From Nymphaea colorata (Eukaryota > Streptophyta > Magnoliopsida > Nymphaeales > Nymphaeaceae): 64,000 nucleotides of DNA. The notes under the pieces are model-generated. The model ran no database searches. It had not been told where the DNA came from and saw only the letters and a list, made by a program, of their open reading frames with translations. The stretch is taken from positions 8,258,001-8,322,000 of the forward strand of contig NC_045150.1 in assembly GCF_008831285.2 (NCBI RefSeq), read 5' to 3'. Shown here one piece after another: positions 1-64,000 of the stretch. The first letter of the stretch is position 1; the number at the start of each line of letters is the position of its first letter. Position numbers and translations under genes: made by a program.

Positions 1-377
1 GGGTCCTTCCTTAGAAAAGGATGCAATCCATGCATGGAACGTGGGGCTCTTTCCCTTAGGAAAATGACTTCCTTGTTTGATTTGGAATGTGGACACTTGT
101 GCACAAACAGTGCCGAGTTCTACAGAGAGAGAGCACAAATTTCACATAGTGACAAACACCCCTCTTTTATACCATGGAAAATATTTGTCCTGAATCTCAA
201 AATCCGGAAATGTTGATTCACAAGTCAAGTTTTAAATGGTAAGTCTTGTCAAGAGAAAAACAGACAACATAACGGCACCTCCTGAGTCGAGAGACTTTGT
301 CGCTCACCATAGTTCGGCGTTCGATTGGAAAAATGGAAGAGCTAATGTTAAAAGTATCCATTAGAACTTCATGAAGT

Positions 378-835
378 ATGAAAATTTTCGCGTAATCTTT
401 CCATCTTGAAGCTACAGTAAAACAACACCAACACGAAAAACTGTTCTATCGTTTGGAAACCAATGGAGGCGTGGGAAAAATTTTCATATGAAAATGGGAA
501 AAGACAAAACTTGGCTGCGTGGATACCGCCGCTTTTTGTTGTGTAAGAGAAGTAAAGGTCGGAGATTCCTTTGCAATCAATACACGGCGAACCTGTCGTC
601 TGTTCGAGATTTAAAATTACTAAAACGACCTTCATTAGAAGAATAAAACAAAAATGGAAGGGCAGAGAATTTGTCTTTTGTAAAAAGACAAAAATGTCAT
701 TACACCGCTAAGGGCAGTGGGTGTTCGGGCCGAAACCCTAATTTGTAATGACAAAAATGTCATTACACCTGAGGTTGCCTATTCTTAGGGTTTACTTAAT
801 TCGGATCATTTTTTAACGGGTCCATGGATTAAAGG
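378..835 (+). repeat. Dispersed repeat, copy 1 (pairs with 3297-3815)
   Basis: This segment is repeated in the same orientation near 3297-3815, with many substitutions and indels. Shared landmarks in order are a GAAAATTTTC start, a run around 'aaaaactgttctat', 'gcaatcaatacacgg', 'attactaaaacgacc' and a final 'cttagggttta'. The first ~112 bases begin and end with imperfect inverted copies of ATGAAAATTTTC, so the left part may be a small MITE or stem-loop inside the larger repeat. No coding content is recognisable. Confidence 0.6.
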
Positions 836-2084
836 CATCATCCCACCAAGGATTTGGATTAAAATCCATGGACTGATTTACACTCAGATGTTCCTTTGTA
901 ACTCTCTCAATTCAATGTTCCTTTGTAACCCTCTCAATTGAATATTTAAAAGTAAACATTTATCTGATAAGATATTTTATGTAATGGCCATATTTTATTA
1001 CTTATAGATGTTCTAGAAAGTTATGATGATAAATTTTTAAAAAATCATTTTTAAAAATTAAACAAAAACATGCAAAAATAAATAAAATAAAATAAAATAA
1101 ACTACATATAAAATACTCTTTTTTAGTAATCCATTTTCTTTCTTTTCATTTCTTTCCCTTTCATCCATTCATTCCTTTATTTTTCATTTTCATCCATTCA
1201 TTTCCCTCCTTCCAAACATGGTGTAAGAGTAAAAGTAAAAGAAAGAATAAGGCTTGTAGGTGTAGGTGTAAGAGTAAAAGTAAAAGAAAAAATAAGGCTT
1301 TTTGAAAAGACCAAAGCGCTCCCATATAATTCGACCTGGTTCGTCTTTTATCTGAGTTAAAAGTGACAATGATAAGAAACCAGCTACTTTATAATGGCCA
1401 ACACAAATTAAGTCCCAACTTGCCAGTGGTCTACATTTCATTTCAATGTTAATTAACAATTTGTAGCTAAAATTTAACAATTGCTACTGGAGCATTAGTG
1501 ACAATTTATGGTGTAATAGCAGTTCATGGTGTTTTTGTCAATGATTTTTAGTGTTTTGAGTTACAAGTTCTTAATTTTTAACCGTCCGACAATATTTGAC
1601 ATATGGATCCAATGGGCGTAGAGCTGATCAGGCTGGCACGTTGATGAAAGCTCGAAAATGGTAGATGTGCAGCTTTTACTCCAATTGACGAGAGTCTTAC
1701 CTCCCATTTAGGTTCAGAAGCATCCCCTTACCCTAAAGGCTAGAAAAAGGAAGCGGTTTTCATATGTCATCAAGTCGCCAACAACATTTGGCGTATATAT
1801 AAAAGGTCATATATATATATATATATAAAAGGTCATAAAAGATTTGTGCCCCAGTTATGGTGACGATTTGTAAATATTGGAGTGGTTAGTTTCTAGATTG
1901 AACAATCTTCCCGATGAGCAGCATAGATTAGATCAGGAGAAAAAAAAATCACGTACAATATTCCACCCGCGTAGAAAACAAATGAAGCGGACAAATGAAA
2001 ATGAGAAACTGGATGCTCCAGTTGTAAAAACAGACATACAAACGAGAGAATTCTGCAAGTGCAAGTTACACATAGCAGAGCGAT

Positions 2085-2322
2085 AGGGGCGGAGCCAGGA
2101 TTTTTTTTAAGGGCGGAGCCAGAATTTTTTTTAAGGACGAGTCAAATGGTCGTTCGGCTGGGCAAACGGTCCATCAAATTTATCCGGGTAGGACTAAACT
2201 AAATCAGAATACAAAAATTACATTAGACAACTAAAAACTTTCAAATTTTTTAATGTTTTTTTTTAAAGTTAGCTAGGGTGGGGCCACGGCCTAGGCGGGC
2301 CCTCCCCTCCCTCTGCCCCTGT
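2085..2322. mobile_element. MITE-like non-autonomous element (tentative)
   Basis: The segment starts with GGGGCGGAGCCAGGA and ends with a rough inverted counterpart (CCCTCCCTCTGCCCCTG). A tandem echo of the start lies at about 2111. It is GC-rich at both ends and AT-rich in the middle. Flanking 'gagcgat' and 'gagcaat' could be an imperfect target duplication. There is no coding content, and the superfamily cannot be assigned. Confidence 0.35.
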
Positions 2323-3296
2323 AGAGCAATTGAGCCGAGAGAATCTTGGGTAACAAGAGAAACCACCAAAGTTTTCTAACTTAGGTTAATGTAATATGTT
2401 TTAAACATAGTTGCTTCCTTGCTTTGGCTTCATTAGATCCAAGGGGAATGAAGCCTAGTGTTTAAACAAATCCGAGACAGCCAAAAACCCATGCAGCATG
2501 TAAGGATGTACAATGACTTGAACTCGCTCATGTAAGCTCGACTCGAACTTAAAACTTCGTTATAAATGAGTCAAGTTTGAGTTACATGAGCTCGAACTCG
2601 TTTAAACTCAACTCAGCTCATGCCTTTCCTGTTTGTTAATCTTTAGGGACATGTCGGTATTTTGATGAATTTTAAGACGTTTTTGTCGTCTTCTTTTTCA
2701 TTTAAAGAAAAAAAATGTATGAATTCAATGTCATCAGCCTAAACGAGTTAAGCTCGAGATCGGACTCAGTCTACCGAGACAATTAAACTCAATCTCGACT
2801 CATAAAACTCGACTCTAGATTGTCCTGAATCCAAAATTTACAAACCAAACTATCTGATTAATGAGGTCTAACTTATGTCTCTCTTGTTTGGGTTCTAAAT
2901 CTGGATTAGTAACCGTGTTCCGGCCACGGCTACCGATATCCATTTAGTTTTGATGTAGAAGGGTTCCTACTTCCTACCAAACGAGACCATTATGTAGGCT
3001 TGACTGGCTTGGATACCTGACCCACACCCAGTTGCCAAACATGAACCGGTATAAGGTTCAAACGCGGACCACCATAACAACTTTCTATTGGTGGGTGGGA
3101 ACTCCAGGTTGCAGTTAAAGCTAACTAAGTGAATTAAATTAAAACTAGGAAAATTTGCACCATGTTTGATTCGTGAGATAAAAAAATGATTCGTAACTCT
3201 AGATGGAATGTCCTTTGGTGCAAACCACGAAATTTGAACCTAGACCCTTTTCAGGCGGACCATCTTACTGCCTAGTGTGCTACAACCACCTGGGGT

Positions 3297-3815
3297 GATG
3301 AAAATTTTCCGGTGATCTCTCCATAACTTCTCCATGTTGAAGCTATAGTAAAAAGCAACACTGGCATGAAAAACTGTTCTATGGTTTGGAAGCCAACGGA
3401 GAGATGGGAAAAATTTTCATCTGCAAATGGGATGGGAAAAGACAAAGTTGACTAATAAATTATTATTTTCCATGAACATATTCTCTCACGACATCTATTA
3501 CAAGATTTTTTTAATTTTTCTTCTTACATCTAAACTTGGTCCAAGACTGCTCTCACTAGGATTGCATATCCGCCGTTTTTTATTGTGTAAGGGAAGTAAA
3601 GAGCCGATATTCCGTTGCAATCAATACACGGCCAACTTTGTCAACTGTCGACTTAATAAAATTTGAAATTACTATAATGACCTTCATGAAACAAACCGCC
3701 CTAGCAAAGAGCTAAGTAGAAGGGTAGACCATTTGCTTTTGCCAAAAGTAAAAAATGCCCTTACACCGTGACCGGCGTTCGGACCAAAACCCCAGCCCTA
3801 ATCTTAGGGTTTAAG
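3297..3815 (+). repeat. Dispersed repeat, copy 2, with MITE-like 125-bp head
   Basis: Partner of the repeat at 378-835. Its head (3297-3421) has imperfect terminal inverted repeats of about 24 bases. It opens with GATGAAAATTTTCC and closes with GGGAAAAATTTTCATC. The rest follows copy 1 through the 'gcaatcaatacacgg' block to 'cttagggttta'. This suggests a non-autonomous element or a duplicated fragment carrying one. No transposase is present. Confidence 0.55.
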
Positions 3816-4426
3816 CAAACTATGAATTAAAGGCATTGACGCAATCAAAGATTTGGAGACTTGAGACCAAAACGTGCCGCCATGTAAAGGTTTGAAAATA
3901 AATTAATGTTTTTTTCAGAAGGCCGAAGCCTCCACCTTTCCTTCCATCCTTTTTAAGGTAAAAACAATGGAAAAACTCTCGAATGAGCAATAGCGGATGC
4001 TTTGTTGTTGTAAAATATAGCTGCATCTGTTGCGCATCGGCTGGGCTGGGCCTGGCATTGTCCGATAAATGGGGCCGCACACTGGCTGGGTCCGAACCAG
4101 GCAACCTCGACCGGCTTTGGTAAGACGGGGTCACTTAACCTGAGCTTGAGCCAGTCCTGCAAATAAGCATTGACTCGATCCCAGCTCATTAACGGTATCT
4201 TGATTTCTCAGCTTCACCTGACTGAGTTCCAGTTCAGATAAATTAATACATTATTATTATTAGGTTATTTGACTATGCCTGATTGGGTTCGGTTGTTAGC
4301 TTAGGACGGCTCAGTCTACCGAGACCGAGCACTGGTGGGGACGTTGAGCCCTGGAGCTTAGTAGCTTACCAAGTCCATATGACGTGCTTAGTTGCCCCTG
4401 CCCCCTATCCCTCCCCCCTCCCCCAC

Positions 4427-4429
<3 letters not shown>

Positions 4430-4466
<37 letters not shown>
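4430..4466. repeat. (TA)n microsatellite
   Basis: Uninterrupted TA dinucleotide run in intergenic DNA. Similar TA runs occur at about 17757-17794, 24125-24179, 25675-25698 and 46676-46697. Confidence 0.9.
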
Positions 4467-4467
<1 letters not shown>

Positions 4468-6669
4468 CTTTTATGCCCTTTCATCTTTTTTTTATTGTAA
4501 TGTGGGTGTCACTAAAACTTATAGCTTCGACGTGGTAGGCTCAACTTTTCAAGGGCGTTTGATTGTTCAGAATTTGAGAACCTTAGATTTAAGATTAACC
4601 CTTCATCATCCCTTTTAAAAGGTCAAAAAATGATTCCAATTGTTAATCTTAAGATGATGCTTAATTTGATAAACCATCGATGGATCTTCTACCACATCAT
4701 CATCATGCCATATCATATCTACTTTAATTCCATAGATTTTAAATGTGAAATAATCAAACCCAAGCTACTGTAATGTGTGGACTGGAAATAAATCTTCAAT
4801 TCAGTAATGCAAATGCATATTTAGGAGTTTTATGACACATGTGGGCTTGGTAGGTAATTGCTCATGTCAGACCACACTAATTTTGTCTGTTCTTGTATGA
4901 ATATTTTATGACAGTTTAATTTTTTACAAATTATTTGTCTCTTAAAAGTTGGAATTTGATGAAGTAGTGTCCCTCAAAACAAAATTCTTGCTCTCTTCTT
5001 AGCTGTAAGGTACAACAACCCTCTTTTTTTTCATTTATTTTTAAAATAGATATAAAGTTAGGCTGATCCTGACCAATATAAAACATGAAGTATAAAATAC
5101 TACCTTATAAATTTCCGTCACTCGGTCTTCACGAAATAAGCTCTTGATTATAAAATAAAAGAAAACTCATAAGTGTCAAAACTAAAAGTATACCATTTCT
5201 TCTTCCTGCTTTTGATTTTTTGTAGGTAAAAGGGAAACCATTTATGGGATTTTTTAATATCCAGAAATTTTATGAGGGTCACTCCTGAAAGCTCATCAAA
5301 CTGTGAGCCTGTTAATTTATGATTTTCTTTTTTCGAGATGTTGCCAAAACCGATGAGTTTTCAGAAAATATTGCTCGTATTTCAAAATGATCTGCGAATT
5401 ATTTGTGCCTGATATTTTCTCAACCATGGCCCAGTCTGGGTCAATTTTCGGGTCGGACCCTAGAACGATCCGATTCACACGGAGCGGGCGGCAGACCGGG
5501 TCGATCCAAGGTCGTCTTTGGACTTCGGAGGACAATTCCACCGAGAGACCCGCTATGTAAAATTAATGACGAAACGGTGCGTTGACTTTTTTATCGCCGT
5601 TGTTTAGAAAATCACGCCGACGTCGCCGTTAACGAAGTTAATGGTCTCTGAGGGCACTATGGTCATTAACCTGTTAAATGGCGAGGGCCTCGGCTTTTTT
5701 TTTTTTTTTGATCAGTAAATCCCCATTGGATTCTTTTGATTGCTGCAATTACGAAGTTACCCAGAAGAGTTCAGATACGACCGTTTTATTCGTCACGCCC
5801 TTTTATAATTTTGTCTGAAGTTATCGGAGTCGGTTTAAAAGAAAACCTCGATTTGGACCCGAAAAGTCCACTCCATGTGATGTTGGAATGCCGCAGTACG
5901 GGTCGAACCAAACACATGTCCAAGAACCAAAAACTCACGTACCGGTTTATTTTCCTAGCCAAGAAGTAAGGGCATTTGGAAGGAGCTCCTCTCGTTTCGA
6001 CTGGGGCTGTTTCGTAATTTTCTTAATGGCGGCTCCATCACGTGTTTGATTTGCTCTCCCACTCAGTTCCACGCAGCAGACGAAGTTGCAGAAAGGAAAA
6101 GACGGTTTCACCCGTACAGAATAGCGGAAACGACGGACACGATCTCACAAGCTTTTGAGAAAAATCGGTGTCTACTATCGTCATTAATCTCTCTGCCTCC
6201 ATCGCCTTCTTTCTTTATTTTATTTAATCTTCTGTTTTTTTTTTTTTTTTTTTTTCCTTTTTCAAAGGCAAAAGCGGGCGAGCGTCAAAACTCCTCGATT
6301 TTTGATTTTTTAAAGAAGAAAAAGAGAGGGAGGAAGGGCGAAGTTTCCGATGGATAGGAGACGTTCGAGAAACGCGGAATCGGCACATGGTGCTTCCCCT
6401 CTTCTTCTCATAAAGCTCTGAATCATGACTCTTTCCCCCAAGCCCCCAATTTGTTCCTACCGTATCGAGATATCTCTGGAAAGCACGATTACCAATTTCT
6501 GGATATTTGGAGATCCCTTACCTTCTCTACACCCAAATTCTCAACAACCCAAGACAGTGAAGTAGGTATCCTGTTCTTTGATTTCTTTGCAAGGATCTGA
6601 TTTGCGGAAGATCCTGATTTCAGCGGTTTTGGAGTTGGGAGAGGGAAGACGGAAAAGCGGAAGTTCACC

Positions 6670-8643
6670 ATGGGGAGGGAGTACCCTGTTGTTCCGCCTC
6701 GCTCCCTCGCGTCCCTCTGCGACCAGATCGCCCCCCTCTTGCCCATCCCCGTCTTCTTCCTCCGCCGCCACTCGCTTTCGCTCCTCCGGAAGGTGCAGCT
6801 TCTGTCCCTCGTCCTCCGCTCCGTCACCGCCTCTTCGCCTTCGGCCTCTTCGGCCCTCTGCCTGAGGGAGCTCCATGCCGTGCTCACCAAAGCCCTCAAT
6901 CTCGTGCAGTTCTGCCACCGTTCCAGCAGAGTCCACCTCCTCCTGCTTCTGCCGCAGCTCTCCATTCACTTCCACGACATCGGCCTAGATATCTCTACCG
7001 TCTTCGACGTGCTCCCGCCGGGCTTTCTTCTGGACCTGGACCTCCGGGAGAACGCTCTCCTCCTGCGGCGTCGATCAGAGCCTCCCTGCGACCCCAAGGG
7101 CGATCGCCTCCGGCACGAGATTATAGCCGTTCTTGATGAACTCCGCCATGAGCGCCCGCCGGACCCGGAAGATCTTCGGCGGATCTTTTTCGAACTAGGG
7201 TTGCAGAACAGAGATGAATGCGACGACGAGATGGAGCGCCTCAGGGAGGTGATGATGAAGACGGAAGAGCAGGAGCCTGAGCCGTCCTTGTCGCTCGTCG
7301 ATCTGTTCTGCGTCGTCCGGTACGCGAAGCAGCTCCTCTTCGGCATCGAATGCTCCGGTGCGTCTTCGGTAGAATCGGCGGATTGGGAGTCGGAAAAGGA
7401 AGAGCCAGAGATACCGGAGGATTATCGGTGCCCTATCTCCCTCGAGCTCATGCGCGATCCCGTTACGGTTTCCACCGGGCAGACCTACGACCGCTCCTCG
7501 ATCACTCATTGGCTGGAGACCGGCCACGTTACCTGCCCGAAGAGCGGGCAGCTCCTCAAGAACACCGAACTCGTCCCCAACCTCGCCCTCCGCAGCCTCA
7601 TTTCTCGCTGGTGCACCGAGCACTCGATTCCGTTTGACGAGTCGTCGGAGGCCGCCGGAGCCGGAGGTGCGGGCACGCTTGCTGTGATCAACTCGAAGCC
7701 GGCGATCGAAGCCACCAGGCTGACCGCGCTCTTCCTCGTCGATCAACTTAGGAGCGACTTGCCGTCTGCCAGGACGCATGCTGCCTGCGAGCTCCGCGTG
7801 ATTGCTAGGTCCGGATCGCCCCTCATCCGGGCAGCGATAGTCAACGCCGGCGCTATTCCGCTGCTTGTGCCGTTGCTTGATTGTGGCGATCCCGTCGCCG
7901 AGGAGAATTCCGTCACGGCGATCCTCAATCTGTCAATCCATGACGGCAACAAGGAGCCGATCGTGTCGGCAGAGGGCTGCCTGGAGGGAATCATTCGCGT
8001 GCTCCGTTTTGGTTCGACCGAGACGATGAGAGAGAACGCGGCAGCGGCCCTTTTCAGCCTGTCCTCCGCCGCCGCCCTGAAGGAGCGGATCGCCAGCGAG
8101 CCCGGCGCAGTGGACGGCCTCGTCGAGCTGGTCCGTTCAGGTTCCATCCGTGCAAGGCGGGACGCCGTCTCCGCTCTGTTCAACATCGCCACGAAGAAGG
8201 ACAACGTCCCGAGGGTCGTCATGGCCGGCGGCACGGATGCCGTGGTGGAGCTGCTCCGGGAGACGGACGGTGGATTGGCGGAGGAGGCAGCCGCCGTGGT
8301 GGCGATGCTGGCGAGGCAGGCCGACGGCATCGTGGCGGTGGTCGCCGCCCCGGGCGGTATCTCGGCCCTCGTCTGGGTCCTCCGAACCGGATCGCCCAAG
8401 GCGAAGGAGCATGCCGTCGCGGCGCTGCTCGAGCTTTGCCGGCACGGCGGCCAGGATGCGCTGGAGAGGGTCGCCAGGGCGCCGCTTCTGGTCCGCTCCC
8501 TGCACTCCCTACTTTACTCCGGTACGAGTCGAGCGAAGCGGAAGGCCGCGTCGCTGGTGCGCATCTGCGGCGGCTGCTGTGGGCTTTCCGCTACGACGCA
8601 CTCCATGCCGGTCTCGTTGGCCGTTTCGGTTCCGTTCCGGTAA
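6670..8643 (+). CDS. PUB-type U-box/armadillo-repeat E3 ubiquitin ligase (PUB16/PUB17-like)
   Basis: Intronless 657-codon frame in GC-rich DNA that contrasts with its AT-rich surroundings. The start ATG at 6670 sits in a good context (caccATGG) and begins MGREYPVVPPRSL. Residues ~1-235 are the Leu-rich helical N-terminal domain of plant U-box proteins. A U-box follows at ~247-320, with the family hallmarks YRCPISLELMRDPV, STGQTYDR and CPKSGQ. Armadillo repeats run from ~345 to 635; signs are 'NAGAIPLLVPLL', 'EENSVTAILNLS', 'ENAAAALFSLS' and 'RRDAVSALFNIAT'. The short Ser/Val C-terminus (SLAVSVPFR) resembles the end of Arabidopsis PUB16/PUB17. These enzymes pass ubiquitin from an E2 to substrates; several act in immunity and stress signalling, and PUB17 is linked to cell-death responses. 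Which paralogue this is cannot be settled by eye. The frame looks intact. Confidence 0.95.
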   Translation: MGREYPVVPPRSLASLCDQIAPLLPIPVFFLRRHSLSLLRKVQLLSLVLRSVTASSPSASSALCLRELHAVLTKALNLVQFCHRSSRVHLLLLLPQLSIHFHDIGLDISTVFDVLPPGFLLDLDLRENALLLRRRSEPPCDPKGDRLRHEIIAVLDELRHERPPDPEDLRRIFFELGLQNRDECDDEMERLREVMMKTEEQEPEPSLSLVDLFCVVRYAKQLLFGIECSGASSVESADWESEKEEPEIPEDYRCPISLELMRDPVTVSTGQTYDRSSITHWLETGHVTCPKSGQLLKNTELVPNLALRSLISRWCTEHSIPFDESSEAAGAGGAGTLAVINSKPAIEATRLTALFLVDQLRSDLPSARTHAACELRVIARSGSPLIRAAIVNAGAIPLLVPLLDCGDPVAEENSVTAILNLSIHDGNKEPIVSAEGCLEGIIRVLRFGSTETMRENAAAALFSLSSAAALKERIASEPGAVDGLVELVRSGSIRARRDAVSALFNIATKKDNVPRVVMAGGTDAVVELLRETDGGLAEEAAAVVAMLARQADGIVAVVAAPGGISALVWVLRTGSPKAKEHAVAALLELCRHGGQDALERVARAPLLVRSLHSLLYSGTSRAKRKAASLVRICGGCCGLSATTHSMPVSLAVSVPFR

Positions 8644-10647
8644 GCGGATCGCATCAGTTCCCGTCGTCCGGCACCTCTGGGATCCCTTTTTTCACCCATA
8701 AAATTACTGTTAACTAATTGGTGGTTAGATTATTTCATTCTTTGGGGAAAGAGGAGGGACGTGATAAAAAGTTCCTTTTTCTCTCTTTTTCTTCCGTGTA
8801 CAAATGGTTGTTGCTCCCTGGCATTTTGGCGTTTCGTTTAATAAATGTGGAAGCAAAAGGCGAGCTTGTGATCATTTTCGCAGTCTTTGTCCTTGCTATC
8901 GGGATCGGTTGTGTGGTGTTGTGTGTATCTAAATTTGATAGGGAGCTTGGTTGGTTGCTTGTGGGTGTGAAATTAAATATGATGTACATAATATCCTTGT
9001 TGGTTGGTTCTCATACTTGCTCGAAATATTTGCGGAAGTGGGCTCTCAAATCCTCCCCCGGTTGTGTTTGCGTCACGTCACGAGAACAACGCGTGATCGT
9101 AATCAAAACCCAAATCCAATCGTCTCATCTTTCGCTTTACGTGTTGCAGACGCGGAAGCGCGCTTCTCAAGCGAGAGCGGAGCGTCTCAAGTTTATCATA
9201 TCCAGTTGTTCCTTTTTTTTGTCTCACAACTTCTCATTACATCTGAGGAACTGTGTGTAGTCTTCGAGAGCGCTTCTTTTAGCGTCCGTGATGGCCGTTT
9301 GCAACCTTCATGACGCCCGGTCAACAAGCCTGTCATGTTGTTGGCGTTGTTTTTCTAAAACGAAAGGCCCAACTTTGCTTTTTCTTTTCTCCTCCTCTGT
9401 TTTTTACTTGAACTCTGAGGGGTCCCATCGGTGGATTGATGGGAACACGACGTCAAGCACTAGAGGAGAAAGTGGATGCACGTTAATCATGTTGTTGCCA
9501 CGCTCGAACCCGTAGCCATTATTCTAACACCACCGCTACACGCTTCACAGGATCATCTTGGCATGGCATGATGAAAGCATCTCACATTAGCGGCCCCCAC
9601 AAACGCATGTATCGTCCATCCCACTAATTGTCTGTCTGTGACAAATGGGTTCCATTCCATGCATCTTCCTCCTTTGCGTGTCTCCGGTCCTTAGTGCTAA
9701 TGCATATCCTTTAATGGAGGTTTCGCAGAATTATTTGGCAACAGACTCTCTCCCATGCAAGTCGTAATTCACAAGAGTTGTGGCTGCCGTGCCCCCACCT
9801 GAGACGCAAAACCCAACTTAACGGCCCTATTGAAAAAGAGAAAACAAGGGGAGAAATAAATAAGCTGTGGGCTGTCGGCCCCCGAGAGGGACTTTTCAAT
9901 GAGATGATGAGGGCGCAACGACAGACCTTATCCTTACATGAACCTGTCAAGCTTTTTACGATTGCCTACAGTTCATATTTCATCTTCTACTAAATCAGAT
10001 GCGGGTAACTTAACATTTGCGCCCATTAATTATCACTTTTGCCTTTCAAAAAAGTTTTTTTTAAAAAAAATCATCCATTCATTTCGATAAGAGACTCCCC
10101 GAACTTACGCCAGCACCATAGTCAGTCATTCCAAAAATGAAGAACATTCACAAGCAGAGGCAACGTTGCTCCAGGAAGCAGATGAAGGAACTGAGCTATT
10201 TCCCCTTACCTGGAGGAGGGGAGCTCATTGATGGATGGAACTTATTTAATAAAAAAAGTATCATCATAAATCCATACGCCACTTCCTAGCCGTATTGTTT
10301 ATGAGACAATTGGAGATTTCTATCTTCTTGCTGCCTGTTTCTTCAACATGCATGTGCATAAGAGCAAATCCTCCGGAGTACCCACTGACGCATGCGAAAG
10401 TGCAGAGGTATCAGGAGTTCAGAGATGGTCCCAACCTGCGATTCTGCTTTACTTTTCTGCCGTTGTGATTACTCTTTCAGCATCATCGACGCCGGGATGA
10501 GGAGGTTGATGTGTTAACCACGGTGGTTGATGAATTTGATTCTGAAATAAAGGGTAGGTGAGACGCTGCCCAAGTCTAAGTAAAGACCATTTTCTTTCCT
10601 TATTAGATATTGCTGCGGTCTCCAATCCAACTGCTTCACCAACTTGC
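8644..10647. other. Intergenic region between U-box gene and Mpv17 gene
   Basis: This stretch should contain the 3' UTR of the U-box gene (its first few hundred bases) and that of the Mpv17-family gene (from 10647 downward), since the two genes converge here. No open frame in it resembles a known protein, and no repeat or RNA gene stood out. Confidence 0.6.
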
Positions 10648-13600
10648 TTATGTCTGCTTACTCATGGTGGTTGAAAGATAGAAATTCCAGAATATGGAGC
10701 AGGCGGACATAAAGGCTACCCGGGCCTGGAGAGGCACAACTCTGTGGAAATGTTTCAAGAAAATCAATTCTGATAAGCTGCCACGTCTGAGTGCAAATGA
10801 AAGAAAATGGCACAGCTTTTCTTTGAAACCACACACCTAAAAAATAGCAATAAATACACACTACACTAAGCTGTTCTATATGCACATCTAAGCTTTCTCC
10901 ATGATCACTTAAGAACATCCATAAGTTCATTTCTGCCAGGTCAACTGTCAAATTAGTTAAAGATTATTGGTTTGCCCTCTAAGAAGGGAACAATTGTATA
11001 AATAGTTTGAAAAGAAAAAATTACAAAAAACACGCCCAACAAATGGCCATTATCAGATGGGTGTCCAACCTTTTGAAGACATCAAAGAGGCTCCTGACCC
11101 TTCATACAAACTCACGAACAGCCGCTTCTCCAAACAAAATGTTAAAATAAACATATAAAATGACTATAACACTCTCATTCTAAAGATTATATTGAAAAAA
11201 AAAAAACCTCTACCAGACGGCGAGGGTCACCATTGTCACCGTCCGGCAGGACAGTGACGGCCCTCACATGGAACAACGCGGGTGGGACAGAAAGAATCCT
11301 GACCCTTGCCCCTCAAGGAAGGATTTTTTTAAAGTTTTCAAAATAATGTATAAATGGAGGGCATTCTTGTCATTCATATATATATATTAACGTTTTACTT
11401 GGGAAAGCGATTGTTCATGAGTCTGGGGCCCTCTTGATGTCTTCAAAGAGTTGGGAGTTATCTGATATTGGTCCGTTGTAATGGAAAAGTTAGATTTCTC
11501 TTTTATTATTACCAAATTTTTAGGTGTGCTTATGAAAATTTCACTTTCCCCTTTTTTAAACAATTTTCCCAACTTGTAAATATATTTTCATAAAACAAAT
11601 GAATAAATAATTAAATAAATAAATAAGCAGACAGCCAAGGAAGCTAAGCTACAGCCTGGTTCCACAACTGAATCCAGCTATTCCAAAAGTGCAGGAAAAA
11701 AAATTCCCGACCTCATGGAAAATGAAAAGAAAGCCAAGAAAGTAGTAGAAGGAATATAATTGTAGATTTCCATAATCAGCTAGGCGTAGTCAACGTCTAA
11801 TCCTGATTGGCAAGAAACTTGAAGGAAGGATGAGCGTGCAGCCATACCAGAAATTGTTAGATTTTTACACAAAACCAAATAAGGTAGGGAGTTTTCGAAA
11901 GCACCATCTTGCAAAAACTGTAACAGAAGGTACATTCAATATGAATTAGCTTGAACTGTTGGAATCAAGTAATATACACAATGTTCTCGAAGTACCTAAT
12001 CCTTAAGAACAAGTCTGATCTACTGTCTGCAGAGAGCGAACAACATACCCATGGAATGCGTGCACACACGTTCCTCCAGGCAGCTCCTGAGATCCCAGGA
12101 AGAGGACGGCCTTTTCCTGGCATCCCAGGAGCAGGCAATCAGACGTCCAACAAGAAGTCTCTCGGGAGTATTGAAGAAAGTAATAATAATGAATGTCTAG
12201 GACATTAAAACATCAAAACTGAAATGAAAACCTCCAGTTTCCATTAGCACCTACAGTAGAAAAGGACATCGCAGGGGAAGTAAAATAGTTACTTTTAAAT
12301 TAGCAAATATCAATTATGAATTACCAACAAAAAAATTTACCATAACCAACAAATCTGCTTTTCCATACATTCAGTGTTTTCACGCTTTTAAGTTTTTAAT
12401 TAGTTTATAACTCTTTCTTCTTTCAAGGTTGCCCTTCGGTTCAACTAGTGCAAGAGTTGAACAGAACAAATTCTTCTAAGAACAAGTTCAGAGGAAAACC
12501 TAGACCTCAGTTCTTCTGAAAGCAGCACTAAGATCCCTTCTGTATGCCCTCAAGCAAGGATAAAAACCTACAGTTCGGTTTGTGAAAGCGATGACGCGTA
12601 TGAGAAGTCAAAACACATTCAAAGCCATTCCAGAAAGTCATTCCCCATCCACTTGACCAATTAGCAATACAAACACATGCAAAGCTATTCCAGAATGTCA
12701 TTCCCCATCCACTTGACCAATTAGCAATATGAGAAGTCAAACACATTCAAAGCTATTCCAGAATGTCATTCCTCATCCACTTGACCAATTTGCAATTGAT
12801 TCCTTTTTTTTCAGTTGTCATCCCCTCCATCAGTCTAATATTTTTCAATTCCCTAATAAAATCTGTCAACTGAAATCTCCTTGACAACCCTGAATGGCAT
12901 CTCCCAAGAACACCATTCCTTCCACTAAATTTGATGCCTCAGCATGTCCACTACTATTTGATCAGCCCCCTCATATATTTAGCCCTGTGACCACAGGTGA
13001 AATTCCAGCTTCCCCATGAAAAGGCTAATGCATGGGGCATCTTTCATTTCCTAGTCCTGCTAAATATGCAATCCTGATCGCAACCCAAAAGAAGCTAAAT
13101 CAAAGAAATATTTCAAAATTTTCCTACTGTTTGTGAACAGGGAAGTTACTTCAATTTCAAAGTCATTTTAATATGTCAAAAGAGAGCAAAGAGAACATGA
13201 TGGCACTGGACAAAAGAATAGATACCCGAAATTCAGTATGCTGGCTGGAATCCAGAACTTAAAACCTGTTCATGGCCATGAAAATAATGTCAAGTAATTA
13301 TGCCACAAAAGATCCTGCTGAGAAAAATGAAGGGGACGCACCATTGAGCAGTGTAGGAAGGGCATCTTTCTGATACTTTATGGGGAGTTCTGAAAGCTTC
13401 CCCAGCCACAGACTATTCCATGCAAAAACAACAGCAATGACACTTGGACCAAGAATTATTTGATTCAAAACAACCTGCAACATGATCTAAGCTATAAAAC
13501 TATCCAAATTTCACCCTTCTCAGCTCAAAGAATATTTCTAGCTATTTTGCAAGGAATAAGGAAGATTTAGAACTTCACCAAAAGAATGGAATAGGACGTG

Positions 13601-14742
13601 AATCTACATATAGTGCAGAATGCAATCCCCAACTTATCCCACTTAAAAGTGGGTAAACCTTTCCCAACTAGCAGCGCAGCTTAAAGTAACCAAACACCAC
13701 AATCTGAAATCAGTGAGCATCACCTTTGCGGACAAGGTCACCAACGTCTGCTTAGGCATGTAACGATCAAGAAGCTGATACCAAGCATACGATCCAGGAC
13801 CATATAGAAGGAAACCATACGAGGCCATCCGAAGTGCCCGAAGCCAATCATGATCGCAGAGCAAGTCCAACTTGAAATCCTAAATCAATGTGTTCAATCA
13901 AATGTCGGATCCCGCAAAACATGGTATCCTCTCACTAGAAGCAGAAAATTTCAGAAAAACAAAAATCACAGGATTGCAGGTTTTTTAATCATTCCCATCA
14001 ACCACTTAATGAGCTTCAACAACATGGCAGAAAACACTGTTTCCCGACTAATCTTATTTATTTGGAGAAATGGGTGGCTTGCGATTTCCAACTTGATGAG
14101 TGCGCCTATTTAAATAAAGGGCTCGATCTTCCACAGCAATGTCAGTACTAGATTCCAGAACACAACATCTCAACTTATCCCGTTCAGTTGGATACTTAAG
14201 ACCATATCGACAAAAGGAGATTAGTTCAATGTCATTGCACCTCTTTTCTCTTCGTTATGGATCTCCATAAACTTCGGAGTAAAAATTCATCATACCAACA
14301 ACAGGAATTAACCGCGAGACTCAAACCCACTATTCAGAAATAACAGGATATTCAGGAAACATTAGACTTCCACGACACGACACGACCTCCCAGGCTCCCA
14401 AACCAATTAGCAAGTGACCGCATCCAAAACTTCACGAGACCAAAAAGAAGGGAAAGAAGAAGAAGAAAGCAAGACCTTGTTCGGATTCCTCTCATGCGTT
14501 AGCGGCTCGCGCCTCTTGATCTTCGAGCGTTCGATGAACTGGGCAATGGTGTCGCCGGTGAGGGCGAGGGAGGAGGAGGTGGCGGAAGGGCCCAGAGGAA
14601 AGCGCAAGCTCCATCCCGTCCCGCCATTCTTGGAGGTGGGGGCATCGGAATCCAAGGAGCTACTACCCTTCGCTCTTGGGCAGCGGAATCTCCTTGGAGG
14701 GAAGGGGCCGTTCCATCCGAATCCCAGCCCTAAAATATCCAT
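10648..14742 (-). CDS. Mpv17/PMP22-family integral membrane protein, 5 exons
   Basis: Exons on the minus strand: 14742-14476, 13879-13724, 13474-13342, 13265-13226, 10741-10648. All introns are GT-AG, and the total of 690 nt gives 229 aa. Family signatures in order are LALTGDTIAQFIERSK (~60-75), HDWLRALRMASYGFLLYGPG, YAWYQLLDRYMPKQT, LNQIILGPSVIAVVFAWN, LPIKYQKDALPTLLNG, FKFWIPASILNFG and the C-terminal VVPLQARVAFMS with IFWNFYLSTTMSKQT. From memory the closest Arabidopsis relative is the At2g42770 type. Family members are four-helix proteins of peroxisomal, mitochondrial or plastid membranes that affect permeability or metabolite balance; the precise role is unknown. The N-terminal ~45 residues (PRRFRCPRAKG...) are basic and Ser-rich and could be an organelle-targeting sequence. 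Exon 4 is only 40 nt and intron 4 is about 2.5 kb. An in-frame GTG extension to 14778 exists, but the ATG at 14742 is preferred. Confidence 0.9.
12594..12797. repeat. Tandem repeat, 3 copies of ~62-70 bp, in Mpv17 intron 4
   Basis: Three successive copies share the core 'attccagaatgtcattcc' followed by 'catccacttgaccaatt'. The copies begin near 12600, 12669 and 12730 and differ by point changes and a few bases at the joints. This is a minisatellite-like local duplication with no evident coding role. Confidence 0.85.
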
Positions 14743-17133
14743 CTTCCCCACCAACCGTTCCCAGGATTTGGCTGTCACCTTGCTTCCTGACTCTTAAAAG
14801 CAGGATCCCAATTCGTTATTAGCTTGGAGACAAATTCATGCGACCTCATTCAGGGTCGCCGCCGCCGGTGTCTTCGATGGTTATCGGGATTTTATCGGCA
14901 ACAGAAGATTTTCACGAGACAAACCAACGGTTTCTGTTTACTGAAGGACAAAACAAAAGCGTATTTATAGTTCTTTTTAAAAATTAATCATAAGGATGTG
15001 TATGTGTGTTTTTGCGATGTTTATTTTACAGGAAATGTGTGTGCGTGTGTTTTCTTTAGTGTTTAAATTGCCTTGGGCATAAACTTTCTTATGAAGGTTA
15101 TACCTTATACTTTCCAGGTTTTGACTTGTTTTTGAGAGTCTAGTACATTTTTCATCTTATGTCACACTTACTATTATTTGCACCATTTGCAGCCCGAAGA
15201 AATTAGACACAGAAGTGTATTTTAAGAGAAAAAAAATTATAAAAAATCACTCCTAAGCCCTTGTCAAACTTCTTTTACATGCGGTCATTGTTTTAGATTT
15301 GATGCATGCAAGAGGAGAGTGTAACTCACTTGTTCTCAGTTTGCTCATTCATTTCAGCCATTAATGAAGCATCGTTGTTTCTCTGCAAGTCTACGCATAA
15401 GATGAGCATCTATCTTACGATGGCACTGTACTTGGGCCCAAGGAGGTGCGTAGAAGAAAGAAACGGCGTTTCATATGGAGGGCCTAGGTGGTTACACCAC
15501 CTTAGTGAGGCATTTCGACTCAAGGGATGAGCATTGCTAGTCCAAGGTAGGGACAAGTTTCTTGTAAGTGTTATTTTTTTATATTTTTAAGTGGTAAAGT
15601 GTGGTATGTAAGTTAAAAGATGCACCACTGCCATTGTTGATACCAACACAAACCCGAGAGTTAAAAAGAATGAAGGGAGAAGCCTTCAAGTTTTTTTTTC
15701 AAACAACAGGTTGTATTCTCCCCTCTCCTCATCTTGAACATTGTTTCCCTCTATTGCTATCAAGCTTCTACACAAAACTAGAGACAACAATGGCGTTAAA
15801 CAAACAAGCCAAGTAACTTGAGCTTGCCTTGTTAAAGCTTGGCCCGAGTTCAAGCTCGTGCTAAGCCATTTGCTAGACGAGTTACGCTTGAGTTGCCCAG
15901 GTCAACTCTTTCAGTGAGCTAACTGGAGTTCGAGTCTTACAAGCGTAATTAATTTCCATTGAAAAGATTCCCAAATTATAATATGTAAAAATAATAAAAA
16001 GTTGTTTTGACGCCTGACCCTTCCTGTTCACATGTTCTTTCTCTCTTCTCTGAATTTATCTCAAGCTTTCACCTCCAACCATGAATCTTATGGCCGAATC
16101 AGGCCATCGTCGGCCATAAGTGAGATCAGCCTCCCGCACTGCATGGGAAGTTCTTTTTTCCCATTATATTTTCACTTGTTTTGGGGCGTAAGGGTTTTGG
16201 TCTTGCCTGAAAATGCAGAAGCCATCATCGGCGGCCTCAGATAACCACTGAGATCACTAGCAGTACGATGTCGGCCCAAGCTTTAAACTTTGCTTTTCAT
16301 CTTTTCAATAAGTTTTCGAAACCCCTTTTTCAAGTCAAGAATTCTGCAAGATTCTTTCATGGAGTTATCATTCTCCTCCTTCGCAGCAACACGCATACCT
16401 GATAGGAAGTGCCTCTTTCCTCTACAGCAAAAGCATATCGATCTAAATGATTCGATATCTAACTCCAACATGATCGATCAAGTCCAATTCAAGCCAATAT
16501 TGTAAAGCCCGACTGGAAATCGAACAGAGCTCGAGCTGAATAAAATAAACGTCGAGTCGAGCCGGGGTCGTGTGTGGCTATTTTTCTTGGGCTTCTTAGT
16601 GATATTACATCTCTCTCTCTCTCTCTCTCCTTGAGAACAGAATGAATCTCTTCCCACATTTCTTTGGGTGCTTCATGGCCCACAGTGCTTGCTGTCTCAC
16701 TACCAATAATATCTGAAACCTCAACTTTCTATGAAAACACGCAACATATTCCAGAACAAGTTATTACCGACCAAGAAATATGCAATGTATTCTCCCAGCC
16801 TAAAGATTCAACGCGCACACCAACCAACTACATACCGATGCACTCCACCATCACGTGTCTTCACATCTTCGAATCCATAGACCACTCCACTTCTTTTCAT
16901 GAAAGATCAGGATTTCAAGAGGCTGACTAGAAAAAAAGAACGCCGTGCTAAGATGCAACCTGCCAAGCACAAGCAAGTAGCGCATGATACTTGGATTTCA
17001 GGATCTAGTAATTGTGCCGTACAAAATGCAGTAAGCATGTTTTTGAGATCATTGATTGTGGCAACCAAGTTTTTGGAATTAGAATGAAAATACAAACAGC
17101 ACAGTTGATGATCTTACTGTTTCTATGTTGTCC
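14743..17133. other. Intergenic region between the Mpv17 and POLD3 genes
   Basis: Both neighbours are on the minus strand. The left part (just above 14742) should hold the promoter of the Mpv17-family gene, and the right part (below 17134) the 3' UTR of POLD3. A (TC)n run lies at about 16609-16630, and a degenerate 'AGCTTG/CGAGTT' repeat segment at about 15820-15930. The open frames here are short and unlike known proteins. Confidence 0.55.
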
Positions 17134-17755
17134 TCAGATCTTTTTGAAGAATGCTGTGATGCTACCTTGTTTTACATCTTTCACATTGTTCTTCGGTGTT
17201 TTCTTGCTTCCAGCCTTAACTGGCAAGTGAGGAGGCGCAGCATTTGTTGAAGCTGCGGGCATTTTTACAACGGCAGGAGCCCTGCATGCACAAGAGAAAC
17301 ATATTTATAATACCAAACTACAGAGCTGAAAGAATACACACAAGAATGGACAAAGAAGTGTCCTCCAGCTTACACAATCTCCCGACTGAAAGAGATATCT
17401 ACCAGCAACTCACAAGTATTTGTATCCAGAGAAAAACATAGACTCAAGTCTGAGGCCAGCATATTGACTTCTATGAATTAAACAAACTATAAGTCGATAA
17501 CCATGGTTTAAAAGCCCAATAGAAGATATAGGTCTTCCCAAGACTCAAGCCAACTAAACGGGCCTTTTGATAAACCAAAAGAACTCATATTTAAGCAACC
17601 ATGTGGATGCTTAGTTTATCTTCACTTCATCTCATAATGGACAATTTGACATCCATATTTAGATCATCTACACTAGGAAAATTGATCAGATTATGACATC
17701 ATGCCGTTACATGGAGCACCAATAATTCAAACCAGGAAGTTAAGAAAATTTCCAA

Positions 17756-17796
<41 letters not shown>

Positions 17797-20700
17797 AACG
17801 CACCAGCTTCAAACAGACTGATGACATGTAGATAGCTAAAAGAAATTAAAGCCAGCTCCACTTTCCACAGACTCGGGCAGAAGCAGATTGACAGAGACTA
17901 AGGAACTTGAACATATACATGATAATGCTCAAAAAACAAATATAGCAGACCTGTTTCCAGTACTCTTTTCAACACCATTATTTTCATCTTTGATATCCTT
18001 AGCAATTATAGCAGCATCAGTAGCGCCCTTATTATCTTCCTCAGTTTCTCCTTCCCATACAACCTCGGTAACTGAAAAACATGCCCACATAATCAGTAGA
18101 GAGCCTCTCAAAATATAACACTTGCAAGTAACCCATGCACCTCAAGGTAAACTAAAAGTAGGATACTCATAAATGGGCAACATGATAGTCAGTTTCATAA
18201 AGCATGCAATTGATACTTATCCACTGAATGTGATTAAACTGGCAAATAATAAAACAAAAAGACAGACAGCCATGTACCTTCTCTTCCACGATCATCAATT
18301 CTTGTCTTCAGAATTTTTCTCCTGGGTAGAACTGCAGCAGAAGCGCTTACTTTATCAATGTGATCGTTATTTGATGCTTCTGCAGATATGCCTTGGAGAC
18401 ATTCCGAGGAAGATATCCTAGACTTGCTTCCACAGTGTCCTTTTGGACTATCATTCAAGCTTAGACCACCGTCACTATTGGGCTCATCAAGATCCATTTG
18501 TTTTTTCTCTACAGTCAAATCATTATTACTGCATTTGGAACTAAGAACCGTGTGGGTCTTAGGAGGCTCCGGTGATGCAAGACTGATTACAGCTTCATCA
18601 TCCTCTTCATCTGAATAATCAAAAACCACCCTCCTCTTTCTACCACCACTGCCATTTGAATCTCTTCTCCTATGGTCCTTCACATCATCGTCACTGCTTA
18701 GGGCTTCAGCCTCTTCCTGTGCATGTATCTGAGCTTCCGAGTTTGCTAAGAATCGCAACAAGGAAAGAAATCCAACATTTAGAAGAAATCGTTATTCAGA
18801 TTCTTTACCAAACAAAATACAATGGAGCAACCGAACAAACATAAAAAGGAATTCACCATTCAGCTATGCATCAGGAACCATAGTCGGGATCTCCAGTAGT
18901 AAAGGTCAAACATCATGTAAATGTAACCCACTTGACCACTGGTCGAGTTGGTAAAATTAACTTCTTCTGAGTTGTGACTCTCAAAACTACAGACCTGGCT
19001 TCCTATGCGTTAAAAGTTAAACCAGGATTTTAACCCATCAGGAGTGTGTTTTTTACAAACACAAAAACAAATGCACTCCTAGGAAGCAATAGAATATTCC
19101 TTTGGTTTATATCCTTCACTGCAACTCCAAAACAGGGCAAGATATGATCATCTATGCATTGAGGAGTGTGTAATAGGATGTTTCAGGCTATTGGACCACA
19201 TGGACACGGAGACTGTTTTCCAAGAAGGCTTTTAAGCCTCTGAATCTGCCTTTTTTAGTAGGCAAGGCAACTCCAGAGTTTCAATAAATCCCACATTGGG
19301 GTTTACATTGGTCAAAATTGCAAGTTTTGCAACCCAAACTAGTCTCGTCTTGCAACCAAATTTCTTAATCCATCATGTTAATCATGAACAATTTGATTTC
19401 ATGAAGGAATTTTCCACTTACAGATGGGTCCTGAGCTATCCTTGGCAGCATCAGTGGCAGAAAAGCTGACTTTTGGTTTCGAAGAGGCACGACCCCACAA
19501 CTTTGCTAGTGATCCTCCAGTTCCTGATGATTTCTTACCATTCTGATCTTTCTTTCTAACAGCAGAAGCAACTGAGGCCTTCTCAGAATCAACAATGGGT
19601 TTAGTGCACTGAACACCATTCCCATTATGCAGTTTCACTGGTTCCTTTGATACCTCAACAGAAGACTGAGGTACTATTGGTGAAAATGTTTTTGATTCGG
19701 TTGGCTTCTTTAGTATGCTATTACTCACAACTGCAGTCTTTGGCTCCACTGAACAAATGTTAAGAGGCTTCACATCAGCACTACGCTTAACAAAAGAATT
19801 TGAAACTGCACCATACCTGCAAAATGAACCCTATATCAAATCACTTCGTTTGATAAATTTTGAACCATGCAATTTAACAATGCTAACGGCATGCATGCAA
19901 AAACAAACAACGTGGGCAAAGAAGTGAAGAGCATTCAACCATGAAAGGGTTTCTTTGTTGAAACCTACCAAAACTTATCATGAATAAACTGGAACCATTC
20001 TGCCATACCTGTTGTCCCACAAACAATTCTCATTTGTCAAAGATTGACCAAAAAGCTCTTCTGCTTGTACATATTCGGCACTTACAAGTGCTGCAGGATC
20101 TTTTGGGATGGAAGCTTGCACGCTATACACCTGAACCGAACCATCTTTAAATTCCTCTTGTATGCCTGCATCATTTTGAGGGAACAAAACTACGTGACCA
20201 CCTGAAATTAACCAATTCGACACAAATATATACACAAAGAACAACACTTGGGCATTTATTTGTGAACATTGATCATGTTAGGCAAAAGGTAGCCTCCTGT
20301 ACAAGAAACGGCTGTTGGGAACTTCCTTTATTCAAAAGAAAGTCAGTACAAGAAACGGCTGTTGGGAACTTCCTTTATTCAAAAGAAAGTCAGAAACAAG
20401 TATACAGAAACCCCTTTGGGTTATACACATTGTTGACGGATCTTGATGTATGGGTCCGGGTCTGGACCCGATCCAGTATGTCCTGGTTTGGTATGTCCTG
20501 GTTTGGGCATACTTATACCATTGTAAACACTAATCTTTAGAGTTAATGAAGTTTCAAAGAGAGAGAGAGTCTGGCGGCTAGTGGGCACCAGACCTCCTCA
20601 CCCGTGGTTTTTTCCCTCTAGTTGAGGGTTTTCCACGTTACATCTGTGTTCGATCTTCCGTTCTTGTGCGTCTATTATTTCTACACACATTATGACATTA

Positions 20701-22609
20701 ATTATCTATTCACTGATAGGTCTCACGACTCTCACTCCTCCAACAAGGGCCCCTATTCCCTACATCCATCCCATTGCTAAGTCAAAGAGCAAAAGAGCAC
20801 CTGCCATGGAACCTACTTAACCATTATTAATTTCCTGCTTACTGCTTAACCACTCTCAATTTCCTTAGTATTTTGTTTCATGTAGTTCCTCAAACCTGTC
20901 TCTTACCTTCTACAGCATCCCATTGACATTTTTTCATCCAACACCATTGGCTGATAGCCAAAATCAAATTGCAGCTATCAAAGATAATATTCAGGCATGA
21001 TTCCAAATGGGATTTTAAAAGTACCCCCAATGTTATCGTGCTCCAATATAAGGATAGCGACATTGTGTCAATTATCTAAATTATTTTCCCTCCCTTTTTG
21101 GTCTTTGAGAAGGATCTTCTCAAGAGATGAAAGTATGTTATATGCATAGCCTTAGGTTTGTGCACATTGAGATATTATATATTGGTCACCTATAAACCCC
21201 ATGGGCCTAGGCAATCAGGTGCACATGGTGTGCCTAGGTTGTCTAGGCGAATATATAATTAAGCAAAAGAAGAAGAAGAGAAAGGGTTCTGCAGAGATGC
21301 AAAATTGACCCTACGCTAATGGAGAAATAAACCTATATATTGGAAGCTTCTTAAAAGTTAAAACAGAAGCCTCTTCATACAGTAAAACACCAGTATAAGA
21401 TGATAACTCATTCCACATCCACTTGGAAGTATGGTAATTTATCCACCAGCTAAACTTACCAGAGAGTTTATCTTTCCGAGAAAGTACCACAGAATAGCTC
21501 TGTGGTTTGTCCTTCAACCACCCAGAAAGTGCGTATAGAACTTCCAGCTCACCACCACGAAGCTCAACAAACTCCTTAAGCACCCTATTATATAATGATA
21601 AGTTTGTGGTTCAGACTGCAAGAAAAGCAAACAATTATACGTTCAACTAACTAAATAGAGGAACAGAACATGGTCTACCTCTTGGCTTCATTGGACGATA
21701 AAGAGAAATAGCGGCTGAGCCATTTGTATGACACCTGATAAAGATTTCATATCATAACCACAACATCCTTTAGCAGAAATTACAAATATTAACCTAAAAG
21801 CTTCACAAGAAAACATGGAAAAAGCTAATTCAAGAATGTCAATGAGAAGGAAATTGCACAGCTAATGTGGGACCAAGCGAAGGATGAAGGGGAAAAGACA
21901 TTCATTCAGAAAATTCATCCATTGAATGACTAACAACAATGGTAGGAAACAAGCACCAGTACGTCATAAGCAACATAAAATAACCTAAGACAATCTGGTT
22001 CAGGAAGTTCTATATGCATGTACTAAGTTGCTAGAGACTTTGCCTCTTTGTTCTAGATAGAAAACTTAACCTAAAGCAATCTGGTTCACGGAGTTCTATT
22101 TTTCCCTATTCGCCCCGCAAACGCAAGGAAAAACTGTCTAGATGTAATATAGCAAAAGAGAGATCAACGTGGTAAATTTTGCATGATAAAATTGACACAA
22201 ATCCTTGTTGAGAATTACAGCAGAGTCTTCATCTAATCTTTAGTTCCACTTATTTAATGACTAAATAACGAGTTTCACAAACAAGTGAGGAGAATGGAAA
22301 CATGGTCGTCCCCCCACCCCATCCTTTCAACAGCACAATCAACGAAACAAAGACGGAGGGAACCATAGCTCCACCAACAAAGAACAACAACTTGAACCTA
22401 ATTTCCCTCGCAAACCATCTATGATCCAAAGTCGACGATGCCCACAATAAGAAACAAGATGAAGATCGCGACAAACGTCCCTCGTAACATAAAATCAACT
22501 TGTTTAACACGCAGGGACGGCTATGGGCAAAGAAAATTACCACTTGAAGTTTATCGTGAACAATAGATTGAATCTCGTCGAGGATACTAGCGGAATCAAT
22601 TGCCCCCAT
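17134..22609 (-). CDS. POLD3: DNA polymerase delta subunit 3 (p66/Cdc27 family), 8 exons
   Basis: Exons on the minus strand: 22609-22541, 21734-21679, 21584-21460, 20201-20009, 19816-19422, 18745-18278, 18071-17951, 17281-17134. All introns are GT-AG and the sum is 1575 nt (524 aa). The N-terminus (MGAIDSASILDEIQSIV, VSYKWLSRYFSL, LEVLYALSGWLKDKPQ, VQVYSVQASIPKDPAAL, AEELFGQSL) is the winged-helix Cdc27 region that binds the B subunit. The middle is charged and Ser-rich, with RKRRVVFDYSDEEDDE. A conserved block, RRKILKTRIDDRGREVTEVV, lies at ~425-445. The last residues include QGSITAFFKKI, a canonical PCNA-interacting box (Q-x-x-I-x-x-F-F, ~514-521). The subunit tethers polymerase delta to PCNA during nuclear lagging-strand synthesis and repair. 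Intron 3 (21459-20202) carries an LTR fossil and intron 4 is short. The gene looks intact. Confidence 0.95.
17757..17794. repeat. (TA)n microsatellite in POLD3 intron 7 to 3' area
   Basis: Perfect TA run within the intron between exons 7 and 8 of POLD3. Confidence 0.9.
20267..20690 (+). mobile_element. Solo-LTR-like fossil, probably Ty1/copia, in POLD3 intron 3
   Basis: The right half has the look of a plant copia LTR end on the plus strand: a TATA-like 'cttatacc', then AATGAAG, GAGAGAGAGAG, 'cacccgtggttttttccctc', 'tccacgttacatctgtgttc' and a pyrimidine-rich end reaching 'atttctaca'. No internal coding region follows, so it is best read as a solo LTR fossil. The left boundary is uncertain. 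Possible target duplication ('aacat'/'cacat') is imperfect. It is opposite in strand to the host gene. Age looks moderate to old. Confidence 0.5.
20299..20392. repeat. 47-bp tandem duplication
   Basis: Two adjacent, apparently identical 47-base units (20299-20345 and 20346-20392), each beginning GTACAAGAAACGGCTG and ending AAAGAAAGTCA. They lie in the left part of the LTR-like fossil in POLD3 intron 3. Their identity suggests a recent slip or duplication. Confidence 0.9.
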
Positions 22610-24121
22610 CTTCACTCTGTCCTTCTCTCTCTGGCGCCTTTGGCGGAAACCCTTCACATTTATCGCGCCAGAATGAGTCTTGGGTTGCAGTTTTCCCGCC
22701 TTTGCCTTGCGTCCTTACCTCGGCTGGCTTGATCTTTCAGTGCTCCTTCATGTCACGCTCCTACGGACGAGCTTTCACCTGAGACTGATTCTTTTAAGTG
22801 ACCGATACACATATTTCCTTTTGCGTGTTTAATTAGTTCGAAATAATTTTCTTATCTTTTGGTTTTTTTGTTCAGTGGAACGAAATAAGAAGTTAGCCAA
22901 TTCTAATATAAGGCAATAAACAATATGATTTTCGTTCCGAAGAGATTCTTTTAGGAAAAAAAAAGTTGTAATTTCATGAGTCCTCTTTTGTGGCATTCGA
23001 GTGTGAGATTTGCGAATCTCAGGCAGATCGTGTGGCCACTTATTTAGTTCTAAAACCAATATTAACTGTACCTTTCTAGTATATTGTTTAGGCACTAAAT
23101 TCATTTCGTATAATTTAGTTGAACCCTGCTTTATATTTCTTATTTTTTTTCCTCAATTATCAATCTTTCTTTCTTTCTTTTTTGCTTCATGAGGTCAAAA
23201 CTTTGCCCTCGACAGAAAACGGGTTTTTAGATTTCTAAATAAATGATACAAGGACCTAAACCGCTACTAGATGAACACATATCAAGTTCAAAACTATTAC
23301 ATTTCTTGGCATAAAATAAAAGATGTGGGGGGAAGTGGTATGCACGTAAAAAGAGAGTTGGTACAAAAAAAAAATTAAATAATGGATTTTATTGTTTCTT
23401 TTTCTAAGAAACCACTTGTATTGTAATGAAAGACATTGTTGCTGCTTATTTTATTGAGTATGACAATATTTCACAAGGTGCTCGTTTTTTATACTTCAAG
23501 ATAACATTCATGCTATGTTTTAATTTATATATCGGTGTCCCTTTTTGCATCATAAAAAATTTTTGCTTAAAAAAATGAATAGAAGACTAGTAGTTGCTAG
23601 TTGCTTTAACATTCCAACTTCAATAGCTTCAAATTACGAGAGGCTACGCCTTGGGCTGTTCCTTTGAGTTTGACTCAAAGTCCAAATTCTCCAAATGGAT
23701 TATATGTTGGCGTCACAGGCCTTACGAAATAATATATATATATATATTTTTTAGTGTGGTTTTCTTAAGTCTAACTCAATTTGGCATGTTTACGTTTTGA
23801 TTAAAAACATTTGTTGATCTTAACATTGTCAACACTTAAACTATGTTTCTTGTAGAGTGTTAAATTTTATAAACAGTGTGGACAATTGATATTGTAAAAC
23901 CTTGTTCGTACGAAATGTTTGGGAAAAAAAAAAAGGAAGAAAGCAGGGAGAGATGGTGGGCAACAAGCCTCGTACCCAATGGGTAGTTGGGTACACCGGT
24001 CGGGCTTGGACTGGTTTTTGTTTACTTTTGAACTGACCCAATTAAAAAAATTTACTGAGCTGAGCTGAGCTGGCCCGATTCAGGTATTGGGCATCCGACA
24101 ATACCATCAGACTTCTGACCT

Positions 24122-24182
<61 letters not shown>

Positions 24183-24741
24183 CTTGGCATATGACACTAA
24201 CAATTGGCTTGCTTAAACAATATTGGATAACTTTTTTATATAATATATAAGTGTCACCAATGGCACCCTTGAAAACTCTTCATATGTTGCTGATGGTACT
24301 CTTAGAAGCTCTCAACATATCGTTAAGGGTTTACGAAATATTGAAATATAAAATATTAAAGATTTTCAAATATGGGTATTACATCGAACTGGATAGTGAC
24401 AAGTATAAACTTGACGGTGGAGCCCAACCAGATAACTAAGTGGGCTAGAGACTAGAGTTGGGCTGCCAGCAAAGGCTACGGGCCAGCCGAACCCTGTTTG
24501 AGTGTTGGGCCGGCCCGACCCAGCCTTATACTAAAAATATAGATTGGGGAGGGAGAGAGATATGAAAAATCTCAGCCGTCATATTATATATTTGATGACT
24601 GGGATTTGTTGTCTAATAATGTAAAGTTAGCATCGAAGGACTATATATATATATATATAGATTATATTTATTTATTTACATACATAATGATGATGATAAT
24701 AATAATAACAATATATTTTATAAATTTGATGACTGGGATTT
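22610..24741. other. Intergenic region upstream of POLD3
   Basis: The first few hundred bases should include the POLD3 promoter and leader (minus strand). Beyond that the DNA is AT-rich, with a long (TA)n tract at 24125-24179. Flanking segments are rich in GGCCCGACC/GGTCGGGC-type motifs (about 23990-24100 and 24420-24530), typical of degenerate plant repeats. No gene was recognised. Confidence 0.55.
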
Positions 24742-27700
24742 GTGTACATTTTCTTTTTTTGTGGTAACTAATAAAAGTGTTCAATTCACATGTAAAAAGC
24801 TAATGTTTTCTTCCACAATTTGGCTTTAGTACTATAGTGACAGGGTGATATAAGAAAAAGTAGATTGGAACATACTAAAATCATTTTGAGAGCTCTTTCA
24901 ACGTAATGTTATTACAACGTTGTAGGTGAAATGATGTGACAAATAACATATATCAAAACCACTTTTAAAATCACAGGCCAAAACATTCATAAATAATTGG
25001 AATGAGAATATTAAATTTGTGATTTTAGCTATTGAAACTTTATTCAACCATCCAAATGCAACTTCCTTGTGCATGAAATTGTGGACTGTCACCTATAGTA
25101 AACTTAGAAATTGTGGCTCTTTGTCGTAATGAGAGTTTTATCAGTTGAAACTAAGTTTTTATGTGGTTAGTCGTAAAGGCGAACGTGCTTTTCTATAATC
25201 TACAAAAATTATCACAGTTAAGAGTGATTGTTAGGTACTGAATATTCTTTCATGCTTCAATCAAGATTTTACTCGAAAGTATTCTTTCGTATTCGATGCA
25301 AGTATTTGTTTTTATATGTTTAAATCATTGTCAAGGAAATGTTTGCAATAGTGGATGAATCATCCGTAAATACTGGACGCCACCTGAGAGAGGCGCCAGT
25401 ATCGGAGGGAGCCGCCGAGCGGCTTCCTTGTCCTCACCGGCAGGCCGATGCTGTCCGGCAGATCCACCGGCGACGGCAGCCACCCTGCGGCTCTTGTTGC
25501 AAAAAGAGATGGGGTGACAATGAAAGGGAGGAGGAGAATCGGGGAGAGAGAGAGGGAGAGTGAAGGAAGGAGAAGAGAGTGAAATCTGAGCCGTCGATCT
25601 TTAGGTTGGTGGCTCGATGTCCTGTGATGTGTGGATAACTTAGAGTCAGGATTCAGGAAATATATAAATAAATAATATATATATATATATATATATGTAT
25701 GTTTTCATAAGTTATATTTTGTACCATGTGAATTCAATAACAACACACAATCTTAGAAGTTTCGCAATTCATTAACAGCAGGTGTTGTTGATGTTTCATG
25801 ACTTTATCAAAATGTAATATTTTAGAACCAAGTTATTTTTTATGATTAAGCGTTACATTAACTATATTAAAATATTGATTCTTTTAGACAATATGAATGT
25901 ATTGATATTTTACGGTCTCATAAATTAGATGTTTTAATGGATGGTTGTTATAGACATAAAATATATGTCATTGCGGTTCACATTGTTTTTATTAAGTTAT
26001 GACGTGACGGAAATGAAGCTTGGGTATTAAGGTTTTGACTTTATCCAACTTTAATGTCTAAAATTTGACTTCCAAATACCAAGATAACACAACTCTTACT
26101 TTCAAATTTCAATCAATTCCGAGAATCATGTGTTCAACAAGTCAAACGCCTTTTAATATACATTTTTAAACGATGGCGTGTTTCTAACTAAGATAATACA
26201 TAAGATCCCATTTCAGGAAAACTAGAACCTTGGGTATGATCTTAAAGGTTTTATGCGGCTTTACATCAATAAACATCAAATACAAATACACGAGTTGTTA
26301 TTTGTCTTAGCCATTGTTTTTGTTCATATATTTTCAACTCAATTATAATTACCCACAAACACATATTAATTGCACATATTTGAATAATGCACCAAACTTT
26401 TGTATTATGCATACTCTTTAACTTTAGATATTTATTGACTAATAACATGGGATTAATACACCTGTAGAAGCCTGCAAGTTTTCCACTGGCATGTAGTAAT
26501 ATAATGGCTATCAATTTGTCTGACCAAGTTTAGAGTATTAATGAAGCTTTAAGTTTGTGACACAAAAGAAACCTGACTTCAAAAACCATCAGTTGCTCTC
26601 ACCGTAAGCCAAAACATGCGTAATTATTTCGATTTGGATATATTAATTATTAAGATTATAGTTGTTGGGAATGTGACTAAATATCGTTATCAATGTATGG
26701 GTTTCTATGCTCAAAACAAAGATTTGAAAGTCTGAAACGATAAAGTATACATAGAGTATTAATGTATCCTAAAATGTGACTTTTACCAGTTAAGAACGTA
26801 TTATTATGTGATTAGAGGTAAAATAGTAAGGTAAACCTTTCATCATATATAAAATCTTCATGGTATAAATTTTGATATGATTGAAGATTAATTTCTCTTG
26901 CAAGCAAAAGTTTATTTAAAGGTGCCTTACAACGGAAAAGAATAATGTTTATTTTTACCTATCAATGAATGAGTATTTGCATGACTTGATGAATCGTCCG
27001 TAAATATCTAAGAGTTGAAAAAACAGCGATTCTTTAATAAATAAGATGCATAACTAAGTACCCTTAATAGAAAGGCACAAATGCCAAGTATTTCAAAGTA
27101 GTTGGCAAATATTTATAACATACAAGCCCTATGTTTTGTTTCTTTATTATATAAAGCAAAGAAAGATACATTAAACTAAAGTGCAATTTCATTTGTTGTA
27201 CATAACGTATAAAAAAGTAGGTATCTAGTTTGAATTTTACGTTATAAAAAAGTAGGTATCTAGTTTGAATTTTACGTTATAAAAAAGTAGGTATCTAGTT
27301 TGAATTTTGTGAGCATTATGGTAGATTAAGAACTTAAGTAGGTATCTAGTTTGAATTTTGTGAGCATTATGGTAGATTAAGAACTAAGTTGAAGGATGCA
27401 CCATTACATCATTAATATTATATAGTCTAAGACCTGGACGGCAAGGAAAGCTTTCAGGCATCTAAGTTGTTAACGGCCAGTGAAAAAGAAAAGACAAGCT
27501 CAGGATCCCAAAGGCAGGGGGAATGGGGGGCCTTCGGCCCTTTTTTGGATGGTGGGATTAATACATCTCGCTCACCCGAAACAAAGAAAGAACATCACCT
27601 TCATGAAGTAACTGGGATTTGTTTCATTTATGGTTGTTATTTTCTTTTTTACAGTTTCTTCTGCCTTGATGTTTATACTAACATTTTTAACAATAAGCAT

Positions 27701-28852
27701 ATGATTCTGATACAAGCTGACTTTGCACAAACAGACAGCTACCGGATTCCACGCGGAAAAACGACTCCCGAAAACACTGGTTTCACAAATATCTATATGC
27801 ATTTACAAGTAGCAAAAAAAAACTAAGAGTACTCATGAGGCCAGTTTTCTAATATATATTACATAGATTTTTGTCGAATCTTACGAACTCAGTCCAAATG
27901 AAAAGAGCTTCAAACTGCAACTAATTTGTAGCCATCACCGTCAACGATTGGACTTCAAAGAAGCAGTGGAGGACATCAGCGTCGATGGCAACCATCCGCC
28001 ATTGTCGTTTTTTAAACAGCGGATCTTGAAGCAAGCAGGCATTAGTCGGACAACGAAAGTTCCTCTTTTCTCGAGGGACTTCAGTTAAAATAATAAACTA
28101 ATCTTAAAGGGATGCAAATCAATGCCTCTCACCTTGTCGGTACTGTATGTTCACACCTATGGTTGCATCAAAACGGCGGGTCTACGCGACGTTCGGAAAC
28201 ATAAAGATCTCCCCACGAACGCCTCTTTATCTCTCCTCGGGCGATCCGCGGAGTCTGACCACCTCCCAGATCTGATCGAACCAACCGCTGCGTGCCAACT
28301 ATATCTCAGGTCAACCTGTTGGCTTATTTCGTCCTCCGACGTTCTCTTTTCGTGATTTGGTAGTCATCATTGGATTGAAGAACAAGGAGAGTGATTCACA
28401 GGTCCCCGTTGATTGATACTGACAATTGATCTTGTTGGTTCGGATGGTTGGTTATTCTTTCTTTTTTTGTTTATGGGAGATTTATTGGCTTGGTTGGTGA
28501 CAGACGAGAAGGTGGGATTTGGTTTTCTTGTATCGGGAGCTGGTTCGCCTGAATTTGGTGTTAGTGAAGATGGGCACCTCTGATTGGTTCCTCTTAACGT
28601 TGCTTGTGGTGGAGTTGACGTTTCCAGGACATGGATTCGGTAATCGATTATGCTCGACGGAATTATTGTAATTCTGGCAACCATTCGGATAGGATGCTCT
28701 GTCTTGATTAGTTCGACTATATTATGATTGTTCATTTTTTAGTGGCGACTGGTGAGTGATTGCCTGGGACGTCCGCTGCAGAGAGAGAGAGAGAGAGGTC
28801 AATGGGAGAAGGCAGTCACGTGGATGCTGAGAAGAATGAAGAGGGTGAAGAT
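24742..28852 (+). repeat. Left copy of a duplicated promoter/5' block (matches ~46532-50119)
   Basis: The block matches, in the same orientation and order, the region leading into the TPT-family transporter gene on the far side of the MADS array. Landmarks include 'gtggtaactaataaaagtg' (24757; right copy ~46545), 'gggagccgccgagcggctt' (~25408; right ~47058) and 'atgcctctcaccttgtcgg' (28122; right 49403), followed by the first ~50 coding bases of the transporter. Over a 195-base stretch near 28122 I counted about 8 differences. Larger indels distinguish the copies (24870-25370 and 46640-47020 are unique). No gene remains at this end. Confidence 0.85.
27206..27386. repeat. Compound tandem repeat (35 bp x3, then ~51 bp x2)
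   Basis: Three 35-base units containing 'aagtaggtatctagtttg' (27206-27310) run into two units of about 51 bases that share that core plus 'gtgagcattatggtagatt'. The right copy of the duplicated block keeps only one partial unit, near 48772. The expansion is therefore specific to the left copy. Confidence 0.85.
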
Positions 28853-28855
28853 TGA
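28802..28855 (+). pseudogene. Truncated exon 1 of the TPT-family transporter (left duplicate)
   Basis: The ATG at 28802 matches the transporter start at 50071, and the first ~14 codons agree (MGEGSHVDAEKNEE). The copy then diverges, reads MGEGSHVDAEKNEEGED and stops at 28853-28855. No later transporter exon follows; the array begins within 80 bases. This is the broken end of a segmental duplication that still has its upstream region (about 4 kb), so it may be transcribed into the array. Coding function is unlikely. Confidence 0.85.
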
Positions 28856-28928
28856 TAACGCACGAGCTCACTCCAAAAAAATGAAGAGGGTGAAGATTGA
28901 TAACGCACCAGCTCACTCCAAAAAATGA
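28836..28928 (+). repeat. 45-bp tandem duplication at the left edge of the array
   Basis: Two 45-base units (28836-28880, 28881-28925) encode, in one frame, two near-identical 15-aa repeats: MKRVKIDNARAHSKK, then the same with a Pro for the Arg, followed by TGA. The sequence straddles the point where transporter homology ends and the array begins. The short basic peptide is probably a by-product. I see no secure link to a MADS domain. Confidence 0.7.
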
Positions 28929-29225
28929 GGTGAGTCTCCAATGGCTCAGGCTGGCCGATTGAACTGGGAGAAAGGGAAAGGGAATGGAATAATGGAAAGA
29001 AGACGAAAGAGGTGAGGTGAAGCTTGTTCAATCCCTCCCTTTTCAATCCTACCATTCCCTCCAACCATTTAAAAGAACTACGCAGCCACTCTTTCCCCCT
29101 CTCCCTTCCTGTTCAATCTCTCCCTCCCAGTTCAATCGGCAGCCACTCTCTCCCCCTCTTCCTCCCTGTTCAATCGGCAGCCACTTCCTCCCAGTTCAAT
29201 CGGCCAACTTTGGACTTGCTTGAAG

Positions 29226-29549
29226 ATGAGAAAAAAGAGGATTAACATGGAAATGATTGAAGATAAGCAAAAGAGGCACGTCACCTCCTCTAAGAGGAGG
29301 AATGATCTCTTCAAAAAGGCGGAGGAGCTCTGCTCTGTTACAAGTACCACCATTGCCATCATCTGCTTTAGTGAAGAAGTAGGAAACCCCTTCACTTTCT
29401 GCCATCCTCCTCCTGCGGATGGCCACCAACAATTCCTGCAGCAGTACTATGGGAGTTCCAGTGGCTGCACCATCACTGCTGCTCCTTCCCAATCAGCACC
29501 CGTGGGTGAACCCAAATCGATTGGAGAAATTGTGTCCGTCTCAAGTTAG
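29226..29549 (+). CDS. Type I MADS-box frame, copy 1 (107 aa, divergent)
   Basis: Begins MRKKRINMEMIEDKQKRHV and continues through [17 protein letters not shown] to [18 protein letters not shown]. The family core S-K-R-R...LFKKA..LC and the FCHP segment (FGHP in many M-alpha proteins) identify a MADS domain, and the absence of a K-box indicates type I. This copy is the most divergent: TSS for TFS, SVTSTT for SLTGAT, an extra codon near EEVG, and a stop seven codons earlier than the 114-aa copies. M-alpha proteins such as AGL61/AGL62 act as nuclear DNA-binding heterodimers in the female gametophyte and endosperm. Whether this copy is expressed is unknown. Confidence 0.7.
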   Translation: MRKKRINMEMIEDKQKRHVTSSKRRNDLFKKAEELCSVTSTTIAIICFSEEVGNPFTFCHPPPADGHQQFLQQYYGSSSGCTITAAPSQSAPVGEPKSIGEIVSVSS

Positions 29550-30163
29550 GAGGAGGAAATCAGCAAGAAATGAGGCTGCAACCTCAGTTGCAGAGCATGC
29601 AGGAGAAGGAGGCGACTCTCCTGGAGCCGGCCCGTGCCCAACCAGTGGAGGAAGGCCTGGTTGACTCAAGCATTAATCTTGTGAGTATTAATTGTTGTTA
29701 TTCTTGGACTTCTCTACCTCCATTGCCATGGACCGATGTTTTGTTTTCGCCATCGTCATCATCCTCAATTCCATTGCCATCGACCGATGCCTTGTTTTCG
29801 CCATCGTCATCATCCTCAATTCCATTGTCATTGACCGATCGATGAAATGAAAGGGGAGGAAGGAAAAGGGGAAGCGTCTCTTTTGCTTATCTTCAATCAT
29901 TTCCATGCTAATCCTCTTTTTTCCCATCTTCAAGCAAGTCGAAGGCTGGCAGATTGAACTGGGAGGAAGTGAAAGGGAATGGAAGAATGGAAAGAAGACG
30001 AAAGAGGTGAGGTGAAGCTTGTTCAATCCCTCCCTTTTCAATCTCACCCTTCCCCCCAACCATTTAAAAGAACTACGCAGCCACTCTCTCCCCCTCTCCC
30101 TCTCTGTTCAATCGGCAGCCACTTCCTCCCAGTTCAATCGACCAGCTTTGAACTTGCTTGAAG

Positions 30164-30508
30164 ATGGGAAAAAAGAGGATTAGCATGGAAAGGATTGAAG
30201 ATAAGCAAAAGAGGCACGTCACATTCTCCAAGAGGAGGAATGATCTCTTCAAAAAGGTGGAGGAGATCTGCTCTCTTACAGGTGCCACCATTGCCATCAT
30301 CTACTTCAGTGAAGCAGGAAACCCCTTCACTTTCTGTCATCCTCCTCCTGCGGATGGCCACCAACAATTCCTGCAGCAGTACTATGGGAGTTCCAGTGGC
30401 TGCACCATCACTGCTGCTCCTTCCCAATCAGCACCTGTGGGTGAACCCAAATCGATTGGAGAAATTGTGTCCGTCTCAAGTTGGGAGGAGGAAATCAGCA
30501 AGAAATGA
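30164..30508 (+). CDS. Type I MADS-box protein, copy 2 (114 aa, open)
   Basis: The full-length frame starts MGKKRISMERIEDKQKRHV. It holds [19 protein letters not shown] (DNA-binding and dimerisation helix), [18 protein letters not shown] (beta strands), a short Gln/Ser-rich C-terminal part ([14 protein letters not shown]) and the end SWEEEISKK. It is the last unit on the plus strand. An inverted truncated start lies 236 bp upstream on the opposite strand (29927). The short C-terminal region and lack of a K-box fit type I. Confidence 0.75.
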   Translation: MGKKRISMERIEDKQKRHVTFSKRRNDLFKKVEEICSLTGATIAIIYFSEAGNPFTFCHPPPADGHQQFLQQYYGSSSGCTITAAPSQSAPVGEPKSIGEIVSVSSWEEEISKK

Positions 30509-31476
30509 GACTGCAACCTCAGTTGCAGAGCATGCAGGAGAAGGAGGCGACTCTCCTGGAGCCGGCCCATGCCCAACCAGTGGAGGAAGGCCTGGTTGAC
30601 TCAAGCATTAATCTTGTGAGTATTAATTGTTGTTATTCTTGGACTTCTCTACCTCCATTGCCATGGACCGATGCTTTGTTTTCGCCATCGTCATCATCCT
30701 CAATTCCATTGCCATCGACCGATGCCTTGTTTTCGCCATCGTCATTATCCTCAATTCCATTGCCATCGACCGATGGATGAAATGAAAGGGGAGGAAGGGA
30801 AAGGGGAAGTGCCTCTTTTGCTTATCTTCCATCATTTCCATGTTAATCCTCTTTTTTCCCATCTTCAAGCAAGTCCAAGGTTGGCCGATTGAACTGGGAG
30901 GAAGGGAAAGAGAATGGAAGAATGAAAAGAAGACGAAAGAGGTGAGGTGAAGCTTGTTCAATCCCTCCCTTTTCAATCTCACCCTTCCCCCCAACCATTT
31001 AAAAGAACTACGCAGCCACTCTCTCCCCCTCTCCCTCTCTGTTCAATCGGCAGCCACTTCCTCCCAGTTCAATCGACCAGCTTTGAACTTGCTTGAAGAT
31101 GGGAAAAAAGAGGATTAGCATGAAAAGGATTGAAGATAAGCAAAAGAGGCACTTCCCCTTTCCCTTCCTCTCCTTTTATTTCATCTATCGGTCGATGGCA
31201 ATGGAATTGAGGATGATGACGATGGCGAAAACAAGGCATCGGTCGATGGCAATGGAATTGAAGATGATGACGATAGCGAAAACAAAGCATCGGTCCATGA
31301 CAATGGAGGTAGAGAAGTCCAAGAATAACAACAATTAGTACTCACAAGATTAATGCTTGAGTCAACCAGGCCTTCTTCCATTGGTTGGGCACGGGCCGGC
31401 TCCAGGAGAGCTGCCTCCTTCTCCTGCATGCTCTGCAACTGAGGTTGCAGCATCATTTCTTGTTGATTTCCTCCTC

Positions 31477-31797
31477 CTAACTTGAGACGGGCACAATTTC
31501 TCCAATCGATTTGGTTTTACCCACGAGTGCTGATTGGGAAGGAGCAGGAGTGATGGTGCAGCCACTGGAACTCCCATAGTACTGCTGCAGGAATTGTTGG
31601 TGGCCATCCGCAGAAGGAGGATGACAGAAAGTGAAGGGGTTTCCTGCTTCACTGAAGCAGATGATGGCAATGGTGGCACCTGTAAGAGTGCAGATCTCCT
31701 CCGCCTTTTTGAAGAGATCATTCCTCCTCTTGGAGAAGGTGACGTGCCTCTATTGCTTATCTTCAATCCTTTCCATGTTAATCCTCTTTTTTCTCAT
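31477..31797 (-). pseudogene. Type I MADS-box copy 3, nonsense codon early in the domain
   Basis: First minus-strand unit after the orientation switch. It begins MRKKRINMERIEDKQ and then has TAG where other copies have the Lys of QKRH. Beyond it the MADS frame continues to TAG at 31477-31479. The remaining domain matches the family ([21 protein letters not shown]). Re-initiation downstream would lose the DNA-binding N-terminus. Confidence 0.8.
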
Positions 31798-32368
31798 CTT
31801 CAAGCAAGTCCAAGGCTGGCCAATTGAACTGGGAGGAAGTGGCTGCCGATTGAACAGGGAGGGAGAGGGGGAGAGAGTGGCTGCGTAGTTCTTTTAAATG
31901 GTTGGGGGGAAGGGTGTGATTGAAAAAGGAGGGATTGAACAAGCTTCACCTCACCTTTTTTGTCTTCTTTCCATTCTTCCATTTCCTTTCCCTTCCTCAC
32001 AGTTCAGTCGACCGGCCTTGGACTTGCTTGAAGATGGGAAAAAAGAGGATTAGCCTGGAAAGGATTGAAGATAAGCAAAAGAGGCACTTCCCCTTTCCCT
32101 TCCTCCCCTTTCATTTCATCAATCGATCGATGGCAATGGAATTGAGGATGATGACGATGGCGAAAACAATGCATCGGTCGATGGTAATGGAATTGAGGAT
32201 GATGACGATGGCGAAAACAATGCATCGGTCCATGGCAATGGAGGTAGAGAAGTCCAAGAATAACAAGATTAATGCTTGAGTCGACCAGGCTTTCCTCCAT
32301 TGGTTTGGCACGGGCCGGCTCCAGGAGAGCCGCCTCCTTCTCCAATTTGCTCTGCAACTGAGGTTGCA

Positions 32369-32713
32369 GCCTCATTTCTTGCTGATTTCCTTCTCCAACT
32401 TGAGACAAACACAATTTCTCCAATCGATTTAGGTTCACCCACGGGTGCTGATTGGGAAAGAGCAGCAGTGATGGTGCAGCCAGAACTCCCTTAGTACTGC
32501 TGCAGGAATTGTTGGTGGCTATTCGCAGAAGGATGATGACAGAAAGTGAAGGGGTTTCCTGCTTCACTGAAGCAGATGATGGCAATGGTGGCACCTGTAA
32601 GAGAGCAGATCTCCTCCACCTTTTTGAAGAGATCATTCCTCCATTTTGAAAAAGGTGACGTGCCTCTTTTGCTTATCTTCAATCATTTCCATGCTAATCC
32701 TCTTTTTTCTCAT
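32369..32713 (-). pseudogene. Type I MADS-box copy 4, shared +1 frameshift
   Basis: Begins MRKKRISMEMIEDKQKRHVT. It then reads TTTTTCAAAATGG instead of TTCTCCAAGAGG, one base longer, which ends the frame within a few codons. The rest of the domain is preserved in another frame. Copies 6, 10 and 12 carry the same change (class B). Confidence 0.8.
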
Positions 32714-33278
32714 CTTCAAGCAAGTCCAAGGCTGGCCGATTGAATTGGGAGGAAGTGGCTGCCGATTGAACAGGGAGGGAGAGGGGGAGAGAGTGGTTGC
32801 ATAGTTCTTTTAAATGGTTGGGGGGAAGAGTGGGATTGAAAAGGGAGGGATTGAACAAGCTTCACATCACCTCTTTCGTCTTCTTTCCATTCTTCCATTC
32901 CCTTTCACTTCCTCCCAGTTCAATCGGCCAGCCTTCGACTTGCTTGAAGATGGGAAAAAAGAGGATTAGCATGGAAATGATTGAAGATAAGCAAAAGAGG
33001 CACTTCCCCTTTCCCTTCCTCCCCTTTCATTTCATCCATCGGTCGATGGCAATGGAATTGAGGATGATGACGATGGCGAAAACAAGGCATCGGTCGATGG
33101 CAATGGAATTGAGGATGATGACGATGGCGAAAACAAAGATGTCAATTGAGGTAGAGAAGTCCAAGAATAATAAGATTAATGCTTTAGTCAACCAGGCCTT
33201 CCTCCATTGATTGGGCACGGGCCGGCTCCAGGAGAGCCACCTCCTTCTCCTGCATGCTTTGCAACTGAGGTTGCATCC

Positions 33279-33623
33279 TCATTTCTTGCTGATTTTCTCC
33301 TCCCAACTTGAGACGGGCACAATTTCTCCAATCGATTTAGCTTCACCCACGGGTGCTGATTGGGAAGGAGCAGCAGTGATGGTGCAGCCACTGGAACTCC
33401 CATAGTACTGCCGCAGGAATTGTTGGTGGCTATCCGCAGAAGGAGGATGGCAGAAAGTGAAGGGGTTTCCTGCTTCACTGAAGCAGATGATGGCAATGGT
33501 GGCACGTGTAAGAGAGCAGATCTCCTCCGCCTTTTTGAGGAGATCATTCCTTCTCTTGGAGAAGGTGACGTGCCTCTTTTGCTTATCATCAATCCTTTCC
33601 ATGCTAATCCTCTTTTTTCTCAT
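33279..33623 (-). CDS. Type I MADS-box protein, copy 5 (114 aa, open)
   Basis: Intact frame: [52 protein letters not shown], ending SWEEKISKK. Leu replaces Phe in the FKKA motif, and TRAT replaces TGAT. The divergent decoy start is at 33860, 236 bp away on the plus strand. Confidence 0.75.
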   Translation of the reverse strand: MRKKRISMERIDDKQKRHVTFSKRRNDLLKKAEEICSLTRATIAIICFSEAGNPFTFCHPPSADSHQQFLRQYYGSSSGCTITAAPSQSAPVGEAKSIGEIVPVSSWEEKISKK

Positions 33624-33859
33624 CTTCAAGCAAGTCCAAGGCTGGCCGATTGAACTGGGAGGAAGTGGCTGCCGATTGAACAGGGAGGGAGAAGGGGAGA
33701 GGGTGGCTGTGTAGTCATTTTAAATGGTTGGGGGGAAGAGTGGGATTGAAAAGGGAGGGATTGAACAAGCTTCACCTCACCTCTTTCGTCTTCTTTCCAT
33801 TCTTCCATTCACTTTCCCTTCCTCCCAGTTCAGTCGGCCAGCCTTGGACTTGCTTGAAG
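33624..33859. promoter_or_regulatory. Representative 236-bp divergent inter-start segment
   Basis: Lies between the MADS start (33623, minus) and the decoy start (33860, plus). Both flanks carry 'cttgcttgaag' just before ATG, then the same leader ('ggccagcctt' with 'gttcaatcggcc'/'gttcagtcggcc'), so the two sides are mirror images for ~45 bases outside the ATG and ~50 inside it. The middle contains CT-rich runs, a 'gttcaatcggcagccactt' block and a TTTAAA near 33718 that could act as a TATA-like element in either direction. The same arrangement, 229-238 bp long, recurs in almost every unit (for example 31798-32033, 39980-40215 and 42704-42939). A bidirectional promoter is inferred, not shown. 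Confidence 0.5.
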
Positions 33860-34188
33860 ATGAGAAAAAAGAGGATTAGCATGGAAATGATTGAAGACAA
33901 GCAAAAGAGGCACTTCCCCTTTCCCTTCCTCCCCTTTCATTTCATCCATCGGTCGATGGCAATGGAATTGAGGATGATGACGATAGCGAAAACAAGGCAT
34001 CGGTCGATGGCAATGGAACTGAGGATGATGACGATGGCGAAAACAAAGATGGCAATGGAGCTATAGAAGTCCAATAATAATAAGATTAATGCTTGAGTCA
34101 ACCAGGCCTTCCTCCATTGGTTGGGTACGGGCCGGCTCCCGGAGAGCTGCCTCATTCTCCTGGATGCTCTGCAACTGAGGTTGCAACC

Positions 34189-34525
34189 TCATTTCTTGTT
34201 GATTTCCTCCTCCCAACTTGAGACAGACACAATTTCTCCAATCGATTTGGGTTCACCCACGGGTGCTGATTGGGAAGGAGCAGCAGTGATGGTGCAGCCA
34301 CTGGAACTCCCATAGTACTGCTGCAGGAATTGTTGGTGGCTATCCGCAGAAGAAGGATGACAGAAAGTGAGGTGGTTTCCTGCTTCATTGAAGCAGATGA
34401 TGGCACCTGTAAGAGAGCAGATCTCATTCGCCTTTTTGAAGACATCATTACTCCATTTTGAAAAAGGTGACGTGGCTCTTTTGCTTATCTTCAATCCTTT
34501 CCATGCTAATCATCTTTTTTCTCAT
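34189..34525 (-). pseudogene. Type I MADS-box copy 6, class B frameshift plus small deletion
   Basis: Starts MRKKMISMERIEDKQKSHVT and carries the +1 change of copies 4, 10 and 12. A second change removes a few codons after SLTGA, giving GAIICFNEAG. The C-terminal frame to the usual TGA is open but disconnected from the start. Confidence 0.8.
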
Positions 34526-35135
34526 ATTCAAGCAAGTCCAAGGCTGGCCGATTGAACTGGGAGGAAGTAGCTGCCGATTGAACAGGGAGGGAGAGGGGCA
34601 GAGAGTGGCTGTGTAGTTCTTTTAAATAGTAGGGGGGAAGGGTGAGATTGAAAAGGGAGACATTGAACAATCTTCACCTCACCTCTTTCGACTTCTTTCC
34701 ATTCTTCCATTCCCTTTTCCTTCCTCTCAGTTCAGTTGGCCAGCCTTGGACTTGCTTGAAGATGGGAAAAAAGAGGATTAGCATGGAAAGGATTGAAGAT
34801 AAGCAAAAGAGGCACCTCCCCTTTCCCTTCCTCCCCTTTCATTTCATCCATCGGTCAATGGCAATGGAATTGAGGATGATGACGATGGCGAAAACAGGGC
34901 ATCGGTCGATGGCAATGGAATTGAGGATGATGACGATGGCGAAAACAAAGATGGCAACGGAGATAGAGAAGTCCAAGAATAATAAGATTAATGCTTAAGT
35001 CAACCAGGCCTTCCTCCATTGGTTGGGCACGGGCCGGCTCCAGGAGAGCCGCCTCCTTCTCCTGCATGCTCTGCAACTGAAGTTGCAACATCATTTCTTG
35101 CTGATTTCCTCCTCTCAACTTGAGACAGGCACAAT

Positions 35136-35435
35136 TTATCCTATCGATTTGGGTTCTCCCACGGGTGCTGATTGGGAAGGAGCAGCAGTGATGGTGCAGC
35201 CACTAGAACTCCCATAGTACTGCTGCAGGAATTGTTGGTGGCTATCCGCTGAAGGAGGATGGCAGAAAGTGAAGGGGTTTCCTGCTTCACTGAAGCAGAT
35301 GATGGCAATGGTGGCACCTGTAAAAGAGTAGATCTCCTCTGCCTTTTTGAAGAGATCAATCCTCCTCTTGGAGAAGGTGACGTGCCTCTTTTGCTTTTCT
35401 TCAATCCTTTCAATCCTAATCCTCTTTTTTCTCAT
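35136..35435 (-). CDS. Type I MADS-box frame, copy 7 (99 aa, C-terminally short)
   Basis: Open from MRKKRIRIERIEEKQKRHV through [19 protein letters not shown] and [13 protein letters not shown] to KSIG, where a TAA ends it 15 codons before the usual stop. The complete MADS domain is present. Substitutions such as CSL to YSF are unusual for the cluster. It could be functional, since the lost tail is short. Confidence 0.6.
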   Translation of the reverse strand: MRKKRIRIERIEEKQKRHVTFSKRRIDLFKKAEEIYSFTGATIAIICFSEAGNPFTFCHPPSADSHQQFLQQYYGSSSGCTITAAPSQSAPVGEPKSIG

Positions 35436-35740
35436 CTTCAAGCAAGTCCAAGGCTGGCCGATTGAACTCGGAGGAAGTGGCTGCCGATTGAACAGGGAGG
35501 GAGAGGGGGAGAGATTGGATGCGTAGTTCTTTTAAATGGTTGGGGGGAAGGGTGAGATTGTAAAGGGAGGGATTGAACAAGCTTTACCTCACCTCTTTCG
35601 TCTTCTTTCTATTCTTCCATTTCCTTTCCATTCCTCCCAGTTCAGTCGGCCAGCCTTGGACTTCTTCTAAATGGTTGGGGGAAGGGAGAGATTGAAAAGG
35701 GAGGGATTCTCCTGTATGCTCTGCAACTGAGGTTGCAACC

Positions 35741-36082
35741 TCATTTCTTGCTGATTTCCTCCCAACTTGAGACGGGCACAATTTCTCCAATCGATTTGGC
35801 TTCACCCACGGGTGCTGATTGGGAAGGAGCAGCAGTGATAGTGCAGCCACTGAAACTCCCATAGTACTGCTGCAGGAATTGTTGGTGGCTATCTGCTGAA
35901 GGAGGATGGCAGAAAGTGAAGGGGTTTCCTGCTTCACTGAATCAGATGATGGCAATGGCGGCACCTGTAAGAGAGCAGATCTCCTCTGCCTTTTTGAAGA
36001 GATCATTCCTCCTCTTGGAGAAGGTGACGTGCCTCTTTTGCTTTTCTTCAATCATTTCCATCCTAATCCTCTTTTTTCTCAT
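35741..36082 (-). pseudogene. Type I MADS-box copy 8, shared TGA (46-codon mini-MADS)
   Basis: Reads MRKKRIRMEMIEEKQKRHV, then [19 protein letters not shown], and stops with TGA directly after AIAII, leaving 46 codons. Copies 14, 15 and 17 have the same TGA (class A). The unit also lacks the usual tail and inverted start, because a deletion joins 35665 to about 35710. One codon is missing near the C-terminal stop, as in copy 14. Confidence 0.8.
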
Positions 36083-36604
36083 CTTCAAGCAAGTCCAAGG
36101 CTGGCCGATTGAACTGGGAGGAAGTGGCTGCCGATTGAACAGGGAGGGAGAGGGGGAGAGAGTGGCTGCGTAGTTCTTTTAAATGGTTGGGGGAAGGGAG
36201 AGATTGAAAAGGGAGGGATTGAACAAGCTTCACCTCACCTCTTTCGTCTTCTTTCCATTCTTCCATTTCCTTTCCCTTCCTCCCAGTTCAGTCGGCCAGC
36301 CTTGGACTTACTTGAAGATGGAAAAAAAGAGGATTAGCAAGGAAAGGATTGAAGATAAGCAAAATAGGCACTTCCCCTTTCCCATCCTCCCCTTTCATTT
36401 CATCCATCGGTCGATGGCAATGGAATTGACGATGATGACAATGGCGAAAACAAGGCATCGGTCCATGGCAATGGAGGTAGAGAAGTCCAAGAATAACAAG
36501 ATTAATGCTTGAGTCAACCAGGCCTTCCTCCATTGATTGGGCACGGGCCGGCTCCAGGAGAGCCATCAACTTCTCGTGCATGCTTTGCAACTGAGGTTGC
36601 AACC

Positions 36605-36948
36605 TCATTTCTTGCTGATTTCCTCCTCCCAACTTGAGACGGGCACAATTTCTCCAATCGATTTGGCTTCACCCACGGTGCTGATTGGAAAGAAGCAGCA
36701 GTGATGGTGCAGCCACTGGAACTCCCATAGTACTGCCGCAGGAATTGTTGGTGATTATCCGCAGAAGAAGGATGGCAGAAAGTGAAGGGGTTTCCTGCTT
36801 CACTGAAGCAGATGATGACAATAGTGGCACGTGTAAGAGAGCAGATCTCCTCCACCTTTTTGAAGAGATCATTCCTCCTCTTGGAGAAGGTGACATGCCT
36901 CTTTTGCTTATCTTCAATCCTTTCCATGCTAATCCTCTTCTTTCTAAT
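36605..36948 (-). pseudogene. Type I MADS-box copy 9, start codon lost and frame shifted late
   Basis: The usual initiator ATG is ATT here (36946-36948). The next in-frame ATG, at 36927, opens MERIEDKQKRHV. The MADS domain is intact through [15 protein letters not shown] one-base loss in the 'cccacggtgctg' stretch then moves the frame into [10 protein letters not shown], open down to 36514. A 5'-shortened product is possible but would lack the first seven residues. Confidence 0.75.
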
Positions 36949-37515
36949 CTTCAAGCAAGTCCAAGGCTGGCCGATTGAACTGGTAGGAAGTGGCTGATCG
37001 GGGAGGGAGAGGGGCAGAGAGTGGCTGCGTAGTTCTTTTAAATAGTTGGGGGGAAGGGTGGGATTGAAAAGGGAGGGATTGAACAAGCTTCACCTCACCT
37101 CTTTCGTCTTCTTTCCATTCTTCCATTCCATTTCCCTTCCTCCCAGTTCAGTCGGCCAGCCTTGGACTTGCTTGAAGATGGGAAAAAAGAGGATTAACAT
37201 TGAAAAGATTGAAGATAAGCAAAAGTGGCACTTCCCCTTTCCCTTCCTCCCCTTTCATTTCATCCATCGGTCGACGGCAATGAAATTGAAGATGATGACG
37301 ATGGCGAAAACAAGGCATCGGTCGATGGCAATGAAATTGAGGATGATGACGATGGCGAAAACAAAGCATCGGTCCATGGCAATGGAGGTAGAAAAGTCCA
37401 AGAATAACAAGATTAATGCTTGAGTCAACCAGACCTTCCTCCATTGGTTGGGCACGGGCTGGCTCCAGGAGAGCCGCCTCCTTCTCTTGCATGCTCTGCA
37501 ACTGAGGTTACAGCC

Positions 37516-37858
37516 TCATTTCTTGATGATTTCCTCCTCCCAACTTGAGACAGACACAATTTCTCTAATCGATGTGGGTACACCAACGGGTGCTGATTGG
37601 GAAGGAGCAGCAGTGATGGTGCAGCTAGAGCTCCCATAGCACTGCTGCAGGAATTGTTGGTGACTATCCGCAGAAGGAGGATGGCAGAAAGTGAAGGGAT
37701 TTCCTGCTTCACTGAAGCAGATGCTGGCAATGGTGGCACCTGTAAGAGATCAGATCTCCTCTGCCTTTTTGAAGAGATCATTCCTCCATTTTGAAAAAGG
37801 TGACGTGACCCTTTTCCTTATCTTCAATCCTTTCCATGCTAATCCTCTTTTTTCTCAT
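37516..37858 (-). pseudogene. Type I MADS-box copy 10, class B frameshift
   Basis: Same +1 change after QKRVT-like codons as copies 4, 6 and 12, followed by the conserved domain out of frame (ATNNSC... in the shifted frame). It also has local differences around the Ala/Leu-rich C-terminal part and a 3-base loss there. Confidence 0.75.
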
Positions 37859-38424
37859 CTTCAAGCAAGTCCACGGCTGGCCGATTGAACTGGGAGAAAG
37901 TGGCTGCCGATTGAACAGGGAGGGAGAGGGGGAGAGAGTGGCTGCGTAGTTCTTTTGTATGGTTGGGGGGAAGAGTGGGATTGAAAAGGGAGGGATTGAA
38001 CAAGCTTCACCTCACCTCTTTCGTCTTCTTTCCATTCTTCTATTCCCTTTCCCTTCCTCCCAGTTCAGTCGGCCAGTCTTGGACTTGCTTGAAGATGGGA
38101 AAAAAGAGGATTAGCATGGAAAGAATTGAAGATAAGCAAAAGAGGCACTTCCCCTTTTCCTTCCTCCCCTTTCATTTCATCCTTCGGTCGACGGTAATGG
38201 AATTGAGGATGATGACGATGGCGAAAACAAGGCATCGGTCGATGGCAATGGAATTGAGGATGATAACGATGGCGAAAACAAAGATGGCAATGGAGGTAGA
38301 AAAGTCCAAGAATAACAAGATTAATGCTTGAGTCAACCATGCCTTCCTCCATTGATTGGGCACGGGCTGGCTCCAGGAGAGCCACCTCCTTCTCCTGCAT
38401 TGCTCTGCAACTGAGGTTGCAACG

Positions 38425-38573
38425 TCATTTCTTGTTGATTTCCTCCTCCCAACTTCAGACAGACACAATTTCTCCAATCGATTTGGCTTCACCCACGGGT
38501 GCTGATTGGGAAGGAGCAGTGATGGTGCAGCCACTAGAACTCGCATAGTACTGCCGCAGGAATTGTTGGTTGC
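38425..38573 (-). pseudogene. Type I MADS-box copy 11, C-terminal fragment only
   Basis: Only the part from HQQFLRQYYA to the usual TGA remains. At about 38574 it is joined directly to a tail minisatellite piece ('gacgatggcgaaaacaaag'). The MADS domain and start region are missing, the footprint of an unequal recombination event. Confidence 0.85.
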
Positions 38574-38733
38574 TGACGATGGCGAAAACAAAGATGGCAA
38601 TGGAGGTATAGAAGTCCAAGAATAATAAGATTAATGCTTGAGTCAACCAGGCCTTCCTCAATTGGTTGGGCACGGGCCGGCTCTCGGAGAGCCGCCTCCT
38701 TCTCCTGCATGCTCTGGAACTGAGGTTGCAACC

Positions 38734-39079
38734 TCATTTCTTGCTGATTTCCTCCTTCCAACTTGAGACGGGCACAATTTCTCCAATCGATTTGGCTTCA
38801 CCCAAGGGTGCTGATTGGGAAGGAGCAGCAATGATGGTGGAGCCACTGGAACTCCCATAGTACTGTCGCATAAATTGTTGGTGGCTATCCGCAGAAGGAG
38901 GATGACAGAATGTGAAGGGGTTTCCAGCTTCACTGAAGCAGATGATGGCAATGGTGGCACCTGTAAGAGTACAGATCTCCTTCGCCTTTTTGAACAGATC
39001 ATTCCTCCATTTTGAAAGAGGTGACATGACTCTTTTGCTTATCTTCAATCATTTCCATGCTAATCCTCTTTTTTCTCAT
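38734..39079 (-). pseudogene. Type I MADS-box copy 12, class B frameshift
   Basis: Starts MRKKRISMEMIEDKQKSHV-like and carries the class B change near 39005, reading TTTCAAAATGG. The downstream frame ([19 protein letters not shown]... to SWKEEISKK) is open but disconnected from the initiator. Confidence 0.78.
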
Positions 39080-39634
39080 CTTCAAGCAAGTCCAAGGCTG
39101 ACCGATTGAATTGGGAGGAAGTGGCTGCCGATTGAACAAGGAGGGAGAGGGGGAGAGAGTGGCTGCGTAGTTCTTTTAAATGGTTGGGTGGAAGAGTGGG
39201 ATTGAAAAGGGAGGGATTGAACAAGCTTTTCACCTCACCTCTTTCGTCTTCTTTCCATTCTTCCATTCCCTTTCCCTTCCTCGGAGTTCAGTCGGCCAGC
39301 CTTGGACTTACTTGAAGATGGGGAAAAAGAGGATTACCATGAAAAGGATTAAAGATAAGCAAAATAGGCACTTCCCCTTTCCCTTCCTCCCCTTTCATTT
39401 CATCCATCGGTCGATGGCAATGGAATTGAGGATGATGACGATGGCGAAAACAAGGCATCGGTCGATGGCAATGGAATTGAGGATGATGACGATGACGAAA
39501 ACAAAGCATCGGTCCATGGCAATGGAGGTAGAGAAGTCCAAGAATAACAAGATTAATGCTTGAGTCAACCACACGGGCCGGCGCCAGGAGAGCCATCTCC
39601 TTCTCCTGCATGCTCTGCAACTGAGGTTGCAACC

Positions 39635-39979
39635 TCATTTCTTGCTGATTTCCTCCTCCCAACTTGAGACGGGCACAATTTCTCCAATCGATTTAGCTTC
39701 ACCCACGGGTGCTGATTGGGAAGGAGCAGCAGTGATGGTGCAGTCACTGGAACTCCCATAGTACTGCCGCAGGAATTGCTGGTGGCTATCCGCAGAAGTA
39801 GGATGGCAGAAAGTGAAGGGGTTTCCTGCTTCATCGAAGTAGATGATGGCAATGGTGGCACGTGTAAGAGAGCAGATCTCCTCCGCCTTTTTGAAGAGAT
39901 CATTCTTCCTCTTGGAGAAGGTGACGTGCCTCTTTTGCTTATCTTCAATCCTTTCCATGCTAATCCTCTTTTTTATCAT
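39635..39979 (-). CDS. Type I MADS-box protein, copy 13 (114 aa, open)
   Basis: Intact frame: [52 protein letters not shown], ending SWEEEISKK. SKRK replaces SKRR, a conservative change at a DNA-contacting position. It shares the TRAT and IIYF features with copy 19 and so is probably closely related to it. Confidence 0.75.
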   Translation of the reverse strand: MIKKRISMERIEDKQKRHVTFSKRKNDLFKKAEEICSLTRATIAIIYFDEAGNPFTFCHPTSADSHQQFLRQYYGSSSDCTITAAPSQSAPVGEAKSIGEIVPVSSWEEEISKK

Positions 39980-40544
39980 CTTCAAGCAAGTCCAAGGCTG
40001 GCCGATTGAACTGGGAGGAAGTGGCTGCCGATTGAACAGGGAGGGAGAGGGGGAGAGAGTGGCTGCGTAGTTCTTTTAAATGGTTGGGTGGAAGAGTGGG
40101 ATTGAAAAGGGAGGGATTGAACAAGCTTCACCTCACCTCTTTCGTCTTCTTTCCATTCTTCCATTCCTTTTCCCTTCCTCCCAGTTCAGTCGGCCAGCCT
40201 TGGACTTGCTTGAAGATGGGAAAAAAGAGGATTAGCATGGAAAGGATTGAAGATAAGCAAAAGAGGCACTTCCCCTTTCCCTTCCTCCTCTTTAATTTCA
40301 TCCATCGGTCGATAGCAATGGAATTGAGGATGATGACGATGGCGAAAACAAGGCATCGGTCGATGGCAATGGAATTGAGGATGATGACGATGGCGAAAAC
40401 AAAGATGGCAATGGAGGTAGAGAAGTCCAAGAATAATAAGATTAATGCTTGAGTCAACCAGGCCTTCCTCCATTGGTTGGGCATGGGTCGGCTATCGGAG
40501 AGTCGCCTTCTTCTCCTGCATGCTCTGCAACTGAGGTTGCAACC

Positions 40545-40886
40545 TCATTTCTTGCTGATTTCCTTCCAACTTGAGACGGACACAATTTCTCCAATCGATT
40601 TGGCTTCACCCACGGGTGCTGATTGGGAAGGAGCAGCAGTGATAGTGCAGCCACTGAAACTCCCATAGTACTGCTGCAGGAATTGTTGGTGGCTATCTGC
40701 TGAAGGAGGATGGCAGAAAGTGAAGGGGTTTCCTGCTTCACTGAATCAGATGATGGCAATGGCGGCACCTGTAAGAGAGCAGATCTCCTCTGCCTTTTTG
40801 AAGAGATCATTCCTCCTCTTGGAGAAGGTGACGTGCCTCTTTTGCTTTTCTTCAATCATTTCCATCCTAATCCTCTTTTTTCTCAT
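40545..40886 (-). pseudogene. Type I MADS-box copy 14, class A TGA
   Basis: Near-identical to copy 8: MRKKRIRMEMIEEKQ, TGA at 40746-40748 after AIAII, and the same missing codon near the C-terminal stop. Copies 8 and 14 thus appear to be products of one recent duplication, now 4.8 kb apart. Confidence 0.8.
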
Positions 40887-41449
40887 CTTCAAGCAAGTCC
40901 AAGGCTGGCCGATTGAACTGGGAGGAAGTGGCTGCCGATTGAACAGGGAGGGAGAGGGGGAGAGAGTGGCTGCGTAGTTCTTTTAAATGGTTGGGGAAGG
41001 GAGAGATTGAAAAGGGAGGGATTGAACAAGCTTCACCTCACCTCTTTCGTCTTCTTTCCATTCTTCCATTCCCTTTCCCTTCCTCCCAGTTCAGTCGGCC
41101 AGCCTTGGACTTGCTTGAAGATGGGAAAAAAAAGGATTAGCATGGAAAGGATTGAAGACAAGCAAAAGTGGCACTTCCCCTTTCCCTTCCTCCCCTTTCA
41201 TTTCATCCATCGGTCGATGGCAATGGAATTGAGGATGATGACGATGACGAAAACACGGCATCGGTCGATGGCAATGGAATTGAGGATGATGACGATGGCG
41301 AAAACAAAGATGGCAATGGAGGTATAGAAGTCCAATAATAATAAGATTAATACTTGAGTCAACCAGGCCTTCCTCCATTGGTTGGGCACGGGCCGGCTCC
41401 CGGAGAGCCGCCTTCTTCTCCTGCATGCTCTGCAACTGAGGTTGCAACC

Positions 41450-41794
41450 TCATTTCTTGCTGATTTCCTCCTCCCAACTTGAGACGGGCACAATTTCTCC
41501 AATGGATTTGGCTTCACCCACGGGTGCTGATTGGGAAGGAGCAGCAGTGATAGTGCAGCCACTGAAACTCCCATAGTACTGCTGCAGGAATTGTTGGTGG
41601 CTATCCGCTGAAGGAGGATGGCAGAAAGTGAAGGGGTTTCCTGCTTCACTGAATCAGATGATGGCAATGGTGGCACCTGTAAGAGAGCAGATCTCCTCTG
41701 CCTTTTTGAAGAGATCATTCCTCCTCTTGGAGAAGGTGACGTGCCTCTTTTGCTTTTCTTCAATCCTTTCCATCCTAATCCTCTTTTTTCTCAT
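41450..41794 (-). pseudogene. Type I MADS-box copy 15, class A TGA
   Basis: Begins MRKKRIRMERIEEKQKRHV and has the shared TGA at 41654-41656. It differs from copies 8 and 14 in MER for MEM and in retaining the C-terminal codon they lack. Confidence 0.8.
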
Positions 41795-42358
41795 CTTCGA
41801 GCAAGTCCAAGGCTGGCCGATTGAACTGGGAGGAAGTGGCTGCCGATTGAACAGGGAGGGAGAGGGGGAGAGAGTGGCTGCGTAGTTCTTTTAAATGGTT
41901 GGGGGAAGGGTGAGATTGTAAAGGGAGGGATTGAACAAGCTTTACCTCACCTCTTTTGTCTTCTTTCCATTCTTCCATTTCCTTTCCCTTCCTCCCAGTT
42001 CAGTCGGTCAGCCTTGGACTTGCTTGAAGATGGGAAAAAAGAGGATTAACATTGAAAAGATTGAAGATAAGCAAAAGTGGCACTTCCCCTTTCCCTTCCT
42101 CCCCTTTCATTTCATCCATCGGTTGATGGCAATGGAATTGAGGATGATGACGATGGCGAAAACAAGGCATCGGTCGATGGCAATGGAATTGAGGATGATG
42201 ACGATGGCGAAAACAAAGATGGCAATGGAGGTAGAGAAGTCCAAGAATAATAAGATTAATGCTTGAGTCAACCAGGCCTTCCTCCATTGGTTGGGCATGG
42301 GCCGGCTATCGGAGAGCCGCCTTCTTCTCCTGCATGCTCTGCAACTGAGGTTGCAACC

Positions 42359-42703
42359 TCATTTTTTGCTGATTTCCTCCTCCCAACTTGAGACGGGCAC
42401 AATTTCTCCAATCGATTTGGCTTCACCCACGGGTGCTGATTGGGAAGGAGCAGCAGTGATAGTGCTGCCACTGGAACTCCCATAGTACTGCTGCAGGAAT
42501 TGTTGGTGGCTATCTGCTGAAGGAGGATGGCAGAAAGTGAAGGGGTTTCCTGCTTCACTGAAGCAGATGATGGCAATGGTGGCACCTGTAAGAGAGCAGA
42601 TCTCCTCTGCCTTTTTGAAGAGATCATTCCTCCTCTTGGAGATGGTGACGTGCCTTTTTTGCTTTTCTTCAATCCTTTCCATCTTAATCCTCTTTTTTCT
42701 CAT
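42359..42703 (-). CDS. Type I MADS-box protein, copy 16 (114 aa, open)
   Basis: Intact frame: [66 protein letters not shown], ending SWEEEISKK. Ile replaces Phe in TFSKRR. Its closest relative is copy 18, which shares TISKRR but is broken. Confidence 0.75.
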   Translation of the reverse strand: MRKKRIKMERIEEKQKRHVTISKRRNDLFKKAEEICSLTGATIAIICFSEAGNPFTFCHPPSADSHQQFLQQYYGSSSGSTITAAPSQSAPVGEAKSIGEIVPVSSWEEEISKK

Positions 42704-43268
42704 CTTCAAGCAAGTCCAAGGCTGGCCGATTGAACTGGGAGGAAGTGGCTGCCGATTGAACAGGGAGGGAGAGGGGGAGAGAGTGGCTGCGTAGTTCTTT
42801 TAAATGGTTGGGTGGAAGAGTGGGATTGAAAAGGGAGGGATTGAACAAGCTTCACCTCACCTCTTTCGTCTTCTTTCCATTCTTCCATTCCCTTTCCCTT
42901 CCTCCCAGTTCAGTCGCCCAGCCTTGGACTTGCTTGAAGATGGAAAAAAAGAGGATTAACATGAAAAGGATTGAAGATAAGCAAAAGAGACACTTCCCCT
43001 TTCCCTTCCTCCTCTTTAATTTCATCCATCGGTCGATAGCAATGGAATTGAGGATGATGACGATGGCGAAAACAAGGCATCGGTCGATGGCAATGGAATT
43101 GAGGATGATGACGATGGCGAAAACAAAGATGGCAATGGAGGTAGAGAAGTCCAAGAATAATAAGATTAATGCTTGAGTCAACCAGGCCTTCCTCCATTGG
43201 TTGGGCATGGGCCGGCTATCGGAGAGCCGCCTTCTTCTCCTGCATGCTCTGCAACTGAGGTTGCAACC

Positions 43269-43613
43269 TCATTTTTTGCTGATTTCCTCCTCCCAACTTG
43301 AGACGGGCACAATTTCTCCAATCGATTTGGCTTCACCCACGGGTGCTGATTGGGAAGGAGCAGCAGTGATAGTGCAGCCACTGAAACTCCCATAGTACTG
43401 CTGCAGGAATTGTTGGTGGCTATCTGCTGAAGGAGGATGGCAGAAAGTGAAGGGGTTTCCTGCTTCACTGAATCAGATGATGGCAATGGCGGCACCTGTA
43501 AGAGAGCAGATCTCCTCTGCCTTTTTGAAGAGATCATTCCTCCTCTTGGAGAAGGTGACGTGCATCTTTTGCTTTTCTTCAATCATTTCCATCCTAATCC
43601 TCTTTTTTCTCAT
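43269..43613 (-). pseudogene. Type I MADS-box copy 17, class A TGA
   Basis: Reads MRKKRIRMEMIEEKQKMHV-like with TGA at 43473-43475 after AIAII. It shares the MEM variant with copies 8 and 14. Its C-terminal end has 'KK' encoded by a longer A-run, as in copy 16. Confidence 0.78.
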
Positions 43614-44177
43614 CTTCAAGCAAGTCCAAGGCTGGCCGATTGAACTGGGAGGAAGTGGCTGCCGATTGAACAGGGAGGGAGAGGGGGAGAGAGTGGCTGC
43701 GTAGTTCTTTTAAATGGTTGGGGGAAGGGAGAGATTGAAAAGGGAGGGATTGAACAAGCTTCACCTCACCTCTTTCGTCTTCTTTCCATTCTTCCATTCC
43801 CTTTCCCTTCCTCCCAGTTCAGTCGGCCAGCCTTGGACTTACTTGAAGATGGGAAAAAAGAGGATTAGCATGAAAAGGATTGAAGATAAGCAAAATAGGC
43901 ACTTCCCCTTTTCCTTCCTCCCCTTTCATTTCATCCATCGGTCGATGGCAATGAAATTGAGGATGATGATGATGGCGAAAACAAGGCATCGGTCGATGGC
44001 AATGGAATTGAGGATGATGACGATGACGAAAACAAAGATGGGAATGGAGGTAGAGAAGTCCAAGAATAATAAGATTAATGCTTGAGTCAACGAGGCTTTC
44101 CTCCATTGGTTGGGCATGGGCCGGCTCTCGGAGAGCCGCCTTCTTCTCCTGCATGCTCTGCAACTCAGGTTGCAACC

Positions 44178-44522
44178 TCATTTCTTGCTGATTTCATCCT
44201 CCCAACTTGAGACGGGCACAATTTCTCCAATCGATTTGGCTTCACCCACGGGTGCTGATTGGGAAGGAGCAGCAGTGATAGTGCAGCCACTGGAACTCCC
44301 ATAGTACTGCTGCAGGAATTGTTGGTGGCTATCTGCTGAAGGAGGATGGCAGAAAGTGAAGGGGTTTCGTGCTTCACTGAAGCAGATGATGGCAATGGTG
44401 GCACCTGTAAGAGAGCAGATCTCCTATGCCTTTTTGAAGAGATCATTCCTCCTCTTGGAGATGGTGACGTGCCTTTTTTGCTTTTCTTCAATCCTTTCCA
44501 TCCTAATCCTCTTTTTTCTCAT
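44178..44522 (-). pseudogene. Type I MADS-box copy 18, private nonsense codon
   Basis: Begins MRKKRIRMERIEEKQKRHV and [13 protein letters not shown], then has TAG (44424-44426) in place of the next Glu codon. A Gly-to-Arg change follows later (FSEARNP). The rest is open to the usual end. The lesion is not seen in any other copy. Confidence 0.8.
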
Positions 44523-45081
44523 CTTCAAGCAAGTCCAAGGCTGGCCGATTAAAGTGGGAGGAAGTGGCTGCCGATTGAAGAGGGAGGGAGAGGGGGAGAG
44601 AGTGGCTGCGTAGTTCTTTTAAATTGTTGGGGGGAAAGGTGGGATTGAAAAGGGAGGGATTGAACAAGCTTCACCTCACCTCTTTCGTCTTCTTTCCATT
44701 CTTCCATTCCCTTTCCCTTCCTCCCAGTTCAGTCGGCCAGCCTTGGACTTCGAAGATGGGATAGCATGGAAGGATTGAAGATAAGCAAAATAGGCACTTC
44801 CCCTTTCCCTTCCTCCCCTTTCATTTCATCCATCGGTCGATGGCAATGGAATTGAGGATGATGACGATAGCGAAAACAAGGCATCGGTCGATGGCAATGG
44901 AATTGAGGATGATGACGATGGCGAAAACAATGCATCGGTCCATGGCAATGGAGTTAGAGAAGTCCAAGAATAACAAGATTAATGCTTGAGTCAACCAGGC
45001 CTTCCTCCATTGATTGGGCACGGGCCGGCTCCAGGAGAGCCACCTCCTTCTCCTGCATGCTCTGCAACTGAGGTTGCAACT

Positions 45082-45426
45082 TCATTTCTTGTTGATTTCC
45101 TCCTCCCAACTTGAGACGGACACAATTTCTCCAATCGATTTGGCTTCACCCACGGGTGCTGATTGGGAAGGAGCAGCAGTGATGGTGCAGCCACTGGAAC
45201 TCCCATAGTACTGCCGCAAGAATTGCTGGTGGCTATCCGTAGAAGTAGGATGGCAGAAAGTGAATGGGTTTCCTGCTTCACCGAAGTAGATGATGGCAAT
45301 GGCGGCACGTGTAAGAGAGCAGATCTCTTCCGCCTTTTTGAAGAGATCATTCCTCCTCTTGGAGAAGGTGACGTGCCTCTTTTGCTTATCTTCAATCCTT
45401 TCCATGCTAATCCTCTTTTTTCTCAT
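45082..45426 (-). CDS. Type I MADS-box protein, copy 19 (114 aa, open)
   Basis: Last unit of the array and intact: [52 protein letters not shown], ending SWEEEINKK. It abuts the right array edge. Its divergent partner start at 45663 is no longer open for the whole decoy frame. Confidence 0.75.
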   Translation of the reverse strand: MRKKRISMERIEDKQKRHVTFSKRRNDLFKKAEEICSLTRAAIAIIYFGEAGNPFTFCHPTSTDSHQQFLRQYYGSSSGCTITAAPSQSAPVGEAKSIGEIVSVSSWEEEINKK

Positions 45427-45743
45427 CTTCAAGCAAGTCCAAGGCTGGCCGATAGAACTGGAAGGAAGTGGCTGTCGATTGAACAGGGAGGGAGAGAAGC
45501 AGAGAGTGGCTGCGTAGTTCTTTTAAATAGTTGGGGAGAAGGGTGGGATTGAAAAGGGAGGGATTGAACAAGCTTCACCTCACCTCTTTCGTCTTCTTTC
45601 CATTCTTCCATTCCTTTTCCCTTCCTCCCAGTTCAGTCGGCCGGCCTTGGACTTGCTTGTAGATGGGAAAAAAGAGGATTAACATGGAAAGGATTGAAGA
45701 TAAGCAAAAGAGACACTTTCCCTTTCCCTTCCTCCCCTTTCAT

Positions 45744-45970
45744 TTCATCCATCGGTCGATGGCAATGGAATTGAAGATGATGACGATGACGAAACAAGGC
45801 ATCGGTCGATGGCAATGGAATTGAGGATGATGACGATGGCGAAAACAAAGCATCGGTCCATGGCAATGGAATTGAGGATGATGACGATGGCGAAAACAAG
45901 GCATCGGTCGATGGCAATGGAATTGAGGATGATGACGATGGCAAAAACGAAGCATCGGTCCATGGCAATG
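45744..45970. repeat. 51-bp minisatellite, four copies (array right end)
   Basis: Unit: GATGGCAATGGAATTGAGG followed by ATGATGACGATGGCGAAAAC and ~12 bases ending in CATCGGTC, 51 bases or 17 codons. Most array units have two copies; this terminal one has four. The frame-neutral length keeps three frames open: basic/Met-rich (MAMELRMMTMAKTKHRS), acidic (DGNGIEDDDDGENKASV) and, on the other strand, hydrophobic (VFAIVIILNSIAIDRCL). Confidence 0.85.
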
Positions 45971-46018
45971 GAGGTAGAGAAGTCCAAAAATAACAACAAT
46001 TAGTACTCACAAGATCAA

Positions 46019-46531
46019 CTAGTTAAAAAAAAACATTGAAAAAATTAAAAAAATTTAATCGTGCAATGTATTATTTAGATTTGAGTTCAGTTTAGTCTCA
46101 CCCAAATCCGAAGTTAGACTGATTGGTCCGCCCCTAAAAGAAATTATGACTATAAAAATAATATAATATTCTATAAAGTTTATAACATTTGAGGAGTTGG
46201 ACTCTAAACATTGAGATCCTAACTTTCTTTATAAGTTCAACGTTTTTAATCTAATCCTCGATGGAAGCGATATGACTCTTCTTTTCATTCAATAGCAGTG
46301 GTAGTTGTGTTCTCGATATCGCAAAAGTCCCGTTTGTCCCCACATTTTTAGTTAACTTTGTTTGGTAGGTTGTCTCTCTCTCGAAGCATTTGGTGTTTGT
46401 AGCAGTAAAAAAGTTAAATATACGAGACACCATTATTGTGGTCATTGGTTTTCACGTTACGTAACCAAAATGCGATTGTTTGCAAACATGCAGTCATGGT
46501 AAATATTTGAATTGTACATCAAACTTTTGTG
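46019..46531. other. Short unique spacer right of the array
   Basis: AT-rich DNA between the last array base and the start of the right-hand duplicated block. It contains 'gattggtccgcccctaaaag' (about 46120), similar to edges of dispersed plant repeats. No gene was recognised. Confidence 0.5.
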
Positions 46532-49500
46532 TACATTTTTTTTTTGTGGTAACTAATAAAAGTGTTCAACTAACATGTAAAAAGCTAATGTATTCTTCCA
46601 CAATTTGGTTTTAGTACTATAGTGATAAGGATCAACACTTGCATAAAAGAAAAGGGAGGGGATGGCAATTGGCCTATATATATATATATATATATATGAA
46701 AAGTGAACCCTGACTCTGGTTCTGCTATAACATGGGGACATCAAAATTTGATCGTCCATCATTCTTGATGGACGGCTGTTTTTTTTTGTCACTCTTTTGC
46801 CATCATTGCACGATGGAGGAAGAAGATGAAGGGAGGAGGAGGAAGTCTTCCCCCCCACCGCTGCAGTGGCCGGCACGCTGTCGCCGGTGCTGCCCAAGTG
46901 GGAGAATTTCATCCCCCCATGCCTGCCATTCAGCGGGCGGCATGGGGGAGAACGAAATCCCCCAAACCTCTACCCACAATGGGAAGAGGCAGGCGGCTCC
47001 CCCTGTCGCCGCCGGTGACGTGAATGCCGCCTGACAGAGGCGTCAGCATCGAAGGGGGAGCCGCCGAGCGGCTTCATTGCCGTCACCGGAAGGCCGATGC
47101 CCGAAGTCGCCTCGATGCTGTCCTGCAGATCCACTGGCGACGGCAGCCACCCGGCTACTCGTTTTTTGTTCGTACACAATCAACGGAGGCCTCCCCGAGA
47201 GAGAGAGGGAGAGTATGGGAAGGAGAAGGGATCGACGGCTCTGGTTTGATGTTCTGAAAAATGTATAGATAACTTAGAGTCGAGATTTAGGGAATATATA
47301 AATAAATAAATATTATATATATCTACATATATATGTTTTCATAAGTTATGTTTTGTAGCATATGAATTCAATAACAACACACAATCTTAGAAGTTTCGCA
47401 ATTCATGAACAGCAGCACGTGTTGTTGATGTTTCATGACTTTGTCAAAATGTAATATTTAAGAACCAAGTCTTTTGTATGATTAAGCATTACATTAACCA
47501 TTTTAAAATCTGAATTCTTTTAGACAATATGAATGTATTGATGTTTTACGGTCTCATTAATTAGATGTTTTAATAGTTGGTTGTTATAGACATAAAAATA
47601 TATGTTATTGCGGTTCACATTGTTTTTATTAAGTTATAACGTGACGGAAATGAAGCTTAGGTATTAAGGTTTTGACTTTAATGTTTAAAATTTGACCTCC
47701 AAATACCAAGATAAGAGAACTTTTACTCTCAATCAATTCCGACAATCATGTGCTCAACAAGTCAAACGCCTTTTAATACACATTTTTAAACTATGGCTGG
47801 ATTTGTCTTATATGGTGTTTCTAACTAAGATAATAAATACATAAGATCCCATTTCAGGAAAGCTAGAACGGTATAAAGGTATGATCTTAAAGGTTTTATA
47901 AGGTTTCACATAAGTAAACATCAAGTACAAATACACGAGTTGTTATTTGTCTTAGCCATTGTTTTGTTAATATATTTTAAACTCAATTACTCACAAACAC
48001 ATATTAATTGCACATGTTTGAATAATGCACCAAACTTTTATATTATGCATACTCTTTAACTTTAGATTTTTATTGACTAATAACATAAGGTTAATACACC
48101 TATAGAAGCCTGCAAGTTTTCCACTTGCATGTAGTAAAACTAATATAATGGTTGCCTGACCAAGTTTAGAGCATTAATGAAGCTTTAAGTTTGTGACATA
48201 AAAGAAACCTGAGTTAAAAAACCATCGGTTGCTCTCACCATAAGCCAAAACATGCTTAACTATTTCGAATTGGAGATATTAATTATTAAGATTATAGTTG
48301 TTGAAAATGTGGCTAAATATCGTTATCAATGTATGGGTTTCTATGCTACAAAAAAAAAAAAAATTGAAAGTCTGAAGCGATAAAGCCTATCACTTATAAG
48401 TTATTACAAAGCTCGTGCCATCCTTGCTAAAATGTGTCTTTTACCAATTAAGAACGTATTATTATGTGATTAGAGGTAAAATAGTAAGGTAAACTCTTTT
48501 ATCATGTATAAAATCTTCATGGTATGAGATTTGCTATGATTGAACATTCATTTCTCTTGCAAGCAAAAATTTATTTGATGAACCGTTCGCAAATATTCTA
48601 AGAATTGAAAAAACAGTGATTCTTTAATAAATAAGATTCAACAATAAGTACCCTTACCACAAATCCCACATATTTCAAAGTAGTTGGCAAAAATTTTTGA
48701 CACTATGTTCTGTTTCTTTATTATATAAAGCAAAGAAAGATACAATGAACTAAAATGAAACTTCAGCTAGTTTGATTTTTGTGAGCATTACTCTTTTCCG
48801 GCATCTTTCTCCAAGGTAAGTTGTTAACCGCCGGTGAAAAAAAAAAACAACAAAAAGAAAAAAAAAACAGCTTAATTACTTGGGACTTGTTTCGTTTATC
48901 GTTGTTACTTTTTTTTTTTACAGTTTCTTCTGCCTTGATGTTTATACAATCATTTTTAACAATTAGCATCTGATTCTGATCCAGGCTGACTTTGCGCAAA
49001 CAGACAGCTACCGGATTCCACGCGGAAAAACGACTCCCGAAAGCACTGGTTTCACAAACATCTATATGCATTTACAAGTAGCAAAAAAAGGAAGAAATTA
49101 AGAGTACTCATAAGGCTAGTTTTCTAATATATATTACATATATTTTTGTCGAATCTTAGGAATTCAGTCCAAATGAAAGGAGCTTACAACTGGAACTATT
49201 TTGTTGCCATCACCGTCAACGAGTGGACTTCAAAGAAGCAGTGGAAGACATCAGCGTCGATGGCAACCATCCGCCATTGTCGTTTTTGAAACAACGGATC
49301 TTGAACCAAGCAGGCATTAGTCGGATAACGAAAGTTCCTCTTTTATCGAGTCAAAAGAACTTCAAGTAAAATAATAAACTAATATTAAAGGGGTGCAAAT
49401 CAATGCCTCTCACCTTGTCGGTACTGTATGTTCACACCCATGGTTGCATCAAAACGGCGGGTCTACGCGACGTTCGGAAGCATAAAGATCTTCCCACGAA

Positions 49501-50119
49501 CGCCTCTCTATCTCTCCTCGGGCGATCTGCGGAGTCTGACCACCCCCCAGATCTGATCGAACCAACCGCTGCGTGCCAACTATATCTCGGGTCAACCTGT
49601 TCTTTTATTTCGTCCTCCGACGTTCTCTGTTCGTGCTTTGGTAGTCATCATTGGATTGCAGAACAAGGAGGGTGATTCAGAGGTCCCCGTTGATTGATAC
49701 TGACAATTGATCTTGTCGGTTCGGATGGTTGGTTATCCTTTCCTTTTTTGTTTATGGGAGATTTCTTGGCCTGGTTGGTGACCGACGAAAAGGTGGGATT
49801 TGGTTTTCGGTAGCTGGTAGGCCTGAATTTGGTGTTAGTGAAGATGGGCACCTCTGATTGGTTCCTCTTAACGTTGCTTGATGTGGAGTTGGGCGTTTCC
49901 AGGACATGGATTCAGTAATCGATTATGCTCGACGGAATTATTGTAATTATGGCAACCATTCGGATAGGATGCTCTGTCTCGATTAGTTCGACTATATTAT
50001 GATTGTTCATTTTTGAGTGGCGACTGGTGAGTGGTTGCCTGGGACGTCCGCGACAGCGAGAGAGAGGCCAATGGGAGAAGGCAGTCACGTGGATGCGGAG
50101 AAGAATGAAGAGTGTGAAG
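46532..50119 (+). repeat. Right copy of the duplicated promoter/5' block
   Basis: Counterpart of 24742-28852, containing the upstream region and the first coding bases of the intact transporter gene. Unlike the left copy, it holds a full-length TIR-like insertion (46708-47292) and lacks the tandem expansion seen at 27206-27386. A 90-codon open frame (49403-49675) is conserved between the copies; the left copy ends after 77 codons. It may be an upstream ORF or chance. Confidence 0.85.
46708..47292. mobile_element. Non-autonomous TIR element, possibly Pack-MULE-like (tentative)
   Basis: Left end CCCTGACTCTGGTTCTGC and right end ...TTAGAGTCGAGATTTAGGG are imperfect inverted repeats. Inner matches ('acatcaaaa' with 'tttgatgt') extend the similarity to about 55 bases. 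The element is GC-rich inside, with CCGCCGAGCGGC and CACCGGCGACGG-like motifs resembling captured coding sequence, and sits within TA-rich flanks. Only its right half is present in the left duplicated block (about 25370-25656). No transposase was seen. Confidence 0.4.
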
Positions 50120-53100
50120 ATAGAGGAGCAAGGTCGGAAACCGCTGTGCCGGTTCTCCGAAAGGAGCCATCCTTCTCGAGGTGGTGCGGTGAAGTTGGGG
50201 CGGATGGTTCCGCAGAGTCGAGCGATCGGTCGAAGAACGGCCTAGAGGATGGTGATTTTGAGCTGCCATTGCCTCTGGTAGATGGGAATGAAAGTGGGGT
50301 TTCAGATAGTGACAGAAGAAACTCGGTTGAGATCGATCACTTGGATAAAAGATCTAACAGTTTCCGGCAGAGAAGCATCCATTTGAACGGTGGCCTGATG
50401 GGAGAGGACTCAATGAGTGCAGGAAACTCGGGTTCACCACGTAATAACGATGATATTGCTGGAAACGGGAAGAAATTTTCTTCGTTTTATGTTGAAAATG
50501 AGAGCAGTAGTAGGTCAGGGAGTCCACGGCTATGGGTTACACCCCCTAGAGATAGGATTTTTTCTGATTTCAAGGTTGAGAACGATGATTCAAAAGGTAC
50601 AAGTGAAACGAGCATTTCCGCAGCAACGGTTATTAGAACGTTGCTCCTTATACTTGTGTGGTATACTTTCAGCACATGTTTGACACTGTAAGTGAAGAGG
50701 TCTACTAGGTTCCACATCTGATGATTTGTCATAGAGCTCCTTTATTAGTTGTGTTAACTGAACGTGGATGTTCTCTGATAGGTACAACAAAACTCTCTTG
50801 GGAGATCACTTGGGCAAATTCCCTGCTCCATTCCTCATGAACACGGTCCACTTTACAATGCAAGCTGTTTTGTCAAAGGCTATTCTATGGTTCTGGTCTG
50901 AGAGATTCGAAAATAATGGAATCATGTCTTGGAGGGACTACTTCATAAGGGGTAAGAAAGCTTGCGTGTATTTCCTTTCTCACGGATTCCATCTCTATTC
51001 CTTTGCCTGGGAATTTCATGCTTACTAAAGTTGTATACTTGCCTTCTTTATATCATCTTGTTGAATTAGTCCAATAAGGACAGTAAGTAATCCTTTGTTT
51101 ATTTAGAAAAGGTATGTTCACAATGACATGCCTGTCTAACATGAAACATTCTGCATACTTATTCACTCAGGAGTTTTACTATGGTGTTATTTGTTTTGCT
51201 AAATCATGGTGTAATATGGTGGAAAGCCTAGATTGTTTTTCACTTCTAGAAGAAAGGGCTTCTGGCCGTGCCATGTGAAAACTTAGTTATGGCCTTACAT
51301 TGTTAGAGGCCAGTACTGGGCAGCTTAACATCTCTACCCCTTTGGTACTGTGAAGATAGTCTTTGATCTGGTTTGTATTGCGACATACACCATAGAGGAT
51401 TATTATGGACATCATGACGCTTATTGGAATTTCAGGATATGTTGAGAACGGTGTCTGCTTAGTAATGCTTGTGACCTTGCTTACCATTGCAAAATTGACC
51501 GATAGGAATGCTATGGTGGGTTAAACATGGAAGTCTTTTCCTCTGTTCCACCTCAGTCTGTTTTCATCCCTCTAGACATTTATCAACTACATTGTCTCCA
51601 TGAATCAAGGGTAGAGTTGCCAACCCTGCATGGGTTTGATTAAAACATGTAAGCAAAACAATAACTAGGCTTCTAGTTCATAATGTCCCGAATTGATAAT
51701 TTGGACTCCATAGTGGGAAAGGAGCTGCCTAAACATGCTTGCATATAATTTTTTATTTCAACATTTTTACAGACCTGTACATGTTGAAGCTGAATCATCT
51801 TAACTGTTTTGCTCAGCTTCTTAAATTTATTTGACAATCCGTCACACTTACATAAGGATGTTTGGCCTTTGACTTCATTTATTTTTCCCTTATTGAGTTT
51901 AAAAGTACTAATTTTATTACTTCTAAGTGGTTCCAGCCAATAAGGCCATTATGCTTAGTGATTAAGAACCTAGGAGTTAATGTCACATGTGACATGCCTA
52001 GCAATTATGAACCTGTCTGGTATCAACTGACATCTTTGATGAGATTTCTTCGTTTGTTACTGAAAAGAAATAAAGTTATAAACTACTACTATTTGAGTGG
52101 TTATTAGTTATTACCTTTTCTACATTTAAGCCATCAGTCCACTTTTTCTTGCATGCATGTACATGTCTGTGTGTGTTGTGGATTGGTCTGAAAGTAAAAT
52201 GTGCAATCAGTTGATTCACATTACTTGGCATTGGTTCCTAATTGTCACATTGACTTCTCTGATTGCAAATCATCATTGTTATTCACTTGATTGTGTTCTC
52301 TTTGTAGTTGTGCCAACTGCTCTTGGGACTGCACTGGACATAAATTTAAGCAATGCATCCCTTGTTTTCATATCTGTGACGTTTGCTACTATGGTGACTC
52401 TCTATTTCTTTCTTTCTACATATAAAGACATATAATGATGTCTAATTAACATTTCCTGTGTACTGAAGACTCGTTTTACTTTCTTGTGCAGTGTAAATCT
52501 GCTGCTCCAGTTTTTCTTCTGTTGTTCGCTTTTGCATTCAAGTAAGTGAGTTTCTTTGGGAGAATGATTCCTTTTTTAGTTTCCACAAATTGGATATTAT
52601 GCAACATTTGGTCCAGCAGCTTTTATTCTTCTTGCTTTCGATAGATCCAGAAAGCATTATGTGATGTGCCATTTAAAGGAATGTTTATTCCCCCCCATTA
52701 TTTATGCAGAGGATAAAAGGAAAGGTAGTTTCGAATGTTTTTTTTTCTGTGGATTTGGGGATGATGGGATTGTCGCCGGGCTACTATGCTCTGCTATTTT
52801 AGATGTCAAGTGTTTCAGGGAAAGTGATTTCACATATCTGCATCTGAAATTCAAGAAAATGTGCCTGTAAAAGGTTGGTCTTACCTATTCGCTTTTTTGA
52901 AAATTGCCCTTATACATTTGAGAATGGAGATAACCTCATTGGCTTGGTTGGCTGGTGGCCATAAATTTCACCAAGTGTGCCTACATGTACTCCTCTATTT
53001 ATACTTGATTTCATTCTGTTTAGCTGTAGCAGCAACAAGAATATGGGTCCATTTATATGGATTGGGAAAAAGTTTGTCGGGTATTTGGGCCCATGGCCTC

Positions 53101-56100
53101 AATTGTTAATGTTATTGATGGAGCAACTAATCTTGAGTTTGCAGATTCTTCTTTCTTTCTGTCAGTACATTGTATCCATGCTTGATCAATAAGCTAAAGG
53201 AAGAATAGATCATTCCAGAGCAAAAATTCTTCTGGTGTCTCCAGAGTGGCTAAGCATGACATGTTTTTTATGTTTCATGATTAATTCCTCTCTACCTCTG
53301 TCAGCTTTGTATTACTCAATTTATAATTTTTTCTAGAGGATTGATCTGGTGCATTTATTGTCATGTTATATGTGAACATTATTATTGTCTGCGACTTTCC
53401 CTCCTATAGAAACTATTTTGTCATTGATCTGGGTCATCTAAATTTTTCCATTAATTTTTGAAGGTTGGAATCTCCAAGTATAAAGCTTTTTGGAATAATA
53501 TTCATAATCTCCACCGGCGTTCTCTTAACAGGTTGGTAGCTTATGCTGATGACACTGGATTCTACTTGTTTCCTAATACTTTGACTTATTAAAATGTAAT
53601 TTAGTCTCCATTTGTCCTTTAAGCATCATCTGTTTACTTCACTTGAATGCTATGGTGGTGCTATGTATTAGGTGATTCCCTACTCATCAAATCTCAGCCG
53701 AAATTGCACCTAAGAAAATTGTTTTGTTATTTATTTTTTGAGCATTTAGACTTTTATTTTACTTTAATAACTATTTTATTTATTCTTAGAAGGACCTAAT
53801 GACCCTTGGTATTTCCCAAGAAAATGTTGCTTAAATTCGTCCAAAAAAAAATCATTATTATGAGGTTTACGTTTATAACTGGACAGGATCTCGATAGAAT
53901 TTGTTAGAGAATTAGCATGTCTATTAATATTTAAAGGTTTGACAGCTTGTTCTGAGCTTCTCATAAAATTTTTACTCGTTGTCATCAGATAAAGTCTGTT
54001 GCTAATTTTTGCAAGTACATGTTCCGGCCATGTAAAAATTGTGTGTCTGATAATAAACAAAAAAAATTGTTAGTCTGATCATTGTCTAATTGGATCCATA
54101 TAAAATTGTTGTCTTAGGTTAGCTTGATACTTACTAACATTTTGTTTTGCATTGCTAGATTCCTACCAATTTGTCTGTCTGATAATAAATCATTGTTTTG
54201 CATTCTTAGGTTCCTACCTATTTTGGTGTCAAGAAACCTATTTTTTTTTCTTTTTGTCAAGTTGCCTGAATGAGTCTGCTTTTTTCTCTTTTGTCACACG
54301 TGGCAATTTTTCTGGAGCTTTGCAGTGGCAAAAGAAACAGAGTTTGAGTTTTGGGGATTTCTTTTTGTCATGCTTGCTGCTGTCATGTCAGGATTCCGTT
54401 GGTCAATGACTCAGATTCTTTTACAGGTAACTGTTTCTGGATGTGTGCTTGTACTTCCATATCCGTTGGCTTTGGATCACACTTAATCATCGGCTGATGG
54501 GTTGGTCTGAATGTTTGTTAATGAGATTTTCATAGTTTAATGTAATTGTAGGAGTATCTTTGTATCAAGACAATGGCTGTGTCATAGGATAATAGTGGAA
54601 CTTGTATCTTGAATAATTTTCCAAGGTGAAATCTTGATCCAAGGTAATAGGAAAGAAGTTCAGTTTCTCTTACCATATCAGACAAGAGATGTGAAAAAAG
54701 AAAGTTTTATGAACGATTTAAAGTGTGAGGGGGAATGAGGAATCCTCCTTTGGCCCTAGCTCCTTGATTCTAATGATTTGCATTTCTTTTTTCTCCCTAC
54801 TATTTCAAGCCAGACTGTTTCATACTTTATATATATTGTTTATACTTCTCTTATATTATGTGCTTTTCATCATTGCTAAAATTTCTTACCTGCCAGCACA
54901 ATTATCATGCTTGTCATGATGCAATGATCACATGATCAACAGTTCTTGTGACCACTTTCTTCATCATTAACGTTCATGACTGTCACCGATCATAGTTTCA
55001 CCACTATTTCCAGCTTTACGACCAGATCACAACCATGTCCCAGTACCATCATCATGATCAGCACAATGGATTATCTTCACTAGCTTCAATCACTTTCGTA
55101 GGTCTCATTTCTAACAGCCGTTGGCATAGGGCATGAATAATGTGGGTTTAGCTTAGATTTCAACGTTTGGATTTGGGGTAAGGGCCGACTCCATTAGGGT
55201 TTCCTTTGAAGGGAAAGGGGGTTTCTTGTATATAAGGTCTCCAACTCAATGCTCGACACAAGTGAAACAAAATTATATGTGAATTGGTATTGCATGTGGT
55301 AAAGATTTATTTCAAGTAATATGAAACGAGATACCCGAATCGAGAAGCCAAGAGCACATACTTGGAGTATGGATGTTGTGGCTTCTAGGTTGGATCTTTA
55401 ATGAGGGGTTGAAGGGCCTAAGCAGTTGAGCCATTGACGAAGCTCCAGCAATTAGATGGTCCTTCCACCTTGTTGGGTTGAAAAGTAGTAGACAAGCCGA
55501 CCATCTTCCATGATTTTATGTTGCTATTTGCTTAGACCTTGTAATTTGTTGAAGGGAAGTGATTCATAAGCTTTATTATTGTTTCTTGGTTGTGAAGCTG
55601 CAAATATTCCATCTTTTTAATGATTGATTTCCTTTAAGCGTGATGGTACTTCTAGGACATTTCTTTCTTTAGTTCAATTATTGTCTCCTCTCCACTTGGT
55701 TTCTTAAGAATATCTTCAAGTGGAGGGGTAAGAGAGGATAATGAAGTAGATTGCTCAAATTCAGTTAGAAGCCTATTGAGAAAGTTGAAGAAGTGTTCTT
55801 CTTCAAGTTATCTTGGTGCATTTCAATGGCTTATCCTTGCCATTTCGGTTCAGAAAGAGCTAATACATCCCAAATGAATGACAATTTGGTGAAATTTTTC
55901 CTTATGGTCGTCTTTCCTTGTTGAAAATTTTGAGCTCTATTTTGAAAGTAGAATTTGTGAGACTTATCTCCTGAGGCATACATCCTCTTGAAATATTCCT
56001 TGGTTTGGTTTACCTTATTGAACTTCAATATATTTACATTCATCCTTGGCTTTGTGGTGCAAAGATCCATGCAGTGTTATTAGAGGTGCACACCTCAAGG

Positions 56101-59100
56101 CATGAGGCATGCGCCTCATTGCTCATCACATGTGTTTGGGTGATGTGTGGCTTCCTTGAGGTGAGCGCCTCATCCTAGTGATGCCTACACCTTTGACAGA
56201 TACGCGAGGCATGTGCCTGCTTAACTGGATCATCAAAGATCAGGAAAAATTTAAAAGAAAATTAGAGAAACAAGAAAAGACGAAAAGGAAGAGAAGAAAG
56301 CAAAACCTACTATTGGAGATCAAGTTTGGCCAATTCACTAGGACTGCTCAGTTTCTCCTGAGCCATTCTTATGCATAAAACTATCCAAAAGAACAGTTCC
56401 TCCCTTCTTCTCCTCTCCTTGTTTCTCTTCTCTGCAACTAGAAAAAAGAGAGAGAAAGTGACTGGGTGGTCCTCCTCTCTTTTCCTCTCCTTACTCAGTC
56501 AACATCTCTCGTAATTCAATAATCAGTCAGTCATCTCCTCTATCTTCCAAACTCTCCCCCTTTCATCTGCAGAGCCTAACGAAACCCCCTTCCAGGGGCC
56601 TGTCAATCCTAGGGAATCTCTCCATCTCTATTGCTCAGGTCTCTCTCTCTCTCTCTAAATTAGGACCTTCGACCCTGCCATGGCAGCCGGCAGCCTTGCC
56701 TCTCTCTCCATGATTTGCGATCAACACATCTACCTTTTTATATATTTTATTTCATATAGTCATTTTTTTGTTTGACATATTTTTGCTTTTGTTTACTTTT
56801 TTCTGAGCAGCATGGTAGTCTTTAGCTAATGTTGGATTAAATCGGTGAACGTTGGATTTAATGAAAGTTGTATGTTGGATGAAATCATGGAATTTAGTAA
56901 ATGTTAGATAAAAGCATAGAATTTAGTGAATTTACTGAACTTGTAAACATTGGATGAAATAGGTGCTCTGCTCTCAAAAGTATGTTGTTTAAATAAAATA
57001 AAGTAATGTTTTTTTTTCCATCTGCAAATACTTATAAAGTATTAAATGTTTCACAATGTTTGATGTAAAATTGTAGATAAAGACTAATTAACTGTTATGT
57101 CTACACAACAAATGGCAGAATAGTGTCATTGTTTCATTTCTGATTTTGGCGTGAGGAAAAAATACTTTTTGCTTGTTTCTTATTTTTTATATTATCTTTG
57201 CGGATATTATATACTAGGCAATTTCTGTTTTGAAACATATGCTTCACTGTGTGTCGCTTGGCTATTCCTCGCTTCACAGGCTTAGTGCTTCGCTTTCCCT
57301 CGTCGCACTTAACAACGTTGGATCCATGAGAGAATCTTAACAGTAAACACGCTTCATCTCCCATTTATCATGTTTCTTGTAGTCATTAAGTGTGTTCTTC
57401 CTTTTCTTACCTTCAAAATTTTCCAATTCTCCATTCTCAACTTTGGTGAGATTGGATTCAGGGTTGGGAATGGTACCTTTAACATAACTCCAATGCCCTT
57501 TGCTTTTGATGCGAGCTTCCAAATTTCTTCCCCAACTAAATAGTTGGAACAATTGAGCCTAAACCCAAGAGAGAAGTGACAGTATTTTTCAGCCATGCTA
57601 GCTCCAACTGAGAAAATAAATGGCAAAAAAAACTCCTTATGAAAGAATCTTCAAAGTCTCTTGACTGGTGCACTCTATGAGGCCACAATACTGCCTTCTA
57701 CAAGCCTTGATTAAACTGTTAGTAACCGAGCTCTGATACCATGTAAAAATCTCCTGATGGTTACTAGATCATGCCACAACAGAAGGCATCAAAAGTTTCA
57801 ATGGAACAAGAATCCAGACAGCACAAAGGCACAGGTAAGTGCATAAAGGCACTAAAAATTGTAAAAAAGAACTTATTAATGTTGACAAAATGTTTAGACA
57901 AGCATTGGCCTTGAGAGGGAGAAATTCCTCCTATATATACAGTATAGAGGGACTGAACTAGCTGTTGTGTTGGGCCAACCCAACAGCTAGAAATCTAGCC
58001 ATTGTGACTGCTCAACAATTGGGCAAGTCTGGTGAAAGGCTATTGCTGACAAGGAATAAAAGCGGAAAAAAGTAAATACGCAAGGCACTGGGGAAAAACA
58101 AAAAAGAGAAAAAGGGAAATGCAACAAGAAGTTTATGTACAATGAAGTATGATATACACTAGCATAGGAGTATATGCACATGGAGATTGGAGATCACTTT
58201 TATCAAGGGATTTCGTGGGGGTACCTCCCCCTCTCTCTCTCTCCCTCCTTTTGCTTGTTTTTTTGTGCTTATTGTGCAGAAAAAAGTGCTGACTGTGTTA
58301 GTTAAAAGGAGGAAACTAACACACTTGAAGTAACTGTGTCTCTCGGTCGTTGAAATCACCATTTCCTTCCTTTACTAGCACATGTGGCCCACAATTTATG
58401 GTCATTAGCTGGTTAAAAATTTAACCTCTATCTGCCTCACTTTCCACCCATGGTTTAGCTAGTAAAGGTGCTGATCTTCTGGAGGGTACCTCACCATGTT
58501 GAGCATCACGATTAAGGTCTGAGGCCAATGGGTCAACAAGGGAAGAAGTGAATGTGAAGAGCCATATAAGTAAAACTCGTTTTGGAAAACCAGACTGACC
58601 ATCAAAATATGCTTTCAGAGATTTTTCATGAATCATGTTAGCCAATAGCATGAATTATAGGTGTTTGGTACTTTGGAAAACTAATTTTGAGCAACAAAAA
58701 AGTATCTACTTAGTTCTTACAGTCTAAATTTTAGCTCTGGTTCTTGCTAATATTAAGTATCCATTTAGATATTTATTTGTGTACTTTCATGATTGGCCTC
58801 TAACATTCAAAATGTTCTGCTTGTGCTTCGAAACGACGAATTCCAAAATTTGAAGAGGGAAGCTTATGGTGCGTAATCTTTCTTATCCCTTTGATTTTCC
58901 AAGTTTAGATGCTCTTTCAGCCTGCATATGTTTGTGTCTGCATGAGTGTGGCTGACAGTAACAAACTCTCTTGTATTTTAAATTGTTTTCCAGGGTTGAA
59001 GAATCCCATCACTTTGATGAGCTATGTCACTCCAGTTATGGCACTCGTTACTGCTCTGCTTTCCTTAATGTTTGATCCTTGGATTAACTTTAAGCAGAAC

Positions 59101-60444
59101 TACTACTTTAATGGTTCATGGCATATTGTTCGAAGTTGCTTGCTGATGCTTCTGGGAGGGGGTTTAGCTTTTTTTATGGTAAGAAGTAGCTTTTGATTTC
59201 ACTAACTGAGTTTGATTTTAGAGAGTGTTGGGCAAGCCCTGCATGGATATGAGGTAACATATTATGATAGCAGGCATTTTTTAGAACGTAGACCCCACCC
59301 CTCATGCGCTTTCTTGTTTCACCTCTTTGGTGTGAAGCTTTTGCTGGTGCTCAGTCGATATTGTTTTCTATGCAGGTTCTAACGGAGTATATTCTTGTTT
59401 CAGCAACTAGTGCAGTGACAGTCACAATTGCAGGTGTTGTCAAGGAGGCTGTCACCATAGTGGTATCATTGCATCTTTCTCCTATGGAGAATTTCCTATT
59501 CTTGCTGGCATTGTTATTTACTCAAGCCTTTTCCACGAAGAAAATATTCTCTGCTAACGTCCCTGCCTGTGTTTATGACACTGCTACATCTGTGAAATAT
59601 TTACGTTACTACTAATTTTCTTTCCAAACGAGTTGTTCATTCTCATCAATGAGAACTTAAGATTTCTTATGCCTTCGTATTTGAAACACCAGTTCCTGGG
59701 CATGCATATTTGTGTATTCTGTTTTACATACATTTTGTAGTTGCAAAAATTTAAAGTTATCAGTTAGTGTGTAACCTATTCTTCATTGTTCTCTCTGGTA
59801 TAAAAAAATTCCTCTTCAGCTTATGTAGCAGGGTCTATGTGTCTGACCATGAGACAATGGTTATGTACGTTGCCTGTTGGTTGTCGATTGTGTTTTTTTT
59901 ACATGAAGTTGTCTGCTTGTGCAGGTTGCAGTATTTTACTTCCATGATGAGTTTACACTATTGAAAGGATTTGGTCTTTTGACAATAATGGTTGGTGTCA
60001 GCTTGTTCAACTGGTACAAGTAAGTGGAGCAGTTTTATGAAATGCAGTTCATTTGTGATGTTATCTTAGTAATGAGATACAAGTAATTTTGTTATCAAAC
60101 CAGTGTTCTAATAAAATAAAAATGAGCTGCTTATAATAACCACAGACACATTTCAAAATTGACTTATTTTGGTTTCTTGCCTTCTGAAACTGCACTAACA
60201 GAATAAGTTTTAAAAGTTCTAAGTTCTGACACTTAGTATGAAAATTTTGTGTGGAATGACTTGGCCTAGCTAAACCTAGTGGATTCATACAAACATATGC
60301 ACCAGCTTCTTTACTCTATCCTTTTCCTTCAGGTACCAGAAGCTGCAAAAAGGCCAGCTTGGACATGGAGAATCTTTTGAGTCCCCACATACCAATGGCT
60401 CGGTAAAGTATGTCATTCTTGATAATATGGATGAGGAAGCTTGA
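50071..60444 (+). CDS. TPT/nucleotide-sugar-transporter family membrane protein (At1g06470-like), 11 exons
   Basis: Exons: 50071-50687, 50782-50951, 52308-52393, 52492-52541, 53464-53531, 54326-54426, 58856-58868, 58994-59178, 59376-59462, 59925-60019, 60333-60444. All introns are GT-AG, and 1584 nt gives 527 aa. Residues 1-~195 are hydrophilic and Ser/Asp-rich, probably cytosolic. About ten membrane spans follow, from IRTLLLILVWYTF. Family signatures are YNKTLL, PFLMNTVHFTMQ, VVPTALGTALDINLSNASL, CKSAAPVFLLLFAFAFK, GFRWSMTQILLQ, VTVTIAGVVKEAVTI and FHDEFTLLKGFG, with the end YVILDNMDEEA. Relatives are annotated as probable sugar-phosphate/phosphate translocators of the drug/metabolite superfamily (SLC35C2-like), often in Golgi or ER membranes; the substrate here is unknown. 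Exon 7 is only 13 nt with a weak pyrimidine tract, and intron 6 (~4.4 kb) holds a copia fossil. A GTG-initiated extension to 50017 was not used. Confidence 0.92.
54427..57349. other. Left part of transporter intron 6
   Basis: Non-coding. It contains a segment with repeated 'gaggcatg/gcgcctca' motifs (56085-56215) resembling dispersed plant repeats, a CT-rich stretch around 56640-56660, and otherwise AT-rich sequence. I saw no gene. Confidence 0.5.
57350..58126 (-). mobile_element. Ty1/copia retrotransposon fossil (5' LTR, PBS, start of gag)
   Basis: On the minus strand an LTR-like segment of about 385 bp (58126-57742) begins TGTTGCATTT and ends TTTTTACA. It is followed at once by TGGTATCAGAGC (57741-57730), the initiator-Met tRNA primer-binding site typical of plant copia elements. 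A gag-like region follows, recognisable from FRLNCSNYLVGEEIWKL. The remainder of the element is missing, so it is a 5' fragment lying in intron 6 of the transporter gene. It is broken; age is moderate to old. Confidence 0.7.
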
Positions 60445-61043
60445 AAAAGAAATACAAGTAAAACATTGAGGTAACCTCTCATTTTAAGTGCTTTAATTTG
60501 AACCTCTTTCATGAAATTTGAGTTGTCTTGGTATCAGGACCTCAATGACAATTCTATGACTGGAACAATGTTTTTATGGTTAAATTAATTCTATATGTGT
60601 GCTTGCACGTGCATGCTTTGTTTATTTGTGTATGTATGCTTGGGTTCCTGCCAGTGGAAGCTCATGATAGATGTCGAGGACCATATTCATGTCTAGAAAG
60701 GAAAATCCTGGCTTGCGTTTTTTGCAGATTTAGCAAATATTTATATTGTTTTTTTTAGAAATGGCTCATTAAGATAAAACTTACCTTGAGTGATAATCAT
60801 AGAGAGCCAATGTTCAGCATTAATTTAAAAGGTTAACCTATTTGCGATCTCCAGATCTATGCTTATTTTCAACTCCCTGAAGCATTTCGCTGCTTGCTAC
60901 GCCCTTCCTCGTCTCTGGTTGCCTAGGTATTCACCATAAACCTTTCCTGATTTGAACCTCACTGTTAAAGCTATAACATTTCCTTCACAAGGATCTAATA
61001 AGAAATTTTCTGTTTTAAACAATCTGGAGGATGGAAATAAAGC
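60445..61043. other. 3' flank of the transporter gene
   Basis: Probably the 3' UTR and downstream region; AT-rich, with no recognisable frame. Confidence 0.5.
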
Positions 61044-61313
61044 TGCCCTTTGAATTTGGAATTAAATGATTTTGGCATTGTATTCATGGGTGATGGTTTG
61101 ATGATACAAGAGGGTAGTTCTGGGAACACAAATGGACGAATTGCTCAAATACCGGTGACCAAGGCTTATTTGAGTCATGTTGTAAATGCCCTAGGTAAAC
61201 CTATTGATGGGAGGGGTGAAATTTTAGCTTCCGAGTATCGGTAATTGAGTCTCGCTCTCCAGGTATTATCTCAAAACATTCCATACATGAGCCTCTTTAA
61301 AGTTCAAACACAA
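61044..61313 (+). pseudogene. atpA: Nuclear plastid DNA fragment (atpA, ATP synthase CF1 alpha)
   Basis: Translation gives [20 protein letters not shown], then [21 protein letters not shown] and [20 protein letters not shown]. This matches the N-terminal part of plastid ATP synthase alpha ([20 protein letters not shown]...[30 protein letters not shown]). Homology continues past a stop into codons for PGIISKHSIHEPL-like sequence to about 61313. Only ~90 codons are present, with several amino-acid changes and a nonsense codon, so it is a decayed organelle-to-nucleus insertion rather than a gene. Confidence 0.88.
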
Positions 61314-64000
61314 GAATGCTGCTTCAGAAATTGAAATTCAGAACCTGCCAGTGGATGTTAAGTGATTCAAGGTGGGGCATGCCACTTTAGCTTAAAGCCT
61401 TAAACAAGGTAGAAAAGGTACATGGTGAATGTTGGCACAGGTTAACTAAGAAAAAGTCTAAGTTTTATGGGCAAGCTTCGTGTGAACACTCGGACATCTG
61501 GCTTAGGAGGAAATGTAAAAGAAACAAATGTGAAAAATACTTGAAACATATGCCTTGTATTTTAAGTCTTTATATTTCTTTGGGATCTGTGTTGATCCGG
61601 AAACCTGAATATGAAAAGAAGATAAGGTTTGCTGGTGAATATTTTTGTTAACAAAGTCTTAACTAGTTGGATGAGGTGGTTGGCAACCGGCCTATGTGTG
61701 TGTGTGTGTGTGTAGTCTTTCTATAGATACTATATTTCTGTATTTATTTTTGTCCATACGTACATTTATTTATTTTTAGGCAATCAACTTGGACCAACAA
61801 GTCTCTTTTAGGGTCTCAGAAGTGAAGTAGGTTAATGTAATGACAGAAATGAAGTAGGTTTCTTCATTTAAAAAAAAAAAAAATTCATGAGGAGAAGAAG
61901 ACAAGAAACTCTTGCATGAAATCGGAAATGGTCTACCACGGGTTCAATATTCATCTTTCTTTGCACAAGTAACATTGGGGAAGGTTGATATGAGAGTCCT
62001 GGTGCATGAGTTGCTTTTACAACATCTATGAGGGGGACACTTTCCTATGTTGCTTAGTAGGAATTTCATGAAATAGAGGCAGAATAGTACACACATTTGT
62101 TTTCTGCAAGGAAGCCCTGTGTCACCTGTCTTGATGAGAAACTTAAACCAAGTTGACCAAGAAGCAGGTAAAAAAAGGCATCTTCCACCTTTGTTTGTTA
62201 GGATTGATATAAAAATGATTGCTCCTGCCTATGCTTGAAAAGGCCGTAACCCAGGGTTGAACATTTTTGGGTATTCAGGATTGATGGTTTCATCGATGAG
62301 CAAGGGAATCCTCATTTCAAGGCACCCAAAAAAAAACAGAAGTTTGAGAAACAAATGGCTTCTTTGTCATTTGGTTACCAACCAGGTGCAAGGACCAGAT
62401 GCAGAAACAAATTTGGAAACTGTGTTACAAGTTTCATATAATTGTAGCTGTAGAATGATTCAGATGGTTGAAGAGATTTTGTTGCTCTAATGGATAAGAA
62501 GCTGGTTACTGTCCGTCATTTTAAAATTTAAACATTACACTGATGTACGAGCCCCAGTCGGTCAGTGGAGTCGAGCTGAGGATGCCACTAAAGCAGGCAT
62601 TATGAGGCTTCATCATGTCAGTGGCTATGAGCAAAAAGCTGGTGTATTTAGAGGTAAACAAGAGATGGTGTGTTCTGGAGGCTTGTTCATCATCTCTAGG
62701 ATAGGGCAAACTTGCTTCTCCTGCTATCTTTCCATTGTTTTGGGCTCTGTGGTCTCTGTATCTTTTTGTTAGTGCTATACTATTTTGTTTTTCTTATCCT
62801 TGCAATCAATGCTTGATTCTGGTTTTCCGTTCTTCCTTGTGGAGATTTATTAGTACAATGAATTACTTTTCATTCATAGACGTCTGCCTTACTGCAGTTT
62901 TGTCCTCTTTCATATTCAACACAATGGCGGTGGTAGCAGTTAGTAGCATGCCACGTATTGAATTAGAAGTTCTTTGTTCTCACTGGTACCGTCTATCCAT
63001 CTCCGTTGCAATACATTCTCTGGCAGTGCAGCTGTGCACGTGTCTACTGGTGATCCCTTGTCTTCAGCAAATCTGTATGCCGTCTGATATTAGATACTTG
63101 GGGGACATTGCAAAACTTGGAGAGTTGGTTTGCTGCAAGATTAGATTGTACCATGCAAAAAGGTTGCTTGGATAGTTTACGACTTTGTTGCACTCTCTAC
63201 CACTGGAGAAGTTGCTGAATCTCATTTTTGTCAAAAATGTAATTTTTTTTTTGACAACTCGGTGAAAGATCAAGCTGATTGAGCCGTCTCATGCATTTGC
63301 TTAAGATTGTATTTTTAATTTTAATTTTTTTTTCTTTGTTGAAATATCTGCTAGATGTACAGCAACACGACACGCCAAGTTGTAAGAATTGATACTTGCA
63401 TTTTAAAGATTGTACTTACTATGATCCATGTTAAATGTCAATATTGGAGACAATCCTTTGAGTAAGCCTTTGGGCGTTACTACGAGTGCATAATGATCAA
63501 ATATTCTTTACAATGTCGTTGAGTGAACCAGGTTTCTTTGTATTTGTTACCTTACGAAAATAAGTTGTTTGACCGTAGAAATGTGCAAGAAGACATCGCA
63601 AGACGAAAACAACTGACAGGAAAAATGGTTTCTTTCGTAATGCAATAGGAGAACTGCAAGTTGCCAGAGATATTTAGCAACAGTCAGTATTCATTTATGA
63701 ACACAGTGGAAACTATCATCCTTTAACCTTATAGAAGAAAGTGTTTGACAGAGAGTTGTCTGTTTAATCATTCATTTCTAAAAAGCTTCTAATGTTTTGG
63801 TGTACGTTAAACTTATTTTATAGGATGTACCTTGTAACATGCTAAACATATCAAAAGAAAAGGTCGGAGCTTCCAGCTTTTTCCCCGAGACCGACACTTC
63901 ACCTATTCAGTACACTTTTTTTTTCTTCTTTTGGGGTGGCATTAAGCCCCCCAAGTGAGCTATTAAAATGTAGTAACCTGAATAAGATATCATTAGTAGG
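61314..64000. other. Intergenic region at the right end
   Basis: A (TG)n tract lies at about 61697-61714. Several open frames of 60-146 codons occur, but none resembles a known protein, and the largest (62735-63175) lacks an ATG start. No further plastid homology was recognised. Confidence 0.5.

What the first reader, a model, noticed from the sequence alone, without database searches (positions are those of the whole stretch)
28930..46018. Nineteen-copy tandem array of type I MADS-box units with ~910-bp periodicity
Type I MADS genes often occur in small clusters. A satellite-like array of near-identical 910-bp units, each a MADS gene plus regulatory spacer, is unusual. Five copies have a full 114-codon frame (30164, 33279, 39635, 42359, 45082), two are open but shorter, and twelve are damaged. 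It looks like a recently amplified family in which functional and dead members are being homogenised together.
Basis: partly seen in the sequence, partly recalled or inferred. Interest (0 to 1): 0.75.

Follow-up and report, generated by a model that had tools for sequence, protein, structure and literature searches.

The report
Decaying hairpin-rich MADS gene array
In this plant DNA a small regulatory gene, together with a backward copy of its own beginning, has been multiplied into nineteen mostly broken copies that could fold into long hairpins and might silence related genes, although no activity has been shown.

Summary
The array is real: 18 full and one partial MADS gene blocks at 28948-46012, consensus unit 910 bp, mean identity 93.7%. 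Five 114-codon frames are intact and match Pfam SRF-TF. "Functional members being homogenised" is not supported: codon changes look neutral (N/S 0.86 of expectation, p 0.24), coding sequence is as divergent as spacer, five intact frames are no more than decay predicts, and most variants are private to one copy. (1) Nearly every unit carries an inverted 104-bp copy of the gene's own 5' end; the one unit tested folds as a strong hairpin, z -12.5. (2) The array flips inside that arm at about 31 kb, making a palindrome with 1.9-kb arms, 89.5% identical. (3) It starts about 100 bp behind a duplicated upstream region and first 17 codons of the neighbouring gene, pointing into the palindrome. The layout resembles the soybean I locus, a silencing locus. 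Best reading: a neutral gene-derived array that would make double-stranded RNA if transcribed; transcription is untested.

The parts
24739..28855 (+). Duplicate of 46526-50124: upstream region and first 17 codons of the neighbouring gene, ending in a premature TGA; points into the array
   Evidence: 27583-28855 vs 48854-50124 at 91.1%, 25374-27191 vs 47021-48765 at 79.3%, 24739-24845 vs 46526-46630 at 92.5%; ATG at 28802 matches ATG at 50071; 17 codons then stop
28948..46012 (.). MADS array: 18 full units and 1 partial gene block, consensus unit 910 bp; right end approximate (about 46005-46015)
29226..29549 (+). U01 MADS frame, 107 aa (one in-frame inserted codon, then TAG)
   Evidence: SRF-TF E 1.7e-16
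30164..30508 (+). U02 MADS frame, intact 114 aa
   Evidence: SRF-TF E 2.9e-21
33279..33623 (-). U05 MADS frame, intact 114 aa
   Evidence: SRF-TF E 1e-19
35136..35435 (-). U07 MADS frame, 99 aa, two stops
39635..39979 (-). U12 MADS frame, intact 114 aa
   Evidence: SRF-TF E 2.8e-20
42359..42703 (-). U15 MADS frame, intact 114 aa
   Evidence: SRF-TF E 5.2e-20
45082..45426 (-). U18 MADS frame, intact 114 aa
   Evidence: SRF-TF E 1.6e-20; matches to MCM1, SRF, MEF2 and SEP3 chains
38425..38574 (-). Partial gene block, 3' end only, inside the 1221-bp unit
45621..45724 (+). Example of the inverted stub: 42 bp upstream plus 62 bp of MADS coding sequence, head to head with the U18 gene
   Evidence: hairpin fold z -12.5
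45365..45468 (-). Partner arm: 5' end of the U18 gene
31039..31160 (+). Inversion arm: gene-type sequence before it, stub-type sequence after it, so the switch of orientation lies inside the MADS arm
   Evidence: flanks read by eye
28948..32934 (.). Large palindrome: 28948-30904 against the reverse complement of 31057-32934 (1958 aligned columns, 89.5%)
44831..44952 (.). Example of the 51-bp minisatellite in the 3' part of the unit

Best explanation
This is a gene-derived, satellite-like array that is decaying neutrally. Order of events, inferred: a short type I-like MADS gene ending at codon 114 acquired an inverted copy of its own 5' end, head to head, with about 150 bp between the two arms. 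That 910-bp cassette was multiplied by unequal exchange in a burst, dead copies included. Recombination between inverted arms flipped the leftmost units and left a palindrome of about 2 x 1.9 kb. A local duplication of about 4 kb put the upstream region and first 17 codons of the neighbouring gene in front of the array, pointing into the palindrome. Shown here: the anatomy, the neutral pattern, the shared lesions, the breakpoint inside the arm, and the duplication. Inferred: the order, the mechanism of amplification, that the duplicated upstream region holds a working promoter, and that a transcript through the array would fold into double-stranded RNA and feed small RNA pathways rather than make protein. 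I give about 0.75 to neutral decay without present protein function, and about 0.25 to small RNA production of any biological relevance.
For: 128 distinct CDS changes, 90 nonsynonymous against 93.8 expected, p 0.24; CDS mean divergence from consensus 0.037-0.040 against 0.023-0.043 in the other parts of the unit. Intact frames: 5 seen, 7.4 expected among the 13 copies without a frameshift, P(5 or fewer) 0.13. Shared lesions: TGA at codon 47 in U08, U13, U14, U16; one frameshift haplotype in U04, U06, U10, U11. Consensus stub and gene arms differ at 2 of the first 96 positions, 4 of 104 in all. 17 of 18 units fold with at least 80 pairs between the arm regions; z -12.5 in the one unit tested by shuffling. 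Palindrome. Duplication; its promoter-proximal part has K2P 0.069 against an array mean of 0.065, a similar age if rates are equal.
Against: Five frames are still intact, and the selection test pools 18 copies, so constraint on one or two copies cannot be excluded. In the MADS part third codon positions carry most changes (21, 18, 31), though the N/S test there gives p 0.27. The intact-frame model treats copies as independent, which they are not. Hairpin pairing is not maintained: each gene matches its own stub no better than other stubs (90.1% both, permutation p 0.66, 16 units). C-to-T changes are not concentrated at CG or CHG sites (p 0.32 and 0.17), so methylation is not shown. The farther part of the flanking duplication is only 79% identical (81-83% under the scoring), so it may be older than the array. 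There are no expression data.
Confidence: 0.68

Rival explanations
1. Selected silencing locus: the captured promoter transcribes the palindrome, Dicer-like enzymes cut the hairpin, and the small RNAs repress the parental MADS gene or its relatives, as at the soybean I locus.
For: Upstream region plus truncated first exon in front of a palindrome, the layout described for the I locus in passages of PMC6418295; small RNAs acting on AGL MADS genes in endosperm are reported in passages of PMC11649575.
Against: No transcript or small RNA data; hairpin arms show no co-conservation; the target gene could not be looked for.
Confidence: 0.2
2. Living gene family: the five intact copies make short MADS-only proteins that dimerise with other MADS proteins and act as dominant regulators.
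For: Five full SRF-TF domains; each gene has upstream sequence with a TATA-like stretch (by eye).
Against: Neutral codon pattern; intact number as expected from decay; dead copies were multiplied too.
Confidence: 0.1
3. Assembly artefact: the array is collapsed, expanded or partly inverted by mis-assembly.
For: Near-identical repeats with an orientation switch are a known trouble spot (general knowledge); no reads available.
Against: 236 of 336 distinct variants are private to one copy and the most alike pair is 98.9%; the switch lies in a homologous arm.
Confidence: 0.06

Closest known systems
Soybean I locus (subtilisin promoter next to inverted chalcone synthase repeats)
   Same: A promoter and truncated 5' gene fragment lies in front of an inverted cluster of another gene family, pointing into it (passages of PMC6418295)
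   Different: There an inversion brought the promoter, here a duplication; MADS gene, more copies, a hairpin in nearly every unit; no transcript or small RNA seen here
Origin of microRNA genes by inverted duplication of a target gene
   Same: An inverted duplicate of a gene segment in divergent orientation (model as described in passages of PMC3237417)
   Different: Arms of about 104 bp in 17 tandem near-complete copies; no Rfam family reached its gathering score in the window; no small RNA shown
Stellate / crystal repeats of Drosophila
   Same: Clustered copies of a protein-coding repeat, silenced by small RNAs from homologous repeats (passages of PMC3335654)
   Different: Different gene, kingdom and pathway; no driver-suppressor pair known here
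Birth-and-death evolution of plant type I (M-type) MADS genes
   Same: Frequent duplication and pseudogenisation (passages of the review PMC13293092)
   Different: Here a regular 910-bp array with a built-in inverted repeat

Membership tests
MADS-box (SRF-TF) genes | SRF-TF domain above Pfam's curated cut-off | tested here: met
   Five of five intact frames and the 107-aa frame, 59.8-75.1 bits against a cut-off of 26; the other copies were not scanned
Plant type I, M-alpha MADS genes | No K-box | tested here: met
   No K-box match in the 6 MADS frames scanned at E up to 1; they end at codon 107-114, so a lost K-box would not be seen
Plant type I, M-alpha MADS genes | Sequence closer to M-alpha than to type II proteins | tested here: inconclusive
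Functional protein-coding gene family | Purifying selection on the frame | tested here: not met
   N 90, S 38, expected N 93.8, p 0.24, pooled over 18 copies
Inverted-repeat silencing locus (I-locus kind) | Promoter fragment reading into an inverted gene repeat | tested here: inconclusive
   The layout is met; promoter activity is untested
Inverted-repeat silencing locus (I-locus kind) | Small RNAs and a repressed target gene | not testable with these tools
   No RNA data; no genome held for this window
Concerted (homogenised) tandem array | Neighbouring copies more alike; few private variants | tested here: not met
   Mantel r 0.085, p 0.22; 236 of 336 variants private. Some exchange remains possible: four-gamete incompatibility 0.31 against mean 0.25 and maximum 0.32 in 100 simulations without exchange

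The most novel reading that the evidence does not exclude
A newly formed silencing locus aimed at MADS genes of the seed: a captured promoter reads into a palindrome of MADS copies, nearly each with its own hairpin, giving massively repeated small RNAs against the parental type I MADS gene. It would be a plant counterpart of the Stellate/crystal system and a candidate player in parent-of-origin conflict or hybrid seed failure.
Probability: 0.18. Interest if true: 0.85.

Novelty: new variant of a known kind. Interest (0 to 1): 0.5.

Why it matters
Type I MADS genes steer endosperm development, and small RNAs that target them are proposed to set hybrid seed success in Capsella (passages of PMC11649575). 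How loci that make such small RNAs are born is a live question. This locus shows steps of a possible birth in one place: inverted copy of a gene start, amplification, inversion, and a neighbour's upstream region placed in front. It is directly testable with small RNA data from the species. Even if inert, it is a clear case of a coding gene turned into a satellite-like array in which dead copies multiplied.

Tried and rejected
Whole-genome search for the progenitor: no genome is held for this window, so the single-copy parent and the species were not found. I did not search the prokaryote and virus collections. Rfam at gathering scores: no match in the window. ARAGORN with the bacterial code: no tRNA. 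Local homogenisation: not supported. Hairpin maintained by selection or arm-to-arm conversion: not supported. Methylation scar: C-to-T changes are about five times commoner per site than A-to-G, but without significant CG or CHG preference; a general plant mutation bias (recalled) would explain it. The ts/tv ratio differs weakly from the flanking duplication (202:134:44, p 0.035). Alternative +1 frame: 15 ORFs of 90 aa or more in the list (counted by eye), but no sign of selection (ratio 1.02). A longer ancestral C-terminus in the -1 frame of the tail: no match at E up to 10 to the recalled proteins. The neighbouring gene at 50071 looks like a sugar-phosphate or nucleotide-sugar transporter to me (recalled); four pieces scanned singly gave no Pfam match (50071-50688, three more), so the name is unconfirmed. 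Paper searches for a published type I MADS array of this kind: one search listed 6 of 6, one search found 0, one search listed 12 of 207; I saw titles and abstract starts only and none of these described one; that is not proof of absence.
Full report
Observation. A BLAST of one gene block against the window gives 18 full hits and one partial, nineteen in all, between 28948 and about 46012. Two full units lie on the + strand (U01, U02); 16 full units and the partial block lie on the - strand. The consensus unit is 910 bp; the 18 full units share 93.7% identity on average (89.9-98.9). The five intact frames and the 107-aa frame match Pfam SRF-TF at 59.8-75.1 bits, cut-off 26. The one frame compared with solved structures matches MCM1, SRF, MEF2 and SEP3.

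Are the frames alive? Among 128 distinct coding changes 90 are nonsynonymous; random placement of the same changes gives 93.8 (ratio 0.86, p 0.24). In the MADS part alone the ratio is 0.83 (p 0.27), with a third-position surplus (21, 18, 31 changes). Mean divergence from consensus is 0.040 in the MADS part and 0.037 in the rest of the frame, against 0.023 to 0.043 in other parts of the unit. With the observed substitutions per copy, 7.4 of the 13 copies without a frameshift are expected to stay open; 5 do (P of 5 or fewer 0.13; copies treated as independent, which they are not). Four copies share a stop at codon 47 and four share one frameshift haplotype, so dead copies were multiplied. The TGA after codon 114 stands in 19 of 19 copies, so any truncation came before the amplification. 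The test pools copies and cannot exclude selection on one of them.

Homogenisation. Of 336 distinct variants 236 occur in one copy; similarity does not follow physical distance (Mantel r 0.085, p 0.22; adjacent mean divergence 0.057 against 0.062 overall). A few copies far apart are recent duplicates (U08, U13, U16 at 98.6-98.9%). Four-gamete incompatibility is 0.31 against a simulated mean of 0.25 and maximum of 0.32 in 100 runs without exchange: some exchange is possible, not shown. This looks like a burst followed by separate decay.

Head to head with the gene, about 150 bp from arm to arm, lies an inverted copy of 42 bp of upstream sequence plus the first 62 coding bases. The window holds 17 near-complete stubs and one 33-bp remnant (at U07); U01's own stub is cut by the array's left edge. 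In the consensus the two arms differ at 2 of the first 96 positions and 4 of 104. The region of U18 folds at -212.4 kcal/mol, z -12.5 against 100 shuffles. Of 18 units, 17 fold with at least 80 pairs between the arm regions; U01 does not. Gene arms match their own stub at 90.1% and other stubs at 90.1% (permutation p 0.66; the 16 units with a usable stub), so the pairing is inherited, not maintained.

Missed, 2: the inversion. At 31039-31160 the sequence before the MADS arm is of the gene type and after it of the stub type (by eye), so the switch of orientation lies within the arm. Recombination between inverted arms explains it (inference). The outcome is a palindrome: 28948-30904 against 31057-32934, 1958 columns, 89.5%.

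Missed, 3: the neighbour's upstream region. 24739-28855 duplicates 46526-50124. It carries the upstream region and the first 17 codons of the gene at 50071, then a stop; the array begins about 100 bp on. The near part is 91% identical, K2P 0.069, close to the array mean of 0.065; the farther part is 79% identical, which argues against one simple age. A transcript from this region, if it is a working promoter, would enter U01 and U02 in sense and U03 onward in antisense. No AATAAA lies on the + strand between 28092 and 46555, weak evidence since plant signals are loose.

Mechanism. I commit to: cassette formation (gene plus inverted own start), burst by unequal exchange, inversion by the arms, and a neighbour's upstream region put in front by local duplication. 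The anatomy is shown; the order is inferred. Protein function is unlikely. If transcribed, RNA from this locus is expected to be double-stranded and to feed small RNA pathways; that it is transcribed is untested.

Comparison. At the soybean I locus an inversion brought the promoter and first exons of a subtilisin gene next to an inverted chalcone synthase cluster, and a chimeric antisense transcript was amplified (passages of PMC6418295). The layout here agrees; transcript, small RNA and target are untested, so I say it may work like one, not that it is one. The inverted-duplication model of microRNA birth (passages of PMC3237417) covers the single unit. Small RNAs acting on AGL MADS genes in endosperm in cis and in trans are reported in Capsella (passages of PMC11649575), and the review PMC13293092 (passages) describes rapid birth and death of M-type genes. 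Type I membership here rests on no K-box match, an intron-free frame and a recalled FxHP motif; BLAST against six recalled proteins did not decide.

Verdict. Real, richer in structure than described, and mostly dead as genes. New variant of a known kind; interest 0.5, rising to 0.85 if small RNAs are found.

Noticed in passing
24739-28855 and 46526-50124: Segmental duplication flanking the array, 91% identical in the promoter-proximal part and 79% farther away; of the CG sites compared in the near part 50 are kept in both copies and 7 read TG or CA in one.
   Followed up: partly
28835-28945: A 45-bp direct repeat at the truncated exon, followed by GAG/GTGAGT, which looks like a splice donor (by eye), just before the array starts.
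   Followed up: no
45750-45972 and other units: A 51-bp minisatellite in the 3' part of many units (about two copies; 4.4 at the right edge).
   Followed up: no
43849-44085 and other stubs: On the strand opposite to the gene the stub runs on through the minisatellite as a chimeric open frame: 10 of the 13 stubs matched by a start pattern give 78-81 aa; no Pfam match for the two tested.
   Followed up: partly
30240-30599 and other units: A +1-frame ORF of about 119 aa overlaps the MADS frame; 15 such ORFs of 90 aa or more are listed, more than open MADS frames; no sign of selection.
   Followed up: partly
6670-8643: Open frame for a plant U-box protein with ARM repeats (Pfam U-box and ARM_PUB).
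   Followed up: yes
400-707 and 3331-3768: A pair of diverged direct repeats (72-82% identical) outside the array.
   Followed up: no
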